Assembly: GCA_026874595.1 (NCBI GenBank)
Contig: CM049316.1
Coordinates: forward strand, 24,203,839 to 24,267,838
Reading direction: 5' to 3'
Source: Sipunculus nudus
Lineage: Eukaryota > Annelida > Sipuncula > Golfingiida > Sipunculidae
Length of the DNA: 64,000 nucleotides
Shown here piece after piece: positions 1 through 64,000 of the stretch. Numbering within the stretch: position 1 is the stretch's first letter; each line of letters starts with the position of its first letter. A program made the position numbers and the translations under genes. The notes under the pieces were generated by a model. That model made no database searches. It saw only the letters and a program-made list of their open reading frames with translations, and was not told the DNA's origin.

Positions 1-2541
1 CAAAGCATAATAAATTTAAAGCATTGAATATATACAGAAAATCAGGACATCAGAATGATTTGAAGAAATACAGAGTCATGAGGCAAAATTTTAAAAATAT
101 TTGTGTAAACAAAAAGGAAGTGTTTGGACAGGAGTCATTAACCAGAGTGATGAAAAATAACAATACTATTGAGCTATGGAGATACATGAAAAACTTTAAA
201 AGGCATAGAAAAACAACCAGCATTAAAGCAGAAAGTTGGTTCAGTTCTTTTAGGGATTTACTGAATGGTAGTAGAAATGTTATTTCTGATGATATTTATA
301 ATACGGCACATGTGTATATAGAAAGAAGTTATGATGAGAATGCGGAAAGTGGGGAACTTAATGATTATATAACACTACATGAAATTGAGAATGCTGTAAA
401 ACAGATGCCTACAGGTAAATAACCTGGTCCTGATGGCTTGTCAGTTAATCTTATTAAACCTATTATTCAATATTTACTTCCATTGTTGGAAAAATTGTTT
501 AATGATATTCTTCACTCTGGTAGCTTTCCAGAACAGTGGAGTGAAGCAATTATTTATCCATTACATAAAAATGGGCCGGTGGAGGACCCAGGAAATTACA
601 GGGGTATATCTTTATTAAATGTATTAGGTAAAATTTTCACAAAAATTTTGAACAATAGATTGCTTTGTTATGTTGAAAAATTCAATATATTGTCAGAAGC
701 TCAGGCAGGGTATAGAAAAGGCTATTGCACCATTGATAATGCATTTGTTTTATACGGATCAATTAAAAAATACTTAACCAAGAGAAGAGGTAGACTCTAC
801 TGTATATATATAGATTTTTCTAAGGCATTTGATTGTGTACAACATGATATTTTATAGTATGTTTTGTTAAAACAAGGTATAAATGGCAAAATATTAAAAG
901 TTTTAAGATCTATGTACTCAAACATGAAATCATGTATTCTTACAGACAGTGGGACCACTGAATACTTTAAATGCACTTTAGGGACGAGGCAGGGATGTAT
1001 GGTAAGTCCTTTATTATTTTCTATTTTTATAAATGAATTTTATTCAACTTTAAATACCTCTGGCTGCAATGGAATACATATTAATGAACAAGTTCCAAAT
1101 CTTATGACTTTAATGTTCGCCGATGATATAGTGAATTTTGCAGACACACCCGGAAGACTCCAGAAACAAATAGATCATTTAGAAAAATTTTGCAGGGAAT
1201 ATGGCATGAAGGTTAACTTAAATAAAACTAAAATAATGGTATTTAGACATGGGGGTGCTCTTCGCAAAACAGAAAAATGGTACTTAGAAGGCAAAAAGAT
1301 TGATGTTGTAACTGACTATAAATATCTTGGTATTCTATTTACAACTACAGTTTCATGGACTAAGACACAAAAATTACAAGCCATTCAAGCCAATAAAGTG
1401 GTTTGCTTTATTAGGAATTTTAATGGGAAATTTAAAAATTTAAGCGTCAGTCAACTTTTTTACCTTTTTGACAATATGGTTCTTCCTATTCATTTATATG
1501 GAAGTGAACTCTGGGGGTACGACAGAGTAGAGTTGATAGAAAGAGTACAATACCAGTTTTGTAAATATATTTTAAAAGTCAATACATGTACTGTAAATGT
1601 GGCAGTTTTGGGAGAATGTGGGCGTCTCCCCTTGTTTGTGAAGTACTCCTTAAGATGCTTGAAATATTGGACCCGGCTATTGCATATGAATGAAAACAGG
1701 TACCCTAAATATTTATATGGATTGTTATTACAGCGAGATTACAATGGAAAAACAACTTGGGTTACACATGTAAGGTCTTTACTATTTCAAACTGGTTACG
1801 GCTATATTTGGATGGCTCAAACTGTGGGAGACATTAATAATTTTCTTAATTGTATTAAACAGCGAATAATGGATATGGCAGTCCAGGAATGGCATAGTGA
1901 TGTTAATACATGTAATAAACTATATTCATATGGACTTTTTAAGTCTATGTTGACATTAGAAAAATATTTAATTTGTGTTCCTAATATTAGTTATAGAAGT
2001 GCATTGGCAAAATTAAGATGGTCAAATCACATGTTAGCCATAGAGGTTGGTCGTCATAAGGGCATAAGTAGAGAAGAGAATTTGCATGTATTGTTTTAAA
2101 CTTGGTTATAATATAATTGAAGATGAATCACATTTTCTACTAGAGTGTCCCTTATACGCCGATTTGCGTAGGAAGTATCTGCCTGAAAATTTGTACGAGC
2201 CTACTGAACAGAATTTTATAAATGTTTTAAATATGAAAGACTCCCACAATATCATAAATCTTGCAGCATATGTTTTTCACTGTTTCAGAAAAAGGACCAT
2301 AGAATTCTTCATATGATTTCTATTCATCTATTCATTTATTTCAGTGTTTGTACCAAAATGTTTATGTGTAAATGTATGTGAAATATGTGTATGTGTACAT
2401 GTATGTTTACACCTTGTTATTGTTGTTTATTGTTTTATATAAGTCACCGTGACATTGTTGATATTTTGCATGTTGTAGCTATCGCTGGAACTTTCGGCCT
2501 GAGGCCTTTTTCCTGAATAAAAACTTTCTTTCTTTCTTTCT
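1..2541 (+). mobile_element. Non-LTR retrotransposon (LINE), 3' part, inactivated
   Basis: The 3' portion of a LINE reverse-transcriptase ORF whose 5' end lies before the window. Three pieces (24-422, 438-857, 864-2099) lie in one frame, separated by in-frame stops TAA at 420-422 and TAG at 855-857. A frame change near 2086 leads to a last piece (2086-2316). The RT shows 'TRQGCMVSPLLF' near 985-1020 and the catalytic 'FADD' at 1116-1127. The last piece holds a degenerate C-terminal zinc-ribbon-like segment ending 'LLECPLY'. The non-coding 3' end has a small GGCCTGAGGCC hairpin (2496-2506), an AATAAA and a (CTTT)n tail (2524-2541), typical of a LINE 3' terminus. It belongs to the CR1/Jockey/I group of LINEs; I cannot resolve the clade. 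Two stops and a frameshift make it non-autonomous. Confidence 0.9.
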
Positions 2542-3739
2542 ATTTACAAGGGCTAATATTGTGCCCATATGTCAGCTTTTGAATGTAAGGGATGTTGGAT
2601 ATCTAGGGCAACCATATGCTGATATAGAACAAACAAAAAAAAAATCGATGGTTTTATACAAAAGAACCATATTAGTTCCACCAACAAACTTTTCTTACCC
2701 ACATATGGATACAGAAATTAACTGATCAACCCCTATAATCCATATTCGAAAATTTAAAAAAATTGCAAAATTTCAATTACGATAATATCGACTCACACAC
2801 ACATTATCTGAAAACACTTGGTACAGAGAGAATAAATCCGGTTTGAGAAATCAATCTAATAATCGAATTACAATAGTTGTAAAACATGAAAGAGATCGCT
2901 ACTCGGAGCCCCGCCAAGCAAATGGTGAATGATCTCGCTGTAATCAAGTGAAACGGAGGATTGTAGATATTCAAGAGGATTTGCGATATGCAAACCCACA
3001 GTTCAAATCTAGTGGTCTTCAGGAGCATGAGTACCTCTGATTGGTGCTCGAGTCTATTTGGAGTTAAAAGAGGAAATACACAGACCAGCAACTGTTGGTC
3101 TTTTAAAGGACATGCAGTTAATACCCCAGTTTGTCAAGTACTTGTAACAAGAACGATAAAATATATTGATGTTTATTTGATATTGGGAAGCATGAACTGA
3201 ACTACATCGCAATTTGTGTTACGTCATTTCCTTTTTTAGATATAGGTCCATGGTCCATGCCTCGGATCCATTGTCTATTGAATCGGGGCGAAGGAAACCT
3301 CAGAGTAAGAATAACACTGATACACGGCTTTCAACAGGAAGGAAACTTTTTAAATAAAGTATTCCGAAGGGACATCTTTGTCGAATATTGAAGGGTTAGA
3401 TAAATTAAATTTTTTTTAATAATTCATTATGTCTCTGTTATTGTGTACAGTATCATCACTGCCTCCACGAGAAAGGTATGCGTTCATTCGGTTTCCGTGT
3501 GTGTGTGTGTTTTTTTGTGTTTGTTCACAATATAACTCATGCAATACTGACCGGAATTACATGAAATGTTCAGGACATTTCGGGAATGGCCAATGAAATA
3601 TCAATTAGATTGTGGCATCTTTTTTCGAATTCTGAAGCATCATAAAGGAATATTAACAAATGTATTGTCACTTATGAATGAATTAACCTGGAAATATTGA
3701 CAAAAAAAAAAAAAATAAATGGATACAGAAAAGATCCCG

Positions 3740-3850
3740 CATTATGCGTCGCGTAGTGTTCGGACTGGCCTCGCCACCTGTTCAGGTCACGGTCGAACAC
3801 CAAACACCTCGGGGTGACAGTGTCCAGTGAGTATCTGCAACACGGCATCA
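3740..3850 (+). repeat. Possible tRNA-derived SINE head
   Basis: A box-A-like TAGTGTTCGGA at about 3753-3763 is followed some 40 nt later by a box-B-like GGTCGAACACC at about 3791-3801, the spacing of an internal RNA polymerase III promoter. Stems are imperfect, so this is at best a decayed tRNA-derived SINE and not a functional tRNA gene. Confidence 0.35.
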
Positions 3851-5558
3851 ATTTGGATCTGAATTATAAGTATTTTTTTGTATTCTTATATAAAAATTAA
3901 ATGACCCCCCCCCCCCCCACCACCATCACTTGTGGTTCTGCTACTATATAATCAACATCACCAACGTCCATTTTATCCCTTTTTTATCTCTCTCTCTCAA
4001 TTTCTTAACATTGCACCAAGATATGCGGTTAGTTTGAAGGACAAACTCGCTTTGTGCAAGGTAACCATTTATTAGAATAAAATCCTTTTTCAATTCATAT
4101 TCTATAAATAATCTGTTGTCAGACAGTCTATCAAAGATGTTGGTATTATAACTGTTTGAATGAGGGTATGGTTGAGTTTTTCAGCTAAATGTTCACATTC
4201 CATGAGAGAAATGAAGTCAGCTTATCACATCCTAGATAAAGAGTTCCTGATATTTTAGTAAATGTGAAACATTACCATAATATAATCATAAAGACGTAGT
4301 GTATCAGAAAAAAAAAACAATGCACTAATTCGAGATATCAGTCCAAGTGATCCACTGATTTGTTACAGAATTCGTCACTGTACCAATGCTGTACTTATAA
4401 AGGATTTCATAATTTGGTAAACCAGGCTTTTTTGTTGCAAAATCTTGAATAATGGAACAAATAAGTGTGTTTGCGTGCGTGTGTGTACAACAAGACGATG
4501 AATTTCTGAGCGTCTACTGATATATAATCCATCGTACCTTAAACCTAAGCTTTATAGGGCCGAATAAAATGACAGTGTTTCCGCGCGTGGGTGCACGTAC
4601 CCCAATTCGTGTGATGGCATCAGCGGAAATGGTATCGCAAGCGTGTGCTTTTGTGAATTTGCTGAGCTATCTCGACATAAGAACAAATATCCAGATGAAA
4701 ACACCAGCAATACCAGATCGAATGCATGTGCGTGCGTTATTTGTGTGTCGTAAGGTGATCTCCTGAGTAAGACGATGGCTGTTCAATGACGTACACTCAT
4801 AATGGCCCTCATTGTTGGACAGAAGGTTTACACGCGCCATTAAATTCCTACTGGTTCATTTCGATCAACGTAGGAAGAAATGGATTTACGGGAATGTAAA
4901 TGCGACCGCGGCGTGAGGATCGTAGCGACACCATACTGTAAGGATTCTATCTTAAACACACATTGTGGACAGAACTGTTCGTTATCGAATTAAGGCTATG
5001 ATCGAAAATGGTTACCGAGGAGACATAAACCTCAAAGAAAGATTGTGCCCGAAAATCCGAAGACCGTTTAAAATACATTTCCTGGCGTTTGAGGTATCTC
5101 TGAAGTATTATCAATATTTTACTATATAATGTAAGCCAAATCAGTAGTAATATCTGCCATCATCGGTCCAAGAATATATATTCTTCCTCCATATAAACGA
5201 TTAGGACTGGCAAAAAGATTTGGTTCTAGTTTCATATTTTTAAAACATATGGCTTTTAATGCCTTTTAAATTTTATTGTACGTATTAACTGGTTATATGT
5301 AGTAGCCGATTTGTTCCCATTAATTTTAGGAATATAGTTTATAACTCAGTTGTGTTGTATTCATACTGCCATACAGGAGGCGCCGATATTGGGGGGGGGG
5401 GGGGGGGGCGGGTTTCATATACTTTTTGACAGCGATTAGGTATCAATTTAATTATCCCCCAGCCCTCATCAGCTGTTATGTTTCTGCTTTTCTATTTGAT
5501 GGACCAGGGTGGTTACAAGTGATTTTGAATGAACTCTGCAAAAAAAACTGTATTAGAG

Positions 5559-5561
<3 letters not shown>

Positions 5562-5596
<35 letters not shown>
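5562..5596. repeat. (AT)n microsatellite
   Basis: An uninterrupted alternating AT tract of roughly 35 bp between two homopolymer-rich segments (G run 5391-5408, C run near 5676-5690). Confidence 0.9.
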
Positions 5597-5600
<4 letters not shown>

Positions 5601-5862
5601 AACACTGGAAAAAGGATACTTCAATATTCTTTGGTTTATAAGAAAACTTCTGAATCATCTACGCTTCTGAATCTCCCCCCCCCCCCCCCTTGAAGATAAA
5701 TTGACGATACTGATGCATTACCAAGTAATCCTTAGGAATTTCTAGCAAAAGCACGTTTCACCATTCTACATTTGTTAATTGTCTTAAATAAATGTATCTT
5801 TTCTGAATATATATTGATCATTCCCAATGTGGCATTATGATCTCCAGGTGAACATATGGTAT

Positions 5863-6110
5863 TTATCCGCAATTCGCAGGGTTGTTCCAAATCATTCTGC
5901 AGCAGGGGAGGGTGGGGATGTAACGATAGATACGTCTTCCTCCGGAGACGATTGTGATGCGGGTGATGTTCTTACAACAGTACAGGTAGCACTTGTTGTT
6001 GTACACGAACCGCAGCCAGTGGTTGTACGTGTGGAGGCTGCATGTAGGGTGAGCGCGGCAATGGCGGATATCCACTTGTCGCTTGGTACGCCTGTGGCTC
6101 TCCGGGCCGT
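5863..6110 (-). CDS. Gene A exon 6 (processing site and cysteine-rich cargo)
   Basis: The exon follows a CCTTCAG acceptor and enters in phase 1, creating the Tyr of YGPESHRRTKR. RRTKR fits the R-x-K/R-R furin consensus. The remaining 71 residues have cysteines at positions 7, 13, 30, 34, 35, 59, 60 and 70 (C-x5-C-x16-C-x3-CC-x23-CC-x9-C), with about ten Lys/Arg against one Asp, plus many aromatic residues. It ends NPANCG and a TAA at 5863-5865. The even cysteine number fits four disulfides. The aromatic and paired-cysteine character recalls the mature domain of chondromodulin/tenomodulin, but a cationic host-defence peptide is equally possible. Confidence 0.9.
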
Positions 6111-9100
6111 CTGAAGGAAAATAAATAAACAATGAGTGTTATACTTATGAAAAAGTCTCTATGTTGAATCTGGTGCAAGGATGGTGACTGTGAACTTGTT
6201 AAATGATCAACTGGGAGTCATCTGGGCGATATATGGGGACATTACCATGTAATGTCATCACGTCCCTTTTATGGAACCCCATCTAATCTACCGATCATTG
6301 TTTATTCCCTGCTGATAATTATAATGGGCTAAGTCAGAAACACGTCAAAGGTATCTGACTTCGGCTGAGACTCGTAAGTGCGTAATAAATAAATCTAGCA
6401 AGAAGTGATTCATATACTGATTAAACTGAGAAAGGGGCATGTTTATCAAGTTAATGAAGGAAAAAGACGCATGCCACAACCCTTTAAAAAACAAAAAACG
6501 CCATCTGATGCCAATTATTTACTAATAACGACAAGAAAAAATGTAACTAGGCGATAAAAGAGGATATTCAGTTCCAAATCGGTTCATTATTTTAAAGGCT
6601 ATCCGAAAAAAATTCATAGCAATAAATATTTGATCAGTATATGAACTCTTTAGCTCTTTCTCTGATTGGCTTGGTTTCCACACTTAAGTTTTTAATGATA
6701 TCTCAGAATCGACTTTTTTTTCAATGATCTTCATTTCATCATCGACATCATTAAAAACAAATGGAAAGGTAATAGCTCAGTTTAAAAAAATTACAAATTA
6801 CATTACATAAACATCCACATCTTAATTACTGATGATTCCTAATGTCTTAGAATCAGGCTAAGAGATATGTAAGTATGTCTGGCAAGAATTACATAACTCA
6901 CCACATTAAGCTGTATATTCACATATGCACGTATAAGCTGATTGAGTTGTGTGGGTACAAAGAAAAAAATAAATACTTATTAAAGCCCTTTTCTCTCAAT
7001 ATATGGGAGAATCAGTTTCCTCTTTTCCTCATGTAGAACATTAATTAATTTGTTTTATATGCAACATTACGTTTAAGATATTCAATATTAGTCAGTTTTT
7101 TCACAAACCGGTTCAGTGACGGAGGCACCATGTTAAATCTGTTTATAAAGACAGTGAATTTATACAACAATGAAAACATATTCATAAGGTTTTCACATTC
7201 AGATTTCGCAACACCTATGTACATTATATATTGGCTCAGAACTGGCATTGTAAATTATGACGTTTCAGCCCAGCTTTTGATTTGTAAATAAAATGTAAAT
7301 GACAGGTGACATTCACAGAATAAATAAAGAATAGATTCATTGGCAATAAAACAATACGAATATCTCGTTGTATTGGTGGTATTCCACTTTTTTAGTTAAT
7401 AGAGCAAATATGTTATATGGAATTGTAAATTGAAACTTTCTGAGGTACATATCTAAAGTAGTCTCATAAACTAGATTAGCAGCCTGTTGCAAAAACTCAT
7501 ATTTGTTTAGCATTTTTTCTTCATGTACATGTACAGAAACTTTTTTCGTTAACATTCTATCGTATATACACCTAAATGAAGTGTTGTTAAAATCTAGAGT
7601 AACATCCTTAAAAGATATTACTGCAGGATTTGGTAACGAGAGAACCCTAGGTGCTATTCCCTGACCATCAATCATGTCTGACCAATTTATTGGAATTGCT
7701 TTCCGCAAGGCCATCCAGTGGATGTAGTTGTAATGATCTGTGCGGATATTTTGCATTATTTCATTTAGTTTCCGTTTTCACCCCTCTCATTGTACAAGTC
7801 ATAGACGTATTTTATACCAAGTTCATCCAAATGTCTAAAGTAGATAGACCTGCCTCCAATCTTAATATATTTAATGTTCCAACGATGTTGTGATAAGTTT
7901 CTAAAAGCACTGGTACTCCTGAGGTAAAGGACTTTCGCTGGATAGGATTTCGTGGTGTGATTGATTTCTCTATGCTCACAATGGCGTGGCTAATGCGACA
8001 CATGTAGCTGTATGCCTATTGGGGTCAATCGACGTCTGGCCTACCATGATAAACATGATAAAATCTCTACATTATTTTCTATAAAGGCGAAAGCCAACTT
8101 TATCTTCTAACTATACCGTGTTGAGTCATCATAAGCTACCTTATGTGCCCGAACGTGAAGTGCAATGGTAAGTCCGACGCTCGCGACGCTAGCTTAGAGA
8201 AAGCTGCGCTCTTTACACAGAGCTTTATCTATAGGCCTACTACCTATATCATAAGCGCTGTTTGTTTTGACCTCGTATCCTGAATCGCTACACTAGAGGG
8301 GAGCACTGTATTTTGGTCCAATCAGATAAGACCCTGTGCTGGAAGACACGACCTCTATGGTAGGCTGATATGGTCACATGATTAATAAATAGCAAATATA
8401 AATGCATTTGGCAAAATGTTTTAGGGGTTGAAGAGGCCGTTGTGTATGAGCTACACCACAAACTCATTCCATAAATAGTTTTGGTCCTCTTGACTGCTTG
8501 TAAACAATGCCCAATATGCGACACACAACTGATGCGACAAGGAATCTACATAATTACCAAGCCGTGTTGCCAGCAAGACGGTTTACCAGCCAAGCGAGGA
8601 ATACACGGAGCAACTGTTGTTACATTTGTTTTGAGTGACAGCTCATCGGCTCGGCGACCGTTTGAATAGGCCACAGTCTGTGGCACAGGCTCAGAGAGGA
8701 TGGCCCGACACATGATATCATGGTATGACCATTTTATTTTTGGATCGTTTGAACTGATTCTGGCGTAGTATTTCCAAGAACATTGGAGATATGAAGACTA
8801 TTTTAAATAGGAATTTAAGCGCCTGTGGTCATAATGTCATAATCGAATCGGTCGATGATGCGAGAACACAGAGGGAGCAATTAAAATTCGACTATTTTTT
8901 TTAAGAGTAACCACTTGAGTGCACTTGAAGCGCACTTGAAGCGTAGCTATTGGTGGAGCCATGATGCCTGTAGGGTCGTTGTCTGGCAGCCAACCAAATG
9001 CCAGTTACCAAACACTCGACAGGCGCCGCCACCTAGTGTTCAAGTGTATCATAAACGGTCAAACCAGGCAGCGGGAAAATCAGTAGCTTCTCTAGAACCG

Positions 9101-12100
9101 CAAGATTTCCGTTGCCTCGGGAGCGTAAGAGAAAGCGTTAAAACAGGTTTCTCTTTCCGGCCTCGTATTATTCATCACTGGGTATTCATAACCCAAGTTT
9201 CTCCAAGTCACAAACTCTTCAATTTCGATTAATGCAGATAATCAGCTCCACTGAAAGTCCCCGGCTGTTCGGCCGATGGGAAAATGTTAATAATTAGCGT
9301 ACACCATGGAACCTTCTCCAGGACACTGATCTAACATAAATATTTTTGTAAATGTATTTATTTTATACCGCTAAATCTTAACAAATATTAGTTTTTTACT
9401 AACGCACCCAATCACTGAAGACCTTAGCTTAAAACAGGTGGCCACAAAATTCATAAGACTGTACAACTCTGCACTTGAAAAATTCGAATATCTTATAAAT
9501 CTTACATGTCTACTAAGATAAACAAAAATAGGTGATTTCTTATTATTCTGAAAGCTTCACAGAACTGACCATACCGTACCTATAATATACATGTCATAAA
9601 ATATATGATTATTTTTACAGCACTATCAAAGAGTCAAAATCACCTTCCTTGAGCCAATTTCCTTTTCGTCGCGTTTCCTTGTAAAATTAAAGATTCATCT
9701 TTTGATTCCCAGGCGATTTGAGCGCAACCTTTCCACTATATTTTATATATGTTAACTTCACCAGCACATTCGTATACCAGTATTTTGTGTAATTCTTACC
9801 CGTCTTCTTCTGTCTCGTCCGCTGGCGTGCTAGTACCACGTGATTGATCAGGTGGTTGAGCGTAATTTTTGGCTATATAAACATTTATCAAATATAACAT
9901 CTATAGAAGCTAGAAAAATGATGTCCCAGGTAATTTCCCCACATTCAGTGAGAAATAGTTTCAGATTTTTTTCTCATTTTACCCATCAGATTTCCCTTTA
10001 ACCGAAGGCGGTATGAACGAAAATCCATTCCTAATACATCTTCAGCACAAGCAGCCGAATAAGACTTTATGATGAGGCAGAAACACCTCTGAATTAATGG
10101 ACATGAAGTCTACCGGATTGATCTTTGGGCATTATATGACACGCCCTAAGCTAAGTCTTCATTGAACCTTTTACAAAGAACTCTACACGAGAGGTTCTAA
10201 AATCAACATCCCGAGGTACCCCACCCTGTCCACTGTGAATGATCATGAAGAGTTCCTCTCGTAACATTTAAAGAATTCCTCGATGGAACATGAAGGAACA
10301 ATCTAGAGGTTCCAAAAAGAACATGGTATTTCAGGATCAAGTTAGAACCTGAAATGGTTCCCTATTCAAACCACTGCGGAGAGCCCTTTTGGTTATATAT
10401 GGCACCTTTTTCTTCGAGTATACCAGTTACCTTGACCATCTTTAATTTGTCTCTAATGTCGTTAATATCTAGCTCTAGCTAACTTAACTTACACGGCACA
10501 GGAGTGGTGTCCTCCTCATCTTCAGGGATGCCTTCCTCTTTGTCCGGGTACAACCAGTAGATGGACAGACCCCGACACAGGTCGTTTATACGCTGTCCCA
10601 GGAAACCAGTGTCCTTGATCGGTTCTTCTGATGGACGAAGTGTCGCCTGGTCGTCCGGCTCGGTCGGGGTCTCTTCTTCATCTCTAGCCTGTGTAAATAA
10701 TGAAAAATCTATTACTTTTCCTTATTCAAAATTCGTTTAATTTTAAATAATATTTAAATATTTAGTTTTGTGCCTTTTATAAATAAAGGTTCATTGGCCA
10801 TTTACACTAATTCGATAATATTTGATCGCTAATTAAATGGTTTCTAATATACTGCAGTTAATGACCGATAGTAAACTAAATTAAAAAATACATTGTCATT
10901 AAACAGTTGATATGGAAGAACCACTTTATTTAAAATTGACAAAGCTTATATGGCTTTTTTATGCATCTAAAGCTATATACTAATAGTTATGTACTTTGTA
11001 CTCATGCAAGTATTTATAATCAACATAAAATAGTCGTTATATTGTCCATATGATCGAAAGTAATCTACGTGTTAACCATATAACAATGTATTATCTGTTA
11101 TTATGTAATAAAACAAATTATCCCGTATGAATAAATGTACATATTGGGTGATGCTAGCATGAAATTTAGAACATTGACTCTTCTTCGCCCAATAACCTGA
11201 AACCAATGCATCACAATCACCAAACTAACATAAATTACTGGGAGCTTAGTCAGTGAAGAAAGTTGATACATGTACTTACAGGATGTGTCCTCATGTATCG
11301 CTCCAGGGTTGCCGGGTCGACACTGGAGGTTCTGTTCATTGGTGACACGTAGCAGGCCCCCTCACCCTCAGCCGGACGAGTCACGTACAGAGTTATGCCC
11401 TTAAAAGATAGAAATACATATTACAACGCAATTTACCTTAAAAAAATAAATGTTATAATTGCCTAAGATAATTTATAAAAATTCCCGTGATATAAAAACT
11501 GGCAAAATCGCAGTAATATACAGGAATTTCCTTGATTGTTATAGTTATTAAAGGCCTACTTCCATGAAAAAAATAAAATGAAATACTACTGAAGGTTTAT
11601 TCATTTACATGTATATGTATAAATTATGGTATAATAAAATCAAGCTTTGCGCACTTAACCGTTAAAATTTAAATCGAAAGACCCGTAATCCACCCCACTC
11701 AGGGGCCCTAAGTCAAACAGAAGCGTCCTGGCCAAGGCGATTGTGACGTCACAACCAGAACACACCGGGCGGTATTGTAATGGCATCAGTTGAGTTTAAC
11801 ACGATCTGGGGAAAATATGCCAAAGAATTGCGTCGTCGGGTTGAGCATTAACATCAAGGGTGATGGTGTGAGCTTAATCATATTTTAACAAGTGTATAAG
11901 CCACATGTTCGTGCCAAATGGACAGGATTTCCTTCACAGAAGAGGCCGAACTGGACCCGGCCGGGCATTTCCCAGGTTTGGCCACTGACATGACGGTGCG
12001 GACGGGCTTTTCTTGACATTTAGTCACCTTTGTTGCCACTTTTGTTGCCACTCTATATCCCTTACATGCTGCTAACTAGGAAATGATGCTGCTTTTCATC

Positions 12101-13365
12101 TTTACGACTCCTGTATCTCTTAGTCTTCAAATTTGCACCTGTTATTCCCCGACTCGGCCTTGACACGTTGGGAGCTGGCACTACGAAGTCTGCACTGACG
12201 CCGTATCAGGATTTCAAGCGACGTGTTATATGACAACCCACATATAGCTGCTTGTTGATCGTATAAGTTTAATAATATCAAACTGATCAATCAAATAATT
12301 TATTATTAAATGTGTTTGAACGCTTTTAAATGTTAAAAAACTTTATTTTTTATTTGGGACTTTTTTACAAGTTTCAAGACACATATGACCGAATGGGTCA
12401 CGTAAAGCTCGGTGCATGGTGCCTTGAGCAGCAAAGGCATTAACATTGGAGAAACAATTAATAATATTCTAAAAAATAAACACACGTTAAAAATCGTTAC
12501 TCCTTATTGTTGACAATAATGAAAATAATTCATTTTAATATTTCAAATCTTTTGAAATATCAGACAATTAACAATTTAAAAAATTATACCATGCATTTCA
12601 GCATATTTTAATTCTGTGCCCAAATAATATGAAAAAATGTAGTATATATATATAACAAAATATCAAATCAATTACCCAGTCAGTCATAAAGAGAACTCCA
12701 AATCTGTTTCAGCAGTCCTTGTTAGGCCTAGTATGATTTGCCATATTGCACACAAAGATGTTACACTTGAACCTTCAGATGATACACTGGCTGAAGTACC
12801 CATGCATTTAGTCCATATATACCTATACATATACTGATTAACCTTACCAAAGACAACATGTGGGTAATTTTGTATAATTTTAAATGATAATTTATTGTAA
12901 ATGTACTTTTCTTGGAATTAAATCTGCTATCATGCAGAGTATTATAACTGGAATGTATGGTTTCTGGACACATTTTTTTTTCATATTACACAATTCTAAA
13001 ATTGGAGGATACTAAAAGTATCCCTGAAATCCAGATAAACGGTTTTACATCAGCCCAAATAAAAACAGAGCCATTATTCTTAAAATTTTGTTTGTAAATT
13101 TTTATTTGCACAAGTAAAGCCTAGCTGATGCAGTATGGCAAGAACTTTACCTATAACATTGCCAACATAAAACAGATTAATAATAGCCATGGGGCTTTCC
13201 GTCTGGTGGAGTGTTACATACAGAACTGTAACATACATATATACTGTGTATAATTATAATGTCACTGTGCGTGTGATTTTTTTTATAATGAAACATTACT
13301 CTTTTATAATTCATTTAAATATGTGAATTTCATGCTTTGTATTATATATTTCAAATGTATTAAAT

Positions 13366-13459
<94 letters not shown>

Positions 13460-16400
13460 TAAAAGGAAAGAGTGTAAATTATATAAATAATCAAATGTAT
13501 GTATCATTTCCATGATGATGGGCCGGGGGGGGGGGGCGGGTACTTAAAATTAGTACCACCCTCCATCGGGATGGGTGTGGTACGTATACAGCTTCATTTA
13601 AGACTAGCCCCGTGTGTGTTACTATAAAGTTACATGTATTTATGAGGTTAGGCCTGCCAAGTAAAAACTCGCTTTACGAAAAGTATATATAGTAATACTA
13701 CTGCTAAACAAAAAAGCGCTTATCAATGTCAAAACAACAATTTTGCATTTCTGTTTATGAAGCATGTATGTATAAATTATGATAAAAAGAAAGGACCAGC
13801 GCTTTATTCATACGACAAAACCAAGTTGCTTATCAGCTGATTTTTGCAGAATCTAAATATGCCACCACGGCACCAGTCACAACATTGTTAATGTTATAAC
13901 AACAAGAAACTTTGTTGCAAAGCGTCGCGAGCGATATTGAACAAACTCGACCAAGTCAAGAATCGCCATCGGCATCTTGTACTACTCTACATTTTCTTGC
14001 TCTAAATTTTATATTACTGAATAATCTCGTTATTTTGATAATAATCACCAGATTGAGAATATCCTTTAAAATTCCCACAGACTCCATCCTCGATTTTGTA
14101 CAGCCTGCCACTTCGTCACTAGAATCAAACCTGTTGCCAATGTTGGCGTGTTGGCTTGCAGCGGCCGCTGTCTGTGTCACCGACTTATGTTTCTAACAAC
14201 GTATACATGGCCCAAAATTACATGAGGCTAATGTCGAAGTTGCCATAAATCTACAGATCTAAATTCACCGCTTTATTCTCCTTTAACGTGTCTCAGACAT
14301 TGTCATCTTACGATGATTCCTCCGCATCGCTTGATCAGATCGTCCCGTCGGCCTTGCTGAAACCACGTGGACGCGCCACCGGGGTTCTGGTTGTGACGTC
14401 ACACACGTCCCAAGGGCTGTCTCAACTTTTTCAGGGGGCTCCCTTGACTCTGTTCACATATTCTTTCCTATCACGGGAAGTAGCTCCCCAATGTCAGTAA
14501 TTTTTACATCTATTCTATTTGTAGGTTCATACCTTTCATATATGCAAAAACACCCAGAGGGTGGAAGTAGGCCTTTAAGCCTAGAGAAATAAATTGCTAT
14601 TTAAAAGATTGTGTAAATGTGACATATTCCCAGATGTATCCATGAATTACATATCATCAAACTTTGCAAGGTATCGCAATTGTAAGCAGACAGTGGCGTC
14701 AATTTATCTTCAAGGTGTGGGGATGACTCGCAGGCGTGCGTGGGGTCATCAAAATTGGGAAAACTGTTGCCACATTTCACATATATTACAATTTAATTTA
14801 AGGTTAAAAAAACAAGGTATTAGGTTTCCAGTATAGGTTAATTAAAAACTAGGTTTAGATGGAATATTTCATAGTAAACTCAGAAATGGAACCAACGTCT
14901 ATAAATCTAATTTTTAAATTTCATTTTTAATGTATAAATATTATTCTCCGAATAGCGGGGGGGGGGGGGGTGATTACCGTACACTGACCCTCCCCATCTT
15001 TTCCTAAAAAGTGGGGGGGGGGGATATGTACCCCCAACCCGCTGTATTGACGCCCGTGTTTATAGCCACAATGCCTATCCTTTAACCTTTTATGGCTTGC
15101 AAAAGGCTGCGAATCAGGTATGGATCATTTTAATTCCTGACAGAAAACAATACCTTACAGAAGCCCTCACAAATTCAAAGCGTGATTGGTGCAATAAATT
15201 AAGGCATGGTAACCTGAATTTATGTTAGGATCATGCACATCTTTTTTACTTAAAAAAATTGTAACAGTTGCCTGTGTATCAAACGTGTATATCTAAAAGA
15301 ATGACTGCTATTTTTATATTGAATCTTAAAAATTGCATCATTTTGAGGGAATGATGCACATGTGTTAAAAACTTGAATAAGACGGATCGCTTATTAAATA
15401 TTGCTACTTTCAATTTGTTAAAAAAAGAATTTTTAAAATGGCAAAAATCATCATACACGTAGTCGATGCCACTAAATTACTAGGTGACTAAATTTTAATC
15501 AGGTAAATATATGTTAAAATACCGAGTGATATCAACAGGTTTCCTTTGTTAAGGCTTTTAAACAATCTCATGACTGTTTTTAAAACAAATTGTTTGGCAT
15601 ATTTGTACTCAAATTTGGTATTGTAACCGGACATGTCGGGACGGTATTTATGGGTCTCATCGGGGTTTGTGGGTCGTTTGTTACACCCTAGTTGCAGAAA
15701 GCGCCATGTTATTATAGAAGGTACATTTCTTATCTTAGGACCGAAATGCTGTATTTTGTTGGTCATTGTACTGTTATAATCGAAGTCTTTCTGACATTCG
15801 TTACTTACCTTCTTGAAGTCGTTAAAGACAGTGTTCTGGTCTCCCTTCTTGTTCTTGGTGTTTATCTCGGTAGTGTTGTAATTAACGTTTGTCTTTATTG
15901 TCTCCTTGACCTCTTCACCTTCGTCCTTGAACTTCAGACGGTAGATCTAGGAAGTTAATTATACAATTAGTAATATACATTGTTGTCATATATTTTATAA
16001 ATGTTACGCAAGATGAATCACTAAGAATAAGAGATCCAATATTAAAGGTTAAAATAATAATACAATATTAGTTGTCTTAAATCGTGTCATTGTGATCTTG
16101 TAATCAACAGCCATATTCAAATAATTTGACAGTTTTCTCCATTTCAGTATCATATGTGAGACTGTCGTATATTTATGTACAAAGGATGTGAATATTGAAA
16201 GTTTTTTTTCGCCATTGTATGAAATGATTGTAAATAAACACAACCGCGGGGAATATAACACAAAACGGGTCGTACAGCACTCATTTTGTTCTAATATTGC
16301 ATTTTCTTAAATATCTCACATTAACGAGATTGTCCGAGACTTCCTTGGTCGTCTGCTTCATCAGGAACACTCCGACCAGGAAGCCCGCCACGATTATCCC

Positions 16401-19400
16401 AACCAGAATGACCACCGATAGAGCGATCAGCACATGCTTCCCAGTTACTTTCTTCTCTTCCATGTTGGGCTCCTCCACAGTGAACTGTGAACAATTACAT
16501 ACGTATATACTATTATCAGACCACAAAATATCTTTTGTATCTCACTGGCGCCACCTGACTGACACTGAATGTTCGAGACCGTTGTGTTACAAAAATGATC
16601 ATATTTTGCAAAATCGCAAATGATAATAATATTTTTTTTATTTTATCTGTCGGATATGTGGCTTTCATTAAATTGCATATGTCAAATTAAGCGATTGCTT
16701 ATTGGACAGGAAAACTGTAGATGATACTGAAGCGTGGATGAGGTCTATTGTCAAAGTAGGTTACAACAGCAGAGGTGACGCTTACGCTCTTTACACAGCG
16801 CTTTACCTATAGGGCTACTACCTATATCGTAAGGCGCTGTTTGTTATGACCTCGTATCCTGAATTGCAACACCAGAGGGGAGCACTGTATTTTTGTCCAA
16901 TCAGATGAGACCTTGTGCTGGAAGACAAAGCCAAGCGAGGAATACACGGAGCCAATCATATTTATTTCTTTTTGAGTGACAACTCACCCCCCCTCCCCAG
17001 CGTAACCGTCTGAACAGGCCACAGGCTCAGAGAGAATTGCCCCTGACGTGGTTTGCTTAGGGCCTTGGGCACATAGGATGCTCGGCCGATGAGCTGTAAT
17101 TCAAACGAAACGTAACAACAAAGGCTGCGTGCACACCTTGCTGGCTAGTTTCAGTTGTGCAGACAACAGATACATGGCTACGCTAACACAGTCATAATGT
17201 CATAATCGAATCGATCGATGATGCGAGAATGCAGAGGGAGCAATTTAAATTCGACCGGAAACTCATCAAGCGGCGCTTGAAGCGCAGCAATGGGCGGAGC
17301 TTGGATGCCTGTCGAGTGTTTGTTTATTGGCATCTGATTGGCTGCTTGTCACATCATACGCATGTTTATTTCAATGGACAACGAACCGCCATCTGGTGTC
17401 TAAATATATCATAAACGGTCAAAGCTGGCAGCGTGAAAATCAGTTGCTTCTATAGAAGCGCGAGATTTCCGCTGCCTCGTGAGCGTAAGGTGACGCTGTG
17501 CTAATTTATAAGGATTCCCTCGACACATACATAAGTAGCCAGATGTAGCACACAGCGGGTGGAATATCTGGTGATTTCATCTACGTAACTCAACTGAGGC
17601 AGCATCCCCGGCAAAAAGCCCATCATCTGTATCAATTCAAACTCATGTTTAAAAATCTCATAGACCTCATACAAAATGTAATAAACCTTACATCGTGTTA
17701 TTTCAAATGGTATAATTTAAGCAAGAAAGAAGCAAGAAAAAAGTTTCCGGATATTGTGATGTACATTATTATGCGACACTAAAAGGTTGGTTATTGTCAT
17801 TGTGTATTTAAAACAATGCTCTTTTTTAACACATTTTAAATTTTTTTAACAATTAATATTTTAAATGAATGAACGTGTTTTAAGTACATGAAGAACAAGT
17901 AGAAAGAAAAGTGTTCCAGTTTCAAAGAATAAAAGCTTGATACAATATCCAATATCATAATGAGCTGGTCAAAAAGATTTATTACGCCTTATGGGAAGGT
18001 GATAGTTTTAAAATCTTTAGTAATGCCGCAGTTAGTGTATCTTCTGTCTGTGCTACCAAATCCAAAAAGAAAATATTTCAAGAAGGTTGAGCAGAAGGTA
18101 TATAAATTCTTGTGGGATAATAAACCAGACAAAATGAAGAGAAGCAATACAGTTTCACCGCGTGAATTAGGGGGATTAGATATGATCCACATAGAGAGCA
18201 AGGCACAAGCACTTAAAATCGCTTGGGTAAAACGGCTGTTAGACAGGGAACAAATAGATGGTTGGCGCCATTTGGTAAATTTTCAATTTAGAAGATGGGC
18301 AGAATTAATATTTAAAAGCAACCTTAATGTGAAACATGCTCTTGCATTACATTTACCATTAAGTGATTTTTGGAGAGATGTTCTTGTATGTTGGTGCAGG
18401 ATAAACTTCAGAAGTCCACAGCTAAACAGTAGTCTCTTGAAGCAGATTATCTGGTATAATTCTGATATACAGGTCGATTCTAAACCCCTTTATAATAAAA
18501 AGTGCATCAACCAGGGAATTCTAACATTTGCGGATATACTTAATCAAAGCGAGGGAATTTATAAGTTTTTATCATATGATGAACTAAACACAAGATATGG
18601 AATGTATCTAAATTTTCTTGAATATTTACAATTAAGACATTCTATACCAAAGGAATGGATCGTAAAGGTCAATTTTGAAAACAGAATAGAAGTTATGAGT
18701 ATTTTAGAGAAGATTAGAGACATGAGGAAAGTATCTAAATTTGCATATAAAATTATAGTAGAGAACGTTTTTACTTTAGCTGAAAACTCAATACAGAAAT
18801 GGAACGAACAATTGACGTTAGAACAGAAATATTTAAAGCCAATAATTACATTTATAGTGTATCAAACTGGTTAAGGTTGCGTTTTTTACAATATAGACTT
18901 CTACATAGACTTCTGCCCACGAATGGATATCTTTTTAAATTAAAAATTAAGGAAACGATGAAATGTGGTTTTTGTAATAATGAGGTAGAAACTTTAGTTC
19001 ACTTATTTTGTAACTGTAATGTGTCTAAGGATATATGATCACAGTTGATAATGTGGTTAAAAGGATTTGAGGTAAAAACTCCAGTCCTAACAAATAATAA
19101 GATCATACTTAATATGTCTGGGTTAAAGTGGTTTGATACTATTGTCACAGTGTTGATTTCAAAATGGTACATGTATTCATGCAGATATATATTATGCCTT
19201 CAATTAAGAACCTTCAACAACGGATTAGAATGGTATATGGAATAGAAGAGCAAATTGCACTTAAAAATAACAAAATGGCAGATCATGATAGGACATGGTG
19301 TAATGTTAAATGTGCTCTGTAACACTGTTATTTAATTTGCTGTACGACTTCAGGACTGATTGATTGTAACTTTTGTTTGGAATAAAGGTATTTAAAAAAA

Positions 19401-20394
19401 GATTAAACGAAAAAGAGCAAGCCTTTATAACTCCTATCATTATCATTTACGTAAGGTTACGAAATGGAATGACAGGGTGCTAATCAGAGCTCCGAAAACG
19501 TTTCAGTGCAAAATAACTTAAATTCAATGTTACATTTGCGAGTGTACGATGGCAGTTGCGGACACAGAGTAGGGGATGGGCGGTCCTGACCCTATCTCTC
19601 GGCCACAAGAAAATATAACCAGTATTTTATTCGAGCCTAGCTCAGAATATTAAAGGCACAAATACCGTTATTTGATGCCCCCCCCCCGCCTTGCATATCC
19701 ATTCTTTCCTCGCCTTCTTGTCAGTTTTAAACGAACATTTTATCCAAAGATGCTTTATCTCACACGATATTGATTTGTTGTCCCTAAAAATCAGAACTGG
19801 ATGATGACTGGATTGAAGCATGACGACTTAGTTTGTAAGCTGTACATAAGATTGATAAGATCTTCTCTTTTATATATAGTCTTATAGACAGTTATTGATT
19901 TTAACGTCCTATTTGCCGTTTCATGTGCCTTATAGTTGAGCTTTGTGTAAATTTGGCTGAAATACAGTCTGTATTTGGTAATGTTATGTATCCAAATTCA
20001 ATAAAATAATATAGTGGTTTGCTTTGTCAATGAATTATCTTGGTTATTTAGGTCAATAGTTGAGTTTTATAGTTTAAGTCAAACTAGTGCTTCATTAAAG
20101 ATCCTCAAGGAAAGTATACGACTGTAATATAGTGTGAAGTGTGTCTATCCCTTTAAAGAGATTATATATGACAAGATTATTTAAAGCTCTCACTCACACA
20201 TATTTGTGAAACAGTTACAAATTAGGAAACGAAGAAAATCGAAGTTTGAGAAATGTAAAGAGAAATAAGTTTTAAATGTAACTTGAATACAAACGCAAAT
20301 TTGAAGTAAGAGAACACGTCATTTAGATTACCTGAACTGGCGCTTCTTTTCCGTCAGTCATCGTCTGCTTGGTTTGTGCCGTCACAGGTTTCAT
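5863..20394 (-). CDS. BRICHOS-domain proprotein A (six exons, 309 residues)
   Basis: Seen: six exons at 20332-20394, 16320-16484, 15809-15946, 11280-11399, 10493-10688 and 5863-6110 join with GT/AG sites (phases 0,0,0,0,1) into 930 nt. The product has a cytoplasmic tail (1-37), one hydrophobic helix (about 39-63), a linker, a BRICHOS domain with Cys138 and Cys200 followed by 'LSIYWLYP', a basic RRTKR site (234-238) and a 71-residue C-terminal peptide with eight cysteines. Known: BRICHOS proteins are mostly type II membrane proproteins; the domain chaperones a hydrophobic or beta-rich C-terminal segment that is then cut off. Members include chondromodulin, surfactant protein C and the annelid arenicin/alvinellacin antimicrobial precursors. 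Inferred: a secretory-pathway protein that releases a cationic cysteine-rich peptide. Its function could be antimicrobial, signalling or matrix-related; the sequence does not decide. Gene B is a tandem paralogue. Confidence 0.9.
6111..7000. other. 3' part of gene A intron 5, no feature seen
   Basis: AT-rich intronic sequence with no recognisable exon, RNA or transposon terminus. Only short poly-A and poly-T runs stand out. Confidence 0.5.
7000..8030 (-). mobile_element. Decayed L1/Tx1-like LINE fragment
   Basis: Three open pieces on the minus strand (7812-8003, 7337-7756, 7045-7248) read in order like the C-terminal part of an L1-type ORF2. The 7337-7756 piece has 'YIHWMALRKAIPINW', matching in style the 'YLQLRHSIPKEW' segment of the better preserved LINE at 17939-19400. 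The 7045-7248 piece has 'KSECENLMNMF', resembling the C-terminal zinc-ribbon segment. Frames are broken between pieces and no catalytic region is present. It sits in intron 5 of gene A, in the same orientation as the gene. Confidence 0.55.
8205..9128. mobile_element. hAT-type MITE, 924 bp
   Basis: The ends are TGCGCTC and GAGCGTAA, flanked by an exact 8-bp direct duplication GAGAAAGC (8197-8204 and 9129-9136). An 8-bp duplication with short terminal inverted repeats is the hallmark of the hAT superfamily. The internal sequence matches the element at 16782-17488 over its outer parts (for example CTCTTTACACAG and GACCTCGTATCCTGAAT), with a longer centre. No transposase ORF is present, so it would need enzyme supplied in trans. 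Confidence 0.85.
9137..10492. other. Gene A intron 5, proximal part
   Basis: Mostly anonymous intronic sequence. The one item of note is the splice-site-bounded open segment at 9800-9872, listed separately. Confidence 0.5.
9800..9872 (-). CDS. Candidate cassette exon of gene A
   Basis: A 73-nt segment on the minus strand follows a TTTATATAG acceptor-like site and ends at a GTAAGA donor. After the phase-1 end of exon 5 it reads an acidic, Ser/Thr/Pro-rich peptide (DQSRGTSTPADETEEDG) much like the tail of exon 5. Because 73 is not a multiple of three, inclusion would shift exon 6 into another open frame that ends at 5972 with a proline/glutamine-rich, cysteine-free tail. No counterpart was found in gene B, so it may be fortuitous. 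Confidence 0.3.
10493..10688 (-). CDS. Gene A exon 5 (BRICHOS, second cysteine)
   Basis: 196 nt, entering in phase 0 and leaving in phase 1 through a consensus GTAAGT donor. It starts with an acidic spacer (DEEETPTEPDD) and reaches 'INDLCRGLSIYWLYP', which carries the second conserved BRICHOS cysteine (Cys200) and the family's aromatic 'IYWL' strand. It ends in an acidic proline/threonine stretch (EDEEDTTPVP) that precedes the processing site in exon 6. Confidence 0.93.
10689..11279. other. Gene A intron 4
   Basis: A 591-bp AT-rich intron splitting the BRICHOS domain between its two cysteines. No internal feature was recognised. Confidence 0.7.
11280..11399 (-). CDS. Gene A exon 4 (BRICHOS, first cysteine)
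   Basis: 120 nt, phase 0 at both ends. The acceptor is TTTTAAG and the donor GTAAGT. It encodes 40 residues including 'EGEGACYVSPMNRTS', where the Cys is the first of the two conserved BRICHOS cysteines (Cys138 of the model). It is followed by a sequon (NRT) and a short amphipathic segment ending RYMRTHP. Gene B exon 4 differs at two residues. Confidence 0.92.
11545..12240 (+). mobile_element. Remnant of a THAP-domain DNA transposon
   Basis: At 11817 a frame begins MPKNCVVGL and continues KGDGVSL, then meets a stop. A short distance on, in a shifted frame, 'RAKWTGFPSQKRPNW' follows. The order MPKxC, GVSL, W and the R-P-N-W segment is that of a THAP zinc finger, the DNA-binding domain of P-element, Kolobok and some other transposases. 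One of the zinc-binding cysteines is replaced and the frame is broken. Upstream lie AGGCCTACTTCCA (near 11552) and TGTGACGTCACAACCAGAAC (near 11744), both repeated in inverse orientation at 14340-14590. It lies in intron 3 of gene A, antisense to it. Confidence 0.6.
12245..13630. repeat. Gene A intron 3 with compound (CT)n(TA)n microsatellite
   Basis: Anonymous AT-rich sequence, then a compound microsatellite at about 13369-13455: a CT-dinucleotide tract with one interruption followed directly by a TA tract. A short G run is at 13526-13537. The segment ends at the breakpoint of the 11-kb duplication (13630/13631). Confidence 0.75.
13840..14590 (-). mobile_element. Transposon-like fragment related to the THAP remnant
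   Basis: Read on the minus strand this carries the same two blocks as 11545-11765 (AAAGGCCTACTTCCA and GTGACGTCACAACCAGAAC) in the same order, spaced about 170-190 nt apart. The remainder diverges, and no THAP domain is visible here. It is probably a second, differently decayed member of the same or a related non-autonomous family. It is copied at about 24845-25595. Confidence 0.4.
14695..15054. mobile_element. G-run MITE with GGCGTCAAT ends, copy 1
   Basis: A 360-bp segment bounded by GGCGTCAAT at 14695-14703 and its complement ATTGACGCC at 15046-15054, with long G runs just inside the right end (14957-14970, 15012-15023). Related sequence occurs in inverse orientation from 23737 and in diverged form near 56800-57120. 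No ORF and no clear target duplication were found; the superfamily is undetermined. Confidence 0.6.
15809..15946 (-). CDS. Gene A exon 3 (linker leading into BRICHOS)
   Basis: 138 nt, phase 0 at both ends, between a TTCCTAG acceptor and a GTAAGT donor. It encodes a hydrophilic 46-residue segment starting IYRLKFKDEG and ending NTVFNDFKK, which leads into the next exon's GITLYVTRP as in the BRICHOS family's usual 'D-F-x-x-G' entry. NNTT-type sequons are present (NYNTTEIN), so N-glycosylation is possible. The duplicate at 26816-26943 has a 10-nt deletion. Confidence 0.9.
16320..16484 (-). CDS. Gene A exon 2 (transmembrane helix)
   Basis: 165 nt, phase 0 at both ends. The acceptor is TTGTTCACAG and the donor GTGAGA. 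It encodes the charged segment EEPNMEEKKVTGK followed by a long hydrophobic run (ALSVVILVGIIVAGFLVGVF) and then KQTTKEVSDNLVN. The charge distribution (basic before the helix) fits a signal anchor with a type II topology. Gene B exon 2 differs at a single residue (N to K). Confidence 0.9.
16782..17488. mobile_element. hAT-type MITE, 707 bp, copy 1
   Basis: The ends TTACGCTC and GAGCGTAA are perfect inverse complements and are flanked by an exact 8-bp duplication GGTGACGC (16774-16781 and 17489-17496). Gene B has the empty site at 63213-63230 (CAGCAGAGGTAACGCTGTAC), with one copy of the target and no element. The insertion therefore happened in intron 1 of gene A after A and B separated and before the 11-kb duplication, since both copies carry it. 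Confidence 0.92.
17939..19400 (+). mobile_element. L1/Tx1-like LINE, 5'-truncated, copy 1
   Basis: A 304-residue open frame (17960-18874) reads the RT thumb and C-terminal region of an L1-type ORF2, with 'KFLWDNKPDKMKR', 'RELGGLDMIHIE' and 'LQLRHSIPKEW'. The frame shifts between 18799 and 18874, continues with 'CGFCNNEVETLVHLFCNC' (C-terminal zinc ribbon), meets a TGA at 19036-19038 and runs on to 19245. The 3' end has an A-rich tail near 19400. It has no endonuclease or catalytic RT core. It lies in intron 1 of gene A, antisense to the gene, and is absent at the corresponding point in gene B near 63650-63680. Confidence 0.88.
20332..20394 (-). CDS. Gene A exon 1 (N-terminal cytoplasmic tail)
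   Basis: Encodes 21 residues beginning MKPVTAQTKQTMTDG and ending before a GTAATC donor (20326-20331 on the plus strand). The frame is closed upstream by a TGA. A second in-frame ATG 11 codons later has A at -3 and may be the better start, giving a shorter tail. The exon is duplicated in full at 31333-31395. Confidence 0.8.
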
Positions 20395-21450
20395 GTGAAT
20401 CGGATGTCTCTTCTGATATCTCAGTTGGGTTCTGATGAGCGGGGCACCTCAATTGCCTTTTTAAGCAGTTGATTTTGTGTTGAATATTCAGGGACCATAG
20501 ACCTTACAAAGAACTAATTTGCATAACAAATCTTACATAAACGTATCAAAACAGAATATATTAGGCAACTTCCTTGTTGGTTTTTAGCGATATAGCAACC
20601 TTTATGGCGTTCATGCCTTTGACAGCTACACCACCACTTTAATAAAACAGCATAATTATAATGGATATCAGAAGCAAGTCGCATGAGACAATAGTTGCTA
20701 GTACTCGCATGTGTATACGTGTGTGTTAACAACAGCATGTATTTTTTATTAGGTACTAACGCAAGCCTATATATATCTGCTTACAAATTTGTCGCTAATA
20801 TTTGTTATAACGGTTTAAACGGTTATCTTCCCAGGGGCGACTTTTTTTTGGGGGGGGGGGGGAGGTGGCCCTTTCCCCCTTTTCTGCGACCTAAAAACTC
20901 ACTTATTATACTGAGGAACGGGACCAAAAGTTCCCCGATTGCATCATTTAAGCCAATATTCTTAAAACGTTTCTAAACTATATAAGGGGAAAATGTTTTA
21001 CTTCTAACCATCGAGCTTTCCCTCATCAACCTGCGACACCATGCCCCCCCCCCAACTGTTCTAAAAGGTCTTTCTTCCCCCACCACCACACACACAAGTG
21101 TTATTGGTGGCATTATTTAAAGAGGTTAAATCCCCAGCTGAGCAGAGGTATACTTCACTATTTAATTCATTTCGCATTATCAGTCTTGCTTGATTGCAGT
21201 AAATACAAAATGACGCCAGATTCTACATTCTGTTTCATGTCGTAATGATGTACCAGGAAGTCAACCGCTGATCACAGCGCCATAATTTAAGCAAATGTCG
21301 CCAACAACATCGCGTGACATAGCGACATATCGCGTGATTTATCATTATTATTTGCCAAAACAGGAATTTCTTGCTTTCTTGCTCATTTGCAATACACACA
21401 AAAATATGTTGCTGTTTGCCTATCTTTATATGTCTGCCTTTCTCTCATTA

Positions 21451-21494
<44 letters not shown>

Positions 21495-23735
21495 AATTAT
21501 TCCTATTGTAGAAATAGATCTCCTGAATCTATACCGAACAGATGTAATATCTGTAATATTTATACCTTCGCTACAGTTGCCTGTACAACCAGGAGTGTTA
21601 CTAATGATTAAGCCTTATATAGTGCTAGTCTGTGAGCAGTTTGTACTAGAGTGCAATATAATGGCAAAAAGTAGCCCATAAGTCAAGAACAGGGGAATTC
21701 TTTACATCTCCTATGAACTCATTTCGTCTTTCATCCAAGATAGTCTAATAAGTTGTGGGTTATGCATCTTAAGCCATCATTGTAATCATTCGTCATCTAA
21801 TAAACAATTTAAATAAAAATATCTTCATGTACATTTACCTTTTCTTATTATTGCACCTTCGCCAGGAAGGTTTTATGTGTTTCCCTTGGTCCGTTGATTT
21901 ATCAGTTAACGACGTCTACTTAAAGCAATAGATGGATTTTAATGAAAGTTTGTAGAGGGTATGTGTAACACCTGAGGAATATTGATTCAATGTTTGAGGT
22001 AATACGAAACACCAATTTCACCACTATTGTGATACAGGAAAAAACTTTGTCCACATGGAGACCATTTCATTCACAGCTATTTCTTATTGTTAAGCAACTG
22101 GCCAGGTGGACCCGTGTTAATGAAGCGTAACACTGAAAAGCTTGATTTTAAAGGCACCTGGCAAGGGGTATTAGGTGGTCGTGCGACGACAAATACATCT
22201 AGTAATCAAATGGTTTTTATTGTGTCTGTCGTATTGATGAAAGCTTTTGTAGTGTATATATATATGCTAATATATACTAAAATTATAAAACCGTAAGGAC
22301 AAATGATGGTTGAAAATTAAATTTTGAATATACTAAGGAGTTAAAGAAATTGGGTTATTTTTTATTATTATTGAAAAATGGATCATATTGAAAATATATG
22401 TATTGCTTTAAGACAATGAACAGGAGGAATGGTAAAAAAATAGGAAAATGTTTTATGCCTATTTTTGCCACTCATACTGACATTTTTCATGATTCCATAC
22501 CATGCACAAAATACAAAATAAATTAACTGAAAGGGATAACAATAAAGAGCAGTATAACACTCACATGCAGAGCACAAGGGCACCCCTAGTGGCGGATTTA
22601 ATGCAAACAACAATTTTTGATGTTTATAGACATTAGATGACTGGCTGTGTCCGAGACTCAAGGTCTTTTCAAATAAACAAATAGCAAAATTATATCATTT
22701 TGACTAAAGATATATATGTAACCTTGTTGTGGATATAACATTCCCACATACTTAATTCAATGTATATGCAGATATCGTGCTGATAACAGGTGATAAGTTG
22801 CCAGTTTGAAAGCTAGAACTGGTTTTCTTCTTTGAATACAGATGTAAAGGGATTATATTAAATCTGCTATTCATATAAGTCAGGGAAACACCAGAAATAG
22901 GTATGACATAAAGTATCCTTAAAATTTTATTGCGTAATATTGCAAATGGTAGTCCACAGAGAAAGCTGATGTCACATTATACTTTTTGATAAAAGCTACT
23001 GTGTAGTAGCAAACAAAATAAACTTAAAAGAAATATCGCGATAAATTAGTGGGCAAGGGGTTTCGAACCGAGTAAAGATCCTGGATCCTCGGCTGAAACA
23101 CCCTCCAACTGGGTAGTGGGTACGAACACAAATTCACAATTGTATCAGAGGCCCTGAAATAAGGAATGCCACTTTAAGCATAGTGCACGGCAGGATGGTT
23201 AATATTAGATACATGGTTCTAGTTTTGTCAAGGTATGCAAGTTTTATCAAATGATTAAAAGCCCCAGAAAATTCGGCAATAGTTTTCATTATCTGTGAAA
23301 CTTTCTTACACTATGATAAACTAGTATGATAATTGAGAAAATATTAACTTATTGAATAAGTTAAAGCTAAATAATATATAGAACGTTCAGCTTTTACTGT
23401 CATTCTGTAAGTTATTACCACCAGATGGCTATTTTAATCGACCCCTCTGATCCAAACATAACCAGTTTTAATTATGTTTACCAAGAGCGCTGTTTTCTGA
23501 TTTTACTAGGGCAAATGCCCACGCATATATCCAACAGCACATTTCAAACCGTCATTGATCGCTGCTTCCTCTAGAAGACGATGATCTCTATATTATAAAT
23601 AAGCAAACGTCAATAGAAATGATGTTAGTATCACCTGAGCTAGAGATTCGAAAAAAAAAATAAAACTTCACTGCAAGGAAACGCCGGCACACTTTAACAG
23701 ATCATTTCCTTATACCGCACAGACTGTTCGATAAG
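20395..23735. other. Upstream flank of gene A within copy 1
   Basis: No further exon was recognised. A G run (20850-20861), a C run (21043-21052) and a (TA)n tract (about 21452-21492) are the main landmarks. Small open frames here show no domain. This should hold the promoter of gene A, and in the duplicated arrangement it also separates exon 1 of copy 1 from exon 3 of copy 2. Confidence 0.5.
20456..20465 (-). promoter_or_regulatory. TATA-like box upstream of gene A exon 1
   Basis: On the minus strand CTTAAAAAGG lies about 60-70 nt before the first ATG, which would put transcription start near 20430. It is a weak match, present identically in copy 2; no other core element was found. Confidence 0.25.
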
Positions 23736-23736
23736 G

Positions 23737-23990
23737 GGCGTCAATATAGGGGGGGGGGGGGGTTACTTTTTGGCACGGGGGATGGTCAATGTAATATTCC
23801 CCCACTATTCGGAAAATAATATCAATATATTGCAAATGAAATATATTAATAAATAGAATTATAGACCTTGGTTCCACTTATGAGTCTTCAATGAAATATT
23901 ATAAACCTGACTTAGAATTTACTTATTCTGGATACCTACCTTATTTTCCAAAACATTACACCTAATTTTAATATAATTGAAATGTGATTC
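23737..23990. repeat. Inverted partial copy of the G-run MITE
   Basis: Starts GGCGTCAATATAGG followed by a G run (23749-23762), then sequence that reads as the reverse complement of the interior of the 14695-15054 element (for example GGTCAATGTAATATTCCCCCACTATTCGG in pieces). The other terminus is not clear. Repeated in copy 2 from about 34742. Confidence 0.5.
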
Positions 23991-25699
23991 AGTATATATA
24001 TATATATTTGAAATTTGTCATACAGACGCTTAAATGTATATATGTGTGTGTGTGTGTGCAATTCATGACCCCACTCTCACCCTGGAAAGCATACTCAAAG
24101 AACGTGTCCAGCCCGTGAAAACTTGCTGAAACTACAACTTTAGCAGAGAATAATGTCCGGAAGCAACACGCAGGACATTCAAAAAGACCAGAGTGATAAT
24201 AATGTGATACTCTCATGTGCAATTTGCATTATGACGTAAAGTTCAATCAGTTTTATCAATATACAATGGTCAAATGTATTTTTATTTTTCCTTTTTAATG
24301 AATTTTATTTTCACTGATAATACTTTAACTATCACCTCATACACTTGACGTCTGGGTATGGTCAAATCTTGATTGTAGAGCGTGTTATTTATTACCTCAG
24401 TAACATTATTTGGTGTATAAGTAAGGTGCTGAATGATAATAAGTGCGCAATTCCACAGCATGCGTATTGTATGTAATACCACACACGTCGATATTAAAAG
24501 TAACGCAATGTCGTCGATAATCCAACGAACTGGTAACTAGAGCACAGCGATTTCATCACTCCCTGCCACCGCCAGCCAAGACACGCTCAAGTGGAAATGA
24601 ACCGAGTATAACTGATGGGCCGCAGTATTTTCAATTACATGTATTTATGAGGTTAGGCCTGCCAAGTAAAAACTCGCTTTACGAAAAGTATATATAGTAA
24701 TACTACTGCTAAACAAAAAAGCGCTTATCAATGTCAAAACAACAATTTTGCATTTCTGTTTATGAAGCATGTATGTATAAATTATGATAAAAAGAAAGGA
24801 CCAGCGCTTTATTCATACGACAAAACCAAGTTGCTTATCAGCTGATTTTTGCAGAATCTAAATATGCCACCACGGCACCAGTCACAACATTGTTAATGTT
24901 ATAACAACAAGAAACTTTGTTGCAAAGCGTCGCGAGCGATATTGAACAAACTCGACCAAGTCAAGAATCGCCATCGGCATCTTGTACTACTCTACATTTT
25001 CTTGCTCTAAATTTTATATTACTGAATAATCTCGTTATTTTGATAATAATCACCAGATTGAGAATATCCTTTAAAATTCCCACAGACTCCATCCTCGATT
25101 TTGTACAGCCTGCCACTTCGTCACTAGAATCAAACCTGTTGCCAATGTTGGCGTGTTGGCTTGCAGCGGCCGCTGTCTGTGTCACCGACTTATGTTTCTA
25201 ACAACGTATACATGGCCCAAAATTACATGAGGCTAATGTCGAAGTTGCCATAAATCTACAGATCTAAATTCACCGCTTTATTCTCCTTTAACGTGTCTCA
25301 GACATTGTCATCTTACGATGATTCCTCCGCATCGCTTGATCAGATCGTCCCGTCGGCCTTGCTGAAACCACGTGGACGCGCCACCGGGGTTCTGGTTGTG
25401 ACGTCACACACGTCCCAAGGGCTGTCTCAACTTTTTCAGGGGGCTCCCTTGACTCTGTTCACATATTCTTTCCTATCACGGGAAGTAGCTCCCCAATGTC
25501 AGTAATTTTTACATCTATTCTATTTGTAGGTTCATACCTTTCATATATGCAAAAACACCCAGAGGGTGGAAGTAGGCCTTTAAGCCTAGAGAAATAAATT
25601 GCTATTTAAAAGATTGTGTAAATGTGACATATTCCCAGATGTATCCATGAATTACATATCATCAAACTTTGCAAGGTATCGCAATTGTAAGCAGACAGT

Positions 25700-26061
25700 G
25701 GCGTCAATTTATCTTCAAGGTGTGGGGATGACTCGCAGGCGTGCGTGGGGTCATCAAAATTGGGAAAACTGTTGCCACATTTCACATATATTACAATTTA
25801 ATTTAAGGTTAAAAAAACAAGGTATTAGGTTTCCAGTATAGGTTAATTAAAAACTAGGTTTAGATGGAATATTTCATAGTAAACTCAGAAATGGAACCAA
25901 CGTCTATAAATCTAATTTTTAAATTTCATTTTTAATGTATAAATATTATTCTCCGAATAGCGGGGGGGGGGGGGGGTGATTACCGTACACTGACCCTCCC
26001 CATCTTTTCCTAAAAAGTGGGGGGGGGGGGATATGTACCCCCAACCCGCTGTATTGACGCC
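25700..26061. mobile_element. G-run MITE, copy 2
   Basis: Duplicate of 14695-15054 with the same GGCGTCAAT/ATTGACGCC ends; it differs only in G-run length. Confidence 0.6.
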
Positions 26062-27778
26062 CGTGTTTATAGCCACAATGCCTATCCTTTAACCTTTTAT
26101 GGCTTGCAAAAGGCTGCGAATCAGGTATGGATCATTTTAATTCCTGACAGAAAACAATACCTTACAGAAGCCCTCACAAATTCAAAGCGTGATTGGTGCA
26201 ATAAATTAAGGCATGGTAACCTGAATTTATGTTAGGATCATGCACATCTTTTTTACTTAAAAAAATTGTAACAGTTGCCTGTGTATCAAACGTGTATATC
26301 TAAAAGAATGACTGCTATTTTTATATTGAATCTTAAAAATTGCATCATTTTGAGGGAATGATGCACATGTGTTAAAAACTTGAATAAGACGGATCGCTTA
26401 TTAAATATTGCTACTTTCAATTTGTTAAAAAAAGAATTTTTAAAATGGCAAAAATCATCATACACGTAGTCGATGCCACTAAATTACTAGGTGACTAAAT
26501 TTTAATCAGGTAAATATATGTTAAAATACCGAGTGATATCAACAGGTTTCCTTTGTTAAGGCTTTTAAACAATCTCATGACTGTTTTTAAAACAAATTGT
26601 TTGGCATATTTGTACTCAAATTTGGTATTGTAACCGGACATGTCGGGACGGTATTTATGGGTCTCATCGGGGTTTGTGGGTCGTTTGTTACACCCTAGTT
26701 GCAGAAAGCGCCATGTTATTATAGAAGGTACATTTCTTATCTTAGGACCGAAATGCTGTATTTTGTTGGTCATTGTACTGTTATAATCGAAGTCTTTCTG
26801 ACATTCGTTACTTACCTTCTTGAGACAGTGTTCTGGTCTCCCTTCTTGTTCTTGGTGTTTATCTCGGTAGTGTTGTAATTAACGTTTGTCTTTATTGTCT
26901 CCTTGACCTCTTCACCTTCGTCCTTGAACTTCAGACGGTAGATCTAGGAAGTTAATTATACAATTAGTAATATACATTGTTGTCATATATTTTATAAATG
27001 TTACGCAAGATGAATCACTAAGAATAAGAGATCCAATATTAAAGGTTAAAATAATAATACAATATTAGTTGTCTTAAATCGTGTCATTGTGATCTTGTAA
27101 TCAACAGCCATATTCAAATAATTTGACAGTTTTCTCCATTTCAGTATCATATGTGAGACTGTCGTATATTTATGTACAAAGGATGTGAATATTGAAAGTT
27201 TTTTTTCGCCATTGTATGAAATGATTGTAAATAAACACAACCGCGGGGAATATAACACAAAACGGGTCGTACAGCACTCATTTTGTTCTAATATTGCATT
27301 TTCTTAAATATCTCACATTAACGAGATTGTCCGAGACTTCCTTGGTCGTCTGCTTCATCAGGAACACTCCGACCAGGAAGCCCGCCACGATTATCCCAAC
27401 CAGAATGACCACCGATAGAGCGATCAGCACATGCTTCCCAGTTACTTTCTTCTCTTCCATGTTGGGCTCCTCCACAGTGAACTGTGAACAATTACATACG
27501 TATATACTATTATCAGACCACAAAATATCTTTTGTATCTCACTGGCGCCACCTGACTGACACTGAATGTTCGAGACCGTTGTGTTACAAAAATGATCATA
27601 TTTTGCAAAATCGCAAATGATAATAATATTTTTTTTATTTTATCTGTCGGATATGTGGCTTTCATTAAATTGCATATGTCAAATTAAGCGATTGCTTATT
27701 GGACAGGAAAACTGTAGATGATACTGAAGCGTGGATGAGGTCTATTGTCAAAGTAGGTTACAACAGCAGAGGTGACGC

Positions 27779-28485
27779 TTACGCTCTTTACACAGCGCTT
27801 TACCTATAGGGCTACTACCTATATCGTAAGGCGCTGTTTGTTATGACCTCGTATCCTGAATTGCAACACCAGAGGGGAGCACTGTATTTTTGTCCAATCA
27901 GATGAGACCTTGTGCTGGAAGACAAAGCCAAGCGAGGAATACACGGAGCCAATCATATTTATTTCTTTTTGAGTGACAACTCACCCCCCCTCCCCAGCGT
28001 AACCGTCTGAACAGGCCACAGGCTCAGAGAGAATTGCCCCTGACGTGGTTTGCTTAGGGCCTTGGGCACATAGGATGCTCGGCCGATGAGCTGTAATTCA
28101 AACGAAACGTAACAACAAAGGCTGCGTGCACACCTTGCTGGCTAGTTTCAGTTGTGCAGACAACAGATACATGGCTACGCTAACACAGTCATAATGTCAT
28201 AATCGAATCGATCGATGATGCGAGAATGCAGAGGGAGCAATTTAAATTCGACCGGAAACTCATCAAGCGGCGCTTGAAGCGCAGCAATGGGCGGAGCTTG
28301 GATGCCTGTCGAGTGTTTGTTTATTGGCATCTGATTGGCTGCTTGTCACATCATACGCATGTTTATTTCAATGGACAACGAACCGCCATCTGGTGTCTAA
28401 ATATATCATAAACGGTCAAAGCTGGCAGCGTGAAAATCAGTTGCTTCTATAGAAGCGCGAGATTTCCGCTGCCTCGTGAGCGTAA
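27779..28485. mobile_element. hAT-type MITE, copy 2
   Basis: Duplicate of 16782-17488, with the same TTACGCTC/GAGCGTAA ends and GGTGACGC flanks. It was carried along by the 11-kb duplication rather than inserted independently. Confidence 0.9.
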
Positions 28486-28935
28486 GGTGACGCTGTGCTA
28501 ATTTATAAGGATTCCCTCGACACATACATAAGTAGCCAGATGTAGCACACAGCGGGTGGAATATCTGGTGATTTCATCTACGTAACTCAACTGAGGCAGC
28601 ATCCCCGGCAAAAAGCCCATCATCTGTATCAATTCAAACTCATGTTTAAAAATCTCATAGACCTCATACAAAATGTAATAAACCTTACATCGTGTTATTT
28701 CAAATGGTATAATTTAAGCAAGAAAGAAGCAAGAAAAAAGTTTCCGGATATTGTGATGTACATTATTATGCGACACTAAAAGGTTGGTTATTGTCATTGT
28801 GTATTTAAAACAATGCTCTTTTTTAACACATTTTAAATTTTTTTAACAATTAATATTTTAAATGAATGAACGTGTTTTAAGTACATGAAGAACAAGTAGA
28901 AAGAAAAGTGTTCCAGTTTCAAAGAATAAAAGCTT

Positions 28936-30397
28936 GATACAATATCCAATATCATAATGAGCTGGTCAAAAAGATTTATTACGCCTTATGGGAAGGTGAT
29001 AGTTTTAAAATCTTTAGTAATGCCGCAGTTAGTGTATCTTCTGTCTGTGCTACCAAATCCAAAAAGAAAATATTTCAAGAAGGTTGAGCAGAAGGTATAT
29101 AAATTCTTGTGGGATAATAAACCAGACAAAATGAAGAGAAGCAATACAGTTTCACCGCGTGAATTAGGGGGATTAGATATGATCCACATAGAGAGCAAGG
29201 CACAAGCACTTAAAATCGCTTGGGTAAAACGGCTGTTAGACAGGGAACAAATAGATGGTTGGCGCCATTTGGTAAATTTTCAATTTAGAAGATGGGCAGA
29301 ATTAATATTTAAAAGCAACCTTAATGTGAAACATGCTCTTGCATTACATTTACCATTAAGTGATTTTTGGAGAGATGTTCTTGTATGTTGGTGCAGGATA
29401 AACTTCAGAAGTCCACAGCTAAACAGTAGTCTCTTGAAGCAGATTATCTGGTATAATTCTGATATACAGGTCGATTCTAAACCCCTTTATAATAAAAAGT
29501 GCATCAACCAGGGAATTCTAACATTTGCGGATATACTTAATCAAAGCGAGGGAATTTATAAGTTTTTATCATATGATGAACTAAACACAAGATATGGAAT
29601 GTATCTAAATTTTCTTGAATATTTACAATTAAGACATTCTATACCAAAGGAATGGATCGTAAAGGTCAATTTTGAAAACAGAATAGAAGTTATGAGTATT
29701 TTAGAGAAGATTAGAGACATGAGGAAAGTATCTAAATTTGCATATAAAATTATAGTAGAGAACGTTTTTACTTTAGCTGAAAACTCAATACAGAAATGGA
29801 ACGAACAATTGACGTTAGAACAGAAATATTTAAAGCCAATAATTACATTTATAGTGTATCAAACTGGTTAAGGTTGCGTTTTTTACAATATAGACTTCTA
29901 CATAGACTTCTGCCCACGAATGGATATCTTTTTAAATTAAAAATTAAGGAAACGATGAAATGTGGTTTTTGTAATAATGAGGTAGAAACTTTAGTTCACT
30001 TATTTTGTAACTGTAATGTGTCTAAGGATATATGATCACAGTTGATAATGTGGTTAAAAGGATTTGAGGTAAAAACTCCAGTCCTAACAAATAATAAGAT
30101 CATACTTAATATGTCTGGGTTAAAGTGGTTTGATACTATTGTCACAGTGTTGATTTCAAAATGGTACATGTATTCATGCAGATATATATTATGCCTTCAA
30201 TTAAGAACCTTCAACAACGGATTAGAATGGTATATGGAATAGAAGAGCAAATTGCACTTAAAAATAACAAAATGGCAGATCATGATAGGACATGGTGTAA
30301 TGTTAAATGTGCTCTGTAACACTGTTATTTAATTTGCTGTACGACTTCAGGACTGATTGATTGTAACTTTTGTTTGGAATAAAGGTATTTAAAAAAA
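28936..30397 (+). mobile_element. L1/Tx1-like LINE, 5'-truncated, copy 2
   Basis: Duplicate of 17939-19400. The open frame 28957-29871, the frameshift after it and the TGA at 30033-30035 are the same as in copy 1, showing that the damage predates the segmental duplication. Confidence 0.88.
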
Positions 30398-31395
30398 GAT
30401 TAAACGAAAAAGAGCAAGCCTTTATAACTCCTATCATTATCATTTACGTAAGGTTACGAAATGGAATGACAGGGTGCTAATCAGAGCTCCGAAAACGTTT
30501 CAGTGCAAAATAACTTAAATTCAATGTTACATTTGCGAGTGTACGATGGCAGTTGCGGACACAGAGTAGGGGATGGGCGGTCCTGACCCTATCTCTCGGC
30601 CACAAGAAAATATAACCAGTATTTTATTCGAGCCTAGCTCAGAATATTAAAGGCACAAATACCGTTATTTGATGCCCCCCCCCCCCCCCGCCTTGCATAT
30701 CCATTCTTTCCTCGCCTTCTTGTCAGTTTTAAACGAACATTTTATCCAAAGATGCTTTATCTCACACGATATTGATTTGTTGTCCCTAAAAATCAGAACT
30801 GGATGATGACTGGATTGAAGCATGACGACTTAGTTTGTAAGCTGTACATAAGATTGATAAGATCTTCTCTTTTATATATAGTCTTATAGACAGTTATTGA
30901 TTTTAACGTCCTATTTGCCGTTTCATGTGCCTTATAGTTGAGCTTTGTGTAAATTTGGCTGAAATACAGTCTGTATTTGGTAATGTTATGTATCCAAATT
31001 CAATAAAATAATATAGTGGTTTGCTTTGTCAATGAATTATCTTGGTTATTTAGGTCAATAGTTGAGTTTTATAGTTTAAGTCAAACTAGTGCTTCATTAA
31101 AGATCCTCAAGGAAAGTATACGACTGTAATATAGTGTGAAGTGTGTCTATCCCTTTAAGAGATTATATATGACAAGATTATTTAAAGCTCTCACTCACAC
31201 ATATTTGTGAAACAGTTACAAATTAGGAAACGAAGAAAATCGAAGTTTGAGAAATGTAAAGAGAAATAAGTTTTAAATGTAACTTGAATACAAACGCAAA
31301 TTTGAAGTAAGAGAACACGTCATTTAGATTACCTGAACTGGCGCTTCTTTTCCGTCAGTCATCGTCTGCTTGGTTTGTGCCGTCACAGGTTTCAT

Positions 31396-32451
31396 GTGAA
31401 TCGGATGTCTCTTCTGATATCTCAGTTGGGTTCTGATGAGCGGGGCACCTCAATTGCCTTTTTAAGCAGTTGATTTTGTGTTGAATATTCAGGGACCATA
31501 GACCTTACAAAGAACTAATTTGCATAACAAATCTTACATAAACGTATCAAAACAGAATATATTAGGCAACTTCCTTGTTGGTTTTTAGCGATATAGCAAC
31601 CTTTATGGCGTTCATGCCTTTGACAGCTACACCACCACTTTAATAAAACAGCATAATTATAATGGATATCAGAAGCAAGTCGCATGAGACAATAGTTGCT
31701 AGTACTCGCATGTGTATACGTGTGTGTTAACAACAGCATGTATTTTTTATTAGGTACTAACGCAAGCCTATATATATCTGCTTACAAATTTGTTGCTAAT
31801 ATTTGTTATAACGGTTTAAACGGTTATCTTCCCAGGGGCGACTTTTTTTTGGGGGGGGGGGAGGTGGCCCTTTCCCCCTTTTCTGCGACCTAAAAACTCA
31901 CTTATTATACTGAGGAACGGGACCAAAAGTTCCCCGATTGCATCATTTAAGCCAATATTCTTAAAACGTTTCTAAACTATATAAGGGGAAAATGTTTTAC
32001 TTCTAACCATCGAGCTTTCCCTCATCAACCTGCGACACCATGCCCCCCCCCCCCAACTGTTCTAAAAGGTCTTTCTTCCCCCACCACCACACACACAAGT
32101 GTTATTGGTGGCATTATTTAAAGAGGTTAAATCCCCAGCTGAGCAGAGGTATACTTCACTATTTAATTCATTTCGCATTATCAGTCTTGCTTGATTGCAG
32201 TAAATACAAAATGACGCCAGATTCTACATTCTGTTTCATGTCGTAATGATGTACCAGGAAGTCAACCGCTGATCACAGCGCCATAATTTAAGCAAATGTC
32301 GCCAACAACATCGCGTGACATAGCGACATATCGCGTGATTTATCATTATTATTTGCCAAAACAGGAATTTCTTGCTTTCTTGCTCATTTGCAATACACAC
32401 AAAAATATGTTGCTGTTTGCCTATCTTTATATGTCTGCCTTTCTCTCATTA

Positions 32452-32499
<48 letters not shown>

Positions 32500-35400
32500 A
32501 ATTATTCCTATTGTAGAAATAGATCTCCTGAATCTATACCGAACAGATGTAATATCTGTAATATTTATACCTTCGCTACAGTTGCCTGTACAACCAGGAG
32601 TGTTACTAATGATTAAGCCTTATATAGTGCTAGTCTGTGAGCAGTTTGTACTAGAGTGCAATATAATGGCAAAAAGTAGCCCATAAGTCAAGAACAGGGT
32701 AATTCTTTACATCTCCTATGAACTCATTTCGTCTTTCATCCAAGATAGTCTAATAAGTTGTGGGTTATGCATCTTAAGCCATCATTGTAATCATTCGTCA
32801 TCTAATAAACAATTTAAATAAAAATATCTTCATGTACATTTACCTTTTCTTATTATTGCACCTTCGCCAGGAAGGTTTTATGTGTTTCCCTTGGTCCGTT
32901 GATTTATCAGTTAACGACGTCTACTTAAAGCAATAGATGGATTTTAATGAAAGTTTGTAGAGGGTATGTGTAACACCTGAGGAATATTGATTCAATGTTT
33001 GAGGTAATACGAAACACCAATTTCACCACTATTGTGATACAGGAAAAAACTTTGTCCACATGGAGACCATTTCATTCACAGCTATTTCTTATTGTTAAGC
33101 AACTGGCCAGGTGGACCCGTGTTAATGAAGCGTAACACTGAAAAGCTTGATTTTAAAGGCACCTGGCAAGGGGTATTAGGTGGTCGTGCGACGACAAATA
33201 CATCTAGTAATCAAATGGTTTTTATTGTGTCTGTCGTATTGATGAAAGCTTTTGTAGTGTATATATATATGCTAATATATACTAAAATTATAAAACCGTA
33301 AGGACAAATGATGGTTGAAAATTAAATTTTGAATATACTAAGGAGTTAAAGAAATTGGGTTATTTTTTATTATTATTGAAAAATGGATCATATTGAAAAT
33401 ATATGTATTGCTTTAAGACAATGAACAGGAGGAATGGTAAAAAAATAGGAAAATGTTTTATGCCTATTTTTGCCACTCATACTGACATTTTTCATGATTC
33501 CATACCATGCACAAAATACAAAATAAATTAACTGAAAGGGATAACAATAAAGAGCAGTATAACACTCACATGCAGAGCACAAGGGCACCCCTAGTGGCGG
33601 ATTTAATGCAAACAACAATTTTTGATGTTTATAGACATTAGATGACTGGCTGTGTCCGAGACTCAAGGTCTTTTCAAATAAACAAATAGCAAAATTATAT
33701 CATTTTGACTAAAGATATATATGTAACCTTGTTGTGGATATAACATTCCCACATACTTAATTCAATGTATATGCAGATATCGTGCTGATAACAGGTGATA
33801 AGTTGCCAGTTTGAAAGCTAGAACTGGTTTTCTTCTTTGAATACAGATGTAAAGGGATTATATTAAATCTGCTATTCATATAAGTCAGGGAAACACCAGA
33901 AATAGGTATGACATAAAGTATCCTTAAAATTTTATTGCGTAATATTGCAAATGGTAGTCCACAGAGAAAGCTGATGTCACATTATACTTTTTGATAAAAG
34001 CTACTGTGTAGTAGCAAACAAAATAAACTTAAAAGAAATATCGCGATAAATTAGTGGGCAAGGGGTTTCGAACCGAGTAAAGATCCTGGATCCTCGGCTG
34101 AAACACCCTCCAACTGGGTAGTGGGTACGAACACAAATTCACAATTGTATCAGAGGCCCTGAAATAAGGAATGCCACTTTAAGCATAGTGCACGGCAGGA
34201 TGGTTAATATTAGATACATGGTTCTAGTTTTGTCAAGGTATGCAAGTTTTATCAAATGATTAAAAGCCCCAGAAAATTCGGCAATAGTTTTCATTATCTG
34301 TGAAACTTTCTTACACTATGATAAACTAGTATGATAATTGAGAAAATATTAACTTATTGAATAAGTTAAAGCTAAATAATATATAGAACGTTCAGCTTTT
34401 ACTGTCATTCTGTAAGTTATTACCACCAGATGGCTATTTTAATCGACCCCTCTGATCCAAACATAACCAGTTTTAATTATGTTTACCAAGAGCGCTGTTT
34501 TCTGATTTTACTAGGGCAAATGCCCACGCATATATCCAACAGCACATTTCAAACCGTCATTGATCGCTGCTTCCTCTAGAAGACGATGATCTCTATATTA
34601 TAAATAAGCAAACGTCAATAGAAATGATGTTAGTATCACCTGAGCTAGAGATTCGAAAAAAAAAATAAAACTTCACTGCAAGGAAACGCCGGCACACTTT
34701 AACAGATCATTTCCTTATACCGCACAGACTGTTCGATAAGGGGCGTCAATATAGGGGGGGGGGGGTTACTTTTTGGCACGGGGGATGGTCAATGTAATAT
34801 TCCCCCACTATTCGGAAAATAATATCAATATATTGCAAATGAAATATATTAATAAATAGAATTATAGACCTTGGTTCCACTTATGAGTCTTCAATGAAAT
34901 ATTATAAACCTGACTTAGAATTTACTTATTCTGGATACCTACCTTATTTTCCAAAACATTACACCTAATTTTAATATAATTGAAATGTGATTCAGTATAT
35001 ATATATATATTTGAAATTTGTCATACAGACGCTTAAATGTATATATGTGTGTGTGTGTGTGCAATTCATGACCCCACTCTCACCCTGGAAAGCATACTCA
35101 AAGAACGTGTCCAGCCCGTGAAAACTTGCTGAAACTACAACTTTAGCAGAGAATAATGTCCGGAAGCAACACGCAGGACATTCAAAAAGACCAGAGTGAT
35201 AATAATGTGATACTCTCATGTGCAATTTGCATTATGACGTAAAGTTCAATCAGTTTTATCAATATACAATGGTCAAATGTATTTTTATTTTTCCTTTTTA
35301 ATGAATTTTATTTTCACTGATAATACTTTAACTATCACCTCATACACTTGACGTCTGGGTATGGTCAAATCTTGATTGTAGAGCGTGTTATTTATTACCT

Positions 35401-35638
35401 CAGTAACATTATTTGGTGTATAAGTAAGGTGCTGAATGATAATAAGTGCGCAATTCCACAGCATGCGTATTGTATGTAATACCACACACGTCGATATTAA
35501 AAGTAACGCAATGTCGTCGATAATCCAACGAACTGGTAACTAGAGCACAGCGATTTCATCACTCCCTGCCACCGCCAGCCAAGACACGCTCAAGTGGAAA
35601 TGAACCGAGTATAACTGATGGGCCGCAGTATTTTCAAT
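31396..35638. other. Upstream flank of the duplicated exon 1b
   Basis: Copy 2 counterpart of 20395-24635. Landmarks are a C run at 32043-32054 and a longer (TA)n tract (about 32455-32497) than in copy 1. No exon was recognised. Confidence 0.5.
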
Positions 35639-38140
35639 AAGCTATAATAAGCCGGTTTTGTGCAAGCTCGTCGGACATTAGTAAAATGTGTTTCTATAAA
35701 AATATTACCATGTAAAACATGTATTGCTTGTATATTGGCACTCTAGAGACTACTCAGATAAACAACTCGGTCGAAGATACTATCAATATGGAAGCCTCAT
35801 TGTGTAATCAAGGACTAATTACAGATATAATTGAAACAATATATTTCATCTAAATAATAAATATGAAATATTTGAAAATAAAATAAAATAAATACTGAAA
35901 CCGGATACTGCAAAAAGGGCCCCAAACCGCCCCGCGAACGCAAAGGAAGCCGACATATTCCCAGGTTCGTTCGTGCACAGGTGACTCTCCATTTGTGAAT
36001 ATTCCATGATGACTACTGAATACGGGTAATGTGCCAGATCCAAACCAAATTCTACTCGATTTTTCATTGGTTCATTCACGAAATGCCCTGCAGATTTCAT
36101 GATAGCGTGAGTTATATTGAGAACAAACACATACACAAACACACACACATAAACAAACACACGAACGGTGAAGAACGCATACCTCCCTGGCGTAGGCAAT
36201 GGTTTACATTTAAACAGGTACTACAGAATGCGCTTGCCAACATTTTCTAAGTCGATGGTCTAAGTCTTTTGTTTACAGAAGAAAAAGCTTCGGTTCCTAT
36301 CTTAGAACTATATATAGCACCTTGCATAATCACCCTGTGTGGTATACTATGCAATTGATTGATTCGTATAAAGTAACTTATTGCATGACTATGCTGCGTC
36401 ACGGCCGTTCGAAACCTTCAATGGTCAGGCGATCTTTACGTTAAAAGTTTGTATACAAGGAAGAAGTACAATATAGAAAAATTACCGGACCGTGAGAAAA
36501 TAGGATTACACCATGGGATTCGAGGCAAGGAGACTTTCACCTATCTAACATAAATTTGCTATATAAGATATGCATCATCATATATGCTGTACATAACCAA
36601 ACATGGCCATGCTAAGTAATACCAAACACGCCTATATGCTAATGCTGACGTAATGCAGTATGCTTTATCATGAACCACCCTCGGCCTCCAAAATATCTAC
36701 AGGTCATGTCTTCCTTTACAGTGTGTCACGTGATCAGATATGTGTTACTTGATTCACTCACAGGCGGGCGTCTTCTGATAAATATAAGTGGGTTCTGCTT
36801 ATAGATTGTTTAAATGGGGGTCTACTCTGTTAACAATATCTCACCTTTTTGGGTGTGGTTAGACCAAAAGGGCATGGCAGGCTTACAAAAAGTGGCCCAA
36901 GGTCTTTTATAAGCATCGATTATATTACTCCATAAGTGGACGCTTAAACATCCCCCCCCTACACACCCCGGACCGTCAGGGATACAGACCCTTATTCTAC
37001 CCTTAGGTGTAACACAGAGTATGATTAGGATTTTTTTTTGCACAAAATGGTAGTCCAGGACCTATATTTTGAAAATCAGACTGATGCCATTTTGGAATCA
37101 CTGGGGAATTATTTAGAAAGGTATTAAATTTTGAATTAAAAGAAATAATAATAATACAGTGCATCCCGTTTTCGTGAAAAGCCCAGTATACTAGTGCCGT
37201 ATAACGTACCTTAGCAATTGTGAGACGTATCTTTGATGTAGATAATTCACATGAATCCTGATCTTGGATTTTTTTTTCATTTTGATTTCTAATCAAATTT
37301 AATAGAAAATATGAAAATATGCTCATATTTAAATGTCACATTTTATGCAGTCTACAAAGCGCCCATTGGACATAATTTTAATCTGCTGAAAAAACATCGG
37401 GGAATCATTTACTCAGCTCTGAACATAAGGATATTTCAAATTGCCTTGCCATTTTCTGTTATACCGGAGAGACCATGAACTGCATATAACTTTATCTTGC
37501 TAACGCCAGTATAATTGATCACCAATCTGAAGTTCTAATTATTAATGTAGGATTTTAAAATGTGAATTATTTTGTGCCTTCTTTTGCCATTTAACTCATT
37601 ACAAATAGATTTATCAACATAAGTTTAAATTGTTTGGTTTGCCAAAGTAATTTACATTGTTCAGCTGATCCACTGGATTGAGCTTTTTAAATTAACTTAT
37701 TTTTCTTTATCTTAATATCACCATGAACACAGCAATGATGAAAATATGCAGTTTTAAGATTATTTTTGCAGTAATCTTGTACTGATCGAGAAATACAACA
37801 AGAAAATGCAAATAGTTCAGAACTTGAAATATCCCAAAAAGTTTACACCACATAAGAAATTTGATGTACAGAAAAACGTTTTGACAAATTCCTTTGAAAA
37901 TAAAACTAAGGACTAAAAAAAATTCCATTTATATTGTTGACCAATATTTCTGTTTCCTTTCCAGTTTTACTTATCGCATAACAGGTCACGTTGTCAAGAG
38001 CGTACATCATTTCTAAGCCCCCCCAAAAATAAACTCTACACCGTAAAACTATCGATTTAACTGTTAAACATTCCAAGATGAACACAGCGATTCTCAGTGA
38101 GTGCGAGCAAGGTTAAATACACAAAGGAACATATATAATG
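35639..38140. other. Intergenic sequence upstream of the duplication
   Basis: Unique, AT-rich, with no supported gene. A block at about 35960-36090 is shared with 52535-52665 (common pieces include TTTGTGAATATTCC followed by ATGAC). The CA-rich stretch 36122-36160 creates an apparent minus-strand open frame that I do not consider coding. Confidence 0.5.
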
Positions 38141-38149
38141 CATCAGCCC

Positions 38150-38565
38150 GTGCACTTACAAGGTCAAGGAAGTGTGAGATCATCTGAGCTGTTCTAAAAC
38201 AACTTCACTGGCTGCCTGTTGAAAGGCGAATGACCTTTAAAACACTAACACAAGTGTACAAAGCAATGAATGACAGCCTTTAACCACTTTACATGCGTCA
38301 GCTGTTTGAAGAATATTCTCCCCGCAGATCTCTTTGCTCTCCTGATGCATACAGAATAATCTGTGTTCCTCGCTCTCATAATGTATTCGGTGACAGACAA
38401 TTTGCTGCCATCACCTTGAATCCCTTACCGGGCGCTGTCAGAGCGTCTACAAACCTAGGTACATTTAAGAAACATCTATATTCTTGCCCCCCTGTATCAG
38501 CGCATAGAAATGTTTATTATATTTAGGCTTTACAAATGAACTCTATCATATCATATCATAAATCC
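38150..38565 (+). mobile_element. 3' end of a CR1/L2-type LINE
   Basis: Reads 'LHWLPVERRMTFKTL', then a TAA at 38281-38283, then 'SPRRSLCSPDAYRIICVPRS', 'GDRQFAAITLNPLPGAVR' and 'LGTFKKHLYS' before a stop. This series is the characteristic C-terminus of CR1/L2-type LINE reverse-transcriptase proteins. The 3' tail is a short ATCAT repeat (38547-38561). It is heavily 5'-truncated and carries at least one internal stop. Confidence 0.85.
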
Positions 38566-40240
38566 AGGGGCGAAGCGAGGATTTACCGAATCGCGGGTGC
38601 CGATGATTGGGGGGGGGGGGGGGGGGGGGGATACCTGCTAGGCAAATTCATTTCCTATCTCCAGTTTAGTAGTTATCTCATGACGGACTCAGTGTGCCCG
38701 GGATAGATCTCTGTGTATACATTATTGCAGATATAAGTGTACAATAATGGAAATTGACTGATATGTTCGCGTTGTTTTTAATTATTTTTATGCATTTTTT
38801 TCTAGCATCTAGTCATTTTAAATAATATGCAATATCAGATGGGGTGGGGGAGGGGAATGGCCCTCTGCGGCATCCCATGGAAACGCCCTTGAAATAACTG
38901 TCCCATAGTATATATAAAGGGAACAGTTTTGCTTGCAAAGATTGTACCTTCGACAAATACATTTTTACATTCTGATTGACTTACGTTTTGTAACATTCCG
39001 TTAAAATACCAAATGACAATTAACAACTTTTACTTATTGTCACTAGATATGTACAGGACAGTGCTGTGGCACGTGAGTCCGCACTTAGACTCGAATCTGT
39101 ACCCGAGTCCACTTTTTTTAGGGATTGACTCTGTCCTATCGACACAGTGACTTTTGGGTTCTGGATAGCAGAGTAATATATATATATATATATTACTGAA
39201 TGTTTCTTTTTAGTATATTTTACTGACTGTGCACACTTTGAATACGTATTAATTAAGAAACATTTATTCCATAAAATTTAAAAATAACCGGTTTCGTGTC
39301 TCTTTGATAAGATTTTACTTTAAAAAAAATGATTGGTGACGTTTGATGGAATGACGGATACTCATGTCTATTTTACCTATTCATAACCTGTAAATATTAT
39401 ACAAACACAATAGCAATAAAGGAAAAAAAATATTCAAATGATTATCAAAGCACTTTGATTTAATTGGATGTTATTTTTATTGCACATACAAGGGCCTGTG
39501 TAAATTCTCATTGTTTAAACGGAAGATGCAGTAGTATGAACACGGTACAATTCATAATAAAGTATGAATTTCTAGACCAGATAGAACATATATACTTTTT
39601 ATATGACTATAGATAATTCACTTAGGTATCAAGACTGTACTTATGACTGAAATACAGAAAGATGCGAATAGGAAAAAATAAATTGCATGTAGCGTATTAG
39701 AATTATGCTGCCAATTTGCTAAGACTGAGTTTTAATGGCTTAATTCTAAAGTAAATTTTACTAGAAAACTTATCCTTCTTTTAACACAAAACGGCATTTT
39801 CCAAACCCACGGCAAAATAAAAAACAAAAAACTGGAAAGTAAGTTCAGATTATTGGTAAGTTATTACATTACTGGTGACCCTAATACAAGCGGTCTTTAT
39901 TTACTGACCAATTTATGAACAATATTGCATATATCTCGAAATATAAAAACTCTGTGTCGAAATAAACGATCCCTTGTTTTTTAATTACTTAAAAAAAACA
40001 AGGGATCGTAAAATTAGTTATACAGTTAAAGCAGAGTAAAATGACATTTATATGATGATACCTATTCAGATATTAGATGTTAAAAAGTATTTGTTACAAC
40101 AACTTGATTCATCATATTCTTGCAACCGCAAATGCACTTTTGTGTGGCATGATACAAACTGCCATTTTTAATCAAAGAATTCCTTAAAATTAATAATTTT
40201 CTAAACACAGAAAAAAAATATTTCATGGAAAATGTCTGGT
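38566..40240. other. Intergenic stretch with G run, (TA)n and a perfect hairpin
   Basis: Contains a G run of about 20 at 38611-38630, a short (TA)n at 39177-39194 and the inverted repeat 39967-40008. No coding sequence was recognised. Confidence 0.55.
39967..40008. repeat. Short inverted repeat (hairpin)
   Basis: CGATCCCTTGTTTTTT at 39967-39982 pairs with AAAAAACAAGGGATCG ending at 40008, leaving a loop of about 10 nt. It would form a stable stem of 16 or more pairs. No neighbouring feature explains it; it may be the fused ends of a tiny transposon. Confidence 0.75.
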
Positions 40241-40399
40241 TGTTTTAGAGATAGAGGTCGGCCGACAGAGGGACTGATTTTCCTGTCTATAGCGTTACCC
40301 GATGGAAATTGTCGAAATTGATTTAAACTTTCCCGGGGTACCGGGCAGGATTTTCCCAACTCCCGTATTGCAGGTTAAGGATACATATTTTAATTCGCT

Positions 40400-42935
40400 G
40401 CACCCTTTTGTTATCGGGCAGAACGTCCTTAAACAGTGTACTTGAGTATTGAGCCCCCGGTTTCTTCAGAAAAGTAAAATACCCGATGCCTGGCGGTCAG
40501 CATTTAAATGTTGCACCTCAGCGACAGCTAAATTATGCGCGGTGTCTGGTTCAATTGGCCTCGTCATTTCCTTTAAGCGGGTAGCCAATCCTCCTTTTCA
40601 GTCTCTAATGATACCAGGTAGAACTCGTGCTTGCATGTATGGGAAAACGTTGATTATACGAAACCTCATGGTCCTCTTCCAGTTGGCTTCGCAGTAGATC
40701 CCCTAATAATGGAAGTAAACTATAAAAATCGTTCCGTGAAACGGTTTGATGTTGGGTATCTAACCTTTCTAATGATATTGTCACTATTCCAGCAAAACCC
40801 ATCATCTGTTCGTTGCAAACGGCCTCTGTCGTTCCATCAGGCCAAACAGCCTTGAGGCAAACGAAAGTGTACTGGACCAGTTTACCATCGAACCTTTCCC
40901 CCACTGAAAGACAGCAAATTCAAGACCTGCTGCGGGAATGGAAGGACATTTTTTATCTAAAATGATTTGGACCTTTGGCGCACAAATAAAGCACAAAATT
41001 TTTCTATCCGAATCCCTTTTTCGTACAGCATATCTACTAATCCCGTGTCAATTACGTAAGGAGGTCATAGATCATTTACGGGAGATGCTCGAATTGGGGG
41101 TCATCAGCGATAGTTGTAGCCCATATTCTTCAGCCATTGTTCCAATCAAAAAGCCCGATGTTAAGCTTACCTTCTGTGTAGATTATCGAAAGCTTAATGC
41201 AAGACTAACAGTCCGCGATGCTTACTCATTACCCCGTAAAATGATACGCTAGATTCCCTGGTTGAAAGTCAATACTTCTCTTCCCTCGATCTGAGATCGG
41301 GGTACGGGCAGGTGGAGGTGGATGAGGAGGACAAGCCTAAAACTGCATTTATTGCAGGTCCCCTCGGTCTTCTCGAATGGAATACGATGCTGTTCAGCTT
41401 AATCAACGCCCCCGCCACATTCCAACGTCTAATGCAGAAGACAATGGGTGATCTCCATTTATCCCAGTGCCTACTTTATCTCGACTATTTAATAGTTTTC
41501 AGTTTATCCTTCCAATAGCATTTAAGTAGACTGACTGCAGTCTTGAAACGGCGGAAAGATGCTGGGTTGAAATTGAAACCCAGCAAATGCCTCTTATTTA
41601 AAAAAAGGAAATTATCTGGGTCATATAGTTTCGGCCAAAGGAAATCAAACTTACTCCGCTAAATTTGAAGCTTTAAAGACCTGACCCTTTCTATCCTCAG
41701 TAACTGTAGTCCGACGTTTCCTCGGCTGAGCTAGATTTTACAGGAAATTCATCCGCGAATTTGCCAGATAACAAGGCCGCTTTATGACTACCTTAAGGGC
41801 GAAAGTTCCAGTAGGAATATCCATGCATCTTAGAAGCGTAACTCCAAAACGACAATTTTGTATGGGGTTCAGATCAAAAGTCATCCTTTGATAAATTGAA
41901 AGAGCTCCTTTATGAAGCCCAGGTTTTGGCTTATGCAGAATTTTCCAAGCCCTTCGTTTTACATACCGACACCTCTAGATCTGGCTAAGGAGCGATTCTC
42001 TACCAAGAACACAAATCAAAACTGCAGCCCATTGCTTATGCTAGCCGCAGTTTAAGCAGGTCTGACCAGCATTATGCTGCTCACAAATTACAGCTCCTGG
42101 CATTGGAATTGGATATAGTGGACAAATGTAAAGATAACTTGCATGGGGGAATTTAACCGTCAAGCCTGCCAATATCCCCCTCTGCTATTTTTAACAACCG
42201 CAAAATTGGATGCTACGGGGCATAGATGGAAGGCTACCTTGGCTAATTTCAACTTCAAAGTCGAATATCGATCCGGAAAAAGAAATTTCGATGCAGACTT
42301 CCTCTCCAGGACTGTGTGTTCCTAGTACTGGATATTCTTTCTCTCCCGATCTCCTTTCTTCGGATATTGTCTATGCTATATGCCGGCACCAGCTGTCAGG
42401 TTTTATAGGACTACATAACACCGATCTTAACCGGGATATTTTCTTTATATCCCTGATTCTCCTTTCTATGCCTATAGACATTGCACAGAAGCAGTCGAGA
42501 GATCCGGTCCTTAAATCTGTCATGGGAACCTTAAAGATCGGGAATAAGCTAAAATACCGTAAGGGGACTCGACAGAGCTGCTCTGTTATCAGCACCATCT
42601 ACCTAAATTTCTCCTACATAAAGGCGTCTTATGTTGGAGACGGATTATAGATGACTGAGATATCCTACAGGTGGTTTTACCTACAGCCAAACGTCTCTCA
42701 AAGGGCTGCATAATGACATTGCCATACCGGTCACGCGAGAACCTTAAATAATGCAAAACTCGTTTCTATTGGCTTAGCATTAACTAACATATTATTGAAT
42801 ATGTAGCTCAGTGCCCCCGATGTGTAAGACGAAAAACTCCTACCTGTTAGAGAGCACCTCTTGTAAACATGCAAGCTTCATTCCCTATAGCAATTTTGTG
42901 CAATGACTTTTCTGGAACCATGTAAAGGTAACATT
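40400..42935 (+). mobile_element. Decayed Ty3/gypsy LTR-retrotransposon pol
   Basis: Pieces in several frames follow the Ty3/gypsy order. A pre-RT spacer is at about 40700-40950. The RT follows, with 'SPYSSAIVPIKKPD' and 'VDYRKLNARL' (about 41115-41210), 'INAPATFQRLMQ' (near 41405-41440) and the catalytic box region altered to 'YLDYLIVF' near 41475-41500. RNase H is recognisable around 41950-42100 and the connection 'GHRWKATLANFNFKVEYRSGKRN' (in parts) near 42220-42290. An integrase zinc-binding region with 'CPRCVRRK' lies near 42810-42835. Many stops and frameshifts interrupt it and the RT catalytic Asp pair is lost. No LTRs were identified. Confidence 0.85.
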
Positions 42936-44870
42936 TAAAAAAAAAAACAGTGGGTCGACAACTTTACCAACCAGGGATGAGGATGTAGCGTGTAGAAACA
43001 TGAAGCGTGTAGGATGTCTCGCTATCGATGGTGTTAGTTTAATATGTAGGACCTGGCCACGATAGACCGGCTACGCAGATTGTCATGTTGAACAACCACG
43101 TACCCGGCCCCTACCTGACCACTTCCTCTGTCCGGCTTTTGGGAGATTTGAAATAAAATACTGAGCAACAAAAGGACAGGAGGCATAGCACGAGCACCTG
43201 GGCGTGCCGGGCCCCGAACACCATCCCATGTGGCATATCACGTCAGTCCGGCCTCATGCCATGCTATCGAAAGCACGTCGAATCAGCTTGTCTTATTTTG
43301 TTGCAGGTTATGCGCGGATTCAGGATTTTTTGCAGGGAGGGGTCAACGGGTGTCATGCATAAAAATGTCTAAAAAATGGTCGTTGATTAAGAGCGGAGGG
43401 GGGTGGGGGGGTGGGGGGTGGGTTTCAACCACCAAAACCCCCCGTCATGCAAAAGATTTATCTAACAAATGTTGGTCGAGAGCCCCTCCGCCCCCCCCCC
43501 CCCCCCGGATCCGCACCAGCAGGTAGGTAAAAGTTTGAATCTTTATTTTAGTATAATAAGCCAGGGCGTACATTAATTGACCTTTAATATTATAGATTAT
43601 TACAGAATACCCATTAAATTACCTAGGAATATATGAATTATTTATATCAATATTCTGGGGATATATTATTAATACTGGATGTTCAATTAATCCAATTAAT
43701 ATACTCATTACTGTTGAAAAGGAAGACCCCAGAACATTGGCCCACGGGCTCTTGTGTTGATTGTGAAAACTCCCAAGAAATTATTATTCCTTTAAACAGG
43801 GAATAAGAGACCTATTCAACAGCCCGCAATACAGTATTAAATTTTTCTGACCTCCGAATTTGTGCTGCACAGTAAAGGAATTCGGGACACACTGAAACCC
43901 GGGCCCAACCTGAGAAACCCGGGCCCGATTAAACACTTGAAAAATGACCCTTACGTAATAGAAATGAATTAATCATGAAGACTGTCTCTATCCCTTTCCA
44001 AGCAAATGATTATTTAGGTGATAGTTTGTATTTTTAGTGCTAAATTATAACTCTTAATAAGGGCCATATTACCAAAATGTTGAGCCGTCAGAAAACCGGG
44101 CCCATTGAAAACGGCATTATCATAGTTGTTTTATGCGATTTATTCACATTTTCTAATCGATTTTAATAGAATGGACAGTACTTTAATCATAGACACTAGA
44201 AAGGTTACTAAAATCCGGTAAATCCCGGAAATTCTGAACTATAACATATATGGTCCGACAGACGGTCAATTTTCCCGCTATACGTCTCCCGGGCCCAAAT
44301 CAAAATGCATTTACACTTGATTACAAATAATATTTGTCACGACCGGTTACGTTAGATTAGACAATCATCTAGCTGTGTACAAGATTTAAAACGTAAAATA
44401 TTGTAACACCCGGGTGTAGCACGTGAGTTCGGGTTAGTTTATTTAAGTCCTAACGGCTCGGGTTGATGTATCTTCACTTGACACTCTAAGTCGCATGCAT
44501 TCACAAATGAAATAAGGCAGCAGTATACATAAATAGGGTTTTAATACAACTCAGTGATAACTTTCAGATGGCAAAAGAAGATGGTGAGGCGCTCTCTCAA
44601 AACGTTGCAGGCGAAGCCGGGGGCGTGGTGTCATTCCGCTACGCACAATACCCTAAATAATAATCCCCGTAAACGTAGATTGGTAGAGTTGTCCATTTAT
44701 ATATACTCCTATGCAGTATAGGTAATCCACAAGTAAATGTGAATATTCCAGTACAGAATCCCAATGGCAAGTTAACACATCCCTTCTAAGGCTGACACGA
44801 GAGCTGACCACCCTGAGAACGGACAGAGCAACACTCCACACTGTTTCTTCGCACGCTCTGCGCGCGCCCT
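42936..44870. other. Intergenic flank left of the satellite element
   Basis: Holds the G/C-rich MITE at 43309-43518 and four CCGGGCCC-containing motifs between 43898 and 44296 in otherwise AT-rich DNA. No gene was recognised. Confidence 0.5.
43309..43518. mobile_element. Small G/C-run MITE, 210 bp
   Basis: Imperfect terminal inverted repeats (left TATGCGCGGATTC, right GGATCCGCACCA) are flanked by a 6-bp duplication GCAGGT at 43303-43308 and 43519-43524. The interior has a G-rich block (43396-43424) and a C run (43491-43506) that could pair with each other. It has no coding capacity. Confidence 0.55.
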
Positions 44871-45149
44871 ATTTGTAGGACGACTGTGAAGTTCGACGGA
44901 CGTCCGACGTCCATTTTTCGTGAAAAAGCTCCGTGAATGCCTGCTATTCCTCCGCTTTTAGCCGGAAACATAATTCCCTGACCAGCCTTCTGTTCACCAC
45001 TTTGCAGTGTATTTCGCTGATCATCGCTGCCCTCAAGGATTCGTCAAGATCATGTATATCAAACGGCGCCAATACACGCTTTCCAACAGACAAATATGAC
45101 TATTAATAATACTAATAATGCGACTATTATTCTTTTTTTTTAAATCTGC

Positions 45150-48100
45150 TTGATATAAAAAAATGTTATAAAATTTTAAATACGCTAAACAACCCTTCAA
45201 GTTTGGTATCAACAGAAAGTTCTTTTCACAGGTAGTCACATTTTTTAAAATAAATTTTAGAGGGCATAGTGAGCGTTTTAGAGCAGTCAGGTACAACTGT
45301 TATTCATTTATTTTAATTTCGAGTGAATTTTAAAGTGTCATACAATTTTCAATACGCTAATCAACCCATCAAGTTTGGTATCAACGGAAAGTACTTTTCA
45401 CTGGTAGTTATATGGTATAAAAATAAGGGTGGCACAAGTGACCGTTTTAGAACAGTCAAATACGACTATTATTAAAATTTTTAATTTAGCGTGAATTTTA
45501 AAGTGTCGTAAAATGTTAGATACGCTAAAGAACCCATCAAGTTTGGTATCAACGGAAAGTACTTTTCAAAGGTATTCACTTGGTATAAATTGTAGAGTGG
45601 CACAAGTGACCGTTTTAGAGCAGTCAAATACGACTATTATTCATTTATTTTTAATTTCGCATGAATTTTCAAGTGTTATATATCTTAAAATACGCTAAAG
45701 AACCCATCAAGTTTGGTATCAACGGAAAGTACTTTTTACTGGTATTCACTTGGTATAAAAATCAGAGTGGCACAAGTGACCGTTTTAGAGCAGTCAAATG
45801 CGACTATTACTCATTTATTTTTAATTTCGCATGAATTTTAAAGTGTTATATATCTGAAAATACGCCAAAGAACCCATCAAGTTTGTTATCAACGGAAAGT
45901 ACTTTTTACTGGTATTCACATGGGATAAATTTTAGAGTGGCACAAGTGACCGTTTTTGAGCAGCCAAATGCGACTATTATTCAATTTTTTTTTAATTTAG
46001 CGTGAATTTTAAAGTGTTTTATATCTTAAAATACGCCAAAGAACCCATCCAGTTTGGTATCAACGGAAAGTACTTTGCACTGGTATTCACATGGTATGAA
46101 TTTTAGAGTGGCGCAAGTGACCGTTTTAGAGCAGTCAAATGCGACTATTATTCAATTTTTTTTAATTTCGCGTGAATTTTAAAGTGTTTTATATCTTTAA
46201 ATACGCTAAAGAACCCATCAAGTTTGGTATCAACGAAAAGTACTTTTCACTGGTAGTCACATGGTATATAAATTAGAGAGGCACAAGTGAGCGTTTTAGA
46301 GCAGGCGGATACGACTAATATTCATTTTTATTTTCAATTTCTCGTTGATTTTAAAGTGTTATATATATATAAATACGCTTAACAACTCATTAGGTTTGGT
46401 ATTAACGGAAAGTACTTTTCACTGGTAGTCACATGGTATAAAAATTAGAGTGGCACAAGTGAGCGTTTTAGAGCAGCCTGATACGACTATTATTCATTTT
46501 TTTTAATTTCCCGTGGATTTAAAGTGTTATATATATTTAAAACGCTAAACAACCCACCAAGTTTGGTACCAACGGAAAGTACTTTTCACTGGAAGTTATA
46601 TGGTATGAATTTTTACAGTGGCACAATTGACCGTTTTAGAGCAGTCAAATGCTACTATTATTCATTTATTTTTAATTTCGCATGAATTTTCAAGTGTTAT
46701 ATATCTTAAAATACGCTAAAGAACCCATCAAGTTTGGTATCAACGGAAAGTACTTTTCACTGGAAGTTATATGGTATGAATTTTACAGTGGCACAAGTGA
46801 CCTTTTTAGAGCAGTCAAATGCTACTATTATTCATTTATTTTTAATTTCGCATGAATTTTAAAGTGTTATATATCTTAAAATACGCCAAAGAACCCATCC
46901 AGTTTGGTATCAACGGAAAGTACTTTTTACTGGTATTCACATGGGATAAATTTTAGTGTGGCACAAGTGACCGTTTTAGAGCAGTCAAATGCGACTATTA
47001 TTCATTTTTTTTTAATTTCGCGTGAATTTTAAAGTGTTTTATATCTTAAAATACGCCAAAGAACCCATCCACTTTGGTATCAACGGAAAGTACTTTGCAC
47101 TGGTATTCACATGGTATGAATTTTACAGTGGCACAAGTGACCGTTTTAGAGCAGTCAAATGCGACTATTATTCATTTTTTTTTAATTTCGCGTGAATTTT
47201 AAAGTGTTTTATATCTTAAAATACGCCAAAGAACCCATCCACTTTGGTATCAACGGAAAGTACTTTGCACTGGTATTCACATGGTATGAATTTTACAGTG
47301 GCACAAGTGACCGTTTTAGAGCAGTCAAATGCGACTATTATTCAATTTTTTTTTTAATTTAGCGTGAATTTTAAAGTGTTTTATATCTTTAAATACGCCA
47401 AAGAACCCATCAAGTTTGGTATCAACGGAAAGTACTTTTTACTGGTATTCACTTGGTATAAATTGTAGAGTGGCACAAGTGACCGTTTTAGAGCAGTCAA
47501 ATGCGACTATTACTCATTTATTTTTAATTTCGCATGAATTTTAAAGTGTTATATATCTTAAAATACGCCAAAGAACCCATCAAGTTTGTTATCAACGGAA
47601 AGTACTTTTTACTGGTATTCACATGGGATAAATTTTAGAGTGGCACAAGTGACCCTTTTAGAGCAGTCAAATGCGACTATTATTCAATTTTTTTTTAATT
47701 TCGCGTGAAATTTAAAGTGTTTTATATCTTAAAATACGCCAAAGAACCCATCCATTTTGGTATCAACGGAAAGTACTTTGCACTGGTATTCACATGGTAT
47801 GAATTTTAGAGTGGCACAAGTGACCGTTTTAGAGCAGTCAATTTTTTTTAATTTCCCGTGGATTTTAAAGTGTTATATATATTTAAATACGCTAAACAAC
47901 CCATCAAGTTTGGTATCAACGGAAAGTACTATGCACTGGTAGTCACATGGTATAAATTGAGTGGCACAAGTGAGCGTTTTTAGAGCAGTCTGATACGACT
48001 ATTATTCATTTTTTTAATTTCTCTTGGATATTAAAGTGTTATATATATTAAAATACGCTAAACAACCCATCAAGTTTGGTATTAACGGAAAGTACTTTTC

Positions 48101-49377
48101 ACTGGTAGTCCCATGGTATAAAAATTAGAGTGGCACAAGTGAGCGTTTTAGAGCAGCCTGATACGACTATTATTCATTTTTTTTTAATTTCGCGTCGATT
48201 TTAAAGTGTTATATATATTTAAATACGCTTAACAACCCATCAAGTTTGGTATCAACGGAAAGTTCTTTTCAATGGTAGTCACATGGTATATAAATTAGAG
48301 TGGCACAAGTGAGCGTTTTAGAGCAGGCGCATACGACTAATATTCATTTTTTTTTTAATTTCCCGTGGATTTTAAAGTGTTATATATATATTTAAAAACG
48401 CTTAACAACTCATCAAGTTTGGTATCAACGGAAAGTACTTTTCACTGGTAATCACATGGTATAAAAATTAGAGTGGCACAAGAGAGCGTTTTATAGCAGT
48501 CAGATACGACTATTATTCATTTTTTTAATTTCTCTTGGATATTAAAGTGTTATATATTTTAAAATACGCTAAACAACCCATCAAGTTTGGTATCAACGGA
48601 AAGTAATTTTCACTGGTAGTCCCATGGTATAAAAATTAGAGTGGCACAAGTGAGCGTTTTAGAGCAGCCTGATACGACTATTATTCATTTTTTTTAATTT
48701 CGCGTTGATTTTAAAGTGTTATATATATTTAAATACGCTTAACAACCCATCAAGTTTGGTATCAACGGAAAGTTCTTTTCACTGGTAGTCACATGGTATA
48801 AAAATTAGAGTGGCACAAGTGAGCGTTTTAGAGCAGGCGCATACGACTAATATTCATTTTTTTTAATTTCCCGTGGATTTTAAAGTGTTATATATATTTA
48901 AAAACGCTTAACAACTCATCAAGTTTGGTATCAACGGAAAGTACTTTTCACTGGTAATCACATGGTATAAAAATTAGAGTGGCACAAAAGAGCGTTTTAT
49001 AGCAGTCAGATACGACTATTATTCATTTTTTTAATTTCTCTTGGATTTAAAAGTGTTATATATCTTTAAATACGCTAAACAACCCATCAAGTTTGGTATC
49101 AACGGAAAGAACTTTTCACTGGTAATCACATGGTATAAAAATCAGAGTGGCACAAGTGAGCGTTTTAGAGCAGGCGGATACGACTAATATTCATTTTTTT
49201 TTTTTCAATTTCTCGTTGATTTTAAAGTGTTATATATATATAAATACGCTTAACAACTCATTAGGTTTGGTATACGACTATTATTCATTTTTTTTTTAAT
49301 TTCGCGTGAATTTTAAAGTGTTATAAATTTTAAAATACGCTAAACAACCCATCAAGTACTTTTCACTGGTAGTCACA
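45150..49377 (+). repeat. 170-bp satellite array, left arm (about 25 monomers)
   Basis: Successive copies of the conserved blocks CATCAAGTTTGGTATCAACG and GAGTGGCACAAGTGA recur every 168-174 bp from about 45203 to 49264. Monomers from about 45400 to 47850 mostly read GACCGTTTT and AAATGCGACTATTATTC; those from about 47900 read GAGCGTTTT and GATACGACTATTATTC. From 48016 to 49215 three monomer types alternate (CTCTTGGAT, CGCGT(C/T)GATT, CCCGTGGATT), giving a higher-order period of about 510 bp. Local open frames here only reflect the repeat. Confidence 0.97.
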
Positions 49378-51130
49378 TGATGGGTTGTTTAGCGTATTTT
49401 ACAATATATAACACTTTAATATCCAAGAGAAATTAAATATGAATAATAGTCGTATCTGACTGCTCTAAAACGGTCACTTGTGCCACTCTAATTCTTATAC
49501 CATATAACTACCAATGAAAAGTACTTTCCGTTGATACCAAACTTGATGGGTTGATTAGCGTATTTAAATATATATAACACTTTAAAATCAACGCGAAATT
49601 GAAAAAAAAAATTGAATATTAGTCGTATCCGCCTGCTCTAAAACGCTCACTTGTGCCACTCTAATTTATATACCATGGGACTACCAGTGCAAAGTACTTT
49701 CCGTTGATACCAAACTGGATGGGTTCTCTAGCGTATTTAAAGATGTATAATACTTTAAAATTCACGCGAAATTAAAAAAAAATGAATAATAGTCGTATTT
49801 GACTGCTCTAAAACGCTCACTTGTGCCACTCTGATTTTTATACCATGTGATTACCAGTGAAAAGTTCTTTCCGTTGATACCAAACTTGATGGGTTGTTTA
49901 GCGTATTTAAAAATTTATAACACTTTAAAATCCAAGGGAAATTTTAAAAAAATGAATAATAGTCGTATCTGACTGCTCTAAAACGCTCACTTGTGCCACC
50001 CTAAAATTCATAACATGTGAATACCAGTGCAAAGTACTTTCCGTTGGTACCAAACTTGATGAGTTGTTAAGCGTATTTAAATATATATAACACTTTAAAA
50101 TCCACGGGAAATTAAAAAAAAAATGAATAATAGTCGTATCAGGCTGCTCTAAAACGCTCACTTGTGCCACTCTAATTTTTATACCATGGGACTACCAGTG
50201 AAAAGTACTTTCGGTTGATACCAAACTTGATGGGTTGTTTAGCGTATTTTAAAATATATAACACTTTAAAATCCAAGAGAAATTAAAAAAATGAATAATA
50301 GTCGTATCTGACTGCTCTAAAACGCTCACTTGTGCCACTCTAATTTTTATACCATGTGACTACCAGTGAAAAGTACTTTCCGTTGATACCAATCTTGATG
50401 AGTTGTTAAGCGTATTTAAATATATATAACACTTTAAAATCAACGCGAAATTGAAAAAAAAATTGAATAATAGTCGTATCCGCCTGCTCTAAAACGCTCA
50501 CTTGTGCCACTCTAATTCATATACCATGTGAATACCAGTGCAAAGTACTTTCCATTGATACAAAACTGGATGGGTTCTTTGGCGTATTTTAAGAAAAAAA
50601 AAACACTTTAAAATTCACGCTAAACTACAAAAAATTGAATAATAGTCGCATTTGACTGCTCTAAAACGGTCACTTGTGCCACTCTGATTTTTATAACAAG
50701 TGAATACCAGTAAAAAGTACTTTCCGTTGATACCAAACTTGATGGGTTCTTTAGCGTATTTAAAGATATAAAACACTTTAAAATTCACGCTAAATTAAAA
50801 AAAATTGAATAATAGTCGCATTTGACTGCTCTTAAACGCTGACTTGTGCCACTCTAAATTTCATACCATGTGACTACCAGTAAAAAGTACTTTCCGTTGA
50901 TACCATACTTAATGGGTTGTTTAGCGTAATTAAAATTTTATAACACTTTAAAATTCATGCTAAATTAAAATAAAATTGAATAAAAGTCGTATTTGACTTC
51001 TCTAAAACGCTCACTTGTGCCACTTTCAAATTCATACCATGTGACAACCTGTGAAAAGTACTTTCCGTTGATACCAAACTTGATGGGCTGTTTAGTTTAT
51101 TTAAAATTTTATAACATTTTTTATATCAAG
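49378..51130 (-). repeat. 170-bp satellite array, right arm (about 10 monomers, inverted)
   Basis: The same monomer in reverse complement (GTTGATACCAAACTTGATGGG and CACTTGTGCCACTCTAA blocks) recurs from about 49530 to 51075. The junction with the left arm is a short palindrome: 49331-49354 pairs with 49378-49401 across a 23-nt spacer. The right arm has fewer than half the monomers of the left, so the two arms have expanded or contracted independently. Confidence 0.96.
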
Positions 51131-51554
51131 CAGATTTAAAAAAAAGAATAATATTCGCATTATTAGTATTATTAATAGTGAAATTTGTCTATTAGAAAGC
51201 GTGTATTGGCACCGTTTGATATACATGATCTTGACGAAGCCTTAGGGGAGGGATGATCAACGAAATACACTGCAAAGCGGTGAACAGAAGGCTGGTCAGG
51301 GAAATATGTTTCCGGCTAAAAGCGGAGGAAGAGCAGGCATTCACGGAGCATTTTCACGAAAAATGGACCTCGGACGTCCGTCGAACTTCACAGTCGTATT
51401 TGTAGGCTAAAGGGGGACGGTGACCGTCCGAGCGGTATCAGCATGGTCAGCCCTGCACGGGCGGTTGTCGCCCAGCGCTACATCGCTGTTACAAGCCAGC
51501 GGACAAACCCCGCTTACGTAAATTAGATACACAGCTAACCCGGGCACCTGCAGT

Positions 51555-51974
51555 GTGACTGACCCCTACGGAACCATGCATTCACTACAATATTATCATA
51601 GGGTATATATTGAAGGTTACACTGTTGTAACGGCATCCTATGAGATTTTGTGTAGGTTTTTGACAGGGGACAGCGCAATGCAAAACTTCAATTCAGGACC
51701 CTGGCAAATATTGCCAAAAGCAACAGGAGAGTCCACCATTACTGTATATAATAATGGCTATTTTTACCATTTTTTGACAGCTTTCTTTTTTTTTTTAATT
51801 AAGGCCGGGTATGGAGAAACGTTGAAGCTGCCAGGAAAATGGTTTAACATCAAATGTTCAGCGCAGTGGTGCTATCTGGAGCTTGAAAAGAAAACAAGTT
51901 ATAACTGGAAAACGTGTAACCCATGCCATGGTTTTCTGGGGGAGGATTATGTAGTAAAATTTTCCAGGAGCTAG
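51555..51974 (+). CDS. Unassigned open frame, 139 codons
   Basis: I do not recognise it. The translation starts MTDPYGTMHSLQYYHRVY, has a run of phenylalanines encoded by a T tract near 51785-51797, and a C-terminal half with four cysteines (KCSAQWCYLELE and WKTCNPCHGF). No intron or promoter signal is evident. It lies about 150 bp right of the satellite element. It may be a chance frame or a fragment of an older transposon protein. Confidence 0.2.
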   Translation: MTDPYGTMHSLQYYHRVYIEGYTVVTASYEILCRFLTGDSAMQNFNSGPWQILPKATGESTITVYNNGYFYHFLTAFFFFLIKAGYGETLKLPGKWFNIKCSAQWCYLELEKKTSYNWKTCNPCHGFLGEDYVVKFSRS

Positions 51975-53844
51975 GTAAATATGGAAAAAAAATGTGCCGG
52001 AAATTTGCTATATATATTCCTAGATGGACATATTGTGAAAAATAACAAATAGGGCTGCAGGATCAGTCAGTCAGGCCATCAGAGGGCTTCGAGCGACGAA
52101 GGTCCGACTTCCGGTGAAGCACACATGAACTGCAGACTGAACATCCATTGAGGCATACTTAAATTTGCATGCTAAAAATTCCGTGCGTTAAACGTTACTA
52201 TCAACAAAGAGGAGGCATTTCGACCAAGCTTTGCCATCAAGGGTTGAACCATGCCAACACCTTGACCTTTTGCCGGACACCGGTCGCACAAGTGTCATAC
52301 TCAAACGTTTCTGGTTACGAAGGGGGGGGGGGGGGGGGGGGGGGGGTTGCAGTGATTATTTATTTATAATTGTATTAAAAGTATGAAGAGTTACAATATT
52401 AGGAAATATATCCGTACAGGTTATGTAAAATTTAGGACTCTAAGCCAATAAAGCTAAAGTGCAATTATTTTAGGTGCATATTTTGGATATATTTTAATGC
52501 AATTGTTTGCATTTATTCGGTCCATATTACTAGGTTCATTCGTGGATACGTGACTTTACATTTGTGAATATTCCTTGATGACGTTCCTAAAGCCGGGTCA
52601 CGCTCTGGATATACACAAAAATCTTATCGATTCTTCATTAGCCCCATTCTAAATGAACTTATATATACTTCCTGGCGGAAGCTACAAAGCTCCCTATTCA
52701 TAGAATACGAGAGTATCGCGTTATCATTCCACTTAAGGGCAGGTTACGAAACACTCGATCCATCGTTGGCCATGAAACGTTTATCGCCGAAGGCGGGTGA
52801 ACGGAGTTGGGAAGGGGGCTGGGGGGTGTTACCTACTTGAGGCTGATAAGCCATTGGAAGCAAAGTAGCATGAAGACAAGATGATTACACTACAAGTAAA
52901 GCATAAACCTTTGTTTTAACGTCCTCGGCGAAAAATCAGTGGTAACAAACATTGCCACCTCTTGAATGTGCAACATACTAAAATGCATTAATGAATTTTA
53001 TAATTTAAATAAATTTATATAATATGACTCTTACATCTCCCGTATATTGGCCAAATATATAAATGTACCGTATATGACCGAATATTAAGCGCCTATGAAT
53101 TGGTAATCGTAGCCATCGTGACTTTTTGTTTCTCTCCGTAAAACTGTCCACTGTTAAGAATTCAAAGTCGCCATTCGCTTTAGTTTTAAATGCCCCTATA
53201 AGCAGTATATTCTTGTGCAAATATATCTCATCGGTGACGTCATCAGAGGTCAGTTTGAATATGGACGACTGGGCACATTTATTCAATGTCTGACAGATGA
53301 TCTTGCTGAAATGATCTTGCCGGAATAACTCAACAAGGCTTACAGGCACATTCACGATTGATTGACTAACCATGCATCTCATGAAGGGCTAGGACAAGTT
53401 GGACCATAAATGATTAAGGTCACACATTCATTACTGTTACTAATGTTACACTCATCAGTCCTTTCAGAAATGTCTCTCAGTTTCCAACCAGTATTCAAAA
53501 CTGCAGCTACCCCAATGACAGACACAAACCAGATATGTCCCACAGATCAAGTTATCATTAAAAATAAAAACAAATACCAAAGTTTGTAAGGCAACCATTT
53601 ATTGTAACTGAAATTTATTATGGTAATGTAACAAGGTCACTCGCCCTGAAAAAAAAAACCCATAAAAACTGTGTATTCTGTGTATTTTCTGTGTAAGTCT
53701 AACAGATATAAAAGTAAAATTGATACGTTCCAGTATCGTTAATCTTACATTTATATTTGTCCGAACGAATAATCATCATACAATATGTATGGATATGAAA
53801 TATAAGCGAAACACAGTGAGAATGACCTGAACCTTTGCAAGTTG

Positions 53845-53961
53845 CAGTAAAACCTCCGCCTGACGACCAATCCCCTTCAGTCAACCACCCCGCTATGACG
53901 ACCACGTGAGGACATGTAACAGATGTCTGACACTGGGATGTTGTGTTATCGGGGTTTTACT
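53845..53961. mobile_element. Short pogo/Tc1-like MITE
   Basis: Begins CAGTAAAACCTCCG and ends CGGGGTTTTACT, inverse complements over most of 12 bp, with internal ACGACCA-type repeats. CAGTAAAACCTC-type ends are common in pogo/Tigger-like elements. Length is about 117 bp with no ORF; a TA target duplication is not evident. Confidence 0.45.
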
Positions 53962-55530
53962 TCATGCAGGCCACATTAAGTGCAAATCGTCAGAATAGTC
54001 TCTCCAAGGTTTGGTACACCTATTTTTCTCTGCGCAGTCTCGGATATATAAATATGTGTTTGATGTTCTCATCTGTGCTAATAAAGGTAATGGACAAACT
54101 GGTCTCAAGGACATTTTTGATAATCATAAAGAAATTGTTTCAATAGTTTCAATTGAAATACAAATTATATCCTCCGCACTGGCTTCATGTTATATCAGGC
54201 GTGCGAACACTTACGGACGATTGGGCTGTAAACTGACTTTGCACTGCTAGTTCCCTGAACTATATATTAGTACCCATCTAATCAGAGTTACCGTTTGATG
54301 GTAAAGATATTCGATAAAAAAAGATATTAGACAAACTTCAAACATTGTGTGAATTTAAGAATTTACACGGATTAACTAAATGAAAATTTGGTAATTATTT
54401 ATGAAAATTTCGATGCCTTCCTATAGATGACACAGCAGCCTACGTGTGGGTACGTGTGTGTGTGTTCGTTTGCAAGTTCTGACGCGGCTTACTATGCGTC
54501 CTTATGTGGCATATCACTCACCTCAACCGACGTACCCCTTGATAAGGCGTACACTGCCGGAAAACGAGGTTATTAAAATATATTTGTGCATTAAAAATAG
54601 TCCTGGTGAAATTTTCATCCAAATTATCCAAAGAACGGTATTTTGACTGATATGGCCTACCTGAAAGTATGCATCATTAGAAAAATCACTTCACATAACC
54701 AATGAACTTTTGTTTGAAGTTTACTTTTAATGGTCTAATTGTAAAATGATGAATTAACTGGTACGTCACATAACAGACACTGTCAATTTCCCCTAAATCT
54801 TAACCATGAAGGAAATCGTGTTAATCTATGCCATACATCCTTTATAGGGATGATGAAGGGAGCTGAATCCAAATCTGCAGTATGCCCTGCTTGCAATTGA
54901 CAACAAGTGCCTAACAATTAGGATTTTCATGGCAACCTTGGTAGATTCGGCAAAATGCTGATGTTGAAATAAGGCCATGGAGGCAATTAATAACAACGGT
55001 AAGCCGCATGAGGATAAACGTGTTTAGGTGTGTGTGTGTGTGTGTGTATCCAGGATTGGGGCTCCAATGATAGGATATGATCATCACTTCGCAGATGAAC
55101 TTTACCTCACAGGCTTGGTGCACGTGCTTTCTCATTCGGCCCGACTTCAAGAAGGGTGAGAGGATTTGTAAGTCCGCAGGGCTCTAAAATCCTTATTCTC
55201 TTTCGTTAATGTGTCATTAACCCATTTATATTGTTTTTTAGTAAGAAGTCAATCTTTTGTACTTCTGTCTCGTTGAAATGAAGAGCTACTGCTGCAGACA
55301 CTTAGTGAAAGTTTCTTTCTTTAAAGATACTGTTAGCTGAGCCTAACTCAATAAACTAATAAAATCAAAATAATGCACACTGCAGGTGTAAGGAATATGT
55401 CTTATTTTGAACAACGAACGATGGAATTGCATACAGAGCGACGATGATACATTTTACGCTCTTTAGGTATCCTCTGAGCCATGCAGCCAGCCATGTGTGG
55501 ATTACATGTGAATTGCGTGTATTTGTTTCA

Positions 55531-55536
55531 TTTATT
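55531..55536 (-). terminator. Polyadenylation signal of gene B
   Basis: AATAAA on the minus strand, about 50 nt after the TAA of gene B at 55585-55587, within AT-rich sequence. Position and sequence fit a canonical animal poly(A) signal. Confidence 0.5.
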
Positions 55537-55584
55537 TAAAAAATCTCTGAATATATATTATTTTTTTTACATTACATTCGCCAG

Positions 55585-55832
55585 TTATCTGCAATGGTTC
55601 AGGTCCCTCGTCCACAAGTGGCAGCAGGGGTAGGTGAGGACGAAACGATAGTAGAGTCTCCCCTGGTAGTAGTAGGGGTACCGGGTGATCTTCTCGCAGC
55701 AGTACAAGTGACAATAGCCCCAACGCACGAACCGAAGCCAGTGGTTGTAGGTATGGGGGCGGCATGAAGCGTGTGCATGGCAAGTGTCGATGTCGATACC
55801 TCGCTTGGTACGTCTGTGGCTCTCCGGACCGT
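55585..55832 (-). CDS. Gene B exon 6 (processing site and cysteine-rich cargo)
   Basis: Preceded by a TTCTTCCCCCAG acceptor; reads YGPESHRRTKR then a 71-residue peptide. Cysteines are at 7, 13, 30, 34, 35, 59, 60 and 70, as in A. Between the cysteine pairs is a tyrosine-rich strand (RYPYYYQGRLYYRF) where A has ITIVSGGRRIYRY. About nine Lys/Arg face four acidic residues, so it is cationic but less so than A. It ends LNHCR and TAA. Confidence 0.9.
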
Positions 55833-56647
55833 CTGGGGGAAGAAACAAAAAATGTACATGAATATTTACCTCATGACGATATAGCGCTGTTTCGGCCCTC
55901 TGACATTAGAGAGCCTACGACCAGCGAAGTAGCTTTACATCTAGAATATTCCATCTAGAACCACACTGTAAGGCTCTATGAGGACGCAAATATTTTCGTC
56001 ATTTTTGACGCCTCGCGGCCTGACGTAAACAGGCACAGTCGTTAGCTTTTTTGTATACTGTTTCACAACACCTACCATGTGTCAGAAACATCCCGTTTGA
56101 AGCATACTGGTAAATCCCTCTGTATGTTTGTTGAATTTCTAACAGCATGAATACAAGCATGACTCGCACTGGTTATTAAACGGTAAAGCCCACTTGTACG
56201 CGATATAGGATTTGATTCGTTACGATAGAGACAGGTTTTCAGTTCGGTTTGTGATTTCACATGTATTCGTTTGCGTTAATTGATCATTCGTAGCCTGTTC
56301 TTTGGCTGTTACCACGATAGCAATGCAGAATGATGGAGGACTGTTGCAGTACATTCCGCCGTATGGCTCGTATCACGACTCAAGTTATGCTTATAAGCCC
56401 AATATAAGTGCTTACTGGATCGCGTATTCACGGCTAATGATGATGTTGTTGCACATGTACTATTCAGAATTTTGTTGGAAGATATAGCGACCGCGGTAAC
56501 ATTGTGGCTACGTTTTACTGGCACGCGGTCATTCGGGAAAATTCGTTGACCTTCAAGCTTCGGCTGATACCCCCCCCCCCCCAAATGGGTTTCCCCCTTT
56601 CAGTGCCGTTAATTTGTCTTCAAGGGTAGGGGGATTTCTTTATATAC

Positions 56648-56690
<43 letters not shown>

Positions 56691-57232
56691 CCATTATATA
56701 CACCATTTAATACACATTTCAAATACTTAGTATATTATTATTAAGATTTAAAAAATATAAGGTATTCGGATGTATACCGAAAAATGGTGTTCGCACTTTC
56801 AGTTGCGTCAATTTATCTTCAAGGGTAGAAGGGAGGGTGACTCGTAGGCGCCGGAGGGTAATCAAAGTTTAATAATATAAATTAAGACCTATTTAGATTT
56901 CTAAATATAAGGTATTATATATTCAGTGTACGTTAATTCTAAACCACGTTTAGATATATAATATTTCATATTAAACTCAAACATGGGACCTAAGTCTATA
57001 ATTCTAATAATCAATATATTTATATGTCCAATATGGAATATTATTCTTTGAAAACCAGGTAGGGATTTATTGATAAAAAAAGGGGGTGGTGGTGGATATA
57101 CCCCATCCCCCGTCTATGCCCGCCGTATATGCCCTCTATGTTAATCATAATACCTAACAGGGACCTAGCAAAAAAAAATTACGGAGGAGGGGTACCCTCT
57201 GGCCAAAGAGACATACATATATTATATTATAT

Positions 57233-57286
<54 letters not shown>

Positions 57287-57413
57287 ATGGAAAAAGGTAT
57301 ACACAGAAAAGTGGTTCACTGCCAGTGGGAGGAGGGTTATCACTCCCACTGGCAGTGAACCACTTTTCTGTGTATACCCTTTCCATCTATAAAACAATGA
57401 ACCAGCATGGCTA

Positions 57414-57463
<50 letters not shown>

Positions 57464-59349
57464 TACGCCCCTGTCCTATCCTAAACATTGGCTGTTTTTC
57501 GTGTCAGGGAAGAAAAATAAATGTTCTTCCTCTGAAAAGATCCACAAATTTCAGCGCTTGGTTTTTTAGGCGTCTCGATTATTATCAGTCACGTTCAAAA
57601 TATTCAGTCATGTAATATTTCATTGGAAATTCGCTAAATGTTCGCAGAGCTGGCGGATCAAATGCTTGAAAAGACATTATTCAGTTTTCCGCAAGTCATG
57701 ATCTCGCATGGTATTACGCATACCGTACTATGATTGCCCTATTGTTCGCGATGGGGTTTCAATTTCTCGATACTGGCAAAGGGGATTTAAACCCATCGTC
57801 AAAAGAGAAATTGATATTAAGCATAAATATTAATATAGTTTGTATGTTAAAAGATTGCTATTATAAATCGTTCGATGTTCCCTTGTGTCCCCGTTCAATT
57901 ATTAAGATTTTATGCACATGGTATTTGATATAATTAATTCATATCATTATAGAAAATATAATTAATTCATATCATTATGGTTTTCTATAAGTAGGTGTTT
58001 AGTTTTATTGGATCGCTGAATGGAACTTTCGCTAATTACTGAAAAGTGGAAATCGCTAATATTTAACCCAGCGAATATGAAGCTAACCAAAGAAGTCGAT
58101 TGAAATGCCTTTGCAGGAAAATATTTTTTCGCTTATCATATATCAAGTATACCCAATAAACCTAGCTTTTAAAGGAAAGGTTCTCAATCTGGGTGGTTAT
58201 GGTCATTATGTGTGCATCTTTACAGTACACAAATTGAATTTTTTTTGTTTTTAAATTCATTTAAAAGGATAGGTCCATGGCCTGTTGGTGGCACTGTGTT
58301 GTATGGATGAAGGTATCCATATTATAAGAATGATATGTTATTATTAAGCCTTCACGATTCAGGATTTCAGGTTTGATATGCACGGGGTTAGCAAAAATCT
58401 AGAAGTCATAACTTGTCGATAAGACATTCTAACGAAATAACACCATTATGCCATTGAGGCACCGGCGTGGTTCGAACCAGGAACCTTCCGCTTCGAAGTC
58501 CAACGCCGTAACCACTAGGCTCCGTCCTACCCCTCAATTTGCTGGGTTGTAGAGGCTTTATGGTTCTTATCCTACATCACGCATCAAGAAAACCGTACAC
58601 ATGGTATTATAATTATGATTCAATGAACAGGAAATCTTATTTTTTATTAATTATACCAGATATATAGTTTGGTGAGAATCCGCAAAAGTACAAATTTCGC
58701 TAATATGTTTCTTAATATATGGGCAACTCACAAGGTGCGGGAGTGGTGTCCTCCTCATCTTCAGGGACACCTTCGTCGTTGTCCGGGTACAACCAGTAGA
58801 TGGACAGGCCCCGACACAGGTCGTTTACACGCTGTCCCAGGAAACCAGTGTCCTTGATTGGTTCTTCTGACGGACGAAGTGTCGCCTGGTCGTCCGGCTC
58901 GGTCGGAGTCTCTTCATCATCTTTAGCCTGTGACAAGTGACAAGTAGCAATAGTTATCCTGATATAATTACCTTCTTTACCTGTGCGTTATTCAACCAAA
59001 ATCTTTACTGCTACGGGTCCAATCACTGCCATACACTAGTATTCTATCCATAGATTGATCCGCGCCTTGGCACTAACCACGGCGTGTCTTCGTTTCGTAT
59101 TCCATGCCCTGAAACACTGACCGATAACTCGCATACAAAACCTTTTTTGTGTTCCAAATTTTTGTTCAGTTATTTAATTTAATCTCTCTTATATTGCTAT
59201 TAATTGGTTTACATTTATAAGCTTCCTAACCGTTCAAGACCGATGTTACGTTAGCAGTATTATTTTTTTTAATAACATAAAATAATATATATATATATAT
59301 ATATATATTGAATTTATATTATTTTGAGATATTTAAGGCAAAGAACATA

Positions 59350-59395
<46 letters not shown>

Positions 59396-62300
59396 AATTT
59401 ATATTATTTTGAGATATTTAAGGAAAAGAACATACTCTGGCTAATGAAATAAATGTAATAGAGACAATTTTATATTGGACTGCTTCATTTTTTATTTTGT
59501 CGCTATGTTAATCATTGGCCACCATGTATTTAAATATGTTTAACTTTGTTGCAAAATGAGCTTCATATAAAATTCTGGTTAAAGGAAGTAATTGCGCAGT
59601 GTGGTCTTCAGGTGATGTATTGAAAGTTTTCCATTAAAAAAACATAATTTGCATTAAATGTCTTCTTAATATTTCATTTGAATACTTGAAATACTCAATT
59701 AAGGCCTATTTGCAAAGACACGGGAACTGTGTTATTGTTATTCTGTAATGGTTGTATATTGTGAATCCTTTATGAAATTGTTGCATCATAGAAATGTAAT
59801 GTTGGACATGCTAGAGGTATATAATTCCTTAAAACATGTTTTCGTGAATATTTGAAACATGTGAAAGCTGAAGCATGCTAAGAAATATGAAACACGTTTT
59901 AAAACAAATGACTCGGGGTCATGATGATCAGCTGATATCTGCAGTGAGAAATTAAACCAATTTTGATTGCTGTCATTTTGGAATTTTTGGAATTTCGTCT
60001 GTGGTAGTTGTGAAGGATTAATTGAATGGAATATCTTCAGAATTTCCATGGTGAGTAGAATTTTGTTGATTTCCGACCCAAAACACAATTATGAGTCTGA
60101 TATTTAAGTGCTAGAGGTATGAATTTCAAGAATAAATCAGATACCAAGTCTGTATTTTGCAATGTTTCCGTAGCAACTGTGAAGAACTCGTTAACCAGAT
60201 TTTCTTCTGAAAAATATGTAGATTGCAACACCAGTCTTGCACAGCTGTCCATGGTCAATAAGCTTACCGAATTTCAGAAAGATCAATACAATCTCTATTG
60301 AGAATTATATCTAAAGTGTATACAACATACATCAATAGCCAAATATCTTAAATTTCACAATTATGTCCGAGAGATTTCTTAAATACGCAGACGCAGAGGA
60401 CCCACGGACTCCAGCCCACTAAGTAAACCTTATCAGAAAATGATTTAACTTGTTATAATATGGTGATCATTATTTTTATATAGGCATTTTATATGCTATA
60501 AATGTTATAAATGTTTTATTTAGTTTATATACCCCGTCAACCCTACTTTGGTATTGCTATTAGTCATGCACATCACAGGGTCATGCAAACCTGATAGTTG
60601 GGGGCCGATCTGTCTTGGTGGAACTATATTATTGACATTTCCCCAAAATACTTGAACGTCTGTCCTCTCACATAACCAAACGTTCATCTAATATGGATGC
60701 GTCTACTAAAATGTATTTAACGGTATGATAACTGTGTTTGATGACATCTTTATGAACATTATGATACGTGAAATTATGGATAAAGAAGTCATATGACATA
60801 CCGGGTGTGTCTTCATGTATCGCTCCAGGGTTGCCGGGTCGACACTGGAGGTTCTGTTCATTGGTGACACGTAGCAGGCTCCCTCACCCTCAGCCGGACG
60901 ACTCACGTACAGGGTGATACCCTTAAAAGAAAGAAATACGTATTTCCACTAAATTTACTTTAAAAAATAAATTAAATTAATTCCTAGTATAAATTTTGAA
61001 AATTTCCTTGATACCGTTCCTGGAAAAAAATCGCATTTCTTTCTATTTTATACAATTAAATGATCATTTTAGTCGTTAACACATGTTCCCAGATGGCATG
61101 CATTTCATCACATTTAACTCGGGTAAATATATTTCCAAAATCGAGTGATATCAACAGTTGTCTTGGCGACAGGCCTCAAAGATTGTAATAACTGTTAATT
61201 TCAAAATTTTAAAAAAAATGTGAAGTTGTAAACACGACGATAACTCCATTTTCATCATCATGGTCACCAAGATCCAAAGTTTAGTGCAATGTTTAGTCCA
61301 GTTTAGTTTAATTCCCTTTTAGATAAAAAAAAAACTAAGGAAGTTGTTTTAAATTTAAATGCGCAACAATTGCGTTCATTCTATAAATGTGTCTCCAACA
61401 TTTCTGAAAAATTGTTTGGCATAATTTTACTCAAATCTTTTATGATAATAGAGAATGTATGGATAGTTTACATCTATCTCATCAGGTACTTCGGATTGTT
61501 CATAACACCATGATTGCAGAGAAGGCAACGATATTTAAAAAAAGTTTTTTATTTTGAGGACCGAAAATACAAAAAGCCAACTAATCGTCAAATATATATT
61601 ATTTATTCCTTACTAACCTGTCTTTGAACACGATGGTCGCCTTTCTTGCTTTCGGTGTCTGATGTTCATTACAAACCTTTTTGCTGTCACTGATGACTTC
61701 TATTAGCCTGTCTAGTTGTTGGTATTACTTTCGTTTTAGTTAAATTTAAAGGTGCCCATTTGAAAACGAATTTATGTGATTTCTGGCTTCCTCTGTGTTT
61801 ATATCAATGATCTAAAGGTAATTCTGGTAATGGAAAGTTCTTATTATGCCTGCGATAAGGATGTATGAACTACAAATTTATACATCCTTAACGGATAAGC
61901 CAACAACGTGTTTTTAAACCCAGCAATGTTGACGAACGGGAAAATCATATAACCTAAGATGGTAGGTTGCATATATGCCCAGGTTGAAAGGTCACTTTTC
62001 GTAAACGCCATTGGCAAAGCTCTTGCTTATCTGTATTGCCACCAGATGCCCTTGTTGATTTTGTTTTGATTATTTTGGCTGTGTGCGGTGATATCAACGT
62101 TTTTTGGATTATTTTAATGAAAGCTCCAAGGGATTACCTTAGGTTTATAAAGGCTAGATGGGTGATTTGGCCCCTTTTTTGTAAACCGTCTTGCTTCAAG
62201 TTTTGACCTGTGTATTGTTTAATATTAATCACTTACCTTTTTGAAGTCGTTGAAGACTGTATTCTTGTCGCCTTTTTTGTCCTCGGTGTTGATCTCAGTG

Positions 62301-62922
62301 GTGTTGTAATTAATGTTTGTCTTAATGGTCTCCTTGACCTCTTTACCTTCGTCCTTGAACTTCAGACGGTAGATCTTGGAAGACAAATATAAAATTAGTA
62401 ATACACAATGTTATCATATCTTTTTATAAATATTGCACCAGGTGAATCACCAAGAATCAGAGATTCCAATATCAAAGGTTAATATAAAAATGTAATAATA
62501 GGATATTCACTTTATTTACTCGTGTCTTCGTAATCGTGTTAACAACAGTCATCCTGATAATTGACCATTTTCTCCAATACAGCATTATATGTGAGGTTGC
62601 CGTATATTATGTACAAAAGATATGAATATTACAAGGGTTTTCTTTCTCAAATGAATCAGATTGTTGTCAATAAATAGAACCGCGGTGATTGTAATACAAA
62701 ACGGAACGTAAAAAAACCCGATTTGGTTCTAATTTGCATTTTCTAAAGAAATCTCACATTAACGAGATTGTCCGAGACTTCCTTGGTCGTCTGCTTCATC
62801 AGGAACACTCCGACCAGGAAGCCCGCCACGATTATCCCAACCAGAATGACCACCGACAGAGCGATTAGCACATGCTTCCCAGTCACTTTCTTCTCTTCCA
62901 TCTTTGGCTCCTCCACAGTGAA
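55585..62922 (-). CDS. BRICHOS-domain proprotein B (exons 2-6, 5' partial)
   Basis: Exons at 62758-62922, 62237-62374, 60802-60921, 58732-58927 and 55585-55832 have exactly the same lengths and phases as exons 2-6 of gene A. The protein has the same transmembrane anchor, linker, BRICHOS cysteine pair ('GACYVSPMN' and 'VNDLCRGLSIYWLYP'), acidic spacer and RRTKR processing site. The precursor part differs from A at 15 of about 217 compared positions, mostly conservative. The 71-residue cargo keeps all eight cysteines and TYNHWLRFV but is otherwise only about 46% identical. Exon 1 was not found to 64000; the intron lacks the LINE and MITE insertions of gene A, and exon 1 should lie several hundred bases outside the window. 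It is a tandem paralogue in the same orientation. Confidence 0.9.
57285..57390. repeat. Long near-perfect hairpin between (TA)n tracts
   Basis: The left arm 57285-57331 and right arm 57343-57390 pair over about 47 bp with only two or three mismatches or indels near the base, around an 11-nt loop. The core arms include CAGAAAAGTGGTTCACTGCC. (TA)n tracts lie directly on the left and about 28 bp away on the right. It could be a tiny MITE inserted in a TA array or a hairpin RNA source. Confidence 0.85.
58440..58550 (-). repeat. tRNA-derived SINE head
   Basis: On the minus strand a box-A-like TAGTGGTTACGG is followed by CTTCGAA in an anticodon-loop position (anticodon TCG, Arg-like) and a box-B-like GGTTCGAACCA. 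The D-arm GCC/GGC pairs, but the anticodon and T stems do not close well, so it is a SINE or tRNA pseudogene rather than a functional tRNA. Confidence 0.5.
58732..58927 (-). CDS. Gene B exon 5 (BRICHOS, second cysteine)
   Basis: 196 nt with a GTGAGT donor in phase 1. Seven substitutions relative to gene A exon 5, all conservative or within the acidic spacer. It keeps 'DLCRGLSIYWLYP'. Confidence 0.92.
58928..60801. other. Gene B intron 4
   Basis: A 1.9-kb intron (591 bp in gene A). A unit of (TA)n plus ATTGAATTTATATTATTTTG and about 25 further bases is present twice in tandem (about 59282-59347 and 59348-59433). Minus-strand open frames at 59786-60258 show no domain I recognise. Confidence 0.6.
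60802..60921 (-). CDS. Gene B exon 4 (BRICHOS, first cysteine)
   Basis: 120 nt between a TTTTAAG acceptor and a GTATGT donor. It differs from gene A at two residues (T to S, R to K) and keeps the BRICHOS cysteine and the NRT sequon. Confidence 0.92.
60922..62236. other. Gene B intron 3
   Basis: 1.3 kb, against 4.4 kb in gene A; the difference is mainly the transposon-derived material in gene A (THAP remnant, G-run MITE, microsatellite). No internal feature was recognised. Confidence 0.65.
62237..62374 (-). CDS. Gene B exon 3 (linker)
   Basis: 138 nt between a TTCCAAG acceptor and a GTAAGT donor. Five residues differ from gene A. It retains the stretch deleted in exon 3b of the 11-kb duplication, which shows the full-length form is ancestral. 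Confidence 0.9.
62758..62922 (-). CDS. Gene B exon 2 (transmembrane helix)
   Basis: 165 nt; one residue differs from gene A. The near-identity of the membrane anchor contrasts with the divergence of exon 6. Confidence 0.92.
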
Positions 62923-64000
62923 CTGTGAACAATTACATACGTATATACTATTATTAGACCACCAAATATCTTATCCATCTCCCTGTTGCCATCTGCCTGA
63001 TACTGAATGTACGGAGCCGTTGTATATATATTGCTATATCGCAAATGATAAAAGAAATATTTTATCTTATCTCTCACAGTGCGGTTACTGTAGGAGATTT
63101 GGCTTTTATTTAATTTAATATGACAAATGACAAATTGGACACGAACATTGCAGATGACAATGAAGCGCACTGCGCGTACCCGTCGATGAGGTCTGTTGTC
63201 AATGTAGGTTACAACAGCAGAGGTAACGCTGTACTAATTTTATAACGATTTCCACAACACATCCATTAGTAGCCGGCCAGTTGGTGGACTATCTGGGGAT
63301 TTCATGTACGTATTTCACCCAAGGCAGCACCTCCAGCAAAAAGCATATCATCCAAATCAATCTAAACGTATATTTAAAAATCTCATAGACCTTTCAGAAA
63401 AATGTTTTAACCTAACATCATCTTCCTTCAAATTGTATAATACCAGCCAAAAAGAAATAGGATAAAAAGTTCCTGATTTTGCCATGTACATTAATGTACA
63501 CCAGCTAATAAGTTGGTTGCTGTCACCGGATATTTAAAATAATGCACTTTTTAAACATTTTCAAACTTTTTTAACACGTTTACATTTTTAACGTGTATAA
63601 AAGTGTCACCAATATATTACGAACCAAAGGAAAGGAAAGTGCTCGAAGATAAAAAGAAAATGAAAAAAGTTTAAAAAGTAAAAAGAGCAAGTCTCGCCTT
63701 TCCCATAACCATCATTCACGCACGGTTGCTAACTGGAATGACTATTAAATTTCTAATCAGAGCTTCGAAAACATTCAGTACCGAATATCTAAGTTCTATA
63801 TTACATTTGCGTGGGTTCGGTGGCAGCTCCGGATCCAACGTGGGGGGGGGGGGGGTTAAGGGTCTTGACCCCATCTATCGGGCACCATTTAAATATACCT
63901 CTATGCTAATTAACACACAATAACCGTTAAGATACAGGTATTCTACTTTTATATGTATCTGGCTTAGCATTGAAACCCAGATTCAATACCTAGCCTATAA
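62923..64000. other. Gene B intron 1, start
   Basis: Aligns by eye with gene A intron 1 but lacks its MITE (empty site at 63213-63230) and its LINE (expected near 63650-63680). A G run of about 14 is at 63841-63854. No exon 1 was found before the window ends. Confidence 0.65.

Follow-up and report, generated by a model that had tools for sequence, protein, structure and literature searches.

The locus raises the question of how a block of ~6.5 kb, in which satellite repeats run first in one direction and then in the other, came to lie in the 64,000-nucleotide stretch of DNA analyzed here (the window). The original prediction was a single insertion event and not the growth of a satellite in place, and the proposed element of ~6.5 kb was bounded by an exact 9-bp duplication. 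These boundaries were borne out. The element spans 44880-51397 (6,518 bp), and the sequence ATTTGTAGG occurs exactly at 44871-44879 and, on the same (plus) strand, at 51398-51406, flush with the two element ends. The length of 9 bp holds, but a 10-bp reading (TATTTGTAGG, starting at 44870 on the left) is also possible owing to a T that lies upstream of both copies. The ATTTGTAGG 9-mer was found four times in the window vs 0.97 times expected from shuffles; the other two occurrences, at 14517 and 25522, are located one in each copy of an 11-kb duplication. Based on base composition, the probability of an equal 9-mer at two fixed positions is ~7e-6, and 77 of 2,000,000 random pairs of positions in the window (~4e-5) had equal 9-mers.

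An exact terminal complement of 12 bp had also been proposed. The complementarity of the two ends is indeed exact, but it is longer, being perfect over 28 bp. When up to 3 mismatches were allowed, the 16-bp tip was detected in the window at the two ends only, and both occurrences were exact. These tips are the outer parts of a non-satellite flank domain of ~237 bp per end (left, 44880-45116, plus strand; right, 51162-51397, minus strand), in which 222 of 236 aligned positions are identical between the arms, with one additional 1-bp gap. If the flank domain is joined with the outermost satellite unit shared by both arms, the clearly homologous end reaches ~320 bp. The longer terminal inverted repeat, predicted at ~260 bp, is present. 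No further copy of the flank domain was found in the window by either blastn or nhmmer. Its G+C content is 45%, whereas that of the array is 32%. On neither strand were the outer 60 bp more similar to the satellite monomer than expected from shuffles (219/500 and 272/500 shuffles reached the score). The inner end of the domain (45087-45105) matched the monomer at 17 of 19 positions, which none of 300 shuffles equaled on that strand; on the opposite strand, 267 of 300 shuffles reached the score. This short match may mark an irregular beginning of the array, or it may be the seed or source from which the repeat arose.

Between the flank domains, the left arm starts with a partial satellite unit (45117-45200, plus strand) that is homologous to the outermost partial unit of the right arm (51080-51157, minus strand). 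The forward array (45201-49353, plus strand) contains 24 units of ~170 bp, followed by truncated units beside the centre, and the reverse array (49379-51079, minus strand) contains 10 units of ~170 bp, the innermost of which is incomplete. They meet at a central inverted junction, a 25-nt spacer (49354-49378) with inner arms CGCTAAACAACCCATC and GATGGGTTGTTTAGCG, for which a hairpin is predicted. TRF found 24.5 copies of a 170-bp repeat at 45117-49273 and 10.5 copies at 49378-51157. The unit numbers were obtained with a 34-base anchor, for which at least 22 matching bases were required. It gave 27 forward and 11 reverse matches in the element, and after exclusion of 3 forward and 1 reverse match within the opposite array as chance, 24 and 10 units were left (~34 in total), in agreement with the ~25 monomers one way and ~10 the other way that had been predicted. 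The rest of the window contained two forward and no reverse anchor matches, none of them scoring above 22. A second copy of the monomer was not found elsewhere in the window, where blastn detected only 13- and 18-bp matches at an E-value of 0.74. The Rfam search of 44000-52500 (E-values up to 1) returned no ribozyme family; its sole match, located at the central hairpin, was to a microRNA family and was judged to be due to chance (E-value 0.0048; 31.4 bits vs a gathering score of 79).

It had been predicted that there is no gene inside, and the longest stop-free frame within the element is indeed only 88 codons. None of the 16 window frames of at least 120 codons is located in the element, and the 8 of these frames that were compared with Pfam gave two matches, both to reverse transcriptase and none to a transposase. 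A reverse-transcriptase frame of a non-LTR retrotransposon is located at 423-2099, with RVT_1 on both parts and an in-frame stop between them. For one reverse-transcriptase frame, 63 relatives were found (best identity 63%), including one from an assembly of Candidatus Thiodiazotropha (48%), one from carp (55%, covering 29% of the query) and one from a gall wasp (31%); a second window frame had five relatives. Thiodiazotropha lives in lucinid clams, and it is possible that this record contains contaminating host DNA and that the window comes from a marine bivalve; an invertebrate host of this sort is, however, no more than a weak guess. The window also has two dispersed repeat pairs, 10486-10693 and 58725-58932 (92% identity) and 11270-11492 and 60793-61013 (87%).

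To understand how the two arms are related, we compared their satellite units. The outermost units (45117-45200 and 51080-51157) are 93.6% identical to each other when 6 gap positions are set aside, whereas neither is more than 88% identical to any of 32 other units. Thus, the satellite forms part of the terminal inverted repeat, and the flank domain, the junction and the first unit are common to both arms. Beyond the outermost unit, the units of the two arms did not correspond significantly in their order: the best three-unit match was equaled in 154 of 2000 trials with shuffled right-arm units, antiparallel runs of units were nearly equal to the best runs (94.7 vs 95.5%), and pairs of units at the same position counted from the ends had a mean identity of 85.7% vs 87.7% for all pairs. 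In the left array, units F18-F20 and F21-F23 are 98, 99 and 97% identical, a three-unit duplication that, judged by its sequence, is recent. The outermost full units showed the lowest mean identity to other units (F01, 79.3%; F02, 84.0%; R01, 84.9%), whereas the remaining 30 of the 33 compared units ranged from 85.2 to 90.3%. These observations fit growth and turnover of the array within each arm.

These data bear on an alternative origin, in which a transposon with short ends captured an existing genomic satellite and an inversion within the array followed. Both the 170-bp unit and the length of the arrays are typical of satellites, and the arms lack a position-by-position register. However, an inversion in a captured array does not account for a flank domain, a junction and a degenerate first unit common to both arms unless the whole arm was copied, and we consider this scenario improbable.

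Another possibility is that the inverted structure is an assembly artefact, derived from a palindromic (missed-adapter) read or from a misjoined satellite locus. The 11-kb tandem duplication in the same window, with only two mismatches between its copies, may itself be an assembly error. However, the arms differ at 14 of 236 flank-domain positions, in the number of units and in unit sequence, the best pairs across arms being 97% alike. A palindromic read is unlikely because the arms have diverged, whereas such a read would give near-identical arms. In addition, the DNA flanking the element differs between the two sides, yet the duplication directly abuts the element at each end. Taken together, an artefact appears highly improbable. 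As to the 11-kb duplication, its copies (13630-24634 and 24635-35638) are arranged head to tail and are 99.7% identical, with 9 gap openings in addition to the mismatches; it is either very recent or a duplication made in assembly.

The element has long terminal inverted repeats that hold internal tandem repeats, together with a flush target-site duplication, and both are features of Foldback elements. Considering all of these observations, we regard it as very probable that this is a non-autonomous Foldback-type DNA transposon that was inserted as a unit by an outside transposase and whose arms derive from one copied ancestor. Insertion in a single event by a cut-and-paste transposase, as opposed to satellite growth in place, is also the best reading of the flush duplication, the perfect 28-bp tips and the shared flank domain. 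In the proposed mechanism, one ancestral arm, consisting of the flank domain and the first satellite unit, would have been copied in inverted orientation to give both arms. The arrays would then have expanded and turned over inside each arm through unequal exchange or slippage, a process that could yield 24 units in one arm and 10 in the other, as well as local duplications of recent date and degraded units at the outer ends. A transposase made elsewhere would have recognized the flank domains and placed the whole element at this site in one step, with a duplication of 9 (or 10) bp as the result. By analogy with Galileo of the P superfamily, the repeats may hold secondary transposase-binding sites; in Galileo, sites in the tandem repeats of its long inverted repeats bind the DNA-binding domain of the transposase (PMC3688188).

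The original prediction named a Mutator-like or Merlin-like transposase acting in trans. The Mutator part of this proposal is supported by the length of the duplication, whereas the Merlin part is not supported by the ends. Mutator duplications are 8-11 bp long (PMC6446971), a range that includes both the 9-bp and the 10-bp reading, and Merlin ends start with 5'-GG (PMC8101967), whereas the ends of the element start with ACGACT. Because of the duplication length and the end sequence, we favor Mutator over Merlin, and the transposase acting in trans was probably of the Mutator type. A mollusc survey detected Mutator-like elements in every genome analyzed (PMC10294476), an observation that is supportive only if the host is a mollusc. 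No exact matches to the tip pattern or the monomer core were found in viral contigs and prokaryotic genome contigs, as expected of an animal element.

It is also conceivable, although we think it rather unlikely, that an element of identical anatomy was moved by a Merlin, P-type or another non-Mutator transposase. Foldback anatomy is also found in the P superfamily (Galileo), but duplications made by P-type elements are 7-8 bp long. Merlin elements are compatible in several respects, as they make duplications of 8-9 bp, can have long inverted repeats (24-462 bp) and may also contain tandem repeats, the unit being 163 bp in one family (PMC8101967). In the transposase search of the mollusc survey, each superfamily that was looked for, Merlin included, was represented in bivalves by one or more elements (PMC10294476). 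However, that search yielded 63 Merlin elements in total, and in the repeat libraries of the same survey Merlin was almost confined to cephalopods (PMC10294476).

The element is a clean and complete case, flanked by a duplication, of a transposon with an interior of satellite-length DNA almost throughout. We tentatively suggest that it may represent a Foldback-type family whose arms have turned wholly into a satellite array and which has no middle domain, such that a complete inverted satellite locus of 6 kb is set down with every jump. If this is true, other arrays of this 170-bp unit in the genome would have descended from insertions of this kind. The exact ends and the unit sequence allow a direct question to be asked, namely whether transposition seeded satellites in this genome.

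Foldback transposons with satellite repeats have been described before, so the element is a clear new case of a known kind. The original prediction recognized no family; the structural class can now be assigned, i.e., Foldback anatomy with Tetris as a close precedent. Three further papers (PMC5139131, PMC11136912 and PMC9659126) did not alter this assignment. Drosophila FB elements have long inverted repeats of tandem units, but these repeat units are much shorter than those described here. Helentrons, in turn, are rolling-circle elements without target-site duplications or long inverted repeats. Nevertheless, satellite repeats carried by Helentrons in the Pacific oyster (PMC7492417) are likewise a case of a mobile element with a satellite-like array. 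A satellitome table for the Pacific oyster contains two satellites, one of them with a 182-bp unit, with the label DNA/MuDR, although the heading of the column that holds this label is uncertain (PMC8268682). Among the literature matches listed, which covered few subscription papers, no title named a mollusc Foldback element with satellite arms. Rehavkus shares 9-bp duplications with the element, and a Rehavkus minisatellite adjoins its 3' inverted repeat (PMC6446971).

Tm1 of root-knot nematodes (Meloidogyne) is similar in that its inverted repeats are composite, resemble those of Foldback elements and contain tandem motifs (PMC3169594). The number of these motifs varies, non-autonomous copies exist, and duplications of 8-10 bp, mostly 9 bp, were described for 45 of 53 elements (PMC3169594). 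One group of Tm1 has a Phantom-like (Mutator) transposase (PMC3169594). Unlike the element, Tm1 has a motif of ~14 bp, asymmetric 7-bp end motifs and a known transposase-coding copy (PMC3169594).

Judged by its published description, the closest precedent in layout is Tetris of Drosophila virilis (PMC4079207). Like the element, Tetris is non-autonomous and has an outer flank domain followed by a variable number of tandem repeats, which in Tetris are ~220 bp long, and its duplications of 8-10 bp are close to the 9 or 10 bp observed here (PMC4079207). Its authors assigned Tetris to Mutator on the basis of how long its duplications are and of how Foldback elements had been viewed before, and they reported that its repeats also occur as longer satellite-like arrays (PMC4079207). 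The flank domain and the repeat of Tetris have a 37-bp stretch in common (PMC4079207), whereas here the corresponding match, at the inner end of the flank domain, amounts to 17 of 19 positions. The unit is shorter here (170 bp) and the arms are longer (~4.5 and 2.0 kb vs up to 1.7 kb in Tetris; PMC4079207). Finally, the arrays of Tetris are separated by an inner and a middle domain (PMC4079207), whereas those of the element meet at the 25-nt spacer. Thus, what the element adds to the known systems is a pair of arms that are satellite almost throughout, with no middle domain.
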